This document shows positions 1-64,000 of a DNA stretch of 64,000 nucleotides, piece by piece. The notes beneath the pieces were generated by a model that did no database searches, was not told the DNA's origin, and saw only the letters and a list, made by a program, of their open reading frames with translations. The stretch spans positions 992,001 through 1,056,000 of the forward strand of contig JAWHQI010000013.1 in assembly GCA_033032865.1 (NCBI GenBank), written 5' to 3'. Source of the stretch: Dactylorhiza incarnata. Its lineage: Eukaryota > Streptophyta > Magnoliopsida > Asparagales > Orchidaceae. Position 1 is the first letter of the stretch. Every line of letters starts with the position of its first letter. A program made the position numbers and the translations under genes.

Positions 1-1178
1 TTTTGATAACGAGTGAACTAGTAGGATAATAAACGCCAGATAAAATAGTTGCCGATCTATAAAAAACTTCTAATAATTCCATATAATTTTCAATTACATC
101 CCAATCAGAATCTTGAAAATCATGAATTTCAGACATACTATAAAATTCCATTAGTTGTGTTTTTTGTCGCACTGCTCTTTTTTATCATTTTATATGTTGA
201 ATTCCATCTTATAGGCATATCAAATTCAGGTTTTAAAAATTTAAGCCTTTGTGCATTTACAAATTTTTTAAAATCTTGTTTACGTTTTTTAGAAGTATAA
301 ATATATTTTAACAAAATACGAATTTTATTAATATAGGGTTCCATATACGATAAACTATCCTGCACAATTAAATTTAAAACATGGCATACGCGTATGAAAA
401 AATATCCCACATAATATTGGTCTCAAATCACGTTTTAAATAATCGATTGCGATCGTATTATTGCTAGCGTTATCGAAAGAAATACTTAATATTTTATCTT
501 TAATTTTAAATTCACGAATATATTTTGTAATTTTGTGATAAATAGCTTGACCAGTATGTGGATATTTGAAAAACTCAAAACATATAATACGTTTATTTAA
601 CTTCCATGAATCGGAATCGATCCAATGAAAGTAATACATATATACGATACTCCTGCTTTTATATTGCTACTCCAAACATCACTCGTCAGACTAACTCTAC
701 CGCCGTAAGTTTCTAAATAATTTATTAAGTCCTGTTTCGATTGCATATAAGATTTAAATGCATCACGCTTAAGTGTTGATCTACTTACCTGTTGATATTT
801 TGGTTGAAGCCCTTCGTGTATGTATTCAGTTTCCTACTCGTTGTTGTAATGCCCGAGCGGCAATCCACGTCTAATGACGTTTCTCATTTGAAGCTCTCGT
901 TGACGCATCTGATCATACGTCCAAATTTGCCCGCCTGCAGAAATTTGCGCTTGAGTTGCCTTTGGGGCTTGCTTAGCCAGACATGATTTGATATGTCGGG
1001 CGAGCGTTGAATTTCCGCTAACGGTTAGCAGCTTTGAGCAATGTTTGCACTTCGCCTTAAATTCAGTGCCGACCCGCACTTTCTCAAAGTGCTCCCAGAC
1101 TAGAGCTGTGTGCTTATGCTCCACAATTTCCTGCGCAGTCGATGTGGAGGACGAATGCATAGAGGAGGAAGACGCCAT
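1..1178 (-). pseudogene. hAT transposase with BED zinc finger, frameshifted
   Basis: A RICESLEEPER/Ac-type transposase, read right to left. The start at 1178 follows a serine-rich leader (MASSSSMHSSSTSTAQ). The BED finger is next (CKHC, then HIKSC, near 1010-1080), which binds DNA. The conserved block VSLTSDVWSS is at about 660-690, then DNASNNTIAIDYLK near 440-480 and RWNSTYKM near 180-210. The blocks are in family order but in different frames: one shift falls between 640 and 834 and another near 380-410, where a cysteine-histidine block (CHVLNLIVQD) appears in a new frame. The C-terminal hATC dimerisation domain would lie outside the window. Non-functional. Confidence 0.88.
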
Positions 1179-1192
1179 CTTCTCAATAATTT

Positions 1193-1290
1193 AGAGAGAG
1201 AATGAGAGAGAGAGTGAGAGATAAAGAGGAGAGAGAGAATGAGAGAGAGAGAGAGAGATAAAGAGGAGAGAGAATATGAGAGAGAGAGGG
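1193..1290. repeat. GA-rich microsatellite
   Basis: About 100 bases of imperfect (GA)n with AATGA and ATAAAGAG interruptions, directly upstream of the hAT transposase start, in what would be its 5' UTR. On the coding strand it reads (TC)n. Confidence 0.9.
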
Positions 1291-1360
1291 AAGGGGTCGT
1301 CTAAGGGAGAGGCTAGGGGGTTTTTATAACATTTTTTTATTTAAAAAATAAAATATAATA

Positions 1361-1526
1361 GCCTAGGCGTAGGCTGCCAATTTTTTGGCAGCCTACGCCT
1401 AGGCTGCCAATTCCTGGCAGCTGCCAGGAATTAATGATTCCTGGCAGCTGCCAGGAATCTTGACAACGACTCTCAAAAGAGCCGTTGTGTTGATCAACGG
1501 CTCTTTTGAGAGCCATTGATCAACGG
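1361..1526. repeat. Cluster of near-perfect palindromes in the hAT subterminal region
   Basis: Five adjacent inverted repeats. 1361-1380 and 1385-1404 are perfect 20-base arms around TTTT. 1409-1432 and 1436-1459 are perfect 24-base palindromes sharing the core CTGGCAGCTGCCAG. 1464-1487 is an imperfect arm pair (CAACG-CTCT / AGAG-CGTTG). About 1489-1524 carries arms TTGATCAA-GGCTCT / AGAGCC-TTGATCAA around TTTG with one mismatch. They lie between the transposase gene and the GC-rich end of the element. Subterminal transposase-binding sites are the simplest reading, but arms this long and perfect are unusual. Confidence 0.85.
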
Positions 1527-1775
1527 AACAATGCCGGGCCAGGCTTTTCCAGGCCTGGACCGGGCTTTGCCTGGCCTGGTCTCAGGCCGGGCCTAGGGCC
1601 CGGGCTTTTCCCGGGCTGGGCACCAGGTCGGGCAACTAACTAGAATGGGGGCCTTGTTAGGCCCCCAAAGCCCATCCCGGGCATGGATCGGGCTTTTTCA
1701 GGCCCGGGCCTTTCGGTCTTTTACCGGGCCTGGCCCATGCCGGCCTGATGGGCCCGGTCCTAATGCCCACCTCTA

Positions 1776-2539
1776 CCGTGGGTCAAGTGAATCTGCTAGA
1801 CCCATTGAAAATGAGATGTTACAGGAGCAAAAGATTCCTTCTACACTTTCTAATCATCTTTAGATTATCATACTTAAGAAGTTAAGCTCTCCCTTAATTT
1901 CTACAAACACTTGTTATATGTGTGTCTTGATTGAGAATTAATTTGTAAATATATAAATAATTAAGATGATCATAACACGTGATGTGATCGAATTATATGT
2001 GACACAAATTAATTAAGTATGATAATTAATGTTTAAATTAATATTTTTTTTTGTGGTTCGACAAAAGTTCTGCTCTTAGATTGAATATTGTTGATCTCCT
2101 CATAGATCATGATGTACGTGATTGAATTGTATGTGACACAAATTAATTAAGTATATGAGAATTAATGTTTAAATTAATATTAATATATTTACACATATGT
2201 TATGAATAAATTTAAAAACTAAATTTTTATCAATTATCTCATACTATTTTTTTTGCCACGGCAAAAAACTGTGGCTAATACTTCTGTATTTGCCATGAAT
2301 TAAGAATTGTGGCTAAAATGTTAGCCACGAATTAGGAAACTGTGGCTAATAGTATCTTTTTAGCCACAGATTTGTTAAACCGTAGCTAATGTGTCCTTTT
2401 TTGCCACGAATTTGACATCCGTGGCTAATACTTGCTTATTAGCCATGAATTAGGAGTCGTGACTAATACTTAACTATTAGCCACGATTTTTGACCCGTGA
2501 CAAAAAAAAGTGTGGCTAAAAGTCATTTTTCTTGTAGTG
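1776..2539. mobile_element. CACTA (En/Spm) transposon terminus with subterminal repeats
   Basis: The segment ends at 2539 with CTTGTAGTG, the complement of the universal plant CACTA end CACTACAAG. About ten alternating copies of TTAGCCAC / GTGGCTAA lie inside it (2255-2520), the expected subterminal transposase-binding repeats. Two diverged AT-rich direct repeats (about 1979-2045 and 2110-2180, sharing TGTGACACAAATTAATTAAG) lie further in. No transposase reading frame is recognisable. The opposite end is not in the window because the hAT copy interrupts the element on the left. Confidence 0.82.
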
Positions 2540-4665
2540 TGTCCATTCGAACCATGACGGATGAGTTCAAGTGCAGGTTCTTCACGATCACTTTCAAAGC
2601 GAAAGTGGGAGACTAGTTCCACCAGTTGCTCACATGTTCTATCTACTATTTAGTGAATCTGTGTCGTGAATTAATGCTGCATTTCGCAACATCAAAGAAG
2701 AGGAAGAAGGGACCTACAACTCTATTTATTCTTAAACAAGGGCCCTAAGAGATGCTGCTGAGTTACATTGATCACTTCTAGGATAAGGTTCTGAGTATTT
2801 AGGAGGTGGATAACTTTACTTTGCAGGTAGCCCTCATGTGTGGCTTGCAAGAAGGACTGTTTAAGATGGAGGTGGGTTGAGATCCGCTCATTTCCTTTGA
2901 AGATCTAATTGATCGTGCGAGGTAGTACATCAAAGCGGAGGCCGCCAACTGGAGCTTTTTGGCCTCATTGACAAGGTCGACGAAGGCGGAGGAGTTGAGG
3001 ACCTTAGGAGGAGGTAGGAGGTAGGAAGAAGCCCGCAGGTAGGGTGGGGAGTTCAGGAGGTCAGGAGCCATTCCGGAGCTCAGGAACAAGAGAGGAGGTT
3101 CCAGGCCCCGGTGAATAGACCTCCCTGGAGGTCTGCGGGAATGAGCCCTTGTCAATTTGAACCCGATCAACATTGTTCACCTAAGCATCATGCTCGTTTT
3201 AATGCTCTCGAGAGGCGTTAGGAGATCAGGAGACCCAACAGGTCTCCTCCTCGGGAGGCAATGAATATGTCTCATCCCGTTTATAGTCAAGTGGGAAGAG
3301 CATAGCAGGGGAGACATTAAAGATGAAATCTAGTTCCCTATTACAATTTTCACCAGGTGGACGGGTTTGTCACCGCGATATGCCTAGAGTTTTTGGAGAT
3401 GAGGAGAGATGCAAGAGGAGCAGGAAGAGCCCAAGGAGCGGTGCAGGAAGATCAACAACAAGTGGCAGCAGCCCATAGCATTCTTGTCCCGACCCCTGCT
3501 CAGAAAAGATGCTTGGAGTAAGTCGACATCAGGACTCAAGGAGGCATCAACTCCATCCATGGAGGAGTGGGTGTCAAGTCTTCCCATAAGGCGAGCCTTC
3601 ATAGTATCTACGAGAGGAACGTTGCTTCAACATCGCAAGTCACTCCATCGATTGGAGAGATCACATTCTCAACGCAGGATATGCCGTAGAATGAGGATCC
3701 ATTCCATGACGTTGTCATCATCTAGGCCATGATCTGGAACTTTACTGTTTCTCGTATTTTGGTGGACAACTGGAGTACGGTTAACGTCATCTTCAAGAAG
3801 GTGTTAGACGCGATGTAGGTGGAGGCTAAGAAGTTTATGGCCCCAGATGGCCCTTTGTTCGGTTTTTCGGGAGAAAGGAAGGAGGTAGAAGGTGGAGTGA
3901 AGATGTTAGTGACTCTCAGAGGCACCTCCAAGAACTGACGGTTCGCCATTATAGACGCTCTGAGCAGTTATAATGCTATCTTTGGAAGACCTCTAAACAA
4001 CGCCTTCTAGTATGCGCCCTCCTCTTTCAATCAATGCTTGAAGTACAATCTGGGAGGAGTGTAGATCTGGATCTTGAGTGATCCCGAGGTAGCTCGGGAG
4101 TGATACCTAAATGACGTCAACAACATCGACTGGAAGGGAGATATAAAGGAAGTAGATATGCTGTTGGAAGGGATAGAATGCCTGGAAGTTAAAAAGGAAG
4201 TGAAAGAGGTGGAGGTTGTTGTTGTGGGCGGGATGCCATGAAGTATCAAGGTCAATGAGGAGCTGACTGAGGAAGATAGAGAAGAGTTCATGGCTTGCAT
4301 TCAGGCCAACATTGACTTCTTGGCCTATAGTGTTGCATACATGCCAGTAATAAATGCAGATGTAGCTTATCACCGCCTGAATATTAACCCTGAGGCTCAC
4401 CCTATCAAGCAAAATAAGAGGGCAACTGCGACTACCTTAGCCTAGCCCATCCTAAAGGAGGTCCAGAAGCTGATAGAAGCTGATTTTGTGCTGATATCCA
4501 GTATCCAGGTTGGGTCTCAAATGCTATAATGGTTAAGATGTCAGGGGAATGACGCATGTGTGTTGACTTTTCTCTTTTGAATAAAGCATGACCCAAGAAT
4601 TATTACCCCTTGCATCGAATCAATGCGCTGGTTGATTCAGCCGCCAGTTATTTTTCTCAAAATTT
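2540..4665 (+). pseudogene. Decayed Tat-type Gag-protease-RT fragment
   Basis: Three translated frames together follow the same order as the better Tat copy at 10930-13280 and 25487-26480. A Gag core (TDEFKCRFF, then FHQL) is at 2556-2640. A protease block is at 3755-4020, where the catalytic Asp-Asn-Gly-Ser is degraded to DNWST, followed by DGPLFGFSGERKEVEGG. An RT N-terminus with HRLNINPEAHPIKQNKRA is at about 4370-4430. The match stops near 4665, before the RT catalytic motif. Many stops and shifts are present. The fragment begins exactly at the CACTA end, so the CACTA element probably inserted into it. Confidence 0.8.
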
Positions 4666-5253
4666 GATTTCGACACGGGTATATTCTCAGTTCTTAATAT
4701 ATTAGTTTCTGTAAGGTCAAATAAATGAGTTGTTGTTAATTCTATTGTGCATAAGAAGCTCAAACAAAATCCAACAATGATATTAGAGTCAGGTTGTCAT
4801 TTACCAATTTTTTAGAATGAATATATGATTTTATGGAATGAATATATGATTTTTTGGAATCATTCCAGAACTCATTATGATTTGGCCTGCAAGTTGAGTC
4901 GAGCCAGCTCGAGAGCTCGATGAGTCGACTCAAAAAAACTCGAGTCGAGCTCGTGCTCGATGAACTCGAGCTTTCCTTCGAGCCAAGCTCGAGCCTATTA
5001 TCCCTTGTTCATGGGCTCGCAAGTTTTTTTAAAGAAAAAACAATATTTTTATTTCTTATATTAAATATTACTTATTAGAATATTAGTAATATGATGCTGA
5101 TATATTATGATATATATATACTAATAACTATTAACTAATAGTGTAATATAATGTTTATATTAAGTTCTAATATAAGATAATAATAAATATAATTATATAA
5201 CTCATTCTGATTTTCGAATCAGATTTTTGATCTCAGTCTCTCCTTTCATTTTT
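4666..5253. other. No gene seen; AT-rich spacer with CTCGAG-rich patch
   Basis: 4890-5030 has at least eight GCTCGAG/CTCGAGC-type words in both orientations, a look common in subterminal regions of plant hAT elements, but no terminal repeat could be fixed. 5040-5220 is very AT-rich with no coding potential. Confidence 0.5.
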
Positions 5254-5256
5254 TTA

Positions 5257-6738
5257 GGGTGTGTTCGGTTCGCAGGAATTGGGATTGATGAATTAGAATT
5301 GATCAATTCCAAAAACTGTAGGAATTGTGATTTTGCTGAATTCCAATTATGTTGTTCGGTTGCATGATGGAATTGGAGCACAGGAATTGGAATTGAGCAA
5401 TTCTGCTGTTCGGTTGCAGGAAGGAATTCATCAACAGGAATTAAAAATACAACTAATATCAGTGAACAGAATAGATGAATAATTTAAAAGCTACATAAAT
5501 ATCCACTATGCGAACAACTACAACACAAACTCGGAGTAAACACATTATAGTAACATAGCACATACTTGTAACTATTTTTGAATAAAAATATAAGCATTGT
5601 CCTCATTTGCATGAAATTAAAAACTAGAATCCAAAGCATCGCTCTGAGCAACTTGATATAGTCTCTAGCTATCTTCAGCATCGCTCTGAGAACGATATTG
5701 AAATGTCTACTAATAGTATCCATGGATCGGAGATACATAACTCTAACATTGCGAAACTTCTTATTATGTGCTATAATGTATAGGAATAGTCCAACAGATT
5801 CTTTCACCGACACATATTTGCTTTCGTGCACTAAACCACTAGTAGACAATATGTGACATAGCTCGCCAAATGGTTGTTTACCCATATGCAATAGGTTGAA
5901 GCAGTTGACTTCTGTACCCTCATATATGCGTCTAAGTAATGAAGACCGTATTGCAGTATTCATATCATGGTCTACGGGTTCCAGAGCAATATATTCTAAT
6001 GCTGCCCATGTAGCACGGAGTGCCGTGAGATACCCGCATTTCATAATATATTCTTTTATTAATTTATATCTCAACTCGGCTGGATCCATCTAACATATAC
6101 CACTGAAATAGAAGAAGAAAAGATAGTGCAATTTTTCAATTGACAAAGAAGGGCCGTTGATAGTTATACCAAAAAATGGTGAGTATCAAATTACCAAGAA
6201 ATGGAGGATAAATTTGCAACAACCCAACAAGAATGGGAGTATCATTCATCATTGACCTAAAAATGTGAGAAATAGAAGAAGAAGAGTAAAAAGATGAAGA
6301 ATAGGAAGAAGGAGGTGACAAGAAATTACCGGCGATGAGAAGTTGTCGGGATGGAGTTCCCGAGCGAGTAGGTGCGCGAGCGCTGGAGATCTGGATTGAT
6401 GAGAAAGTTGGAGAGGAACTTGGAGAGGTAGATGTAGAGGAAGATGGAGAGGAAGATGGGGAGGAAGAAGAAAACACAAGGAACTTACCTCCGGTGGGAA
6501 GCTCCGACAAGATTGGCGCAGTGAGAGGAGGGAGGCAATCTCACCAAAATCACTGTGGGCTGCTTGCGGTCCAAGAAAGGTAGATTTAGATACGAATTGA
6601 GGAAAGATTAAAATGAAAATCCTAGATTTTATCCAATTCCAATTCCGCCCTCAAAACCCTCCATCCGAGCAGTGTTTTTTGTTTTATTTAAACCCAAAAC
6701 CAAAACCTGGGTCCATTTCTTTCAAACTGAACATGCCC
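5257..6738 (-). mobile_element. PIF/Harbinger element, internally deleted, TSD TTA
   Basis: The left end GGGTGTGTTCGGTT (5257) and the right end, reverse-complemented GGGCATGTTCAGTT (6738), form a terminal inverted repeat matching at 11 of 14 bases. Both ends are flanked by TTA (5254-5256 and 6739-6741), the classic 3-bp PIF/Harbinger target duplication. The 1482-bp element keeps only the N-terminal part of a transposase and has no recognisable DDE catalytic domain, so it could move only with help. A GCATCGCTCTGAG direct repeat (about 5637 and 5681) brackets the truncated end of the gene and may mark the deletion. Confidence 0.88.
5625..6089 (-). pseudogene. Harbinger transposase, N-terminal fragment
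   Basis: Read right to left from ATG at 6089. After a leader (MDPAELRYKLIKEY) the family block RIYEGTEVNCFNLLHMGK is visible, then ELCHIL, KYVSVKESVGLFLYIIAHN and TISRHFNIVLRAMLK. This is the helix-turn-helix region that precedes the catalytic domain in PIF1-like proteins. After the last block the sequence runs into an unrelated AT-rich tail, so the DDE nuclease half is missing. A full protein would be roughly twice this length. A Ser/Pro-rich low-complexity stretch at 6250-6510 lies upstream and may belong to a former first exon or the second (Myb-like) gene; I cannot show either. Confidence 0.85.
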
Positions 6739-6741
6739 TTA

Positions 6742-7600
6742 GGGTTTTTGGGTGCGGACTGTGTACGTGGGTGGACTGTATCTCTCTCGATAGCATCGCC
6801 GGCAACTGGCAAGAGGAGGAAGAAGGATAGTGGGAAGTTATTGATAGACCGAAGGTTAGTCTCTCCCTTTTGAGTTCTTTATGCTGTTTTTCTTCAACTA
6901 AATTCCCACTTTTCCCACCATTTTCTGCAATTTTTCTTCCCCCGCAGCAAAGGAATTTTGCAATAGGGATATGGGTATTGGGTGTAAGGAATAGACAGAT
7001 TTTCCTACAACGCCTCGTCTCCTCCGCAAAGGTATTTCACCATTATGTTCTTCTTCCTCTTACACACCCGCGCAATACCTGCTGATGGAAATACATCACC
7101 TGAAAGAAATCCTTCCATATGATATCTTGATGACTTTAAATGTCAAGAATTCTTGATCATTCATAGCAGTACTACTCATGGTATTGATCCCAAAATTTTG
7201 GAGATCTCTTTGTTGTGAAAAATAAGTTCTTATAGCTTGATAACAGTTTCACTAATGCTGCACAATTTCTATCATCTTCACTTTACAAATGATAACATGA
7301 TTTATTTCTTATTTTTCGGGTTAACGAAATAGAAGCTTAATAATAGTTTTCTTTGTATTTCTCTGGTCGTATATTATTCATTAGCTCTCAAATATGTGTG
7401 TATTTATTTGTTTATCTTCTATGAATGTATGCTCCATTGAAATATGAATGTGACACTCATCCGTTTATCTACATTAGTATCTATGTTGTCCATATTCTTA
7501 GAATCTTTTTTGATAAGTATGTATTATGTCACTGATAAGTACTAAATTTCCTTCTATCTAATTGCCTTTTGCCTTTCCTGATTTAGTGTTCATTGATAGG
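6742..7600. other. No gene recognised
   Basis: About 860 bases between the Harbinger element and the hAT pseudogene. Short open stretches at 6613-7085 are pyrimidine-rich and show no family motif. It may be the 5' part of the hAT element or host sequence it carries. No BED finger was found here. Confidence 0.4.
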
Positions 7601-9120
7601 CAGCAAGCATCATTGAAGTAGAAGAGCATTTCAAGGACAATGGGTACAAATTATTGTGTGAACGTCTATGAGATGGAGAGAAAGAAATTGAAATTGTTAT
7701 TGAAGAATGCTACTAAAATCAGTCTCACTACAGATTGTTGGAAATAAAAAATAGTAGGATTGAATACATGGTAATAACTGGTCATTGGATTGAACAGAAT
7801 TGGCAGCTACAAAATCGTGTCCTCAACTATATTCATATTCCACCCCCTCGTCGAGGTCTTGAGATTGTAGATGATATATGGCGGTGCTTGAAAGATTGGG
7901 GCATTGAGAGTAAGATTCAAACAATATCGGTTGATTATGCATCTGCTAACGATGCGGCTATTGAGAATTTGAAAATTTATATAAGAAGCACCAAAAAACT
8001 ACTTTGTGATGGAAAATTATTTCATGTTAGATGTTGTGCACATATTCTCAATCTCACAGCCCAAGAAGGTATCTCTGAAATCAAAGACATTGTGGATGTT
8101 ATTCTTGATAGTATCAAGTACGTTCGACGATCAGATGCTAGACTCAAAATATTCTCAAAGATTGTTAAGCAGTTAAATCTACAAGAAAGAAAGTTAATTG
8201 ATGATTGTCGAATTAGGTGGAACTCCACATATGAAATGTTGGCAGCTGATAGTAAATTGAAAGATGTATTTCCAAGGTTTGCCGAACGGGATTCCCATTA
8301 TGAGAATTGTCTAACTAAAGAGCATTGGGTAAAGATTAAGAAAGTTTGCTCATTGTTGGAGGTTTTTTGGACCATCACACATATTATCTCTCGAAGCGAA
8401 TATCCAACATCAAATTTATTTCTTAATGAGGCGAGCAAAGTTAAAGTTTTGTTGGATAAGAAATTATTAGATAATGATTTCTTTATTCATTATATGGCTA
8501 CAAAAATGAAGGTCAAGTTTGATAAATACTGGGGGGATTCTAATTTGTTAATGTTTGTTGCGGCCGTCTTAGATCCAAGGTGTAAAATGTGAGCTCTTGG
8601 GTTGTTTCCCAAATTATATTCTGCACAAAGAGTCGAAATAGAAATTAACTCGGTTAAGGTCACCTTGCATAAACTATATGTAGAATATGTGAAAAATCAT
8701 ATGGTTGAAAGTCAGGTGAGTGGTGAAATGGAAGGGAGTAGTCTTTCAATTCATTCTAGTAGACATGTTCAAAGCAACTCTGATTGGTCTGAGTATTTTG
8801 ACTATGTAAAGTTAGTTGAATCCGTTCAACCACAAAAATCTGAACTTGACTTATACCTTGAAGAAAATTGCTACATGATTGATAAAGATCAAATTAGAGG
8901 TGAAAGAAATTTAATGTTTTGGAATGGTGGAGAGTTCATGCTCTAAAGTACAAGTTCTTATCAACATTGGCAAGAGATCTTATCAACATTGACAATTCAA
9001 GTTTTGATGTGTGAAGGGGATTGGTTGAGAAAACATTTTGGTGTTAAAAAGAAGACCATGGTAACTTTACTAAACTATGGTATTATTTTAAAAAATGTGC
9101 TTATGATATATGACTTATCT
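7601..9120 (+). pseudogene. hAT transposase, second copy, degenerate
   Basis: Blocks in family order on the plus strand: ISLTTDCW (7718-7742) followed by an in-frame stop; VDYASANDAAIENLK near 7930-7975; FHVRCCAHILNLTAQE near 8020-8070; CRIRWNSTYEML near 8205-8240; VAAVLDPRCKM ending in TGA at 8590. The frame then reopens (ALGLFPKLYSAQ). The C-terminal hATC dimerisation region is recognisable at 8780-9030 (WSEYFDYVKL, then a shift near 8915 before WWRVHALKYK). At least two stops and one frameshift make it non-functional. The long open central stretch suggests a fairly young pseudogene. Different family from the hAT copy at 1-1775. Confidence 0.88.
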
Positions 9121-9684
9121 CCTAGTGTTTTTTAAAATTGTATATCGTGTATTGCAGAGCGAGAAGAATGCAGTGCAAGTACTTCTTCTATTTGACGATG
9201 CTGCTTTGAAAGGATTGTGGATCTGCATCTAATGATCTAATTTTAATAATACTATGCTTTTATGGTTTCCATTGAATCCTGAATTCCTGATACTGCATTT
9301 ATTTTAGCTGGATAGTTTTAGTGCAGTGACTTGCAGGTCTTAGCTAGATGGTTGTGTTAGTTCGATGCTTTTGTTGATTTTAGTGTGTGAAGATGTTACT
9401 GATTTGAAATTGTTATGAAGTTGTGAAAATTTTCATTCTGTTTGAAACAGGTAGTTTTGATTGATAATGATATAAATATAAGACCATTTTTTGTACAAGT
9501 TATTGCTTGCTTGACACCTCTTCTATGGCTGTGTTAGATGGATGCTATTTTTGATGAGCTCGACTCATTTGCAGGTGAAAGTGCACAGTGTGCCTCTGAG
9601 TATTCTCTAGAGGGGGGGGGGGGGTGTGAATAGAGTTTTAAAACTTGTATACCCTAGTTATGCACACACAATAAAACTACTAAG
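9121..9684. other. No gene seen; short G homopolymer
   Basis: AT-rich sequence after the hAT transposase, probably its 3' region. A G run of about 14 bases begins near 9606 in a CTAGAGGGG...TGTGAATAGA context, which resembles the edge of some plant LTRs, but no element could be defined. 9680-9684 (CTAAG) may be one copy of the target duplication of the chromovirus that starts at 9685. Confidence 0.45.
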
Positions 9685-10210
9685 TGTAAGACCCACTTTG
9701 TTTGCTTTCATTTCTGGGTCTTACCGCCCAGAACCGCCATCTTGCGGTGGCACCAACTCACGGGGTGGTCACCACCACAATACGTCGATCCTACCGGCTT
9801 ATCATTCATCCATGCCAACCACACAATATAAATAATTAAAGAGAACATGTCCACAACAATCACATAATCATTAAGATATTTAAATGCTTGTCCCAAATGA
9901 GATAATAATAGAATAAGTACTGAAAAAAGAAATGCTGAAGATAAAAGGGGCTTAAGACCGATACATCATGCTTTCTTGGCCTCTCTCTTGGCAAAGATAA
10001 AACTCTGTAGGAACTAACACGGACTAGTTCCTTCATGAATGTATAACTCTCTACTCTTCCCTGGGTAGATGTGAAGAGTGGGTATCGGAAAAGGGTCGCT
10101 CAACGGTGCTCTACCCTCAGCTGCCGAGAGACCAAGTCCAGGTCTGGCCATCGTGTCCTATTCCTCCCTCTGGTTATAGGTGTGCTCCCCCTGACACTCC
10201 TGTTTGTTAT
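9685..10210 (-). repeat. Chromovirus LTR, segment 1 (LTR unit 1, left part)
   Basis: Starts TGTAAGACCC, the outer edge (minus-strand 3' end, GGTCTTACA) of the LTR whose inner edge is at 61033. It is cut at 10210 by the Tat element; the same unit resumes at 37160. It is clearly similar to 38368 onward: both have TGTAAGACCC, a copy of AACCGCC-TTGCGGT, CACCAAC, and GATCCT-CCGGC. Confidence 0.75.
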
Positions 10211-10874
10211 TGTACAACCCCGGTGTCCGCCAGGAGGAGAGCGGAGGCAAAGAAGAGTAAGAAGGCAAGCGAGCCATGGGGCCAGGCGAGCCGGGCTCTC
10301 GCAGGTCACTCGTGGGAAGGCGAGCAGGCCAGAGCCTAATCGCTCACTCGTGGGAAGGCGGGCGAGCCGAATCTCTTGGTCCGCGAGTAAGGCCCTCGGG
10401 GGTGGCTCGCCCAGGAAGGATCCATTGAGGTCTGATTTTACCTAAAAGCCCCTGGTGGTCTGCAGTTAGCCCCTCCAAACATCGTAGTTTGGCTGTAGGC
10501 AGACCCCTTTTGGCCGTGTATAGTAAAGAAGTAAGGCGGAATCACACTATTAGCAGACCAGATTTAAAAATTATAAATAGACCTTGAAGGGCACCTTGGG
10601 AGAGGACTCCAATCTGAATACTCTGAGCTTCCTTCTCCCTTGGTTACTTTGGTTTAGCTTTCAGGCTCTCCAAGGTGCCCAGTCTCAGCTTTGGCTTGGG
10701 AGGAAAAGCGCTCAAAGAACTATTGGGTGTGTGGTGGGACCTCCTCACTGCGACCAAGGGTCTGTTCTTAGTTCGAGTCTCTGGCCGGTTCCTCCTGAGA
10801 AATTAGTAAGTGCTAGCTGCCCCTCTTCATTGAGGGTCCAAACTCCACAAAGAAGCCAAGTCCTGGTTTCAACA
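10211..10874 (+). repeat. Tat 5' LTR
   Basis: TGTACAACC...TTTCAACA with standard TG...CA ends. A TATA box (TTATAAATAG, 10571-10580) is followed by a likely transcription start. Its partner is 36488-37154. The base after the LTR begins TTTTTGGTGTGGTGAGCG; this region should hold the primer-binding site, but I could not assign the tRNA, and it is not the tRNA-Asp site used by the Athila-type elements here. Confidence 0.93.
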
Positions 10875-10929
10875 TTTTTGGTGTGGTGAGCGTGGATTGC
10901 ATCTAGTTCAAGAAAGCTCCAAGGAAGGG

Positions 10930-12590
10930 ATGGTAGGAAGCAACGAGCGAGAGGAGGAGATCGGTGGCTCGCTGCCACCCGGCGCGCCGGCAATTGTGGA
11001 GATGCTGGCCGATCTGAAGAGAGATTTGCTAGGGGCCTTTCAATGCGCCCTCGCCACGGCACTTTGGGGGCTCGCGACTCCTGCGCCCCAGGTGGTCCCT
11101 CTCGCGAGAGTGGGCGAGCGCGCTCCGGATCAAAGGCCTGAAAAGGATGCAATGTACCAGGCGTCAGACCGAGATCTCGCGGGATGAGAGCTTTTCCCCA
11201 GTCCAGCACAAGCAAGTGGGGTCCAAACGAATGCCCCCCAGGCGAGCGGGGTCCCGACCAGTGGGATCCCGATGAGCTACCCTTCGGCGAGCGCGAGGCC
11301 GGTCAGAGCTGGATCGCTAGGGGAACTCGCGGGGCAAGTGGAGCAGGGCAGGGGTTTGAAGGGGGAAGTCCCTTCTGCGAGTTGGTGCTCTCGCCTCCAC
11401 TCCCCGAGGGGTTCAGAGAGCCAGCTATGATGCTCTAAACCGGCAAGGATGACCCCACCCAACACCTGCAGTGGTTCGAGGATATGGTCTCGATCAGACC
11501 TATGTCGGACGCTTTCAAGTGTCGAATCTTTGCCACCACCCTAAAGGAAAAAGCAAGGGACTGGTTCCACCAGTTTCCTTCCGGATCGATCTATGCCTTT
11601 GAGGATCTACGGAGCGGCTTCCTACTATGCTTCTCGACCTCAAAGAAGAGGAAGAAGGACCCCGAGGCGCTCTTCAACATCAAGCAGAGGCAAGGGGAGT
11701 CGTTGGCTTAGTACGTGGATCAGTTCCAGGAGGAGGTCCTCCTCACCCAAGAGGTGTCAGGCTACACCCTCGAGCTCGCTTTCATCATGGGGATGTAGGG
11801 GGGTGGGGTTCTTCAAGATGGACCTCAAGAGGAGGGCTCCTTTGTCCTTTGAGGAGTTGATGGAGAGAGCAGTGGAAGAGATAGAGGGGGAGGAAGCAGA
11901 CCCCAAGTTCACGAAGAGGTTGGCATGGCTAAGCGAGCCAGAGGTCAGGCATCAGGAAGCAAGGAGAAGAGAAGAAACAAGGGCCCCGGAGGTGGGGTGG
12001 AGGCAGCCGGAAGGAGGGAGGCAAGGCCCGAGAAGGGGTTTCCATCAGGGAGGGGCAACTTCCAAGGATGCCACGGAAGACCTTATTAGCTGGGATGGAG
12101 GTAGGGCCCGAGGCCACCTCATCCTCATCCGCCTCAGCAAGCAATGTTGGTAGGACGAAGGAATCCAGGAAGGGGAAGAGGAGCAGGAGCTAGAGAGGCC
12201 GGTCCAAGGAGGAGGAATAGGGGGGCAGAGGCTGAGAGGAGAGAGGCGGCATTGCCTTACTGTGACTTCCACGATGAGGAGGGTCACGCAACGACCACCT
12301 GCGCAGAATTCCTAGAGATGAAGGGAGGAAGGGCACCGACGCTGTGGGAGAAATGACTGGTGAGGATAGAGGATGTCCTGCCTCAGGACGAGGAGGACGA
12401 TAGGTGCGAAGATCGGGCGGATTTGGGGGCCCGAGGGGGGATCAGGGTGATCCAGGGGGGGGGGGTAGGGATTGAGGCAACCCGGAAGGCAAGCCTCCAT
12501 GCAATGTACCGTCATAGCATAGCTTTGACGTCCCTAACCCCGCCCCCGGTGGAGAAAATTTCATTCACCCAAAAGAACATGCTGAGTCAT
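10930..12590 (+). pseudogene. Tat Gag, degenerate
   Basis: Probable start ATG at 10930 (MVGSNEREEEIGG). The capsid-like core is open at 11436-11709: TQHLQWFEDM, then SDAFKCRIFATTLKEKARDW and FHQFPSG, the conserved block of plant gypsy Gag. A stop at 11709 and shifts after it split the rest. The nucleocapsid-type knuckle is at 12256-12305 (YCDFHDEEGHATTTC), the modified Cys-His pattern usual for Tat. Gag packages element RNA into cytoplasmic particles; this copy could not do so. Stops also occur at 11185 and 11436. Confidence 0.85.
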
Positions 12591-12990
12591 GAAGACCCAT
12601 TTTGCGATGCGCTGGTCATTCAGACTGCGATCAAGAACTTCATCATTTCCGGGATCCTGGTAGATAATGGGAGTTCGGTCATCGTCATCTTTAAGAAGGC
12701 GTTTGACTGGATAGGGGTGGAGGCGAGAAGGGTGCTGGCCTCGGACGGCCCATTATTTGGGTTCTCTGGGGAGAGGAAGGACGTAGAAGGAGGAGTGGGA
12801 CTCCACATAGTCAGGGGGGCAGTCCCTGAATTGCCGCTTTGTCATAGTGGACTCCCCCAATAGCTACAACGCCATCTTCAGACGGCCACTCATCAGCGCT
12901 TTCCGCTGTGTCCCCTCCACCTTCCACCAATGCCTCAAGTTCAATGATGGAGGTGTCCAAGTACGGATCAGGGGGGATCCCAAGATGGCC
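12591..12990 (+). pseudogene. Tat aspartic protease
   Basis: The catalytic motif VDNGSS is intact (12661-12678), followed by DGPLFGFSGERKD. The frame shifts near 12820, and the C-terminal SYNAIF-RPL block continues in another frame (12855-12890). The enzyme matures the polyprotein. It aligns block for block with 3755-4020, where the catalytic residues have decayed. Confidence 0.85.
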
Positions 12991-13281
12991 TGACAGTGCT
13001 ATGTGAATGCCATGAACACCATCTCCTGGATGGCCGAGGCAGAAGAATGGGACCGATAGATGGGAGAGTCGGCGAGTCTCGGAGAGGAAGGATTAGAGGA
13101 AGGGAAGGCCCAGGAGGAGGGGGTGGAGGAGCCAGTGGAGTAGGAGAAGGAGAGGGAAGAAGAGAAAAAGAAGGTCCAGGAGGACAGGGCAGAAGAGGTG
13201 ATGGAGGTCCGGGAAGGGAGAGAGGTGGAAGAGGCCGGAGCGCTGGCTTGCGGCGAGGAAAAGGAGGGAGATTGGGGGGAG
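12991..13281 (+). other. Acidic Glu-rich linker between Tat protease and RT
   Basis: Purine-rich sequence coding on the plus strand for a Glu/Lys/Gly-rich spacer with stops, ending at the B1 insertion. GGGAG at 13277-13281 is the left target-site duplication of B1. The homologous spacer continues at 25487. Confidence 0.6.
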
Positions 13282-14512
13282 TGATGAGTCCTATATATAT
13301 ATTTTGGACTCATTTGGGCTGATATTCTAGTCTTTGCACCACATTTTAGCCACGTTTTCATTCATATGTATTATTCCATGCTAGGTGCACTATTAAGCTC
13401 ATTTTAGTGTGCAATTGCATTCCTTGTTGTTGGGGGTAAGCACATGGTGCTCCCCTTCCCTTCTTTTATGTTTTTCTGATGCTGGACGTGTATTCCAGCT
13501 GTTATATCTTGTATGCAGGTGACCTGATCGTCCTGTTTTCCCCAGAATTCATGTCTGTGCATATCGCGCGGTCGTGCGTTTCCTTGACGTACGGTCGGTT
13601 GCGGTCGTGCGTTTGTGTTTGGGCAGAAAACGGAGCGTTGGAGTTTACTCGTGCGTTTTTACGCACGGGCGGATTCGCCCGTGCGTGAGTAAAACGCACA
13701 GTCGACCTGTGTCTTCCTGATTTCAGAGCGTCGGATTTTGCCCGTGCGTTTGTATGCACGGGCGGTATTGGTCGTGCATGAGCAATTCGCACGGGCGGCG
13801 CAGCGTCTTCCCCAAGTCACATTTTATGAGTTAATAACGTACGGTCTGCGCACGGTCGTGCGTTCGACCGTGCGTGACCATTTTCTGACAGAATTTCTAT
13901 TTAAGCCGCAGGTCTTGCCTATTCTTACGATCATTTTTCCCGCTCCCAGAGCTCCAGTTCCGCGCCCTTTTCTCCTTCCATCGCCGCCCTCCTTCAGGAG
14001 GTGCTCCGGGCTTATTCTTCAAGCCAATCTCAGCCGGAGTATCCTCTCGGCCTCCTCCTTCATCCTATAACTTCAAGGGAAGATTTAGCCACCATTGCCG
14101 TCAAGCAAGGGGAAGTTTGCAACCTCTACCGGATCGTGAGAAGAAGAAGACGGGTTCATTGGAGAGTCGTGACAGCTCTCTCTACCCCGGACGTAGTTGC
14201 AGACCGAGCTTGGACGCGGATTGACAACCCAGCGATTCCAACCGTGAATCTACAACGAGACTTCGGATTCGGTCGATTTCTTGCCTTGTTCTTCTCTTAT
14301 TGATGTGTGTATGTAGTTAGATCTAAATATTATGATGAAGTGGCACTTAAACTAGTTTGTATTTCTATATATTTCATGTCTATGTGAAATGCTTTATTGT
14401 TTGAGTTGCTTGAGGTGCGCCCCATTCCATCCTCCATCCCACCGTCACGTTCGTGTGCCGCACTAGCAATTACTAGTGGCGTGCTTGTCGATGAGGTGCT
14501 TGCGACCCTCAT
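13282..14512 (+). repeat. B1 5' LTR, part 1 (continues at 20165-20609)
   Basis: Begins TGATGAGTCC. 13560-13880 holds inverted repeats with perfect arms: ACGCACGGGCG / CGCCCGTGCGT around GATT (13652-13685), GCCCGTGCGT / ACGCACGGGC around TTGT (13739-13765), and CGCACGGTCG / CGACCGTGCG near 13847. These lie just upstream of a TATA-like CTATTTAAGCC (about 13897). Element N interrupts the LTR at 14512; the total length without N is about 1676 bp. Confidence 0.9.
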
Positions 14513-16072
14513 TGATAGTGCATTATTTATAGTTATTTTTATATAGTATTTTAGTAGTAATTAATTAGTTTTTATATAATTTTAATTTAATATATATCTA
14601 ATTTGCTTTGTTTTATATTTTCAGGGACTTTGGGGCTGCTAATAGCAATTTCAAGCACATAGCCGTGTTCAGGGGAAATTCTGGAGCATTTCTGCAAAAA
14701 CCCTCAATACACGCCCCAAGTCACGGGCGTGACCTAGGGGCGTGACGATGGCCACGACCGTGTATCGCTTTCAGCTCACAGAACTCGCTGCCACGTCGGA
14801 TTAAAGTTACACGCCCCAGGTCACGGGCGTGACCGGGGGCGTGACCTTCAAGTCACGGGCGTGACTCGCCCAACAAGCATTCAATTCAAGCAGTTTCTGC
14901 CGCCGAGTCGTTCCAGCTTACACGCCCTTGGTCACGGGCGTGACCGAGGCCGTGCCCTCTCCCTCAACTGCCAAATTAACTCCAGATCGCGCCGTTTCCC
15001 GCCGTTTCCTGACTCGGTCAAGACACGCCCTAGGTCACGGGCGTGACCTAGGCCGTGACCCGTCGAGATGATCAATTTTGGCGGTTTTTCTTCCCCAACG
15101 TTCCCGGGCTTTCAAGACGCAATTACGCAGCTTACACGCCCTTGGTCACGGGCGTGACCAAGGGCGTGACTCAGCAATTTTCTGCCTATAAAAGCCAGCT
15201 GCTGCCAAAGTGATGGGCATCCAGGCCATGCTTAGTTTGGATCATTTCTAGTATAGGTTTTCTGCATTATTCTTAGTGTAACTTTATTTTATGTCTTGTC
15301 TTTTTTAATTCCTAGCTTAGATTTACTTTACATGCAATTGTACTTTTCTTTACTTAGAAATAAAAATAACTTTCTTCTCAATTATGTTTTGTTAATTTTC
15401 ATAGTATTTGGTCGGATGAATTCTTAAGCTTTTATCTTTTCAAAATCTCTTATTCATAGTTTAGTTTGGAAAACTAAGATTTACCGTTGATTTGCAATTT
15501 TTGGTTTCATATTTCTAGGGTATGATAATCAAGTTTGATCCGTATTTTAGTGTATCGAGAGATCCGTAAATACGGGTAGATCGCTCATCGGTAAAAAGAG
15601 TTGTATGCATTCCTCGAGAGAGGGTGACGCAAATCTTCCGGATTGGAGTCAAATCCAATAGTGGGGCTCACCGCATAAAGCAAGCTTAGGGGTTTCGACT
15701 GGCCGAGGGGTCTTAATCGATCAACCTAAGGTTAGGTGGTAGTTCTCTCGAGAGAGGTTCTATCATATTTTGGGAACCTCCACGGTCAAGTTTGTCTAAA
15801 TCGATTTCTTTTGAATTCTAAATTTACAAAACATTTCACTTAAGAATGATTCCCGATCAAATGTTTCTTTTCTTCTAATTATTTTCAAAACTCTATTTTA
15901 CTGCCGATAAAATAATAATAATTTGCGTGAGTAGAAGTAATCAACAGACCCGTGGAATACGACACTTGATATTTATTTGTTTTGAATATCCTATGCTATG
16001 AATGATAGGTGCTCTTGCCTATAGTTCGTAGAATTTGGAGAAAATTATTTACATCCTAAATTTTAGCTATCA
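14513..16072 (+). repeat. N 5' LTR
   Basis: TGATAGTGC...TAGCTATCA. The upstream half carries six copies of GTCACGGGCGTGAC (14730-15160). The last is extended to perfect 15-base arms ACGCCCTTGGTCACG / CGTGACCAAGGGCGT (about 15136-15167), ending some 20 bases before the TATA box TATAAAAG (15187-15194). The region after the TATA box, including CGTGGAATACGAC, is shared with element A. Confidence 0.93.
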
Positions 16073-16078
16073 AGTTTT

Positions 16079-16096
16079 TGGCGCCGTTGCCGGGGA
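16079..16096 (+). promoter_or_regulatory. N primer-binding site, tRNA-Asp type
   Basis: TGGCGCCGTTGCCGGGGA, six bases after the LTR end. Complementary to the 3' end of tRNA-Asp, the Athila primer. Confidence 0.93.
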
Positions 16097-16233
16097 AATA
16101 TATTTGTTGATATTTTGAAAGCGTGAATTTTATTACTTTTATCAATCTCTTTCTCCGCCCCCATTTCTCCTTTTGATTTATTTTCAAATTTCATTCTATT
16201 AAGTGACGGTTGTTCATTTATCTTTCTTCAAAA

Positions 16234-17217
16234 ATGTTATCTCAATTGGCCGCCAAAGTTGCCGAGCTTCAAAATAAAGTCAATCTTTTGGAAGCCGCAC
16301 GAAAGAGCCAAATTATTTGTAATTTTTGTGGAGCACCACATCGAAGTGAGGATTGTTATATTAATTTTTACCCTCAAAGTTTTTCTTATGGAAATAATTT
16401 TGAGTTTATTTATGAAAACAATTATTCAAACTTTGATGAAAATAATTCATCTAGTTTTCATGCGAATGATTTTTCTGATTCTAATAATATATCTTCTTGC
16501 TCCGATATTACTTATTCATGGTGGCAAGATCACCCGGATAGTTTTCGGTGCGATGAAGGAAATCCAGTCAATCAAGATTTTCACTCCTCCTCTTTTACCG
16601 CACAAAATTCTTTTTCTTCTACTCTTGGGTATTCTCCAGATTCTATTTGTCAAAATTTAAATATCTTTACCCAAGCTCAAGAAGAACTTCTTTACCACGA
16701 ATTTAAAAGAGTCATTGAGACACCGGACGAATTAGAAAATGAAAATTTTTCTTCTTCTCCTTCGCCCGCCCTTTCTTCTCATTCTCATGAAATTATAATT
16801 CATGAAGAAATTGTGTCTCATGAATTTTCTCCCCTTTGTATTGATTTTTCTGATAATTCTTTTATTTTTGAAAATAAACAACCGACGCTTAATCATGTAT
16901 TTTCGCAAGAAACTCCTCCTTGTGAAAAATTTTCTGGCTCGCTTAATCTTGATTCTTTTTATACTAATAATTTTCTTGTAGATGATGAGCCGTTGCAACC
17001 AAACGTTTTCACCAATCCATTTGCCGCTCATCTCCAGCAATCCAAATTACCTAAGGTATGTGTAGGTAATTTGGATTCACAATTTCACGCTAACGGACAA
17101 CGGAAGAATCAAGAGTATAGCGGAGGAGTCGCCGGGCAACGGATTTCGGCATGCTCACCTGAGCGTGAATTAAGGGAGTTGCCTGTGCATTTTCAATTTT
17201 ATTTTCCTTTTTCCTAA
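16234..17217 (+). CDS. N zinc-knuckle acidic protein (327 aa), Gag/Pol remnant
   Basis: Intact frame from ATG at 16234 (MLSQLAAKVAEL). Residues 5-22 form a short leucine-rich coil (LAAKVAELQNKVNLLEAA) resembling the coil in the Gag of element A (LQVERLTKQVAEM). A zinc knuckle follows at C29-C32-H36-C41 (CX2CX3HX4C). The body is Asn/Ser/Phe-rich and acidic, with no known domain. The C-terminus has NGQR-x5-SGG, which resembles the end of Athila Pol, and closes with ELPVHFQFYFPFS. The stop is followed by the Athila post-pol segment, so the ORF looks like a Gag knuckle joined to the end of Pol after loss of the middle. Function unknown; RNA binding is inferred from the knuckle. The frame being open in a young element argues for selection or very recent origin. 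Confidence 0.75.
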   Translation: MLSQLAAKVAELQNKVNLLEAARKSQIICNFCGAPHRSEDCYINFYPQSFSYGNNFEFIYENNYSNFDENNSSSFHANDFSDSNNISSCSDITYSWWQDHPDSFRCDEGNPVNQDFHSSSFTAQNSFSSTLGYSPDSICQNLNIFTQAQEELLYHEFKRVIETPDELENENFSSSPSPALSSHSHEIIIHEEIVSHEFSPLCIDFSDNSFIFENKQPTLNHVFSQETPPCEKFSGSLNLDSFYTNNFLVDDEPLQPNVFTNPFAAHLQQSKLPKVCVGNLDSQFHANGQRKNQEYSGGVAGQRISACSPERELRELPVHFQFYFPFS

Positions 17218-17395
17218 CAATAACCGTCTAGCTTAAAGACGGGAAAAAGAAAGCGCTCTTGGGAGGCACCCCTTGCTTATCATTATTTTTCTTGCAATTT
17301 ACTTTTTATGCATTTTATTTACTTTTCCCTCCTACTTGGCTTATCAACATTGGGGACAATGTTTATTTTTAAGTATGGGGGTGTATTCTCCTATA
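17218..17395 (+). other. Conserved Athila post-pol segment and internal PPT-like motif
   Basis: Contains AAAGCGCT-TTGGGAGGCACCCC (17252-17271), matching 57034-57053 in element A, then ACATTGGGGACAATGTTTAT and TTTAAGTATGGGGGTGTA (17348-17384). The purine motif AAGTATGGGGGT repeats the true PPT at 18586. Both motifs are standard in Athila 3' regions. Confidence 0.75.
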
Positions 17396-18585
17396 TTCAG
17401 TTTTTATTAAAAATCCAAAAAAATTAGAAAATCTTTTTCAAAACTCACAAAAAAAAATTGATTTTTTTTATTCTTTATTTTCAATTTTGTTATAAAAATT
17501 TACAAAATTCAAAAAAAATGTTTTCATTTAAAAAACTATTTTAATTTCCAATAAAATAAATTTTGTAATATTAAATTTCTCCAAACTTCATTTATGCAAA
17601 ATTGATTTTAATTATGAGTTTTCTTTATAGGCTTTTTAAAGAGTTTTCTTTTTATGTAGTTTTAATCTTATATTTCTCTTCAAAATATGTTAGATTTAAT
17701 TTTTAGATGAATTTGATTTAATGAGTTTTTCATTATCTTGATTTGCTTAGAATATTTCTTAGTTTTACTTTCTCTCTTTAAAATATCATAATTCAATTTT
17801 GTAGTAATTGTGTTAAATATCTTTAGATTTTACTTATATTAACTTGAACTCATAGTTTCTTATAGATTGCTCAATTTGTTTTCTATGCTCTTAAAATGTA
17901 TCTTTGGAATTTTTGTAGCCTTTAAACCCTATCCCTTCCCCTACCTTCTTATTTGACCCTTTATTTGGCATAAAAAAAAGGTTTGAAAAGATCATATGTC
18001 ATGGAATGAGAGGATAAAATTCATCATTCCTAAACATATGCACCCAAATTTTTAAAAGATTATATGGTATGGAGATGAGAGGATAAAATTCATCACTCCT
18101 AAACATATACATTTGGGATATTAAAGAAGAAGGAATTTAAAAAAAGATGGAAATGAGAGGATAAAATTCATCATTTCCCATATACAAAGTAACTTCTTCA
18201 ATGCCAATTTTACCCCATTTAGCCAAGTTCACTTGTTTATCCAAGATATTATTGAGAGAGCATAGTTAATATTTTGTAGTTTTCTAAAAGTTTCTCATGA
18301 TTGTAAAGTTCTTATAATTTTAATCTTGGAATATTTTGCTTAATTCAATGCAATTTTGTTTATGAAGATTTAGTTAGAGAATTTCAAAACTAAAATTTAT
18401 TCTACTCATTTCAATTTATGAATTATTAATTATTTCTTATAAATCTGAATTTTAATTTCTTAACTTATTTTGACATGAGTTTTATGAGATTTGAAGTGCA
18501 TAATTTGAAGTAAATCCTTTTGGAAATGTCCTATAAATTCTTCTCATACTTATAAATTAGTTTTTGCTCTGGAATAGCAAAAGCT
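17396..18585 (+). other. N 3' non-coding region (AT-rich)
   Basis: No coding potential. Very AT-rich except for the structured block at 17965-18207, annotated separately. Collinear with 57270-58610 of element A. Confidence 0.7.
17965..18207 (+). ncRNA. Predicted three-hairpin closed RNA structure in N
   Basis: A closing stem TTGGCAT (17965-17971) / ATGCCAA (18201-18207) encloses three hairpins. Hairpin 1: CATATGT / ACATATG (17993-17999, 18034-18040) and inner GGAATGA / TCATTCC (18003-18009, 18024-18030). Hairpin 2: ATATG / CATAT (18062-18066, 18104-18108) and inner GGAG-TGA / TCA-CTCC with one bulge. Hairpin 3: GAAGAAG / CTTCTTC (18126-18132, 18193-18199) and inner GGAAATGA / TCATTTCC (18149-18156, 18171-18178). 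All three loops contain GAGGATAAAATTCA. Element A has the same plan with compensating stem changes. Paired by eye; role unknown, perhaps packaging, dimerisation or 3' processing. Confidence 0.7.
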
Positions 18586-18601
18586 TAAGTATGGGGGTAT
18601 T
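18586..18601 (+). promoter_or_regulatory. N polypurine tract
   Basis: TTAAGTATGGGGGTATT immediately before the 3' LTR; primes plus-strand DNA synthesis. Same motif as at 58611-58626 in element A. Confidence 0.85.
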
Positions 18602-20159
18602 TGATAGTGCATTATTTATAGTTATTTTTATATAGTATTTTAGTAGTAATTAATTAGTTTTTATATAATTTTAATTTAATATATATCTAATTTGCTTTGT
18701 TTTATATTTTCAGGGACTTTGGGGCTGCTAATAGCAATTTCAAGCACATAGCCGTGTTCAGGGGAAATTCTGGAGCATTTCTGCAAAAACCCTCAATACA
18801 CGCCTCAGGTCACGGGCGTGACCTAGGGGCGTGACCATGGCCACGACCGTGTATCGCTTTCAGCTCACAGAACTCGCTGCCACGTCGGATTAAAGTTACA
18901 CGCCCCAGGTCACGGGCGTGACCGGGGGCGTGACCTTCAAGTCACGGGCGTGACTCGCCCAACAAGCATTCAATTCAAGCAGTTTCTGCCGCCGAGTCGT
19001 TCCAGCTTACACGCCCTTGGTCACGGGCGTGACCGAGGCCGTGCCCTCTCCCTCAACTGCCAAATTAACTCCAGATCGCGCCGTTTCCCGCCGTTTCCTG
19101 ACTCGGTCAAGACACGCCCTAGGTCACGGGCGTGACCTAGGCCGTGACCCGTCGAGATGATCAATTTTGGCGGTTTTTCTTCCCCAACGTTCCCGGGCTT
19201 TCAAGACGCAATTACGCAGCTTACACGCCCTTGGTCACGGGCGTGACCAAGGGCGTGACTCAGCAATTTTCTGCATAAAAGCCAGCTGCTGCCAAAGTGA
19301 TGGGCATCCAGGCCATGCTTAGTTTGGATCGTTTCTAGTATAGGTTTTCTGCATTATTCTTAGTGTAACTTTATTTTATGTCTTGTCTTTTTTAATTCCT
19401 AGCTTAGATTTACTTTACATGCAATTGTACTTTTCTTTACTTAGAAATAAAAATAACTTTCTTCTCAATTATGTTTTGTTAATTTTCATAGTATTTGGTC
19501 GGATGAATTCTTAAGCTTTTATCTTTTCAAAATCTCTTATTCATAGTTTAGTTTGGAAAACTAAGATTTACCGTTGATTTGCAATTTTTGGTTTCATATT
19601 TCTAGGGTATGATAATCAAGTTTGATCCGTATTTTAGTGTATCGAGAGATCCGTAAATACGGGTAGATCGCTCATCGGTAAAAAGAGTTGTATGCATTCC
19701 TCGAGAGAGGGTGACGCAAATCTTCCGGATTGGAGTCAAATCCAATAGTGGGGCTCACCGCATAAAGCAAGCTTAGGGGTTTCGACTGGCCGAGGGGTCT
19801 TAATCGATCAACCTAAGGTTAGGTGGTAGTTCTCTCGAGAGAGGTTCTATCATATTTTGGGAACCTCCACGGTCAAGTTTGTCTAAATCGATTTCTTTTG
19901 AATTCTAAATTTACAAAACATTTCACTTAAGAATGATTCCCGATCAAATGTTTCTTTTCTTCTAATTATTTTCAAAACTCTATTTTACTGCCGATAAAAT
20001 AATAATAATTTGCGTGAGTAGAAGTAATCAACAGACCCGTGGAATACGACACTTGATATTTATTTGTTTTGAATATCCTATGCTATGAATGATAGGTGCT
20101 CTTGCCTATAGTTCGTAGAATTTGGAGAAAATTATTTACATCCTAAATTTTAGCTATCA
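18602..20159 (+). repeat. N 3' LTR, TATA box damaged
   Basis: Nearly identical to 14513-16072 but two bases shorter. The loss falls in the TATA box: CCTATAAAAG of the 5' LTR reads GCATAAAAG here (about 19274-19280). Followed by CTCAT, the right target duplication, after which the B1 LTR resumes. Confidence 0.93.
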
Positions 20160-20164
20160 CTCAT

Positions 20165-20609
20165 CCGTATGCCTACTCTTCCATCCGTCTAGCGAAGCGT
20201 GGCATAGCGGCCCGTGTAATCCATTCGCCTAATTAAGCAGCGCGCTCAATGCCTGCACAGTTCGATTCCGCTTGCCTACTCATCCATCCGCCCTTGCGAC
20301 GTAGTGCGCTCAAGGCCTGCCTAGTCTCCATCCCGCCAAGAGAAGCATTGCATATCGGCATTGCGTAGGAGTAGTTATAGTTGTTTTTCTTTATTTTCCA
20401 CAAACCAAATCACCCACTTTCGCACCCATCCGACTAAAGGACTTCAATCTCAAGTCCTGCCTCAATAGTAAACTCCACCTTACTGTGTTCCTTTGAGATC
20501 GATACTTGGGGATTCATTCCAATTTTATATTACTTGAACGATCGGTACACTGCCATTTCGTGCCGTAGTCTAGCTACCGCCTATAGCGGTGTGCGAGATT
20601 TGCGCATCA
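20165..20609 (+). repeat. B1 5' LTR, part 2
   Basis: Remainder of the B1 5' LTR after the N insertion, ending TTTGCGCATCA. Matches 25037-25481 of the 3' LTR. Confidence 0.9.
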
Positions 20610-20615
20610 AGTTTT

Positions 20616-20633
20616 TGGCGCCGTTGCCGTGGA
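20616..20633 (+). promoter_or_regulatory. B1 primer-binding site, one mismatch
   Basis: TGGCGCCGTTGCCGTGGA: the tRNA-Asp site with one G-to-T change relative to B2, N and A. Confidence 0.9.
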
Positions 20634-20862
20634 ACACAGTCGTGTGAGTTTTCTTGAGAGGGAGAGCCGAGAGATAGTAGTTCTTCCAGTGTGTATAGCC
20701 GCTTTGTTATTTTTGTTTGCTTTTTAATTATATATTGTTTATTATTATTTCTCTCTCCTATTTTAGAGTTTTAAGCAAGTGTAATCCAAGGAGTTTTATT
20801 AGTTTGTGTAGACTTCCTTGCAAAGAATTTCAGTTTCATTATATATGCTTTTATTGTTTAAA

Positions 20863-22059
20863 ATGTCTTCATGGGATATTTCTCCTAGCACTTACGACAA
20901 GATGGTATATTATATAGACCAAATGAAGGAGTTAAATGCTAAGCAGTGTAGGAACCTTGTTTGCTTATTGTGTCAAGGAGAGGATCATGAATTGAAGGAT
21001 TGTCCTAGTCTTTTCAATCCTGACCGCTGCTCCTCCCCTCATGACAACATTGTCCCTATCACTCATTCCTTACCCATGGAGGCAATCATGCCCTCTATCC
21101 CCGAGTTTATCTCGTGCATGGACTCCTCACTCCCTGTGTATGGCTTCACTCCTAGTGATGATCATCACTCATCTGTTGGCCAATAAGGAGAGGAATGGGA
21201 GCTCCTAGATGCACCTGAGTGTGATGAGGAAAGTATTCTTTCCATCGGGGAGGCGTTAGCAGACCTTTTTGCGGAGGAACCAAATCTTTTTGTTCCTCCA
21301 GTTTCTTTGCAAGATTTTTCTACACACATTCTTTATGATCATATCGAAGTGAAGGAGTGGGGTGATGCTTCTGACTCGGAGGATGCTCCAAAGTGGGATG
21401 AGGAGTTTGTTTTCCCCGAAGGGGAGAATGAATGCTTTGAACATGATGGTGCACCTCGGTGGGATGAGGAGGATACTCTCTCTGATGAGGAGGTTTGCAC
21501 TTCCTCATGGGACGAGGAGGTCCAACTCACCACCGAGGCCCTTGAGTTCTTGGTTTCCCCTCGCTATGATACTTACGATGATGATAACGACCTATCCTTG
21601 GATCCTGCCGGGAGTGAGACCGGGATCACTCCCCCGATTGATTTTTATTCATGTTCTTCTTCTTTTTTATTTCTTAATCCCCTTTCTCTATCTAAGCCTG
21701 TGCAGGTTGAGTCTTCACAGGTACTTCAAGAGGACTTGGAGCATTCTGCTCAAGTCAATGATGAGTGTATCCTCTTATGTGAGGAGGTTGATCCCCCCTC
21801 CGTAGAGGAAGCCCCACTCATTGCCTTCTCCTCCTACTGCCTCCCTGGAGATGATACCTTGCTAGGCAAGGATAGTTTTGGTGAGTTGAGTGAGGATTCC
21901 TCCTCTTCTTACTTTTTATTCCCACTACCTGTGATGAGCAGGTATTATTTTTATTCGGGTAGAGGCGTGACTGTTCTATCGCCATATCGGTACCCACTAC
22001 CGACACGCATATTAGAACAGTTACCTGTGCATTTCCTTTTTCATAGACCCATTAGCTAG
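20863..22059 (+). pseudogene. B1 zinc-knuckle acidic ORF, one premature stop
   Basis: Starts MSSWDISPS at 20863. The CCHC knuckle C34-C37-H42-C47 (CLLCQGEDHELKDC) is intact. A TAA at 21184-21186 replaces a Gln codon present in B2; the frame is otherwise open to the stop at 22057-22059. After the stop come the acidic WDEE repeats (KWDEE, RWDEEDTLSD, SWDEEVQ), PIDFY, and the C-terminus ILEQLPVHFLFHRPIS. It is very similar to the intact 399-residue protein of B2. The single lesion suggests the protein was maintained until recently. No enzymatic domain is seen. Confidence 0.82.
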
Positions 22060-23801
22060 AACTGTTTTAAATTTGAATAAGTCGTGCTGGGATGACAATA
22101 ACCCCAGTAGTTATCTTACCTTTTCCTATAATTTTTATTTTCATCTAGTTTAGTTTAGTTAGTTGTATTTCATTTTGCTTTGTACATTTTCTTTTATTTT
22201 TGCGGAGCTCACCCCTGCAGATCCTTCTTCTAGATGGCGGATGTTGCAGCTTTGTCTTGGGTTACACGCATCTTCTGGTATGCTCACTTGCTGAGCATTG
22301 AGTACTCTCTTCCCCTAGCTCTTTTCTGAATTTCATAGCTATAAATTTTGTGTATTGTCTAGTTTAAGTCTGGGGGAGAGTAATTATGTGTGCCCACTCA
22401 CGTGCACTATTTCATAACATGCTAGAAGTACTTTTATTTTAGTTTATTGAAAATTGTTGTTCATTCTCTTTGCGTACCACATCACCCACTTGAGCGCGTA
22501 CTCATCTGTATGCGTGCTCTGAGTTGAATTTAATTCTTCTGCATATTTGGGAAAGTCTAGGTGCTGGCTTAGGACTATGTAGCAGAGTAAAATGTTGACT
22601 CTAGTAGTGTTCCTAGTCAAGTGCTCGGCTGCATAAAAATTTGTGTAGATTAGACTTCTTTTTATACTTATGGTTTTATATTTTTTTCTATTAGTGTAAA
22701 TGTTGTTTACTCTACTCAAATGGTGAACCCGGTGTGAATCAAATGGTAGCATAGGGATGTGTGTAAACGATTGCTAGACTCGTATTGCTTGAGTCGGGAG
22801 AAAGGAGAATCTTTCTCGGTGGCTAGAACTTGCCCCAAGCGATTCTTGAAGCATTGGCATATGATAGTTCTAGTGCGTGAGAATGACGTAGGCCATTGTT
22901 TTGGCCCGGTTGAGCTTTTTATTTCATGCCTATCATCTACCCTTGCTAGCCCATTTGTGCCTACCCCTTCCTCTTGATTCAGCTCCACTTTTATCTCACC
23001 AAAAGCTTAAAAGCCTAACCTAGTAGCACACCCAAATCCGAGCTTTAGTTATAGTTATATTTACATTTTGGGGGGTGTTGATGTGGTAATTTTTATAGTG
23101 GAAACTGTGGGTGTATTCATTGAAAAATTTGCTGAAAAAGAAAAGAAAGAAAAAGAAAAATGAAGAAGAAAAAAAAAAGGATTGCTATGAAAAAGTTAAA
23201 CTGAAAATTTTGTAAATTTTGGTATTGGGAGTGGGCGGTGCACACACCTATGTTGCAAAAGTCCAAGTCTGGGGGTGTGGTGCACTTGTTTACTATAGTC
23301 GTGCGAGTAGCTCTATCTTATGCTCATGTTGGGTTAGGTGTGCTTAGCCTTCTTGTTTATCTTTGTTTACCTCACCGTAACCCAAGCCCCATCTCTAACC
23401 TAAAGTCCTACTGACTCACGCTATGAAACAATCTAGTGTCGTGGAGAGAATGTGACCGGGCGAGCCTATGGTCACCGACACCGATGGATTTCGGTGGAGT
23501 TTGTCCGGCACCCCAATCTTGAGCAATGCTTATCTCAACGCTAGTTTACTTTCTCTGTATGCGTGACCGGATGATTCACCGTAGTTCACCATTTTGAGTG
23601 GTTGTAATATGCTTTTACTCTTTTAGAAATCTATAAACTGTTTGTGTATAATGAGAAATCTTCTCTATTATATTTCTTATGCACGTGAGCATGCGACTTC
23701 GCATGGTACTCTGTATTGTAATTCTAAGCCATCTACTTTTCTTTCACCGCCTGCTTAGGATTTGTTTGCTCGGGACGCGCAAACAGGTAAGTCTGGGGGT
23801 G
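22060..23801 (+). other. B1 3' non-coding region with three PPT-like motifs
   Basis: No coding potential. AAGTCTGGGGG occurs at about 22368, 23267 and 23790, the last adjoining the 3' LTR as the true PPT. Blocks at 22490-22980 and 23400-23790 are closely matched in B2 (48500-49020 and 49400-49820). One block has potential stems GTGACC / GGTCAC and CACCGA / TCGGTG near 23450-23497. A poly-purine patch AAGAAAAGAAAG lies near 23140. Confidence 0.65.
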
Positions 23802-25481
23802 TGATGAGTCCCATATATATATATATTTGGACTCATTTGGGCTGATATTCTAGTCTTTGCACCACATTTTAGGCACGTTTTCATTCATATGTATTATTCC
23901 ATGCTAGGTGCACTTTTAAGCTCATTTCGGTGTGCAATTGCATTCCTTGTTGTTGGGGGTAAGCACATGGTGCTTCCCTTCCCTTCTTTTATGTTTTTAT
24001 GATGCTGGACGTGTATTCCAGCTGTTATATCTTGTATGCAGGTGACCTGATCGTCCTGTTTTCCCCAGAATTCATGTCTGTGCATATCGCATGGTCGTGC
24101 GTTTCCTTGACGCACGGTCGGTTGCGGTCGTGCGTTTGTGTCTGGGCAGAAAACGGAGCGTCGGAGTTTACTCGTGCGTTTTTACGCACGGGCGGATTCG
24201 CCCGTGCGTGAGTAAAATGCATGGTCGACCTGTGTCTTCCTGATTTCAGAGCGTCAGATTTTGCCCGTGCGTTTGTACGCACGGGCGGTATTGGTCGTGC
24301 GTGAGCAATACACACGGGCAGCGCAGCGTCTTCCCCAAGTCACATTTTACGAGTTAATAACGCACGGTCTGCGCACGGTCGTTCGTTCGACCGTGCGTGA
24401 CCATTTTCTGATAGAATTTCTATTTAAGCCGCAGATCTTGCCCTATTCTGACGATCGTTTTTCCCGCTCCCAGAGCTCCAGTTCCGCGCCCTTTTCGCCG
24501 TCCATCGCCGCCCACCTTCAGGAGGTGCTCTGGGCTTATTCTTCACGCCAATGTCAGCCGGAGTATCCTCTCGGCCTCCTCCTTCATCCTATAGCTTCAA
24601 GGGAAGATTTAGCCACCATTGCCGTCAAGCAAGGGGAAGTTTGCAACCTATACCGGATCGTGAGACGAATAAGACGGGTTCATTGGAGAGTCGTGACAGC
24701 TCTCTCTACCCCGGACGTAGTTGCAGACCGAGCTTGGACGCGGATTGACAACCCAGCGATTCCAACCGTGAATCTACAACGAGGCTTCGGATTCGGTCGA
24801 TTTCTTGCCTTGTTCTACTCTTATTGATGTGTGTATGTAGCTAGATCTAAATATTATGATGAAGTGGCACTTAAACTAGTTTGTATTTCTATATATTTCA
24901 TGTCTATGTGAAATGCTTTATTGTTTGAGTTGCTTGAGGTGCGCCCCATTCCATCCTCCATCCCACCGTCACGTTCATGTGCCGCACTAGCAATTACTAG
25001 TGGCGTGCTTGTCGACGAGGTGCTTGCGACCCTCATCCGTATGCCTACTCTTCCATCCGCCTAGCGAAGCGTGGCATAGCGGCCAGTGTAATCCATTCGC
25101 CTAACGAAGCAGCGCGCTCAAGCCCTGCACAGTTCGATTCCGCTTGCCTACTCGTCCATCCGCCCTTGCGACGCAGTGCGCTCAAGGCCTGCCTAGTCTC
25201 CATCCCACCAAGCGAAGCATTGCATAGCGACATTGCATAGGAGTAGTTATAGTTGTTTTTCTTTATTTTCCACAAACCAAATCACCCACTTTCGCACCCA
25301 TCCGACTAAAGGACTTCAATCTCAAGTCCTGCCTCAATAGTAAACTCCACCTTACTGTGTTACTTTGAGATTGATACTTGGGGATTCATTCCCAATTTAT
25401 ATTACTTGAACGATCAGTACACTGCTGTTTTGTGCCGCAGTCTAGCTACCGCCTATAGCGGTGTGCGAGATTTGTGCATCA
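23802..25481 (+). repeat. B1 3' LTR
   Basis: TGATGAGTCCC...TTTGTGCATCA, 1680 bp, uninterrupted. By eye a few percent different from the 5' LTR. Carries the same palindrome set as 13560-13880 (about 24085-24405). GGGAG (25482-25486) follows, then the Tat RT coding region resumes. Confidence 0.92.
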
Positions 25482-25486
25482 GGGAG

Positions 25487-26480
25487 CAGTCGTGGCTGGA
25501 GGCCATGGATGAGGTCGTGGAGCTCGAGGTCACCACCCTAGCGGAAGTGGTGGAAAAAGTCAAGATCAGCGGTGAGCTCAGCCCAGAGGAACAGAAGCAG
25601 ATCCTGGCCTGCGTGCAGGAGAACGTGGATGTCTTAGCCTGAAGCATGATAGAGATGCTCGGGATCGACGCAGACGTTACTTGCCATCATCTCAACCTCG
25701 ACCCCGACACCCGACCCATCCGACAAAAGAAACGGGCCATATCGGACAAGATGGAAGGCCCATCCGAGAGGAGGTGGGCAAGCTCCTCCAGGCAGGCTTT
25801 GTATCATAGATACAGTATCCAGGCTGGGTCTCCAACGTGGTTATGGTAAAGAAAGGTGGAGGTAAGTGGAGGATGTGTATCGACTTTTCATTGCTTAATA
25901 AGAATGCTACCCCTTGCCCTGAATCGACGTGCTGGTTGACTCAGCCGTCAGTTTCTCTGTAATGTCTTTTAGATGCTTTTTATGGTTATCACCAAATCCG
26001 CATGCACCCCCCTGACATCAAGGATGTCTCTTTCATCACGGGGGATGAGTGTAATTATTATAAAATGATGCCTTTTGGACTCAAGAATGCAGGGGCAACT
26101 TATCAACGGATGATGGACTGGGTCTTCCTGGAACAAAATGGTAGGAATCTAGAAGTCTATGTGGACGACCTCATGGTAAAGAGTCGAGTCCTTGAGTCCC
26201 ACCTCCATGACCTCAGGGAGACCTTCGGGACGTTGAGAAAATTCAAGATGAAGCTCAACCCCCTGAAGTGTGTCTTCGGGGCTAGCCGGGGGAAATTCCT
26301 AGGCCATTTGCTCACTCCGGCAGGAGTGGAGCCGAATCCAGACAAGGTTAGGGCCATCATGGAGTTGGGGTCTCCAAGGAATGCAAAGGAGGTTCAACGC
26401 CTCACAGGGAAGCTGGCCGGGCTTAGCAGATTCCTCTCTAGGGCGGGAGAGAAGTGTGCACCTTTCTTCAAAGTACTTCG
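25487..26480 (+). pseudogene. Tat reverse transcriptase
   Basis: N-terminal spacer (PEEQKQILACVQENVDVLA, stop at 25640), then HHLNLDPDTRPIRQKKRA, a frame break near 25790, and MCIDFSLLNKNA near 25875. From 26002 the palm is open: HPPDIKDVSFITGDECNYY, MMPFGLKNAGATYQRMM, and the catalytic YVDDLMVKSR (26158-26187). The thumb/connection continues through KFLGHLLTPAGVEPNPDK, VQRLTGKLAGLSRFLSRA and FFKVLRK. The enzyme copies element RNA to DNA in the particle. Several breaks make it inactive. It continues directly from the protease region across the B1 insertion. Confidence 0.9.
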
Positions 26481-26739
26481 AAAAGGGGGAGTTGATGGAG
26501 GTGGACCAGCGGGAATCATGGATGGATCCCTTCATCATCTTCCTGACATCGGGGAAGTTCCCCGAAGGAGACGTGGATAAAAGGCGCTTCAGGTATTAAT
26601 CGGCCAATTATTCCTTACATGCAGGGGGATTATACAGGAAATCACTCTCGGGGCTCCTATCCTGGTGTGTGACGTAGGAGGAGGTCCCAAGGATTTTGGA
26701 GGAGATCCACTCAGGAGAATGGGGCAGCCACTCGGGAAG
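26481..26739 (+). pseudogene. Tat RNase H region, mostly deleted
   Basis: Only about 260 bases separate the RT connection block from the integrase zinc region, where roughly 1.2 kb of RNase H and linker is expected. No RNase H motif is visible. This deletion alone would make the element non-autonomous. Confidence 0.7.
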
Positions 26740-27770
26740 CTGAACCTTGGAAGGGAGAGTGCTAAGGCAAGGCTATTTCTGGCCTACCCTCAGTAAGGAT
26801 GCGGCGGAATTCGCAAGGAAGTGTTCAAAGTGCCAGTTGTTCGCCCCTCTCCAGCTCCTACCTGTCCAAAGGCTTCGGTCCATCACAGCGCCCTGGCCCT
26901 TTGCAATATTGGGATTGGACTTGGTGGTCCTTTCCCGCAAGCGAGCGACCAGAGAAGGTTCTTATTGGTGATGATCGATTATTTCTCCAAGTGGCTGGAG
27001 GTGAAGGCGCTGGCCAAGGTAACCTCTCAAGTAGTTAGAAATTTCGTATATGGGGAGATAATTTGCAGGCATGGACTCCCACTGGCTATAGTCACGGACA
27101 ATGGGCCGCAGTTCGCCAGAAACGAGTTCGTCAGCTTCTGCACCCAGCTGGGCATAGACCTTAGGTTTGCGTCAGTCCACCACCCAAGGAGTAATGGGCA
27201 AGTGGAGGCGGCAAACAAGATTATCGTGAACCTGTTGAAGAAGAAGGTCGAGAACCTCTGGGGGAGCTGGGTCGAGCAGTTACCCTCGGTCCTCTGGGCC
27301 CTGAGAACAACTCCGAACACCCCACAGGGGAGACCCCATTCAAGCTCTCCCACGGGTCTGAGGCTGTCCTCCCCGTAGAGTTCGAAGTGAAATCCCCCAG
27401 GGTGGTTGCTGCGGGCGAAGGGGATGAGAAATGGCTTATAGAGAACGGAGAGGAACAAAGGCTATCGTGGGACCTGGTGGAAGAGCTCTGGGACTTAGCC
27501 ACCGTCTGGCAAGAGGAGGTCAAGCGGTGGATGGCCCGGTATTTTGATAAGCATATCCGGATAAGACAATTCGAGAAATGAGACCTAGTATTAAAGAAGG
27601 TTGACGCGGACGGGAGGGGAGACGCGGTGGGAAAGCTTAGTCCTAACTGGGAAGGGCCATATATTGTAGATGAGGTGCTCAAGTCAGGGGGATAACACCT
27701 CCGAGATGTGGACGGGGTACCCCTTAGCCTAGCCAGGAGTGGGGACGACTTAAAGCGATTCTATCCTTGA
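26740..27770 (+). pseudogene. Tat integrase
   Basis: Zinc-binding end (QGYFWPTLSKDA, then CSKCQLFAP) at 26765-26850. The catalytic core is open at 26880-27340: the first Asp region is altered (GIGLGGPFPQ where GxDxxGPF is usual), then VMIDYFSKWLEVKAL, IVTDNGPQF with the second Asp (27092-27118), and HHPRSNGQVEAANK with the Glu (27178-27220). The C-terminal block RFYP with stop at 27768-27770 closes pol. Frame changes occur near 26870 and 27370. Inserts element DNA into the genome when intact. Confidence 0.88.
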
Positions 27771-27854
27771 AGTTCTTGTAATTGACCCATAATATGTTTT
27801 ATTCTTCATATGTTAGTCTTGAAACTTTTTCTAAGTAGGAATTCCCAGGTTCAT

Positions 27855-29335
27855 AAGTTGGATTGCCCCCGACGATCTCGCTGTCGGGTTCTCACTAGCC
27901 GGTGGGTCAGGTAGATCTCGCGGAGAGGCTGGCAAAGTAACAAGTCTTTGAGCTGGATTGCACCAGACGATCCCGCTGCCGGGCTCTCACTAGCCGGTGG
28001 GTCAGGTAGATCTCGTGGAGAGGCTGGCAAAGTAACAAGTCTTTGAGATGGATTGCCCGGACGATCCCGCTGCCGGGCTCTCACTAGCCGGTAGGTCAGG
28101 TAGATCTCGCGGAGAGGCTGGCAAAGTAACAAGTCTTTGAGCTGGATTTCCCTGGACGATCCCGCTGTCGGGCTCTCAATAGCCGGTAGGTCAGGTAGAT
28201 CTCGCAGAGAGGCTGGCAAAGTAACAAGTCTTTGAGCTGGATTGCCCCAGACAATCCCGCTGCCGGGCTCTCAATAGCCGGTAGGTCAGGTAGATCTCGC
28301 AGAGAGGCTGGCAAAGTAACAAGTCTTTGAGCTGGATTGCCCAGGACAATCCCGCTGCCGGTATCTCACTAGCCGGTGGGTCAGGAAGATCTCGCAGAGA
28401 GGCTGGCAGAGTAACAAGCCTTTGAGCTAGATTGACCCGGACGATCCTGCTGCCGGGCTCTCACTAGCCGGTGGGTCAGGTAGATCTCACGGAGAGAATG
28501 GCAGAGTAACAAGTCTTTGAGCTGGATTGCCCCGGACGATCCCGTTCTCGGGATCTCAGTAGCCGGTGGGTCAGGTAGATCTCGCGGAGAGGTTGTCAGA
28601 GTAACAAGTCTTTGAGTTGGATTGCCCTAGACGATCCCGCTGTCGGGATCTCACTAGCCGGTGAGTCAGGTAGATCTCGCGGAGAGGCTGGCCAAGTAAC
28701 AAGTCTTTGAGCTGGATTGCCCCGGACGATCCCGCTGCCGGGCTCTCACTAGCTGGTAGGTCAGGTTGATCTCGCAGAGAGGCTGACAAAGTAACAAGTC
28801 TTTGAGTTGGATTGCCCCGAATGATCCCGCTGCCGGGCTCGCACTAGCCGGTGGGTCAGGTAGATCTCGCGGAGAGGCAGACAAAGTAACAAGTCTGGGA
28901 GCTGGATTGCCCCGGATGATCTCGCTGCCAGGCTCTCACTAGCCGGTGGGTCAGGTAGATCTCGCTGAGAGGCGGGCAGAGTAACAAGTCTTTGAGCTGG
29001 ATTGCCCCAAACGATCCTTCTGCCGGGCTCTCACTAGCCAGTGGGTCAGGTAGATCTCGCGGAGAGGCTGGCATAGTAACAAGTCTTTAAGCTGGATTGC
29101 CCCGGATGATCTCGCTGCCGGGCTCTCACTAGCCGGCGGGTCAGGTAGATCTCGCGGAGAGGCTGGAAAAGTAACAAGTCTTTGAGCTGGATTGCCCCAG
29201 ATAATCCCGTTGCCGGGCTCTCACTAGCCGGTGGGTCAGGTAGATCTCTCGGAGAGGCTGACACGATGAAAAGTTCTTAGTGCGGGGTGCCCCAGATCGA
29301 TTCCGCTGCCGGGCTCTCATAGACGGTGGGTCAGG
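27855..29335. repeat. Tandem array of a 95-bp unit, about 15 copies
   Basis: Period 94-95 bp, measured from successive GTAACAAGTCTTTGAG words (27937, 28032, 28126 and so on). Each unit contains GATCCCGCTGCCGGGCTCTC, CTAGCCGGTGGGTCAGGTAG and ATCTCGCGGAGAGGCTGGC. Copies are about 85-95 percent alike. Because 95 is not a multiple of three and the unit has few stops, minus-strand frames stay open for 60-120 codons; I regard these as by-products. Arrays here, between pol and the 3' LTR, are typical of Tat elements and can seed satellite DNA. Confidence 0.93.
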
Positions 29336-29908
29336 TTGATCCCTGGAATGGCCAAAGAATGAATCATTCATGTCAATGGGGGAGGGGGGCTCGCCAAACC
29401 CCCCAAGACCTTGATGGGGCAAGCTCTAGGGCTCGCTCGCGAGAAGAGTGGAACCTCCCTTGACGTAAGACACCAAGTCCAAGGGTACCCGCGAGACGGT
29501 TAGATGCGGTGGCCATACAGTTCGGCGAGTCAGGTCCTAACTCTTAGAAGACACCTGGAGAGTCCGTGAGTAATGTATAAAAATGGCGAGTTGGGGAAGG
29601 TTCGTCGGCGAGGCAGGGTAACGAGATTAGAGGAAAATACAATGAGATTGTAAGTCTTGTTACAAACACCTATAAGAGGAACGTGAATGCGAGCACAAAT
29701 AATAACATCAAAGGTGCGAGCACGAGAAAAAGGTAAGAGTACAAGCGTATCACAAGCATATTCATGCGAGCCAAGAAAAGAGTATTTGCACGAACAAAAT
29801 AAAAGGACAATCACAAGACAAAAAAATACTCTATGTTCATTTTATTCAAGAAGGTTACAAAACAACGGCGAACTCGCCAGACAAAATTTTTACATCGAAT
29901 TGAAAAGG
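29336..29908. other. Tat spacer after the tandem array
   Basis: One partial, diverged array unit (to about 29340), then GC-rich sequence with many GCGAG/CTCGC words and an AT-richer stretch at 29620-29860. It precedes, on the minus strand, the 3' end of the antisense gene. No protein motif recognised. Confidence 0.5.
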
Positions 29909-30238
29909 CTAAGGCTGGTCGCTGGATGGCTCTCCCTCGCTCCCGCGGTCGTCGGGCTCCAGGAGCGGTGTGAACAGATCCAGGATGATGTCCTCGATGC
30001 TGAACTCCAAGGCGTCTGGACAGAGCAAGTCGGCCCCTTTGAGGGTCTCGAAGACAAGGTCGGCAACGCCCATAGAATTCTGGCTGATCGCCGCCTTCTC
30101 AGCTCGCAAGTCCTGGCGAGCCTCGATCCACGGAGGGGGTGGCGGGAGCACCGCCCTAGTCAGCTCGCAGTTGTGCGCTTTAAGCAATGCGACCTCTGCT
30201 TCCAGATCGGCATTCCACGAAAGTAACTGGCTTGCGGC

Positions 30239-30320
30239 CTCAGCATCTTGAAAAAGAAGATAAAATGTAAGTCAAGCTAAAGGTAAGGCAAGTGAAGTAG
30301 GGGCTGTTTGAATGGCTTAC
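30239..30320 (-). other. Intron in antisense gene 1 (C-terminal)
   Basis: Minus strand: donor ATG|GTAAGCC at 30320 and acceptor CTGAG|GCC at 30239, which keeps the coiled-coil frame. A stronger pyrimidine-tract acceptor, TTTTTCAAG at 30247, would shift the frame. AT-rich relative to its exons. Confidence 0.6.
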
Positions 30321-31249
30321 CATCCCTCCTTGAAGGCTGGCGAGAAGACCTTCGTTGATGGCCTCTTTTCCCTTGAGGCTCGCGATCGCCTCAGAGGCCT
30401 CCTTGAGCTCGCGATGAAGCTCCTTAGCATCCCTATCCACTGTGAGGTACCGCCGGGCCACCATGTCACTGAGCTCCATGGATTGGAAATGGGCTCCCAT
30501 GGCCTCGTTGACCAGCAGCCTGGATCGCAAGGTGCTGAAGTTAGCGGCGTCCTTACGACCGTATAATCCAAAGGCGAGGGCGAACCCCTCGCCTCCCACC
30601 TTGTTGCTCTCAACCCAAGAAGGGAGGAGCGACGAGCATGATATCCTGTTGAGGTTAGGATCCCACGCGAGCACCGGCTCGCCCAAGGCATCTGGGAATT
30701 TTGCCCCCAAGCCGAAGTTTTTGTGGCTGGAGGGGTTGGGCGCGCCGGGGGTCCCCCTCGGCTCGCTTTCTTCCTCGACGATTTTCTGGCCCGCGGGGGA
30801 AGGGAGCGAAGAGTCGGCCTCGCTGAGGTCCACGACCTCTTTCCCCTTAGTGGAGGAAGGGGCTTCCTTGTTTCACTTCTTGGCGGAAGGCTTTAGAACT
30901 TGTGGGCCCGCAGACGACGACCGTTTCTTGCCCGACGTTGAGCTGAGGGGTTCTCGGCAGGCATCAGTGGCCACTACGACGAGGGTGCCAGAGGAGAGGG
31001 TGGCACTTTTTGCATGCAGAGGATGGATGGGAAGATCCGGCTCCCCTCCAAGCATGAAGAAAAAGTTAGCGGATAAAATGAAAAATATATATAGAAGCTT
31101 GCGAGTGCGAGCCGAACCTTCCCCTTGTGGGACAAGAAGTAGCGAGTCAACCCTCCGCCGGAGGTGGGCGACCTCAAAGTCTTTGCCGCTCAGGTATTGT
31201 TAGAGCCTCACATCGTCACCGCCAAGCGAGGCGGGAGGGCGGGAGGTCG

Positions 31250-33967
31250 TGTCACAACCCGCATTTTCTCTGAATTTAAGGATATCAGAGTAAGAGAAAA
31301 TACACGTCATGATGCCACGTCATACAGGAGACAACTGTAGACGCTCAGGCGGAAACCTATTACTTAACTAGACAAAACATGATTATATGATAAGTCATCA
31401 TTTGAAATCATTTATTAGGGGTTTTGAGGTAAGAACTGTGTCTCTCAGTTCGTGGATCAACTAGTCCACCGAGAAAATATATTTAGTTGCAGCGGAAAGT
31501 ACTTGATTTAGTTTACTTAAAGTCCTACATGTATGCAAACGACGGAGCATGAAGTAAATGATATGCACATAACTAGGCGTATTGTAAGAGTAGAAAATAC
31601 TTTTAGGCGACTTTAAGGTTAAGGGTTTCAGTTAGAAAGAATGCAATGACGATGAAGAAAAACCATTTTATAACTATAGTGCGCCTAACATAAATCATTC
31701 CTAGAGGGTAAGATACACAAGATCTAAAAGTAGTGGCATAATCTGGCAAATAAACTATAAAGTATAAAAAGGGGCACAATGGGCGCCAACAACATGACAC
31801 TAACCCATTGGCACCAACTAGTATGTCTGAGCACAAGAAGTAACTAAAAACAACTACCTCACAGCAGCGGGGTGAACAACTACTAAAACTCTGAACTTCA
31901 GGCTACACCACTAGCCGTTATGGCTCTGAACCTGAGGCATTCAATAAAACAAAGAACGCCTCAGCGAGGAATTACAAGTGGCAGAAAACTAGCAGAAAAA
32001 CAAGCAAGGCATAAGGGGTACCAACCCAAGCCAAATTTACCGAAAGGGAGCTCTAAACAAAGAGTCAACAAGCATCAAGTGCACTAAATACCAAAAGAGG
32101 AACAACACGTTCATTTATTTAGTTTCATCAATTAAAGAGGCTGATCAGCTCAAATTATACGGGAGCGGTTAACTACCTCCGCTACCAAAAGCCCAAAACC
32201 AGGTGGGGGTACCACTAGACCTAACCACCCAAACACGACTACCGTGCAAGGCTATAACATTTCCCCCACTGTCCCCCAAACACAACTACTATGTAAGGCT
32301 AAATACAGTAGTTCTTATTACTTAAATTTTAATTAAACACGGGACGCTTCCCGAAAGGATAATCACTGGAAGGCCCTAAGAAATAGGGTCAAGGCAAAGT
32401 ACACATCGATCAATATGAATCATAAGAGTAACTCAAATGTTAACAGACCACAACGAGTAAAAAGAAGTTCAAACGAGAAGGATTCGAGATCAGGAGCACC
32501 GAAGGGTCACTGACAATCATCCAAGTACACCCGAGGGGACACGAGATTCAAACACAAAAACTCAACGAAATCACATGCGTTCCGGGCGGGGTTCCAAGGG
32601 GCCGCGCCCCTGGCGGGGTCTTAGGGGCAGAGACCCTAACGGGGTCCAAGGGGCAGCGCCCCTGGCGGTGGTCTCGCTGACTGATCAGCGAGCGGGGTCA
32701 AGGGGCAGAGAACTTGCGGGGTGCGGGGCAGAGCCCCGTCCAAAATTTTGAAATCCCACCACCAGAAACCACACAAAAAAAATCACCCCAAAAGAAGTTC
32801 TTACCATCATTTATCGAGAAGAAGGACATCATTCAAGGCAGCACTTCTCGGGAACTGGAAGGATTTCTCGAGAGAGGACAAGGGATTTCTCGAGAAGTAT
32901 AGGGGTTCCAGCCGGGAAAGTTCTCGAGAAATCAAGCATTTCTCGAGAGGTCGAGGGGTTCCAGCGGGGGATTTCTCGAGAAATCAAGCATTTCTCGAGA
33001 GGTCAAAGGGTCTTCTCAAAAACTTGGCTGAAACAACTTCTCGAAAACTACCAGGACTTCTCGAGAAGGACAATCAACGGATAAAATTAGGGAACTGTGG
33101 TGCCCTCCGGGAGGAAATTTCTGACACTACGGAAGGGGGAAGATTAGGGTTTTCTATCTATCAAACAAGACACTCGAAACACGAGCCCACAGTTCACCAA
33201 GCATCTATCAGGAGAAAGAAAAACCACGACTTAACCAAATAAAGAGAAGGAGGAAGCCACTTGCCTTAAACCTTGCAAACTCGTCTGAAAGCTATGGATC
33301 GGCTAGGGAAACACACGAGCACAGATTCCTGAAACTTTTCGGGTCGAAAGAAGGGGTTAGGTCACTACCCTAACTCCAAAAATTCCATAAAACGGGAAAA
33401 GCTTACCGCTAGAACGAAGATCTCGGCGAGAGCTTTCTAAATCTACTCTCCAAACGCGATTCCGACTACTACAGCCCTAGAAATTGCCGATCGAACGCTC
33501 CTCGAAGCTCCGCACTCTCCCTTTCGCTCGGCGGCTGATTTGATCGAGGGAGGAAGAAGATGAATAGGGGAAGAAGATTTTAGGCTTTATATAAAAACCT
33601 AATTTATTAATTAATTAATTAATTCCCCCATTCACTTAAAACCGCGAGGGAAACTAGATCACCTCAGATTTCTACGAAATTCGCACCTTAACTGAAACAC
33701 GGCGCTACGAATCGAACGGCGAAGTCAGAATTCAATTCCGACGGGCCAAACTCGGGCTAAAGCCTCCCGAAGCTAAAATCTTGATATCCACCCAAAATCT
33801 TTACCTTAACTCGAAACGATGCGAATTCTCGCACGCTCGATCTACAAGACATACTTTAACTAAGCTAAGGCTCAACACACTACTAGACGAGCTGACGTAA
33901 CGCCCTTACGCCAAAATTACGTCACAGCGGGCACATAAAATAATTAACGAAAATCAGGGGCGTTACA
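31250..33967 (-). mobile_element. Solo LTR (Tekay/Del-like chromovirus type), TSD GGTCG
   Basis: On the plus strand TGTCACAACCC...GGGGCGTTACA, flanked by GGTCG at 31245-31249 and 33968-33972. The minus strand starts TGTAACGCCCC, the usual Tekay-type LTR start. It is 2718 bp with no coding region, PBS or PPT, so it is a solo LTR left by LTR-LTR recombination. 32590-32740 has GGGGCAGCGCCCCTGGCGG-type repeats. 32860-33070 has seven TCTCGAGA palindromes, including a 50-bp direct duplication (about 32906-32955 and 32957-33003). It splits antisense gene 1. Confidence 0.9.
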
Positions 33968-34258
33968 GGTCGCGTCATCCTGTTGGAAGGGGGAGAAAGG
34001 GATGTTGCCGAAGGGTCTTTTCACCAGGACGAACTTCTGGCGCCAGTAGTGGGCTTTGTTCACCGTCTCGCAGACGGTGACATGCTGGCTCGCAAAATGA
34101 GTCATCCCATCATTGTATGCGCGGTAGGAGAAGACTTTGCGGAAGACGAGCAGGATGAACTCGATCTTCTCCTCCCGCAGGTAATAGGCGAATGCGACCA
34201 TCACAGCAATCGCATTCGGCGTCAGCTGGCTCAGTAGAATGCCGTAGTACTTGAGTAC

Positions 34259-34333
34259 CTGAAAAATCCACCATGGTACGGTTAGCATGCTCCCAGCGAG
34301 GCGAGTGATAGTGGTGAGGATCAAATGATTTAC
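34259..34333 (-). other. Intron in antisense gene 1 (N-terminal)
   Basis: Minus strand: CAG|GTAAATC at 34333, CTAAC branch-like sequence, and TTTTTCAG|GTACTC at 34259. It is 75 bp and phase 0. The conserved domain reads continuously only when it is removed. Confidence 0.82.
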
Positions 34334-34710
34334 CTGGCGAACCTCTGGCCAGAGGGGGAGTCACAGCCCATTCTCACAGTAAGCAATGGAGATGGCGAGC
34401 TCATCTGCGGATGGATCGTTGAGGGCGGCGGAGCTCGGCGGGAGGCGAGTAGTATACCCCGAAGGGATATACTTATCCACGATGGAAAGGAACTCGTCGC
34501 TGGTTAGCGAGGTGCCGAAGAAGCAGTGATTGCGGAAAGCCCCGACGCACCTGGCTCGCCCTTCGGCTTCACCCTCGACAACCATGTTTGCAGTTTTAGC
34601 GAACCGGGAAAAGAGACGCGAGCGTGAGTCAAAAACTTGCGAGAGGGCCTGGAAGGAAAAAGAGAGGTTGGAGGGCAGTAAAGGCGGTAGTTGAGATGAT
34701 AAAAATTGGC

Positions 34711-34721
34711 AGCTATTTATA
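34711..34721 (-). promoter_or_regulatory. TATA box for antisense gene 1
   Basis: Minus strand TATAAATAGCT, about 125 bases upstream of the ATG at 34585, a normal distance for a plant core promoter with a short leader. Confidence 0.65.
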
Positions 34722-34739
34722 GAAGTAAAAAAGGGGGGG

Positions 34740-35519
34740 GGGGGATTCGAAGCGCCGGGGGTGCAGATAGCAGAATCGCGCGGTAATTTTCTGACCTTCC
34801 GAGGCCTTACACACTCCCAGTCGGTTGGCTTTCCGGCTAAGTCCCTTGATTCGCTTCCAGCGAGCCAAACCTGCAGAAAGAAAAAATGAAAGAAAAGCGA
34901 GGGAGCGACGATATCTCGCGAGCCAGACACATCCGAACAAGAAAGCAAGATGCGAGCACTCTTAGCATAACGATAAAAATTATACGGCGCGAGAAAAGAA
35001 AAAAGTCCGCGAGTGGGCGAGAATATTCTTATTACAAATAACCATTGTCGTTCGTAACTGACAGAGGCGGGAGAAAGTAGTTGCAAGAGCGAGAGATGAG
35101 TAACAATAGGTTGTTGCTGTTTAATAGTTGAGCCATTTCCAGCTACCACGACCTCGCACACCGGAGCGAGGTGGAACCCTTGGGTAATGATACTCGAGGA
35201 CCGACTGGACCTCGCACTGCATCAGCCACATGTAGTCATCGATTCGCGTGAGGTGCACCCTAGGGGAGGTGACCTCGTTGCGAGCGTGCGTTTGCGTCCT
35301 CCATTGCGGCAAACCTCTCTTGCAATATTGAGGTGTGTTTTTGAAATATATCCGTGACACACCTCTTCATCTGCTCTAAGTCACTGGGATCCCCCAAGAA
35401 GTACGTGATCTTGTCCGGCGAGGGAGGGGGGGGGACATTTCCACCTCACCGTGCTCTGACTCGGTGGGCAGGGTTGGAGGAACACCTGCGAGTGAAGAAC
35501 TAACCTAAGAAACAATATA
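34740..35519. other. Inter-gene region of the Tat antisense block
   Basis: Promoter-side sequence of antisense gene 1 and the 3' side of antisense gene 2. A G run of about 13 bases sits at 34734-34745. No further motif recognised; possible intron ends (for example minus-strand CACTCGCAG|GTG near 35490) suggest antisense gene 2 may extend into it. Confidence 0.4.
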
Positions 35520-36289
35520 AGAGGCAGCGAGCAAAAATTGTTTGCCCGGTGGGGTAAGAGAGGTACCAGGCCGCGTGCGAGAAGAACCTGGCTGGCCGGT
35601 GAAGGCTTCGGTAAAGGCCAGAGTGAGAGACTTCCCTAAGCCGGGCCGATGTACCGGCACACTCGCGACCTGAGGCTCGACAAGCAGCGAGCCGTCGGGG
35701 CTCCATTGGCCCAGGATGCCAAACCCGGGGGGATGCTATTCTGTTTCGGCAGACGGGGCGAGCCCAAGGGGGTAGGGACTCGCCTCTCCAGAGTCGGGGG
35801 GGGGGGGGGGTGAGACCCTGCAGAAAAGAGTAATGCGAGTCAGCGCCCAAAGAAGAATAATCGAGAGCGGGACCAAATAACTTACCGGGAGGCGGGGGTG
35901 AGGCTCATAAGTCAGTTGTCCTCACATCCGGTGGTGGATCATCGCTCCTGGTCGACGTAAGGCGAGACCCCATCGGAGATGGCCTGATGAGGTTTTCATC
36001 GGCAGGATCATCCTGCAAGCAGGAAAGCAGAGTTAAGCAAACACCGTTGACGTCATCGAATATTTTGCGGCAGAACCTGTGGGGCGAGCTCGTGGTGGGG
36101 AGGCGAGGACACAGGCAACGACTCGTCCTCTCCTAGTGCTCGCCGAATGTTCTTCGCCTTCTTAATCTGATGTGGAGGCGGATGCGGAGTGGGTTCCGAA
36201 GAGATCCAAGAGGCAAGCGCATTAGCTTTGGACTTTTGGCTCGCTTGCAAGGCTTTAAGGTGAGCCAGTAGCTCCTCCCTCTTAGACAT
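35520..36289 (-). pseudogene. Antisense gene 2 of the Tat element, with two introns
   Basis: ATG at 36289 opens a basic helical start (MSKREELLAHLKALQASQKS) and a Pro/Ser-rich stretch with KKAKNIRRALGEDES. Intron 1, 36013-36076 (CAG|GTTCTG...CTTGCAG), phase 0, leads to DDPADENLIRPSPMGSRL and a TGA near 35902. Intron 2, 35818-35885, has perfect consensus ends (GTAAGT...TTTTCTGCAG). The downstream exon has a C/G homopolymer of about 17 bases (35796-35811) that makes its frame uncertain, then ILGQWSPDGSLLVEPQVA in one frame. No known domain. The three splice-like gene parts and an upstream TATA box argue that it was a real transcription unit. Confidence 0.6.
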
Positions 36290-36360
36290 TTTGGATGTGG
36301 CAAGTGATGAGCAATGAGATAGAAAAGAAGGAAAAAAGTTCATACACCGGCCCGAGAGGA

Positions 36361-36373
36361 GGGTATTTATAGC
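36361..36373 (-). promoter_or_regulatory. TATA box for antisense gene 2
   Basis: Minus strand GCTATAAATACCC, about 75 bases upstream of the ATG at 36289. Confidence 0.62.
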
Positions 36374-36469
36374 TTTGTACATGGGACCCACCAAAAGATT
36401 CTCACCACGTCTCCAAAGGACCGGCGAACACCAGGGGTTGGACATTTCTTCGCGTACCTAAGATAGCCT

Positions 36470-36487
36470 CGCGAAGAGCGGGGATTG
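36470..36487 (+). promoter_or_regulatory. Tat polypurine tract
   Basis: GCGAAGAGCGGGGATTG, the purine-rich stretch directly before the 3' LTR. Confidence 0.6.
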
Positions 36488-37154
36488 TGTACAACCTCGG
36501 TGTCCTCCAGGAGGAGAGCAGAGGCAAAGAAGAGTAAGAAGGCGAGCGATCCATGGGGCCAGGCGAGCCGGGCTCTCGCAGGTCACTCGTGGGAAGGCGA
36601 GCAGGCCGGAGCCTAATCGCTCACTCACGGGAAGGCGGGCGAGCCGAACCTCTTGGTTCGCGAGTAAGGCCCTCGGGGGTGGCTCGCCCAAGAAGGATCC
36701 ATTGAGGGTCCGATTTTACCTAAAAGCCCCTGGTGGTCTGCAGTTAGCCCCTCCAAACAGCAGAGTTTGGCTGTAGGCAGACCCTTTTGGGCTGCGTATA
36801 GTAAAGAAGTAAGGCAGAATCACGCTATTAGCAGACCGGACTTAAAAAACTATAAATAGACCTTGAAGGGCACCTTGGGGGAGGACTCCAATCTGAATAC
36901 TCTGAGCTTCCTTCTCCCTTGGTTACTTTGGTTTAGCTTTCAGGCTCTCCAAGGTGCCCAGTCTCAGCTTTGGCTTGGGAGGGGAAGCGCTCAAAGAACT
37001 TCCGGGTGTGTGGTGAGACCTCCTCGCTGCGACCAAGGGTTTGTTCTAAGTTCTGAGTCTCCGACTGGTTTCTTTCGAGGAATTAGTAAGTGCTAGCTGC
37101 CCCTCTTCATTGAGGGCCCGAGCTCCACAAAGAAGACAAGTCCTGGTTTCAACA
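36488..37154 (+). repeat. Tat 3' LTR
   Basis: TGTACAACC...TTTCAACA, 667 bp, collinear with 10211-10874. TATA box CTATAAATAG near 36850. Followed by GTTAT (37155-37159), the right target duplication. Confidence 0.93.
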
Positions 37155-37159
37155 GTTAT

Positions 37160-38367
37160 GCCACAACCGGCCGTCAGTCTATAAGACTCAACATGTTCCT
37201 CACCGCCTCCACCCACGACTCCTAGGAACCGTGCAGGAGGAGGAAGCGGAGGACAACAAGGGGTAAAGAGACGAGCAGGTGACATGGAACTAGATAACAA
37301 GTATATTTATGTATAAAGTACTTTATCTCTAGCAGTTTTCCAGAAGTAAGCCATCTGTACTAAAGTAAGCCATAAGCACAATCCAAGAGTTCATAAGGTT
37401 CCAACAACTTTATAAAGAAACGTTAAGCCATAGTATTCATAATAAACATATATGAAAGAGAAATTCTTTATAAAAAGAACAACTATAAAAGTAACCTTAA
37501 CTTATATGTATACACTCACAAACACATAAGTTAAGGGATCTGACACTAAGGTAAAGTGATCGTATAAAAGAGCCCATACTAATTTATATGATGAGGTCTT
37601 GTTTATGCAATGATGTTATGCTATGCTATGCTATGCAATGCAATGATGCAACTTACCCACTCGACTCTGTACGTACATACCTTTTTGTTAGTTCCCTCTG
37701 TTTGAGTATGATAACTCAGGTACCCTGTTGGGGAAAACGAGGGTAGTGGATCAGGCATGTCTACTTCTAGGCTCTCTCAAAACCTCCTCGCCTAGACCTT
37801 TTTGTACGGCCTTGAAGAACACACTAGGGTATCCGTATACTAGTTGGCAAGCACAACTCTATAATAATTTGCGGAGCCTCCAACTCGCAGGACTATCTAG
37901 TCCTTCTTAGACAATACTGAGCCTACCACTCACAGGATTATCCAGTCCTTGTACCATTTTGTCCCAAATTTGGGATGTGGTTTACTTATCGAGTTCTCCT
38001 ACTTACTACTCTTGTCTATCGTTAAGTAATACTTAGAAGTTTAGGGTGAATCCTGGACATCCCGAGATCTACCCGGTGAAGGGCTCTCAGCGGTACTAGG
38101 GAATGCGATGGTGGCTGAAGCCCAAATCCCCCTTCCCAAGATATTTACTCTTATTGGTGACTACCCATTCTTTTACCGTAATACCTTTCATGTTGTGCTG
38201 TGTTATAAGGGTGTTTTCAACTACATGGATAGGGTAGCCATGGACCTCCATTGAGCACCAGTCCTTGCCTTGCTTAGTAGTGGACTGTCTCTCCCGACGT
38301 TTCATAAACATGATCTATAAGTTTCATGACCTAGTATTAACTGGGGTTCTAGTTACTGTAATCTCCA
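37160..38367 (-). repeat. Chromovirus LTR, segment 2a (rest of LTR unit 1)
   Basis: Continues the unit begun at 9685. Blocks match unit 2: GCGGAGGACAACAAGGGGT (about 37248) against GGAGGACAACAAGGGGTG (38863), a GGTACCCTGTTGGGG block against GGTACCTCCCGTAGTGGC, and GGACATCCCGAG-CTACCCGGTGAAGGGC (38050) against 39790. Unit length without the Tat insertion is about 1734 bp. No genes. Confidence 0.72.
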
Positions 38368-40089
38368 TGTAAGACCCCATTTTTTGCAACAAACCGAGTC
38401 TTATGCCCAAAACCGCCGCTTTGCGGTTACACCAACACTCGGCAAGGTCGCCACTAGAAAACGCTGATCCTGCCGGCAATAATGATCATAGAAGAAGAAG
38501 AGTACAAATGAACAAATGGAAGTCCAAGTCCACATCACATAATATATAAAATCATAAAGATAGATGTCCACAGATAATAACTAAATAAAAGGGTAGTCAT
38601 AGAACAGACTCCTGCCCAATACATCATATCCTCACTACAAGTTCTTTCACGGAAGCAAGACTAATAATAATCACTCACTGATCCTAAGACTGGTGCTCCT
38701 GTGCTAGATTGGCACGCCTCCATCTACACCGACCTCTGGTGGTGCTGCATCTCCTCGATCCCCTAAAATGATATGGTCCACCGACCATTAGTCAAAAAGA
38801 CTAAGACTCGTTTCCCCACCCCGCCCCCAGTGGCTCCTAGGCACCGAGCGGGAAGGATGAAGTGGAGGACAACAAGGGGTGTAAAACACAGTAGATGACA
38901 TGACCTAGCTACATGAATATCTACCACTACACAGATGTGTATATATATAGAACAATAAGTAAAGCAAGGTTAAGAAAGTGTAAAGAATAATAACTGAGTA
39001 ATGTACAAGCTACAGCTAGCGGCCACAGATAGAGTAAAGAGAAGTAAGTAAGGAAGGTAACCTTGGTTTATAAGAATGCCCATACAAACCTATATACCAA
39101 GGTGTCATTTAGCAAAACCTATCGTATAAAAAGTCCCATACCAATTTATACGATAAGGGTAGGCGTTGAAATGCAGTGTTTATGCCATGACATGCAGTGT
39201 TATGTTGATTAATGTTATATTCACGCAAGTGCAACTCATGCAGCCGACTCTATGCGCACAGATTTTTAGTTCCCCCTTTTGGAGTTTGCTAAACTCTCAG
39301 GTACCTCCCGTAGTGGCAAACAAAGGCGGTGGGTTGAGCCTCGCCCACCTCTAGGTTGGTATTCGCACTACCTAACCTAGACCTTTCGTATGCCTCAACG
39401 CAAAGAACACAACCGCGGAGCGCCTGCGTACTCTTACTGGCTAGTCCACTAGACTTTTCCTTAGCTAAGTGATAACCACACTCGTCGAGTCAAAGTATCA
39501 ACGCCGGTGCGAATGACCATCCAATACTAAAGACCCACCACCTTCATGCACATATAAATATGATTACTTCATATCTCCAAGCCATAGGCTCTCGGGCTAA
39601 CTTGCCCACCTTAATAACCTTATGAGTCACCGACTCACCGGACTAACCCATCCGTACCTACATCCACCGAGCCTACTGCTCTTAAGACCAAACCAACTAA
39701 CCACCCATAGCAACGGGATGTGGGTGAGTATATTATTAAGTTAAACTTGCATAACAATTTATTTCTACAATTTTGGGTTAACCATGGACTTCCCGAGGAC
39801 TACCCTGTGAGGGGCTCGCTGCGGTACTAGGAGCTATGATGGGCTGAACCCCATAGATCCCTTTACAAGGAACTTATTCTTATTGATGTCTACCCTTGAC
39901 CTGACCACTATTAATGTTACACTTACTAACACTACATGTGTTTTACTCCACTCCAAGGGAATGACAACCTCTCATCGATCCCATGCACACTCTTGCCTCC
40001 TAGTCAACCAGGCATCTCACTCCTACCCTATTTTGTTGACCCCTTTCAAACTCACTTAGTCTGGGTGCACCAACTTCCTTAACTTCCTA
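38368..40089 (-). repeat. Chromovirus LTR, segment 2b (LTR unit 2, tandem copy)
   Basis: 1722 bp, starting with TGTAAGACCCC and ending where another TGTAAGACC begins (40090). It is a diverged tandem copy of unit 1, nearly the same length. No genes. Confidence 0.7.
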
Positions 40090-41945
40090 TGTAAGACCTA
40101 CACGCTTATCTTAATTCAGCATTTTCACTATACGTAGACCACTTGAACTACATGATAGATAAAAAGAGAAAGACTCCAAATGCTCATCCAAATGACCCAA
40201 GATTATTATTGGGAGTGTGTAATGATATCTTAAGACTATCTCCAGAAATTCATAATTTTCCTAATTTATTTGGCATTTATTATAATTTCTTCAATGCCAG
40301 GGAACCTATGACTTTGAACATCAAGTATGGTTTTCTAATAAACTATGGCCTTACTAAAATTTTTACAACTATATACCATCATAATAACAACCATATATAA
40401 AATTCATTAATATCCAGAAAGGTTTTGACCTCCAATTAAAATATTGACTAATTTATCAAAATCAAGGATTAACAAAGAAATTACCAAAAATACTCATTTA
40501 AAAATTACAAGAAAATTAACAGGTGTCTAAGGTGATCAGTAAGGTTCACTGCCTGAGTTCCATAAATTTATTTGACCATATAAATCCTTTATTTAAATTA
40601 ACAAAGCCTAGAGCACTATGTGGAGGGAACCATATATAAATTCCTTCAAAAATTACACTAAAATTAACAAATCATAAACTTGCCCTAAAAAGTCCTCTAA
40701 CCAAGTTTCATGATTTTTCAATGAATATTAAACCCTAAATTAATTCCACTTATAAATAGGTCAAACAAAGGACTTGTGAATGACGTAATATATAGATCAT
40801 TCTAAAATTCACAATAAAATTATCAAAGAGCAATATCACTAATACAAGCTCACTGCCAAATTTTCATGAACATCAAAGGTTATATGAACATCTAAATTCT
40901 TCTTATAAGTAAGTGCCCTAATTGGTTCTTAATTAATTCAGAGGGGATAAATGTTCCTAAAAATCCCAGGTAAATTATCTAGGGCATATTACCACCCTAT
41001 GAACCTCTCTACCAAGTTCTAAGTCAATCAAATGGTATATGACCCTATGTCTTTCAATAGGTTCAATATACAACCCTAGGGTTTGAACTTAGGGTTCTAG
41101 GGCACATCCACCCCAAACCACCCAAACCACATGTGGGGGTGTTTTATGTGATGTTAAATCAGTGGCCAAGGTTTCATCACTTTTGGACGAGGATAGACCA
41201 CTCAACCCATCAAGTGCACTTTTGACCTAATATCCCATAGTTTGACCAAATTTGAGTTGCTTAATTACCCAACCAAATCAATCCAAAAAGGGATGAAATT
41301 TTTACCAATCATGTCATGACACTAAGAACCACCCACCAAACTTTGGTAGGGATTGGAGGTGTACCCTAAACATAAATCATACATGGTTTATTAAATGTTT
41401 GCAAAAACTATAGAAAAATTTCCTCAAAAAATTCGCATTTTTGGATATGTTGAGGGTGTGGATGTAAGTAGGCTATGACCCAAATTTCAGAGCATTTGGA
41501 TGTCTGGATTGATGGGGGCACTCAAATAAATCTCTGGTCAACCTTATGTATAGGCTGCACCGTTTGAGTGTTGTGGTTAGACCACTAACCCAATTGGTGT
41601 GAAATTAATTTTAAAATAAACTAGACCTCAGGGGCTACAAGTTTGATGTTGAACATTTTTCCAGTAGAGGGCTCTAAGTATTTTTAATAAATAAAAACAT
41701 TAACTGCATAAAGTATGACAGTATATACATAACATACAAATCAAATCATTTTGGTCTGCGCATATCATATCGCGCCAGATCGGACGGCCCCTGCTCATCA
41801 TCCCCGATGAGCCAACAGATCTGGTGAGCCCATCCTGGAGCCACTTTCCGTGGATTTTCCCGGCCACCTGTACCCCTCCCAGGCCGGCCAATGTAACCAC
41901 CACCTCCGTTGAGGTAGTGAACAACAATAGGCGGTGATAGGGCGG
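40090..41945 (-). repeat. Chromovirus LTR, segment 2c (LTR body)
   Basis: AT-rich, non-coding, with many AAATTCAC / CATGGTTT-type words and no reading frame of note. It ends at the insertion site of element A; GGCGG (41941-41945) is the left target duplication of A. Confidence 0.65.
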
Positions 41946-43227
41946 TGATAAAGTAGTTTTTATATAAGTTTTTAATAGAAATTTTTGTAATTATTTAATA
42001 TGATTTTTCCTTTTTATGTCAATTTTAGGTTATAAGTAGTTCTTTTTGTAATTTTGATTCTAACTTAGCCTAATTTTAATATTTGCAGATTTTTGGACAA
42101 ATTGGGAAAATATTGCATTACACGCCCTCGGTCACGCCCGTGACCAAGGGCGTGTAACTTGAAGACCAGTCCAGGTCGATGCCGTGCTGTTGAGCTAGTC
42201 CACACCCAGTCACGCCCCATGTCACGCCCGTGACCCAAAGTCACGCCCGTGACCATGGGCGTGTAATATTAGAATCTGCCGCGTGGAGCTGCCGTCGAGA
42301 CGAGAAGTTGCCGTTGAGAAGTCAACCAAAGTCACGCCCGTGACCCAAAGTCACGCCCGTGACCTTCCCGCGTGATCCAAGCACGCCGCCGCGCGGTCTG
42401 CCTAGCCCATGCCGCATTAAATGAAGCTGTCCTGAGTCACGCCCGTGACCCATATGTCACGCCCGTGACATGTCCGATTTTCTCCCGCCGTCACGCCAAG
42501 CCCACGCCGCTGCCGGATCCAATGTTATAGTGATTACACGCCCTTGGTCACGCCCGTGACCGAGGGCGTGTAACTTGAAAATTTTGCCTATAAATACAGA
42601 GGCTCTCCTTGAGTCCAGGGTTCAGAAATTTGGAGATGGGGAGGTGCTGTTAGAGCTGAGAGTGAGTTTTTCAAGTTAATGTTCATGTTTCTTAAGGCTT
42701 TCATGTTCTCCTCCTTCCCTTTTTCATGCAATGTTGTAGTGTAACTTTCGTGTACTAGTTTTCTTAAGCTTGCAACTTTCATTTTCCTTAGCCTTGCACT
42801 CTTAATTTAAGGCTTGTAATAGTTCTTTGATTTTCAATAAAATTAGTTTTCTCTTTCATGTTCTTTTTCTCCTTAAGTAATTTCTTCCTTTTCATGCAAG
42901 GTTAAATTTTTCTCTCCTTAGTAATGTTCTCTTTTTTATGCAATGTCAATTTCTCTTTCTTTTCATGCAATGTTCAAGCTTTTCATTTAGTTTGAATTTA
43001 GTTTTAATTTTAGTTAAGCGAAAACAAACCACCTCAAATTTTCGTCGATAAAATAATAGTGATTCTCCTCGAAGTAGAAGTAATCAACGCGCCCCGTGGA
43101 ATACGACCTTGATATTCCTAAATATCCTATACTATAGACGATAAGGTACACTTGCCTTTATCGGATATAGTTTTGGAGAAAATCTTAACCCTTCACTAAA
43201 TTTCAAAACCTACCAAATTAAATATCA
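41946..43227 (+). repeat. A 5' LTR
   Basis: TGATAAAG...AAATATCA. 42119-42573 has eight copies of GTCACGCCCGTGAC, the reverse complement of the motif in element N. Larger palindromes cap both ends of the array (42119-42157 and 42536-42573, arms of 19 bases with one mismatch: TTACACGCCCT... / ...AGGGCGTGTAA). The TATA box TATAAATA is at 42589-42596, just after the second cap. Confidence 0.94.
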
Positions 43228-43233
43228 AGTTTT

Positions 43234-43251
43234 TGGCGCCGTTGCCGGGGA
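43234..43251 (+). promoter_or_regulatory. A primer-binding site, tRNA-Asp type
   Basis: TGGCGCCGTTGCCGGGGA, six bases after the LTR. Confidence 0.95.
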
Positions 43252-43390
43252 CTTTGCGTAGATATTTTGAAAAGAGGATAGCTATTAATTTTATCATGCT
43301 TCTTTCTATTTTAGTTTGCTTTTTCTAACTTTCAAAAAGAAAAAAAAAATATTTTTAGTTTTTCTTCTTCCTTTCTTCTCTTTCTAGTGT

Positions 43391-44939
43391 ATGACCCGAG
43401 GTAGCACTTCGATTCTTCCTTTTGATCTGGAGATCGAGCGAACCCTTTTGAGGCACCGCCGTTCTCGTGATCAGGGAAATCAAATAGAATCCGAAGAGTC
43501 GATCGGTGACACTAACGCAGCAAATATGGATCATAATCTTAATCCTCCTAATCTTAACGAGCCAAATCCTAATGAGGACGTGCAACGGACCATGTCCTAT
43601 TATGCGCGGCCGAATTTGGAAGGCACACAATCGAGTATTGTTCGCCCCACGGTGGCGAACAATAATTTTGAGATCAAGTCCAGCATCATACAAATGGTGC
43701 AACAATCGGTGACCTTTGATGGTCAACCGGACGAGGATCCAAATTCACATATCTCTTACTTTCTTGAAATTTGCGACACTTTTAAGATCAATGGCGTCAC
43801 CGATGACGCCATTCGATTACGTCTTTTTCCTTTTTCTTTGCGGTCTAAGGCCAAGCAGTGGCTGGGCTCCCTACCTAGGGGATCCATCACTACATGGGCC
43901 GAAATGGCGGAAAAATTTCTTAATAAATATTTCCCGCCTTCAAAGACTGCTAAATTGCGCACGGATATTGCATCGTTCATGCAAATCGACTCGGAGACTC
44001 TCTATGACACATGGGAGCGCTTCAAGGAGCTTTTGCGTCGATGCCCTCACCATGCACTTGCCACTTGGCAACAAGTGCAAGTTTTTTATAATGGCTTAAA
44101 TCTCCAAACGAGGCAAATGATTGATGCGGCCGCCGGGGGGACATTAAATAATAAAACCCCGATCGCCGCTCAAGAGCTTTTCGAAGAGATGGCCACAAAT
44201 GCGTATCAATGGAACATGCCCCGAGCGCGGCCTAATAAGCCGGCCGGAATTTTTGAAATAGACGCAAACGCAAATTTGGCTTTACAAGTTGAGCGCTTAA
44301 CAAAGCAAGTGGCGGAGATGTCTGTTTCCTCCGCCACTCCTCCTTGGGCCAATAACGTTTTAATTGAAGAACATGTTGACTACATGGGAAATCCACCTCG
44401 GCCTTCCTATAACCCGAACACCGCTCCGTATAATAACACCTACAATGCGGGTTATAGGAATCATCCGAATTTCTCATGGAGCAACCAAGGAAATGCTCAG
44501 CGTCCTATGAATTTAAATCAACCTCCCCCTAATCAACTTCTTAACTTAACTCCGCCTCAAAAATTGATTTCTCAAAATTATAATCCACCCGGTTTTCCAC
44601 CGCAACAGCAAAAACTCTCTCCGATTGAAGAGGTTTTTGCAAAATATGTTGCTACAAATGAAACGAACATCCGGAACCTTACCGGATCAATCAAAAATTT
44701 AGAGAATCAAGTGGGCCAACTCGCAAAGATGATTTCTGAGCGTCAACAAGGAGCACTACCGGGGAACACCGAGCAAAATCCAAAGGAGAGCGCGCACGCG
44801 ATTACACTCCGAAGCGGGAAGGAGGTGGTTCAAAAGCAGGACGAACCCAAGGTAATTTCCTCTCCTCCTCCTACTTTTAATTCATCTTCGAATTTGCCCG
44901 CTACGATAGCTCCGCACTCTTTTATTTTAAATCCGCGCG
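43391..44939 (+). CDS. A Gag (N-terminal part of Gag-Pol), cut by B2
   Basis: ATG at 43391 (MTRGSTSILPFDLEIERTLL). The capsid-like core follows: VTFDGQPDEDPNSHISYFLE, FPFSLRSKAKQWLGSLP, ITTWAEMAEKFLNKYFPP, ETLYDTWERFKELLRRCP, QVQVFYNGLN. Then a coil (LQVERLTKQVAEM), EEHVDYMGN, the Athila signature YNAGYRNHPNFSWSN, and near the C-terminus KNLENQVGQLAKMISERQ and HAITLRSGKEV. The usual Athila Cys-His knuckle between the coil and the YMGN block is missing; the only cysteines lie in the capsid region. No stop separates Gag from protease, so this is the front of a long polyprotein, interrupted at 44939 by element B2. Forms cytoplasmic particles around element RNA. Confidence 0.9.
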
Positions 44940-46634
44940 TGATGAGTCCTGATCATATACACTTTTATGGACTCATCTGGGCCGTTTTTCTAGTCATTTC
45001 ACCGCACTTTAGCCCTGTAATAGTTCATATTGATCAATCCATGCTAGGTGCACATCTAGGCCCACTTTGGTGTGATTTTCGTGCTTATTATCATTAGTAG
45101 TATTCATGTGCTGTCAAGTGCCACTTTCAGTGGCTAGATTTGTGGTTGTGCCTGGAATAGGAGTCGTGCGAGTGTTCCCGGTGCAATTCTGCACAGGAAC
45201 ACTGCGCACGATCACCGGTTCTATTGCGCACGACCACTGGTCGTGCGCCACTGATCGTGTGCACTTGACCCTTTTTTATGAGTTCTGTTTGGTGCAGTGC
45301 GCACGACCATCAATGCCAGCGCGCACGACCACCGGTCGTGCGCCACTGCTCGTGCGCATTTGCCATTAAATTTCCGAGTTCTGTTTGCTGTAGTGCGCAC
45401 GACCATCAACTACAGTGCGCACGACCACCGGTCGTGCGCCACTGGTCGTGCGAACATTTTATTTTATAATTTCTGTCTTTGCAGGCTCCGTCCAGGCAGA
45501 GCGCACGATCACAGGATTCCAGTGCGCACGACCACTGGTCGTGCGCCAATGACCGTGCGCACTGTTTATTCCAGCGCCTATAAAATCCGCTGCTCGCGAT
45601 TTAGGTCGGATCCATCGTCTTCTTCCGCCGTTTTCCGCCCGGTTCCGTCCAGATTCGCCCCTCCACCGTCGCCCACCATATGGAGGTGCTCCGGGCTTGC
45701 TCTTCACGCCAATCTTGAGCCGGAGTTTCCTCTCGGCCGCCTCCTTCATCCAAGAGCTTCAAAGGTAGACCTAACCGCCATTACCATCAAGCAAGAGGAA
45801 GTTTGCAACCTCTACCGGATCGTGACACGAAGAAGACGGGTCCATTGGAGAGTCGTGACAGCTCTCTCTACCCCGGACGTAGTTGCGGACCGAGCTTGGA
45901 CGCGGATTGACAACCCGGCGATTCCAACCGTGAATCTACAATGAGCCTTCGGATTCGGTCGATTTCTTGCTCTGTTCTTCTCTTATTGATGTCTATGTAG
46001 TTAGATCTAACATTATGATGAAGCGTGCTTGATTATTAGCATTTATACTTGATTATGTCTATGTGATTTGAGTATTCTTGCTTATTATTTTGAGGTGTGC
46101 CTTGTGGTTTGGATTGTTGGTTGTCGTGTGCCGCACTAGCAATTTCTAGTGGCGTGCTTGTCGAAGAGGTGCTTGCGACCCTCACTCCGCTAGCCTACTC
46201 GTCCATCCGCCTACCGAAGCGTGGCATCGCGGCCCGTACTCCATCCCGCCTAACGAAGCAGCGCGCTCAAGGCCTGCATAGTTCGATCCGCTTGCCTACT
46301 CGTCCATCCGCCCTTACGAAGTAGCGCGTTCAAGGCCTACGTAGTCTTCCATCCCGCCGAGCGAAGCTTTGCATAGCGGCATTGCATAGGAGTAGTTATA
46401 GCATTTTCTCTTTGTTTTCCACAAAACCAAAACCCCCGTTTCCGCATCCATCCGCTCTTAAGGATTTCAATCTCAAGTCCTTCCTCGAAACCTAACTCCA
46501 CCTTACTGTGTTCCTCAAGAGACCGACACTCGGGGATTACTCCTCGTTTTATATTACTTGAACGATCGGTACACTGCCATTTCGTGTCGCAGTCGAGCTA
46601 CCGCCTATAGCGGTGTGTGAGATTTGCGCCATCA
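44940..46634 (+). repeat. B2 LTR1
   Basis: TGATGAGTCC...GCGCCATCA, 1695 bp. 45205-45560 holds an array of inverted repeats with arms such as GCGCACGACCA / TGGTCGTGCGC (11 bases around one) and GCGCACGACC / GGTCGTGCGC around ACC. The TATA box CTATAAAAT is at 45578-45586. Confidence 0.94.
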
Positions 46635-46640
46635 AGTTTT

Positions 46641-46658
46641 TGGCGCCGTTGCCGGGGA
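46641..46658 (+). promoter_or_regulatory. B2 primer-binding site
   Basis: TGGCGCCGTTGCCGGGGA, tRNA-Asp type, six bases after LTR1. Confidence 0.94.
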
Positions 46659-46888
46659 ACACAGTCGTGTGAGTTTTCTTGAGAGGGAGAGCCGAGAGAT
46701 AGTAGTTCTTCCAGTGTGTATAGCCGCTTTATTATTTTTGTTTGCCTTTTAATTATCTTTTGTTTGTTTTTATTTCTTCATCCCCTATTTTAAAGTTTTA
46801 GGCAAGTTTTATTCAAGGAGTTTTTCTAGTTGTGTAGATTTCCTTGCAAAGAATTTCAGTTTCTTTTTATCTGCTTTGAATTTTGAAA

Positions 46889-48088
46889 ATGTCGTCATGG
46901 GATATTTCACCTAGCTTTAATGACAAGATGGTTTATTATTTGGACCAAATGAATGAGTTAAATGCTAGGCAGTGTAGGAACATTGTTTGCTTGTTGTGTC
47001 GAGGAGAGGGTCATGAATTGAAGGACTGTCCGCGCCTTTTCAATCCTGACCGCCGCTCCTCCACTCATGACGACATTGTCCCTATCACTCATTCTTTACC
47101 CATGGAGGCAATTGTGCCCTCTACCCCTGAGCTTGTCTCGTGCACGGACTCCTCACTCCCTCTGTGTGGCTTCACTCCTAGTGATGATGATCACTCATCT
47201 GTTAGCCAACAAGGAGAGGAATGGGAGCTCCTAGATGCACCTGAGTATGATGAGGAAAGTATTCTTTCCATCGGGGAGGCTTTAGCAGATCTTTTTGCGG
47301 AGGAACCGAATATTTTTGTCCCTCCAGTTTCTTTGCAAAATTTTTCTACACATATTCTTTATGATCCTATCGAAGTAAAGGAGCTGGGTGATGCTTCTGA
47401 CTCGGAGGGTGCTCCAAAGTGGGATGAGGATGTCATTTTCCTTGAGGGGGAGAATGAATACTTTGAACACGATGATGCACCCCGGTGGGATGAGGAGGAT
47501 ACTCTCTCTGATAAGGAGGTTTGCACTTCTTCATGGGACGAGGAGGTCCAAATCACCACTGAGGCTCCTGAGTTCTCAAGTCCCCCTTGCTATGATATTT
47601 ACGATGATGATAGTGATCTACCCTTAGATCCTGCTGGGAGTGAGACCGGGACCACTCCCCCGATTGATTTTTATTTAAGTCATTCCTCTTCTTTATTTCT
47701 TGATCCCCCTTCTTTTTCTGAGCCTGTGCAGGTTGAATCTTCACAGGTATCCCAGGAGGACTTGGAGCTTTTTGCTCAAGTCAATGGTGAGAGCATCCTC
47801 TCATGCGAGGAGGTTTATTCTCCCTCCGTAGAGGAAGCTCCACTCATTGCCTTCTCCTCCTGCAGACCTGCTGCAGACGATACCTTGCTGGGCAAGGATA
47901 GTTTTGGTAAGATGAGTGAGGACCAGGCCTCCTCCTCTTCTTACTTTCTTTTCCCTCTACCTGTGAGGAGCAGGTATCTATATTTAGGTAGAGGGGTGAC
48001 TGCTCTGTCTCCGTATCGGTACCCGCTACCGATGCGCATATTAGAACAGTTACCTGTGCACTTTTCTTTTCATAGGCCTATAAGCTAG
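46889..48088 (+). CDS. B2 zinc-knuckle acidic protein (399 aa), intact
   Basis: ATG at 46889 (MSSWDISPSFNDKMVYYLDQ). A perfect CCHC knuckle is at C34-C37-H42-C47 (CLLCRGEGHELKDC), the nucleic-acid-binding module of retroviral nucleocapsids. The rest is strongly acidic and probably disordered: SPEL-type blocks, EEWELLDAPEYDEESIL, then repeated Trp-acid motifs (KWDED, RWDEEDTLSD, SWDEEVQ), GSETGTTPPIDFY, and the C-terminus SPYRYPLPMRILEQLPVHF. No protease, RT or integrase motif. It is the only ORF in the internal region and is much larger than a knuckle fragment needs to be. Closely related to the broken copy in B1, and it shares its knuckle-to-LPVHF plan with the protein of N. A Gag-derived accessory protein is my best guess; function unproven. 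Confidence 0.82.
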   Translation: MSSWDISPSFNDKMVYYLDQMNELNARQCRNIVCLLCRGEGHELKDCPRLFNPDRRSSTHDDIVPITHSLPMEAIVPSTPELVSCTDSSLPLCGFTPSDDDHSSVSQQGEEWELLDAPEYDEESILSIGEALADLFAEEPNIFVPPVSLQNFSTHILYDPIEVKELGDASDSEGAPKWDEDVIFLEGENEYFEHDDAPRWDEEDTLSDKEVCTSSWDEEVQITTEAPEFSSPPCYDIYDDDSDLPLDPAGSETGTTPPIDFYLSHSSSLFLDPPSFSEPVQVESSQVSQEDLELFAQVNGESILSCEEVYSPSVEEAPLIAFSSCRPAADDTLLGKDSFGKMSEDQASSSSYFLFPLPVRSRYLYLGRGVTALSPYRYPLPMRILEQLPVHFSFHRPIS

Positions 48089-49822
48089 AACTGTACAAAA
48101 TCTGAATAAGTCGTGCTGGGATGACAATAACTCCAGTAGTTATCTTACTTTTCATGCATTTTATTTTATGCAATCCTGTTTAGTTAGCTGTAGTATTTTA
48201 GTTTATCTTTTTCTGTTTCTTTTGTTTTTGCGGAGCTGACCCCTGCAGGTACTTCTTCTGGATGGCGGATGCTGCAGCTTAGTCGTGGTTTAAACGCCAA
48301 TCTTCTGGTGTGCTCATTGCTGAGCACTGGGTACTCTCTTTCCCTAGCTTTTTCTGATTATCATGTCATATATTCTGTGGATTGTTTAGTTTAAGTCTGG
48401 GGGAGAGCAGTTTTTGCACCCACTCACGTGCACTCATGCATAGCATGCCAGAAGTATTTTAGTTTCAGTTTTATTATTTGTTCATTTTCATTGCACACCA
48501 CAGCACCCACTTGAGCGCGTACTCATCTGTATGCAAGCTCTGTAGCGAATTTAATTCTTCTGCTTATTTGGGAAAGTCTAGGTGATGGCTTAGGACTATG
48601 TAGCAGAGTAAAATGTTGACTCTAGTAGTGCTCCTAGTCGAGTGCTCGGTTGCATAGAAATTCGTGTAGATTAGACTTCTTTTTATACTATGGTTTTATA
48701 TTTTTCTCTATTAGTGTAAATGTTGTTTACTCTACTCAAATGGTGAATCCGGTGTGAATCAAATGGTAGCGTAGGGATGTGTGTAAACGATCGCTAGACT
48801 CGTATTGCTTGAGTCGGGAGAAAGGAGAATCTTTCTCGGTGGCTAGAACTTCCCCAAGCGATTCTTGAAGCATGGGTATACGGTTAGTCAATTGTGTGAA
48901 TGTGATATAGGCCATCATTTTGGCCCGGTTGAGCCTTTGTGCCTATTCTTACCGCTATATCCTCGCTAGCCCAGTTGTGCCTACCCCATTCTTTTGGTTC
49001 AGCCCCACTATTGTTCACCAAAGCCTAAACTCCAATCCTAGCGCACACCCAAAAAGCAAGCATTTTGTTTAAATTTCAAATTGGTGGTGTTGATTGTGGT
49101 AGTACATTGTGAAAATGTGGTTGTGCATCTTTGAAAATTTGCTGAAATTGTTAAAGAAAGAAAAAGAAAAGAAGAAAAAGATTTGAAAAGAAAAAGAAGA
49201 ATGAAAAGTTTAATTGAAAAAAAATCTGTTTGAGATTTATGTTTGGGAGTAGGCGGTGCACGCACCCATGCTGTTAAGTCCAAGTCTGGGGGTGTTGTGT
49301 ACCCGCATGTTTGTGTGGTGAATGAGGATAGTTTCCTGCATTAGCTCATTTGGGTTTAGTGCTTTAGCCGTCGTTTTTATCTTTGTTTTTCCTCACCTAA
49401 ACCCAAGCCCCATTTAAAACCTAAAGTCCTATTGATTCACGCATTTGAGTCAAACCAGTACCGTGGAGAGAATGTGACCGGGCAAGCCTATGGTCACCGA
49501 CACCGATGGATTTCAGTGGAGTTTTTCCCGCATCCCGATCTTGGGCAATGCTCGTCTCAGCGTTTAGTTTACTTTCTCCGTATGCATGACCGAACGATTC
49601 ACCGCTGTTCACCATTTTGAGTAGTTGTAATATGCTTTTACTCTTTTAGAAATATATAAACTGTTTATATAATCAGAAATCTTCTCTACTATTCTTCTTA
49701 TGCACGTGAGCATGCGACTTCGCATGGTACTCTGTATTGTAGTTTTAAGCCATCTACTGTTCTTTCCTAGTTCGCTTAGAATTTGTTTGCTCGGGACGCG
49801 CAAACAGTTAAGTCTGGGGGTG
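48089..49822 (+). other. B2 3' non-coding region with three PPT-like motifs
   Basis: Begins with GTCGTGCTGGGATGAC (about 48109), reminiscent of the Athila post-pol region. AAGTCTGGGGG occurs at about 48394, 49280 and 49811, the last being the PPT before LTR2. A purine block AAAGAAAAAGAAAAG lies near 49155. Same order and spacing as B1. Confidence 0.7.
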
Positions 49823-51517
49823 TGATGAGTCCTGATCATATACACTTTTATGGACTCATCTGGGCCGTTTTTCTAGTCATTTCACCGCACTTTAGCCCTG
49901 TTATAGTTCATATTGATCAATCCATGCTAGGTGCACATCTAGGCCCACTTTGGTGTGATTTTCGTGCTTATTATCATTAGTAGTATTCATGTGCTGTCAA
50001 GTGCCACTTTCAGTGGCTAGATTTGTGGTTGTGCCTGGAATAGGAGTCGTGCGAGTGTTCCCGGTGCAATTCTGCACAGGAACACTGCGCACGATCACCG
50101 GTTCTATTGCGCACGACCACTGGTCGTGCGCCACTGATCGTGTGCACTTGACCCTTTTTTATGAGTTCTGTTTGGTGCAGTGCGCACGACCATCAATGCC
50201 AGCGCGCACGACCACCGGTCGTGCGCCACTGCTCGTGCGCATTTGCCATTAAATTTCCGAGTTCTGTTTGCTGTAGTGCGCACGACCATCAACTACAGTG
50301 CGCACGACCACCGGTCGTGCGGCACTGGTCGTGCGAACATTTTATTTTATAATTTCTGTCTTTGCAGGCTCCGTCCAGGCAGAGCGCACGATCACATGAT
50401 TCCAGTGCGCACGACCACTGGTCGTGCGCCAATGACCGTGCGCACTGTTTATTCCAGCGCCTATAAAATCCGCTGCTCGCGATTTAGGTCGGATCCATCG
50501 TCTTCTTCCGCCGTTTTCCGCCCGGTTCCGTCCAGATTCGCCCCTCCACCGTCGCCCACCATATGGAGGTGCTCCGGGCTTGCTCTTCACGCCAATCTTG
50601 AGCCGGAGTTTCCTCTCGGCCGCCTCCTTCATCCATGAGCTTCAAAGGTAGACCTAGCCGCCATTACCATCAAGCAAGAGGAAGTTTGCAACCTCTACCG
50701 GATCGTGACACGAAGAAGACGGGTCCATTGGAGAGTCGTGACAGCTCTCTCTACCCCGGACGTAGTTGCGGACCGAGCTTGGACGCGGATTGACAACCCG
50801 GCGATTCCAACCGTGAATCTACAACGAGCCTTCAGATTCGGTCGATTTCTTGCTCTGTTCTTCTCTTATTGATGTCTATGTAGTTAGATCTAACATTATG
50901 ATGAAGCGTGCTTGATTATTAGCATTTATACTTGATTATGTCTATGTGATTTGAGTATTCTTGCTTATTATTTTGAGGTGTGCCTTGTGGTTTGGATTGT
51001 TGGTTGTCGTGTGCCGCACTAGCAATTGCTAGTGGCGTGCTTGTCGAAGAGGTGCTTGCGACCCTCACTCCGCTAGCCTACTCGTCCATCCGCCTACCGA
51101 AGCGTGGCATCGCGGCCCGTACTCCATCCCGCCTAACGAAGCAGCGCGCTCAAGGCCTGCATAGTTCGATCCGCTTGCCTACTCGTCCATCCGCCCTTAC
51201 GAAGTAGCGCGTTCAAGGCCTACGTAGTCTTCCATCCCGCCGAGCGAAGCTTTGCATAGCGGCATTGCATAGGAGTAGTTATAGCATTTTCTCTTTGTTT
51301 TCCACAAAACCAAAACCCCCGTTTCCGCATCCATCCGCTCTTAAGGACTTCAATCTCAAGTCCTTCCTCGAAACCTAACTCCACCTTACTGTGTTCCTCA
51401 AGAGACCGACACTCGGGGATTACTCCTCATTTTATATTACTTGAACGATCGGTACACTGCCGTTTCGTGTCGCAGTCGAGCTACCGCCTATAGCGGTGTG
51501 TGAGATTTGCGCCATCA
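49823..51517 (+). repeat. B2 LTR2
   Basis: 1695 bp, same length as LTR1 and differing at about a dozen sites by eye. Palindrome array 50088-50445; TATA box CTATAAAAT near 50461. Confidence 0.94.
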
Positions 51518-51540
51518 AGTTTTTGGCGCCGTTGCCGGGG
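51518..51540 (+). other. Orphan PBS between LTR2 and LTR3
   Basis: A 23-base remnant made only of AGTTT followed by TGGCGCCGTTGCCGGGG. It joins LTR3 directly at ATGAGTCC, so the first two bases (TG) of LTR3 are missing. This is a complete internal region collapsed to its primer site. Confidence 0.93.
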
Positions 51541-53219
51541 ATGAGTCCTGATCATATACACTTTTATGGACTCATCTGGGCCATTTTTCTAGTCATTTCA
51601 CCGCACTTTAGCCCTGTTATAGTTCATATTGATCAATCCATGCTAGGTGCACATCTAGGCCCACTTTGGTGTGATTTTCGTGCTTATTATCATTAGTTGT
51701 ATTCATGTGCTGTCAAGTGCCACTTTCAGTGGCTAGATTTGTGGTTGTGCCTGGAATAGGAGTCGTGCGAGTGTTCCCGGTGCAATTCTGCACAGGAACA
51801 CTGCGCACGATCACCGGTTCTATTGCGCACGACCACTGGTCGTGCGCCACTGATCGTGTGCACTTGACCCTTTTTTATGAGTTCTGTTTGGTGCAGTGCG
51901 CACGACCATCAATGCCAGCGCGCACGACCACCGGTCGTGCGCCACTGCTCGTGCGCATTTGCCATTAAATTTCCGAGTTCTGTTTGCTGTAGTGCGCACG
52001 ACCATCAACTACAGTGCGCACGACCACCGGTCGTGCGCCACTGGTCGTGCGAACATTTTATTTTATAATTTCTGTCTTTGCAGGCTCCGTCCAGGCAGAG
52101 CGCACGATCACAGGATTCCAGTGCGCACGACCACTGGTCGTGCGCCAATGACCGTGCGCATGTTTATTCCAGCGCCTATAAAATCCGCTGCTCGCGATTT
52201 AGGTCGGATCCATCGTCTTCTTCCGCCGTTTTCCGCCCGGTTCCGTCCAGATTCGCCCCTCCACCGTCGCCCACCATATGGAGGTGCTCCGGGCTTGCTC
52301 TTCACGCCAATCTTGAGCCGGAGTTTCCTCTCGGCCACCTCCTTCATCCAAGAGCTTCAAAGGTAGACCTAGCCGCCATTACCATCAAGCAAGAGGAAGT
52401 TTGCAACCTCTACCGGATCGTGACACGAAGAAGACGGGTCCATTGGAGAGTCGTGACAGCTCTCTCTACCCCGGACGTAGTTGCGGACCGAGCTTGGACG
52501 CGGATTGACAACCCGGCGATTCCAACCGTGAATCTACAACGAGCCTTCGGATTCGGTCGATTTCTTGCTCTGTTCTTCTCTTATTGATGTCTATGTAGTT
52601 AGATCTAACATTATGATGAAGCGTGCTTGATTATTAGCATTTATACTTGATTATGTCTATGTGATTTGAGTATTCTTGCTTATTATTTTGAGGTGTGCCT
52701 TGTGGTTTGGATTGTTGGTTGTCGTGTGCCGCACTAGCAATTGCTAGTAGTGTTCTTGTCGAAGAGGTGCTTGCGACCCTCACTCCGCTAGCCTACTCAT
52801 CCATCCGCCTACCGAAGCGTGGCATCGCGACCCGTACTCCATCCCGCCTAACGAAGCAGCGCGCTCAAGGCCTGCATAGTTCGATCCGCTTGCCTACTCG
52901 TCCATCCGCCCTTACGAAGTAGCGCGTTCAAGGCCTATGTAGTCTTCCATCCCGCCGAGCAAAGCTTTGCATAGGAGTAGTTATAGCATTTTCTCTTTGT
53001 TTTCCACAAAACCAAAACCTCCATTTCCGCATCCATCCGCTCTTAAGGACTTCAATCTCAAGTCCTTCCTCGAAACCTAACTCCACCTTACTGTGTTCCT
53101 CAAGAGACCGACACTCGGGGATTACTCCTCGTTTTATATTACTTGAACGATCGGTACACTGCCGTTTCGTGTCGCAGTCGAGCTACCGCCTATAGCGGTG
53201 TGTGAGATTTGCGCCATCA
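51541..53219 (+). repeat. B2 LTR3
   Basis: 1679 bp, lacking the initial TG, with a short deletion near 52965 relative to LTR1 and LTR2. Ends GCGCCATCA, followed by the GCGCG target duplication, after which the A polyprotein resumes. Confidence 0.93.
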
Positions 53220-53224
53220 GCGCG

Positions 53225-55045
53225 CTCCTACTTCTAATATTCCGTATCCATCGAAATTTAAAAATGAAAGCGCCGAAAAAAATTATAAAAAGTTTTTAGA
53301 TGTTTTAAAACAAATCCATATTAATGTTCCTTTCTGCGAGGCTATCTCACAAATGCCTAAATATGCGAAATATCTTAAGGAGTTGCTCTCCAATAAAAAA
53401 AAGTTAGAAGATATTTCGCATATTTCTTTAAACGCAGAATGCTCCGCGGTTGTACTCAACAAATTGCCGAAAAAAGCAAATGACCCGGGACGATTTTCCA
53501 TCCCATGTCTTTTTGGCAATTCGTTAGTAAAACACGCCTTAGCGGATCTTGGAGCAAGCATCAACCTTATGCCATTTTCTTTGTTCAAAAAGTTAGGTCT
53601 AGGAAATCCAAGGCCCACTCGAATGAGTATCCAATTAGCGGATCGTTCTTTAAAATATCCGATAGGAATAGTGGAGGACGTGCTCGTCAAGGTTGACAAA
53701 TTCATCTTCCCGGTGGATTTTGTCATTCTTGACATCGAAGAGGATGCCGAAGTACCCCTCATACTCGGCCGGCCCTTCCTTGCCACCTCCCGCGCTATTA
53801 TCGACGTAAGTAACGGAAAGCTCCTCCTACGGGTTGGAGACGATGAAGTTACTTTCGGCATAAATTCCTCGATGCGGAACACGCTAGAAAATGACGATTC
53901 ATGTTTTTACTTAGAAGAGTGTTGTGAGTTCGATTCATCCCTCGAGTTAGTTTCATCGGCGAATAGTGATTCCGAGCCCGTAGAGCTCTTTTGCGATGAA
54001 GAAGAAGTCTCTCACCCCACACCACCCGAACCATTATTTTTAGAAAAATTAAAAATCAAGACTTCTTATGAAGAACCACCCGAATTAGAGTTGAAACAAC
54101 TCCCCCCTCACCTTAAATACTTGTTTTTGGAAAAAGAGTCTAAGCTACCCGTCATCATTTCATCCGATCTTAGCAACTCAGAAATTTCTGAGTTGACTAT
54201 AGTCTTAAGAAAGCACCGCCACGCAATTGCGTGGCAATTATCGGACATTAAGGGTATAAACCCATCTTTCTGCACTCATAAAATATTTCTCGAAGATAAT
54301 TCCCGAAATTCAGTCCAGCCTCAACGACGACTAAACCCTAACATGAAAGAAGTCGTTAAGGCCGAAGTTATAAAACTTCTGGATGCGGGAATCATCTACC
54401 CGATATCGGACAGTACTTGGGTTAGCCCAGTACAAGTCGTGCCAAAGAAAGGTGGTGTTACGGTAGTTGCGAACGAAAATAACGAATTGATCCCAACCCG
54501 TACTGTTACGGGTTGGCGGATGTGCATCGACTATCGGAAATTAAATGATGCCACCCGTAAGGATCATTTCCCTCTACCATTTATCGACCAAATTTTAGAA
54601 CGCCTTTCGGGTCACTCCTACTACTGTTTCCTCGATGGTTTGTCGGGATACTTCCAAATTCCGATTTCGTCCGACGACCAAGAGAAAACCACTTTCACTT
54701 GTCCCTTTGGCACCTTCGCTTATCGAAGGATGCCATTCGGTCTTTGTAACGCGCCAGCTACATTCCAAAGATGTATGCTGGCAATTTTTGACGAGTTAGT
54801 GGAGGAGGTGATGGAAGTATTTATGGACGATTTTTCCGTATACGGGAGTTCTTTTGAAAATTGTTTAAAAAATCTCGAGTGCGTGTTGCAGCGATGTGAG
54901 GAAACAAATTTAGCGCTTAATTGGGAAAAATGCCATTTTATGGTCAAGGAAGGACTAGTCCTTGGCCATAAAATTTTGGGCAAGGGGATCGAGGTCGATA
55001 GGGCCAAGATTGAAGTAATTGAAAAACTCCCCCTCCCACAAACGT
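53225..55045 (+). pseudogene. A Pol part 1: protease and reverse transcriptase
   Basis: The frame continues that of Gag beyond the B2 insertion. The protease motif ALADLGASINLMPFSLFKK is near 53535-53590 (catalytic Asp in DLGAS), followed by PLILGRPFLATSRAIIDV. RT: ILDAGIIYPISDS-type block near 54380, VSPVQVVPKKGG, WRMCIDYRKLNDATRKDHFP, LDGLSGYFQIPI, PFGTFAYRRMPFGLCNAPAT, and the catalytic FMDDFSVYG near 54820-54845, typical of Athila. The frame is lost near 55033-55036, in a C-rich stretch, by what looks like a single missing base; RNase H and integrase follow in the next frame. Otherwise all catalytic motifs are intact. Confidence 0.92.
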
Positions 55046-56999
55046 AAAAGCTATTAGGAGTTTCCTAGGCCACGCGGGGTTCTATCGGCGCTTTATACAA
55101 AATTTTTCCAAAATCACAAAGCCGTTAACCCATCTTCTTGAAAAGGAATCCTCATTTATTTTTAGCAATGAATGTCATTTGGCTTTTAAACTTATTAAAG
55201 AAAAACTTATAAACTCCCCGATTCTAGTCGCGCCGGATTGGTCACTCCCTTTTGAAATCATGTGCGACGCGAGTGACATTGCGGTTGGTGCCGTTTTAGG
55301 CCAACGGGTGAGTAAGTATTTCCACCCTATTTATTATGCGAGCAAAACACTCACGTCGGCACAAGCGAATTACACCACTACCGAAAAAGAGCTTCTAGCG
55401 ATCGTTTTTGCCTTCGATAAGTTTAGGTCATATATCACCCTCTCGAAAGTTATCGTCTTCACGGATCACTCCGCACTTAGGTATATTTTAAGCAAATCGG
55501 ACGCCAAGCCTCGTCTTTTGCGATGGATCCTCCTCTTGCAGGAGTTTGACTTAGAGATCCGGGACAAAAGAGGAGCCGAAAACTTGGCGGCCGATCACCT
55601 TTCTCGTTTAGAAAATCCCTCCTCGGAAGTATTGATAGAATCTGACATCGATGATAAATTTCCCGAAGAGCGCCTCCTCGCTCTCGAAAATATTAATTCA
55701 TCGTCTACCCCCTGGTTTGCAGATCTGGCTAACTATTTAGTAGCCCGGGTCCTGCCGAAAGAATTCTCGAGTCAGCAAAAGAAGAAATTCTTTTCTGATT
55801 TAAAGAATTACTTTTGGGAGGACCCCTTTTTATTCCGTGTATGCGCAGACCAAGTGGTGAGACGATGCGTCTCGAGTGAGGAGGGTCTTAAAATTTTACG
55901 ACATTGTCACGAGGGACCATCCGGTGGCCATTATCATTCAAACCGAACCGCGAGGAAAGCGCTGGAGGTGGGCTTTTATTGGCCCTCGCTCTTCAAAGAT
56001 GCTCACACCCTTGTGAGTACTTGCGACAGCTGCCAGCGGTCGGGCAACATCTCTCGCCGGGATGAGATGCCCCAAAATATTTTCTTAGAATGCGAAATTT
56101 TTGATCTTTGGGGCATTGATTTCGTTGGTCCTCTCCCTCCTTCGTTTTCAAATAAGTATATTCTAGTAGCGGTCGACTACGTGTCGAGGTGGGCGGAAGC
56201 GCAAGCTCTCCCCACCAACGATGCGCGAGTCGTCGTTAACTTTTTAAAAAAATTATTCTCTCGATTTGGCACTCCGCGCGCTATTGTGAGTGATCGGGGC
56301 ACCCATTTTTGCAATACTCAATTCACAAAAATCTTAGCAAAATATGGTGTCACGCACAAATTATCCACTGCATATCACCCGCAAACGAGCGGCCAAGTTG
56401 AAGTCGTTAATCGAGAATTAAAACGAATCTTAGAAAAAACAGTTTCTATTAATCGGAAGGATTGGGCAATAAAGCTCGATGACGCGCTATGGGCCTATCG
56501 AACGGCGTACAAGACTGCTATCGGTTGTACACCATATCGAATGGTCTATGGCAAGGCTTGCCACCTTCCGGTCGAATTAGAACACCGCGCATTTTGGGCG
56601 CTTAAATTTTTAAATCTTGATTCTACTTTAGCGGGCGAACAAAGAAAATTTCAAATGAACGAATTAGATGAGTGGAGAGCGAATGCGTATGAGAGTAACA
56701 AATTATATAAGGAGCGAACAAAGTTTTATCACGATAAGCATATAAAATTTCCAAAAACTTTTTCGCCGGGCGATCTCGTCCTCCTTTATAATTCCCGCCT
56801 TCGCCTTTTTTCGGGAAAACTAAAATCCCGATGGACCGGACCCTTTATTGTTAAAGAGGTTTGGTCCTATGGGACAATTTTAATTTCCCACCCGGAAAAA
56901 GGTACCTTCAAAGTTAACGGGCACCGCCTTAAATTATATCGTCCGGGAGAGTTACCAAATGAAAAGAGTGATTCAATTGTTTTTCAACCTTTAATATGA
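55037..56999 (+). pseudogene. A Pol part 2: RNase H and integrase
   Basis: Shifted frame of the same polyprotein. RT connection ([15 protein letters not shown]), RNase H with [14 protein letters not shown] near 55262 and [12 protein letters not shown], then [10 protein letters not shown]. Integrase: the HHCC zinc domain ([13 protein letters not shown] ... CDSCQRSGN, 55905-56045), core with [10 protein letters not shown] (first Asp, near 56110), [10 protein letters not shown] (second Asp, near 56288) and [14 protein letters not shown] (Glu, near 56395), then [11 protein letters not shown] and C-terminal [12 protein letters not shown] and [14 protein letters not shown], stop at 56997-56999. All catalytic residues are present. 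The break upstream means it is not translated in register with RT in this copy. Confidence 0.92.
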
Positions 57000-57280
57000 C
57001 CGGCAAGTGGGTCAAGCTACGCGACCTTAAACAAAGCGCTTTTGGGAGGCACCCCAAAGTTTTCTTTTTATTGTCTTCTCTTGTTCTTTAATATATTTTG
57101 TAGGTAATCGTCGCTTCCCCGCGCAAACTTCAAAAATCAGGGAAGCCCCTTCTCTTTCTTCCTTCTCTTTTATCATGCATTTCCTTTTTATTTTGTTTTG
57201 CACTTCTTTTTTTCCTTTACTTCATACTTAGTTTTAAACATTGGGGACAATGTTTAACTTTAAGTATGGGGGTGTAAATA
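57000..57280 (+). other. Athila post-pol segment and internal PPT-like motif in A
   Basis: TTAAACAAAGCGCTTTTGGG (57026-57045) leads into a small hairpin TTTGGG-AGGCAC-CCCAAA. Later come ACATTGGGGACAATGTTTAA and TTTAAGTATGGGGGTGTAA (57238-57278). Both are shared with N. Confidence 0.78.
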
Positions 57281-58610
57281 GTTTTTTTTAAATAGTTGTT
57301 AAATCAGAAAATTTTCAAAACAAAAAAATATATATTTTTTCTTATGTTTTCTTCTATTTTAGCACTTGTAAAACCCAAAAAACTAAAAAAAATAGAAAAC
57401 AGAAAAATTTAAATCTTGGAAAGGGACGTTTGGGATTTTATCCCATCACACCTCCTAGTACCTTGCGAACCCTTCACCGGGTAGCCCTTGGGAAGTCCAA
57501 GACTTGCAAAAAAAAAAAAAAAATTTTTTTAAGTTTTAAAGCTAGTTCCCTTTCTTTGTAAATAGTTTTTAATGAGAAAAATTCAAAAAAAAGATAATAT
57601 CAAAAATTCAAAAAAATTCTTATTTCCCTCCTTGTTGTTTTTGTGATTTCTTAGAAATCTAGTTGAGAATGTTTATAAGCATGTTTAAGTTTTTAATTGG
57701 CTGAAATTTTGCTTATCATAGTTTGTTAATTTTAAATTTGAGGTAATTTTGATTTAAGAATCATCTTATGATTTTAAATTGATTAGAGAATTTTGTTAGC
57801 ATGACTTCTCTTTTTATTTTTAAATGGCTTCATTTTGTAGTAAATTTCCTAAACCTCTTTAGATTTTAATTATATTTTCTTCTAACTTCTTAGATCTTAG
57901 GAATTTTTAATTTTACTAGAATTTGCTCTCAATATGATTTAAAGCTAGCTAGATTTTTTTTTCTTCCCCTACTCTACCCCTTTGATGGCATAAAAAAAAA
58001 TGTATTAAAAGATCATATGTCCTGGGAATAAGAGGATAAAATTCATTATTCCCTAAAACATATGCACCCAAAATATTTGAAAAGATTATATGGCATGAAG
58101 TAAGAGGATAAAATTCATTACTCCTAAACCATATACATTTTGGGTTCTTATTAGAAGAGAAAAAAAAAGAGTAAGAAAAAAAAAGAGAAGGAAATTTCAT
58201 GATAAATTCCATTTCCTCCATTCAAAAATTTCTCTTCTTATGCCAAATTTTATGAAATCCCCCTTAGCCAATTATCATTGTTCTAGTTTTAGTTAAAAAT
58301 TATGGAGAGAGCAATATTTAGTAATTTACTTTTCCTTAAGATTCTTTTAAGATAGAGTTCTTATAATTTTAATTTAATTTAGTTTTATAATTTCTACAAT
58401 TTTGTCAAACTACTTAATTTTCTTGAGAAGTTATTGCCTAAACATTTTTCCCTCTTTTCAAATCATCATCATAATTTAGGACTTAACTCCCCCTTGAATT
58501 TACTCTTAACTTAACTTTTGGTTAAATGAAATTTTAGTTTTAAATTAAAATTTTTTTAAGGATGTCTTATAAATAATGTCTCACACTTTTGCTCTGGAAT
58601 AGCAAAATCT
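57281..58610 (+). other. A 3' non-coding region (AT-rich)
   Basis: No coding potential. Collinear with N 17396-18585 and contains the structured block at 57986-58245. A run of about 16 A and 7 T bases lies at 57508-57532. Confidence 0.7.
57986..58245 (+). ncRNA. Predicted three-hairpin closed RNA structure in A
   Basis: Closing stem TGGCAT (57986-57991) / ATGCCA (58240-58245). Hairpin 1: CATATGT / ACATATG (58014-58020, 58058-58064) and GGGAATAA / TTATTCCC (58024-58031, 58046-58053). Hairpin 2: ATATGG / CCATAT (58088-58093, 58129-58134) and AGTAA / TTACT (58099-58103, 58118-58122). Hairpin 3: AGAAGAGAAA / TTTCTCTTCT (58153-58162, 58229-58238) and AGGAAAT / ATTTCCT (58189-58195, 58211-58217). 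Loops 1 and 2 hold GAGGATAAAATTCA; loop 3 is altered (ATGATAAATTCC). Stem bases differ from N while pairing is kept. Confidence 0.72.
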
Positions 58611-58626
58611 CAAGTATGGGGGTATT
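58611..58626 (+). promoter_or_regulatory. A polypurine tract
   Basis: CAAGTATGGGGGTATT immediately before the 3' LTR. Confidence 0.85.
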
Positions 58627-59889
58627 TGATAAAGTAGTTTTTATATAAGTTTTTAATAGAAATTTTTGTAATTATTTAATATGATTTTTCCTTTTTATGT
58701 CAATTTTAGGTTATAAGTAGTTCTTTTTGTAATTTTGATTCTAACTTAGCCTAATTTTAATATTTGTAGATTTTTGGACAAATTGGGAAAATATTGCATT
58801 ACACGCCCTCGGTCACGCCCGTGACCAAGGGCGTGTAACTTGAAGACCAGTCCAGGTCGATGCCGTGCTGTTGAGCTAGTCCACACCCAGTCACGCCCCA
58901 TGTCACGCCCGTGACCCAAAGTCACGCCCGTGACCATGGGCGTGTAATATTAGAATCTGCCGCGTGGAGCTGCCGTCGAGACGAGAAGTTGCCGTTGAGA
59001 AGTCAACCAAAGTCACGCCCGTGACCCAAAGTCACGCCCGTGACCTTCCCGCGTGATCCAAGCACGCCGCCGCGCGGTCTGCCTAGCCCATGCCGCATTA
59101 AATGAAGCCGTCCTGAGTCACGCCTGTGACATGTCCGGTTTTCTCCCGCCGTCACGCCAAGCCCACGCCGCTGCCGGATCCAATGTTACAGTGATTACAC
59201 GCCCTTGGTCACGCCCGTGACCGAGGGCGTGTAACTTGAAAATTTCGCCGATAAATACAGAGGCTCTCCTTGAGTCCAGGGTTCAGAAATTTGGAGATGG
59301 GGAGGTGCTGTTAGAGCTGAGAGTGAGTTTTTCAAGTTAATGTTCATGTTTCTTAAGGCTTTCATGTTCTCCTCCTTCCCTTTTTCATGCAATGTTGTAG
59401 TGTAACTTTCGTGTACTAGTTTTCTTAAGCTTGCAACTTTCATTTTCCTTAGCCTTGCACTCTTAATTTAAGGCTTGTAATAGTTCTTTGATTTTCAATA
59501 AAATTAGTTTTCTCTTTCATGTTCTTTTTCTCCTTAAGTAATTTCTTCCTTTTCATGCAAGGTTAAATTTTTCTCTCCTTAGTAATGTTCTCTTTTTTAT
59601 GCAATGTCAATTTCTCTTTCTTTTCATGCAATGTTCAAGCTTTTTCATTTAGTTTGAATTTAGTTTTAATTTTAGTTAAGCGAAAACAAACCACCTCAAA
59701 TTTTCGTCGATAAAATAATAGTGATTCTCCTCGAAGTAGAAGTAATCAACGCGCCCCGTGGAATACGACCTTGATATTCCTAAATATCCTATACTATAGA
59801 CGATAAGGTACACTTGCCTTTATCGGATATAGTTTTGGAGAAAATCTTAACCCTTCACTAAATTTCAAAACCTACCAAATTAAATATCA
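58627..59889 (+). repeat. A 3' LTR, TATA box damaged
   Basis: Matches 41946-43227 with a deletion of about 22 bases in the palindrome array near 59118 and one array copy altered to CACGCCTGTGAC. The TATA box TATAAATA of the 5' LTR reads GATAAATA here (about 59250-59257). Followed by GGCGG (59890-59894). Confidence 0.94.
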
Positions 59890-59894
59890 GGCGG

Positions 59895-61033
59895 CAAGAG
59901 GTGGCCGGAATAGAGTTTTAGACGTGGGGAAAATGCTCGAAAAATGAAGCTCTCGGCCCACCCAATCCAGGGCCAATTGTCCCTGAAGCTTGCGGCCAAC
60001 ATATGTCGATCTATCCACAGAGAGAGGAGGAGGGGAGGACCTGAGTGGTGGTGTTTTACCTCTCCGATCGTCGACTCACCATTGCCGACCATGGAGCTTT
60101 TGGGGCCATGCTTATATCTATCACAGAGGCTCGGGTTCTTCAGGGGGATGGTGGAAAACGACTCCTCTGAGTCCAGTGAGGGTTGTAAGAGGGCTAATTG
60201 GGGGAGAGGAAGGGACATGACAGCAATTGCCATGAAGGCCATTAATGGCCAATTTCGGCCAAACTGAAATCTCCTCAAATTCCCCCCCCCCCATGTGGCC
60301 CAAAATGGACATTAAACTCCTCCAAATTGATTGGGGGAGATGAATGAAGACATTAGAGGAGGAATGAGTGGCTATTGGTCTCCCTAAACTATGAATGCCA
60401 TTTCTCCTTCTCTTTCTCTCTCCTCCATTTTTGGGGAAAATGCGATTTCTCTCTGCTAGTCATCATTTACAGAAATTGGGTGGCAATCCATGTAATTATC
60501 AGCCTCTTAAGCTAATGGGCTACTCCAATTGGGCCTAGCCCAAGTGGATTGGGTTTGATTAGGCCAAATTAGGGTAATTTGACCTAAACTATTGTTGAGT
60601 TGATTTTGGGCCAAATTTGCCAAATTGGTGGCACCATGATGGGGATTTTAGGTCCATTGGGTTCCCAATATCATTATAAGGTTAGGGTCAAGGTAAATTT
60701 GGCAAGGTGGAGGCCAATTGACCCTAATTAGGCTACTTTGACCCTTTTTAGGGTTAGGTTTGACTTTTGTCAACTTGACTACTTTGGTTGGCCCCATTGA
60801 GTCCTTAGTGCTCTAAGGGACCCCCTAAAGGGTTAGGTTTGCTATGGTGGGGTCAAGGTGAGGCCCTAAAGTCCAACCCTAGGCTTGGTAACTGGAAATT
60901 GCTATCTGCAGACCATGGTGATCTTCACCTTCAAGCCTAAGTTTGTATGATCTCTTTGTGCTTCCCAGGGTTTTGTCATGACCTAGTCATGAAAAAACCA
61001 TCCTAGGGGTCTAATTGTTTGAGGGATGTTACA
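59895..61033 (-). repeat. Chromovirus LTR, segment 3 (inner end)
   Basis: Remaining piece of the LTR after element A. It ends GAGGGATGTTACA at 61033; on the minus strand this is the LTR start TGTAACATCCCTC, a typical chromovirus LTR end. A C run of about 12 bases lies at 60283-60294. No genes. Counting all pieces, the LTR is about 6.45 kb. Confidence 0.78.
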
Positions 61034-62500
61034 AATCCCAATACATAAAAATAAAAATTTCGTCCCCGAAATTCAGGTTTGTCCTGCGGGGTTTCTACCG
61101 CAAGTGATTGTACGTAACATCCCTTAAGAAATTAATTATACATGACGCGAAGAGCTCCAGATACTTCTGCTGCATCAGGTCTAGTGGCTTCCATGTGTGC
61201 TCATCCTGGCCATGATTCATCCACAGGACCTTGACCAGGGGGACCTTCTTGCGCCGTAAGACTCGCATCTAAGTGTCGTCTATCCGGATCGGCTCTAGGT
61301 GAACCTATCGATCAGTAGCTACTGGCCCATATGTAATAGATATCTGCTGCTCCATCCTTAGTAGAGCTCTCCTATGGGAGGAGACATGGAAGATGTCGTG
61401 CAATGCCGCTATCTCCGGCGACAACTCCAGTCTGTAAGCCAGTGGACCGATCCGCTCCAGGATCCTGTAAGGCCCCATATACCTAGGACTGAGCTTCCTT
61501 CATCCGCATACCCGCGAGACTCCATGCATCGAACGTATATTAAAAAACACCAGGTATCCAACCTGGAACTTCATTGGACGAGGCCGCTCATAGTAATACT
61601 TGGCCTGCCTGCTCTGGGCCTCCAACATCCTGTCTCGGATCAGTCTTACCTAGGCATCTATATCCTCCACGAACTCAAAGCTGAGTGCCTTAGGATCCTC
61701 ATCTTGGATCCAAGACTGTGGAGTCCCGCACCTCCGTCCATACAATGCCTCGTTAGGGGCCATGCCTATACTAAACTGATGACTGTTGTTGTAGGAAAAC
61801 TCTACCAATGACAATAGTCTCTCCTAAGGCTCTCCGCGGTCCAGAGTACATAGGCGTAATAAATCCTCTAGCATCCGGCTGGTACATTCCGTTTGCCAGT
61901 CTGTCTGTGGGTGGAACACTGTGCTGAAGGTCAACCGAGTACTCCAAATAAGCCTGGACCGATCTCCACTCTTTGGACGTAAACCGTCCATCTAGATCTG
62001 ACACGATCGTCCAAGGCATGCCTTGGTATCAGACAAACTGCTCCACAAACCTTCGTACCAATTCACCGACCATCGCGTCCTTCTTGACCGAAATGAATCT
62101 AGCCACCTTCGTCAACCTGTCGATGAACACCCATATCGAATCATTCCCTGCATGTGATCGGGGAAGTCCATGTATAAAGTCCATTGCTATATCGCCGAAT
62201 TTCCACTTCGACACCGGGAGTGGCTGCAGCAATCCGGCCAGGCTCTTGCATTCCTCCTTCACGAGTTGTCAAGACTTGTAGTGGGCATAAAGTAAGTGAT
62301 GTTCTTCTTCATGCCCGACCAGTATATGGTCCTCTTCAAGTCCGCCGTCATCTTGGCGATACCCGGGTGCACTGAATACCTACTGCAATAAGCCTCTGCC
62401 ATGATGTCATCCCGAATCCTGCGTCCTGCTGGTATATAAACCCGACCTCTAAAACACAGCAGATCGTCCTTCGACAAGTAGTCCCCAGCCGAAAATCCGA
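61034..62500 (-). pseudogene. Chromovirus Pol C-terminus: integrase and chromodomain
   Basis: Read right to left. The zinc-binding region SKDDLLCFRGRVYIPAGRR then HPGIAKM (62380-62480), with a break before the CxxC block. The integrase core is SGLLQPLPVSKWKFGDIAMD-like, with the first Asp in MDFIHGLPRSH (62165-62200), VFIDRLTKVARFI, and the second Asp region TIVSDLDGRFTSKEW (61965-62010). Several frame changes follow. A chromodomain-type end is recognisable at 61145-61270 (VPLVKVLWMNHGQDEHTWKP then KYLELF); chromodomains steer such elements to heterochromatin. The AATTTCGGGGACGAAATTTT motif just before the LTR (61050-61075) is standard for Tekay-type elements. Inactive. Confidence 0.87.
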
Positions 62501-63181
62501 AAATCCTTCTATGTCTTTTCTCGAGTAGAAGCTGTAATTTCTCGAGAAGATCTGTATATCTCGAGAAATTTTGTTTTCGTCCTTTAAGTGTTTTTATATA
62601 TGTTTATCGGGACGTAAATTCTTCCTGTCAGAAGTGACGGCTCATGTGATTTTGTTTAAGGTTAATCCTACCTTAATTCATGACGTTAAGTCTTTGGCTA
62701 TATAAGGCTCTCATTTAGGGTTAATCAATAATCAATCATTCTAATCTTAAACCCTTTTCTCTATTCGAACCAAAAGAACAAGAAGCGCCGCTACCTGTCG
62801 CCATTGCTGGAGATTGATCTGCTATTCTGAATCCATCATATCCAGTGAAAGAAAAGGTTCGATCGATCATCGCTCCACCCTTTACTGTATCTTTTGGATC
62901 GAGTCGAATCGTAGAAGGTCAGATCTGAGTTATTTTCAATTCTTCCTCATCGACAACAAGTCAAAGCTATTCAAGTCTCTAGAAGGAAGAAGATCTCTCA
63001 GGTTTTTCAGATCTGTTAATGTATTGATAAGTATTGTATCAATCTCAATTTACTTTTGTTGTAGGAGAAGTTTTCTCCGAGTTGTAGGAGAAGTTTTCTC
63101 CGAGTTGTAGGAGAGGTTTTTCTCTGAGTTGTAAGAGAGATTTTCTCTGAGTTTGTAGGAGATTTGTCTTCGAGTTGTAGG
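62501..63181 (+). other. Unassigned sequence with a plus-strand promoter look
   Basis: Starts where the chromovirus coding match ends. It has three TCTCGAGA-like palindromes (62518-62567), a TATA box CTATATAAGG (62698-62707), and a pyrimidine-rich leader. It looks like part of an LTR on the plus strand, cut at 63182 by the copia element, but I could not find its partner or ends. Confidence 0.45.
63058..63181. repeat. Short tandem repeat, about 23-bp unit, five copies
   Basis: Units of the form GTTGTAGGAGAAGTTTTCTC plus CGA, increasingly diverged to the right and ending at the copia LTR. Each unit has a small inverted repeat GGAGAA / TTCTCC. Confidence 0.88.
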
Positions 63182-63715
63182 TGTTGGGTTTTCTACATAC
63201 CATTACAGAAATGATAATACAGCATATCATATATGCGCAGCGGAATAAATTAACTAGAACAACCCTAAACAGTTATAAGGATCTTGCGATTTCACTGATT
63301 CAAGAAATTAAATAAAAGCAACAACACATTGCAATATTTATACCTGAAGGGGCTTGAGTCTAAACTCAACCGATGTGCTCTAATGGCAGATTCAGAGAAC
63401 AAAATCATGCGGCTGAGTTCCAAGCAGTCAACGCACATGCTAGTCTTTATGTATCATCATCTCCCTCATATTCTAAAATGATACTACGACCAAGGACCAT
63501 TTAAGAATGAAGCTTCTTATAAACATAGGACCTCACATTCAAGTCACATACTTGAATTCCTATGGAAGCAAACATTCTAAGGGCATTTATTATGCTAATT
63601 AATCTATCAGTAGAAACATTTGACATAAAAAAAGAACTTGCCATAAATGTAAAATAAAATATAAAGTACTTTATTCATCATATGAATAATCAACAACCGA
63701 CAAATACAATCCACA
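63182..63715 (-). repeat. Ty1/copia 3' LTR
   Basis: On the minus strand it begins TGTGGATTG, directly after a purine-rich AGTGGGAGTCT (the PPT, about 63716-63726) that follows the stop of the copia RNase H, and ends CCCAACA at 63182. That gives a 534-bp LTR with TGT...ACA ends. Its 5-bp flank GTAGG (63177-63181) should recur at the far end, outside the window. Ends set by eye. Confidence 0.6.
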
Positions 63716-63724
63716 AGACTCCCA

Positions 63725-64000
63725 CTAGAGACGATCATTCAGGTATATAATACCCATTGATCTAGTATGACCATCATGCTTTCTCTGTGCAAGAGGCTTC
63801 GTTAGTGGATCCGCAATATTTTCCTCAGTCGGTACTCTGCATATGCTCACATCTCCTCGATCGACAATCTCTCGAATAAGATGGAACCGCCGAAGTATAT
63901 GCTTGGAGCGCTGATGAGATCTAGGTTCCTTAGCTTGGGCAATAGCACCATTGTTGTCACAGTAGAGAACTACGGGATCAAAAATGCTAGTAACTACATC
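63725..64000 (-). CDS. Ty1/copia RNase H, C-terminal part (window edge)
   Basis: An open 91-codon frame runs from the window edge to TAG at 63725-63727. It shows the copia RNase H signature VVLYCDNNGAIAQAKEPRSH, RSKHILRRFHLIREIV, VSICRVPTEENIADPLTKPL, with the catalytic Asp in CDNN and the late Asp in ADPLTK. RNase H removes the RNA strand during reverse transcription. No stop or shift is seen in this part, so the element could be young. The rest of the polyprotein lies to the right of the window. Confidence 0.92.
   Translation of the reverse strand, partial: DVVTSIFDPVVLYCDNNGAIAQAKEPRSHQRSKHILRRFHLIREIVDRGDVSICRVPTEENIADPLTKPLAQRKHDGHTRSMGIIYLNDRL

What the first reader, a model, noticed from the sequence alone, without database searches (positions are those of the whole stretch)
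57986..58245. Covarying three-hairpin RNA structure shared by autonomous (A) and non-autonomous (N) Athila elements
In both elements the 3' non-coding region folds by eye into the same plan: a closing stem and three hairpins, each with an outer and an inner stem. Loops 1 and 2 are invariant (GAGGATAAAATTCA) while stems change with pairing kept: GGAATGA/TCATTCC in N becomes GGGAATAA/TTATTCCC in A; hairpin 3 outer stem GAAGAAG/CTTCTTC becomes AGAAGAGAAA/TTTCTCTTCT. The surrounding 1 kb is otherwise loosely conserved AT-rich sequence. The N copy is at 17965-18207. Conserved loops plus compensatory stem changes point to a functional RNA, perhaps a packaging or dimer-linkage signal recognised in trans, or a processing element. 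I know of no described structure of this kind in Athila.
Basis: partly seen in the sequence, partly recalled or inferred. Interest (0 to 1): 0.86.

Follow-up and report, generated by a model that had tools for sequence, protein, structure and literature searches.

The report
Conserved hairpin-array RNA in Athila retrotransposons
A plant jumping gene and its gene-poor hitch-hiker both carry, near their right-hand end, the same array of RNA hairpins; across many families in this genome the letters change in matched pairs that keep the fold, so the RNA shape itself seems to be needed for the element's life cycle.

Summary
Element A (57986-58245) and non-autonomous element N (17964-18207) fold into the same plan (shuffle z -3.8 and -5.7). 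The window lies in a 3.27-Gb genome (plant by its protein relatives), so other copies could be sampled. Of 25 copies found by the polypurine-tract region and LTR start, 25 carry the two-hairpin core at the same place. They form two sequence clades, A/N and 'D', with different letters but the same pairs. In these 25 (23 distinct), 764 of 808 base-pair cells pair and 8 pairs change on both sides. Genome-wide, one predicted stem pair is Watson-Crick in 3,687 of 3,821 hairpins counted. Inherited changes keep pairing more often (27 of 40) than changes private to one copy (24 of 69). A selected RNA structure is therefore likely; no Rfam family matches at its cut-off. Function is inferred only: a cis signal on genomic RNA read by Gag (packaging), or nuclear export. 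The 'three hairpins' are a modular array. All evidence comes from one genome.

The parts
57986..57992 (+). A: closing stem, 5' arm (TGGCATA)
   Evidence: reads TGGCAA/TTGCCA in D copies L052 and L053
58239..58245 (+). A: closing stem, 3' arm (TATGCCA)
58014..58064 (+). A hairpin 1: outer stem CATATGT 58014-58020 / ACATATG 58058-58064; inner stem GGGAATAA 58024-58031 / TTATTCCC 58046-58053; loop GAGGATAAAATTCA 58032-58045
   Evidence: this hairpin alone: z -4.97
58067..58144 (+). A: stem CCCAAAAT 58067-58074 / ATTTTGGG 58137-58144 enclosing hairpin 2
   Evidence: arm lengths co-vary AAAA/TTTT (A), AAA/TTT (N), AA/TT (D)
58087..58135 (+). A hairpin 2: outer stem TATATGG 58087-58093 / CCATATA 58129-58135; inner stem GAAGTAA 58097-58103 / TTACTCC 58118-58124 with one A-C mismatch in this copy; loop 58104-58117
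   Evidence: z -2.51
58153..58238 (+). A hairpin 3: outer stem AGAAGAGAAA 58153-58162 / TTTCTCTTCT 58229-58238; inner stem GGAAAT 58190-58195 / ATTTCC 58211-58216; loop degenerate
17964..18207 (+). N copy of the whole structure: closing stem 17964-17971 / 18201-18207, hairpins with intact loops at 18010-18023, 18079-18092 and 18157-18170
41946..59889 (+). Element A: LTRs 41946-43227 and 58627-59889 (97.8% identical by BLAST; ends approximate), PBS 43233-43251, gag 43391-45097, PR-RT 53209-55047, RNH-INT 55179-56999; no ORF of 150 aa or more between INT and the 3' LTR
14512..20159 (+). Element N (non-autonomous): LTRs 14512-16072 and 18601-20159 (99.6% identical), same PBS sequence at 16078-16096, one ORF 16210-17217 with a zinc-knuckle-like CX2CX3HX4C
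57238..57272 (+). A: extra polypurine tract AAGTATGGGGG 57262-57272, preceded by self-complementary ACATTGGGGACAATGT 57238-57253 (in N: 17371-17381 and 17347-17362)
   Evidence: anchor also found in L002/L003
58587..58622 (+). A: pre-PPT hairpin TTTTGCT-CTGGAAT-AGCAAAA 58587-58607 and 3' polypurine tract AAGTATGGGGG 58612-58622 (in N: 18562-18582 and 18587-18597), used as anchor for sampling

Best explanation
It is a cis-acting RNA domain of the genomic RNA of an Athila-like Ty3/gypsy group, between pol and the 3' LTR. Shown: the base-paired plan is kept by compensatory change across at least three family groups (A, N, D), at a nearly constant distance from the 3' polypurine tract, in an autonomous-type and a non-autonomous element alike. 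Inferred: because N lacks gag-pol but multiplied while keeping this region, the domain acts on the RNA in cis and is read by something supplied in trans. Repeated, clade-specific loops on a conserved scaffold look like a multivalent protein platform. The most likely reader is Gag (nucleocapsid) choosing genomic RNA for particles; a host export factor is second. Confidence in a selected RNA structure is about 0.92; the figure below is for the packaging mechanism.
For: Structure: z -3.8 and -5.7; 25 of 25 PPT-anchored copies have the core; in these, 764 of 808 cells pair and 8 pairs have both-side changes. On internal branches 6 double changes keep pairing against a shuffled-partner mean of 0.93, none of 1000 reaching 6 (51 distinct rows; again in the 24 distinct PPT-anchored rows with A and N). 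Genome-wide at one predicted pair: A-T 907, G-C 2780, A-C 95, right-hand T with a left-hand base other than A 39. Adding structure to an A/N model adds 26-39 bits on the 12 D loci whose core both models score. Cis role: N keeps LTR ends, PBS, both PPT regions and this domain and has at least 40 copies of it at 99-100% identity. N shares A's loops, not D's, and its ORF has a zinc-knuckle-like motif. Ty3 cis signals lie at the 5' and 3' RNA ends (PMC4974528, passages).
Against: No functional data. One plant genome only. The alignment between clades was made by hand templates with the plan in view. In the unselected rows alone the internal-against-terminal contrast is weaker (20 of 27 against 15 of 32 kept, Fisher p 0.06). 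On the tool's own alignment of 12 A/N rows, the number of pairs changed on both sides (2) does not exceed its null, 312 of 500. Minus-strand folds score nearly as well; only the excess of G.U over A.C cells (88 to 26, partly inherited) points to sense RNA. Some single copies no longer fold well (N group up to z +0.98). The closest other-plant sequence, L002/L003, gives no model match, though its 3' end may be incomplete. Other Athila-like lineages of this genome (one copy each, L098 and L099/L100) do not match the model. Loops are not conserved between clades, so no universal binding site can be named. As I recall (no call), retroviral packaging signals are mostly 5'; Ty1's is too.
Confidence: 0.42

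Rival explanations
1. Nuclear export or RNA-stability element for unspliced RNA, working like the Mason-Pfizer monkey virus CTE or the Rous sarcoma virus direct repeats: a repeated structured element in the 3' non-coding region that recruits a host export factor.
For: Position between pol and the 3' LTR, tandem similar loops, cis action shared by N and A. CTE and RSV direct-repeat roles as described in PMC3856414 (passages).
Against: No ORF of 150 aa or more lies between INT and the 3' LTR of A, so no spliced env is evident; introns were not looked for. As I recall (no call), plants lack a clear NXF1, so the factor would be different. Loops differ between clades although host factors are the same in one plant, which fits an element-encoded reader better.
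Confidence: 0.28
2. DNA-level palindromes or dyads (protein binding sites or recombination products) with no RNA role.
For: The stems are also DNA inverted repeats, and + and - strand folds have similar z. Sireviruses carry palindromic repeated motifs in LTRs and before env (PMC2829016, passages).
Against: A dyad-binding protein would conserve the arm sequence; here arms change while pairing is kept, and the CATATG palindrome is lost in most D copies. G.U cells exceed A.C cells 88 to 26. Loop sequences are conserved within A/N.
Confidence: 0.08
3. Inverted-repeat duplications and tandem copying without selection on pairing; the match between A and N is shared ancestry.
For: The units are tandem copies about 72 nt apart and unit number varies between copies. 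In the unselected rows alone the internal/terminal contrast has p 0.06.
Against: Internal-branch changes keep pairing in 27 of 40 events, terminal ones in 24 of 69 (Fisher p 0.0014). 3,687 of 3,821 hairpins keep one predicted pair. Double changes exceed 1000 of 1000 partner shuffles.
Confidence: 0.05
4. Precursor of small RNAs (miRNA-like hairpins or triggers of secondary siRNAs).
For: An Athila6 region of Arabidopsis makes siRNA854, first proposed to come from a stem-loop (PMC3276544, passages). Its printed sequence shares GAGGATA with the A/N loop, possibly by chance.
Against: Stems are about 5-10 bp and interrupted, unlike plant miRNA precursors as I know them; D lacks the shared 7-mer.
Confidence: 0.05
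5. Aid to reverse transcription, for instance exposing or isolating the 3' polypurine tract or the extra one.
For: Nearly constant distance to the pre-PPT hairpin (closing-stem arms at -668 to -599 and -387 to -359 where found); lies between the two PPTs.
Against: Some 360 nt from the PPT, which has its own adjacent hairpin.
Confidence: 0.1

Closest known systems
Mason-Pfizer monkey virus constitutive transport element (CTE)
   Same: Cis RNA element of a retroelement with a structured stem-loop, acting on unspliced RNA (role from PMC3856414 passages); its 3' position and two like loops are recalled
   Different: Sequence and architecture differ; NXF1 binding not shown; multi-hairpin array rather than one long stem (CTE architecture recalled)
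Rous sarcoma virus direct repeats
   Same: Repeated 3' cis element with a proposed role in unspliced RNA transport; packaging effects appear in the reference titles seen (PMC3856414)
   Different: 115-nt direct repeats flanking src; here units of about 72 nt in one array, no oncogene
Ty3 3'-end cis-acting region
   Same: Metaviridae; cis sequences for retrotransposition with proteins in trans lie at both RNA ends (PMC4974528, passages)
   Different: No conserved hairpin array is described in the passages I saw; PMC11381356 on Ty3 RNA structure was seen in a listing only
Sirevirus conserved non-coding motifs
   Same: Conserved repeated palindromic motifs and multiple PPTs in non-coding parts of plant LTR elements (PMC2829016, passages)
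   Different: Ty1/copia elements; motifs in LTR or before env with CGG-CCG cores; no covarying RNA fold reported in the passages seen
Athila4 / Calypso 'linker' with extra PPT; Diaspora
   Same: Athila lineage; an extra PPT in the linker, as in A and N here; Diaspora lacks env
   Different: No RNA fold described in the passages seen; Diaspora has only 128 bp between pol and PPT

Membership tests
Athila (OTA superclade, Ty3/gypsy) | gag with PR-RT-RNH-INT order, no chromodomain, no extra archaeal RNase H | tested here: met
   (Pfam, E up to 0.001): only Retrotrans_gag/Ty3_capsid, Asp_protease_2, RVT_1, RT RNase H, H2C2 and rve hits in the ORFs given. No tree with named Athila references was made
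Athila (OTA superclade, Ty3/gypsy) | Extra PPT in the region after pol | tested here: met
   AAGTATGGGGG at 57262 and again at 58612; feature from PMC2829016
Athila (OTA superclade, Ty3/gypsy) | Athila ORF-1 (PF03078) | tested here: not met
   No hit in the ORFs tested; not strictly defining, as only 16% of Athila elements carry it (PMC6317226)
Conserved structured RNA | Base pairs kept by compensatory change beyond a null | tested here: met
   weaker or null (first rooting; two of five measures)
Conserved structured RNA | Significant covariation across species by R-scape | not testable with these tools
   No other plant genome held; R-scape not installed
Known Rfam family | Score at or above gathering threshold | tested here: not met
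   only a borderline snoR71 hit elsewhere in the window
CTE / export element | Promotes export of unspliced RNA through a host receptor | not testable with these tools
   needs reporter assay
Retroviral packaging (psi) or dimer-linkage signal | Bound by Gag/NC and required for encapsidation | not testable with these tools
   only indirect: shared by N and A
Retroviral packaging (psi) or dimer-linkage signal | Conserved palindromic kissing loop | tested here: not met
   loops differ between clades; CATATG palindrome not kept in most D copies

The most novel reading that the evidence does not exclude
Athila-type elements carry a modular RNA recognition array in which a conserved scaffold displays several copies of a clade-specific loop read by that clade's own Gag. 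It would let natural non-autonomous elements be mobilised by their matching helper, and other Athila lineages would have evolved their own arrays of unrelated sequence: the L098 lineage has three tandem double-stem hairpins with another shared loop, and L100 a possible long hairpin at the same place.
Probability: 0.22. Interest if true: 0.9.

Novelty: new variant of a known kind. Interest (0 to 1): 0.74.

Why it matters
I found no described covarying RNA element of this kind in plant LTR retrotransposons (searches; listings and some passages only). If this domain is the packaging or export signal, it explains how gene-poor elements parasitise autonomous ones, gives a structural marker to pair non-autonomous families with helpers, and makes the step of genomic RNA selection in plant retrotransposons testable.

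Tried and rejected
Tried without result: viral contigs by loop pattern gave one likely chance hit, L001; by INT protein and by alignment, no confirmed relative. Plasmids: no match. Genome contigs gave two nearly identical plant-like contaminant contigs, L002/L003 (99.6%), and a distant one, L004 (26%); L002 and L003 have no loop match at 0-2 mismatches and only chance-level ones at 3, and no model hit. N's ORF has no homologue at E 1e-3 among 649 candidates. Sliding z in L098 shows no dip at its repeats; in L100 only a window cut around the repeats does (-5.84 at 600-880, against -1.6 and -1.7 in the nearest 240-nt windows), so these two lineages are leads, not results. Pattern one search had the wrong spacing (6 matches) and was replaced. 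MAFFT alignment of A/N with D misaligned hairpin 2 and was not used for counts. A first tree test, rooted at the midpoint and over all branches, gave 2 double changes, null mean 1.12, 611 of 2000 shuffles reaching it; re-rooting, letting Fitch handle multifurcations and separating internal from terminal branches gave the reported result. I changed the analysis after seeing the first result, and say so. Less favoured, see rivals: DNA palindrome, neutral duplication, small-RNA precursor, PPT helper.

Full report
What is there. The window is 64 kb of a 3.27-Gb genome (G000:C444:992001-1056000); that it is a plant follows from its protein relatives, and I did not identify the species. Element A has LTRs at 41946-43227 and 58627-59889 (97.8% identical), a gag ORF, PR-RT and RNH-INT ORFs, the PBS sequence TTGGCGCCGTTGCCGGGGA, an extra polypurine tract after pol and another before the 3' LTR. 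Element N has LTRs at 14512-16072 and 18601-20159 (99.6%), the same PBS, the same two polypurine regions and one 335-aa ORF without a Pfam hit. The RNH-INT ORF is 49-70% identical to the 120 best listed of 7,973 matching proteins, those with organism names being from plants. Athila is the best label, by domain order and extra PPT, but no tree with named references was made.

The fold. The stretch at 57986-58245 folds at -56.7 kcal/mol (z -3.83) and its N counterpart at -63.9 (z -5.74); 0 of 200 shuffles did as well in each case. Sliding 240-nt windows of the + strand show the strongest dip there, and a smaller one at the extra polypurine tract in A. The plan is a closing stem; hairpin 1 with outer and inner stem; hairpin 2 of the same kind inside a CCCAA.. 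stem; and hairpin 3. Loop GAGGATAAAATTCA occurs five times exactly. Between A and N the hairpin 1-2 region is 84-91% identical, against 43-69% in the other 50-nt windows between -757 and -57, hairpin 3 included, and 79% in the last 50 nt.

Copies not chosen for structure. I searched G000 for part of the pre-PPT hairpin plus PPT plus a start of LTR that excludes A's and N's own: 25 copies, reversed-pattern control 0. All 25 carry the two-hairpin core at the same place. 20 of 25 have the exact loop at least once. The other five (L045, L052, L053, L059, L061) form a second clade, D, with the same plan but different letters: outer stem CCTATGT/ACATAGG or CTTATGT/ACATAGG instead of CATATGT/ACATATG; CCCAAT/ATTGGG instead of CCCAAAAT/ATTTTGGG; no GAGGATAAAATTCA loop. 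The closing-stem core TGGCA/TGCCA is Watson-Crick in 22 of 27 (the 25 plus A and N), with one more by a wobble (counted by me from the list). Its next pair inward is T-A in 14 of the 20 such A/N rows and A-T in the two such D rows, L052 and L053. Loops listed per A/N copy range up to four.

More D copies. The pattern CATANGCACCCAAN{8,38}GATYBTATG has 1138 matches, control 0. 30 were cut as loci; 29 were used (L082, a short locus, was dropped); one of the 29, L094, is A-type. This pattern fixes some stem letters on one side, so I report these rows apart from the unselected ones.

Covariation. Rows were aligned by pairwise alignment to hand-made family templates; the template-to-template alignment was made with the plan in view, which favours it. 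The 25 unselected copies (23 distinct): 764 of 808 cells pair (94.6%) and 8 pairs have standard pairs differing on both sides. With A and N added (27 rows, 24 distinct): 800 of 845, again 8 pairs. All rows (56, 51 distinct): 1582 of 1714 cells pair; the most variable pair, hairpin 2 outer pair 2, appears as A-T, T-A, T.G and C-G. On a FastTree tree of all distinct rows, internal branches show 6 double changes that keep pairing, 21 single changes kept and 13 broken; with 3' partners shuffled among stem columns, double changes average 0.93 (maximum 4 of 1000) and breaks 25.9 (minimum 14). The 24 distinct PPT-anchored rows with A and N: 6, 14 and 7; null double mean 0.93, maximum 5; as few broken was reached by 1 of 1000. 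Terminal branches, where copies decay after insertion, give 0 double, 24 single kept and 45 broken; internal against terminal, Fisher p 0.0014. In the 24 rows alone that contrast is 20 of 27 against 15 of 32, p 0.06. The shuffle does not model rates as R-scape would. On the tool's own alignment of 12 A/N rows, 96.1% of cells pair and the covariation score (0.094) exceeds all 500 shuffles, but the number of pairs changed on both sides (2; 312 of 500 shuffles reach it) and of further pair types (9; 500 of 500) do not exceed theirs.

A prediction tested genome-wide. Seeing right arms TTACATC and TTACTTC, I predicted left arms GATGTAA and GAAGTAA and searched with the two left positions free. 946 hairpins matched, control 0; of the 42 printed with letters, 42 had the predicted A at pair 2 and 40 the complementary base at pair 3, two being T-T. 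Only 39 of 946 lack the A. With C on the right, 95 have A (the window's own A among them) and 2780 have G on the left. So 3,687 of 3,821 counted hairpins keep a Watson-Crick pair; left-hand C or T with right-hand C was not counted. Copies share ancestry, so this is not 3,821 independent events, but it includes hairpins in which four letters differ together from the common form (GATGTAA/TTACATC against GGAGTAA/TTACTCC). The A/N unit pattern occurs 8,699 times in the genome, control 0.

Model test. A covariance model of 12 A/N cores was run on 19 of the 33 D-type loci held: it finds the core in all 19 at 49-68 bits. The sequence-only model of the same alignment finds the core of 12 at 19-31 bits and, up to E 1 with default filters, does not list the other 7 (L052, L053, L059, L061, L081, L085, L092). 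On the 12 found by both, the gain is 26-39 bits; the model's own members A and N gain 33 and 39. The two models have different effective sequence numbers, so bits are not strictly comparable. Neither lists anything in L002, L003, L098, L099 or L100.

Strand. Folding scores are similar on both strands (43 of 56 against 40 of 56 at z -2 or below); some single copies no longer fold well. In the paired columns 88 cells are G.U on the sense strand against 26 A.C, which would be the G.U of the other strand; part is inherited from one T.G in D. This leans towards sense RNA.

Other lineages. A search with L002's INT listed 75 Athila-like places at 61-65% identity to it; two were looked at. L098, about 0.65-0.9 kb upstream of its PPT hairpin, has three tandem 61-nt repeats, each foldable as a double-stem hairpin with a different shared loop; unit 1's inner stem CCATGGTCC/GGGCTATGG reads CCTCAATAT/ATGTTGAGG in unit 3. 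Shuffle z is only about -1 per unit and -0.26 for the whole. L100 folds as one long hairpin at -0.68 to -0.4 kb (z -5.84 over 281 nt), but its two repeats alone do not fold better than shuffles and neighbouring 240-nt windows give -1.6 and -1.7. One copy of each: a lead that array-like structure at this place may be general.

How it probably works. The domain acts in cis on element RNA: N keeps it while lacking pol and has multiplied (at least 40 copies at 99-100%). Loops are shared by A and N but differ in D, as expected if an element-encoded protein reads them. N's ORF has a zinc-knuckle-like CNFCGAPHRSEDC and A has CLLCRGEGHELKDC at 46988. I therefore rank Gag/nucleocapsid recognition first (0.42) and export second (0.28). 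All steps after 'selected RNA structure' are inference.

Known or not. No Rfam family matches it at the gathering cut-off. Eight literature searches (some listings capped, such as 25 of 48 papers and 15 of 71) listed no paper that I could recognise as describing a covarying RNA fold in Athila. I read only listings and passages, and the founding Athila4/Calypso paper was not read. The hairpins in the passages seen of PMC11410651 are synthetic RNAi constructs.

Noticed in passing
44939-46658, 49822-51541, 51541-53219: A block of about 1.7 kb is present three times in element A at 98-99% identity.
   Followed up: no
G000:C42 2309-19623; also G000:C155 1424189-1432932: Hairpins recur every 4.2-4.5 kb, close to the length of N without one LTR (about 4.1 kb): probable head-to-tail arrays, of N-type elements on C42 and of another family on C155.
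   Followed up: no
43952-44059 (-): Borderline Rfam match to plant snoR71 (42 bits, cut-off 40) antisense inside gag of A; may be chance.
   Followed up: no
58587-58622, 57238-57272; L098:1130; L100:125 and 1277; L002:8940: The polypurine tracts looked at are each preceded by a short inverted repeat whose letters differ between lineages (TTTTGCT-CTGGAAT-AGCAAAA, TTTGCTAGGGACTAGCAAA, ACATTGGGGACAATGT). Of the three folded alone, only L100's beats shuffles (z -3.7; others -0.1 and -0.6). Possible PPT-recognition hairpin.
   Followed up: partly
16210-17217: N's ORF has a zinc-knuckle-like CX2CX3HX4C but no homologue at E 1e-3 in the protein search.
   Followed up: partly
13275-25481: N is nested inside another element related to A (about 75-86% to A's blocks), followed by a diverged RT/INT fragment at 25762-27689 (30-35% to A).
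   Followed up: no
27854-29344: Tandem satellite with a period of about 95 bp, from BLAST self-match offsets.
   Followed up: no
L002, L003: Two bacterial assemblies (Solirubrobacter, Geminicoccus) each hold the same plant-like retroelement contig, 99.6% identical: probable contamination.
   Followed up: partly
58032-58038: The A/N loop shares GAGGATA with Arabidopsis siRNA854 from Athila6 (sequence printed in PMC3276544); may be chance.
   Followed up: no
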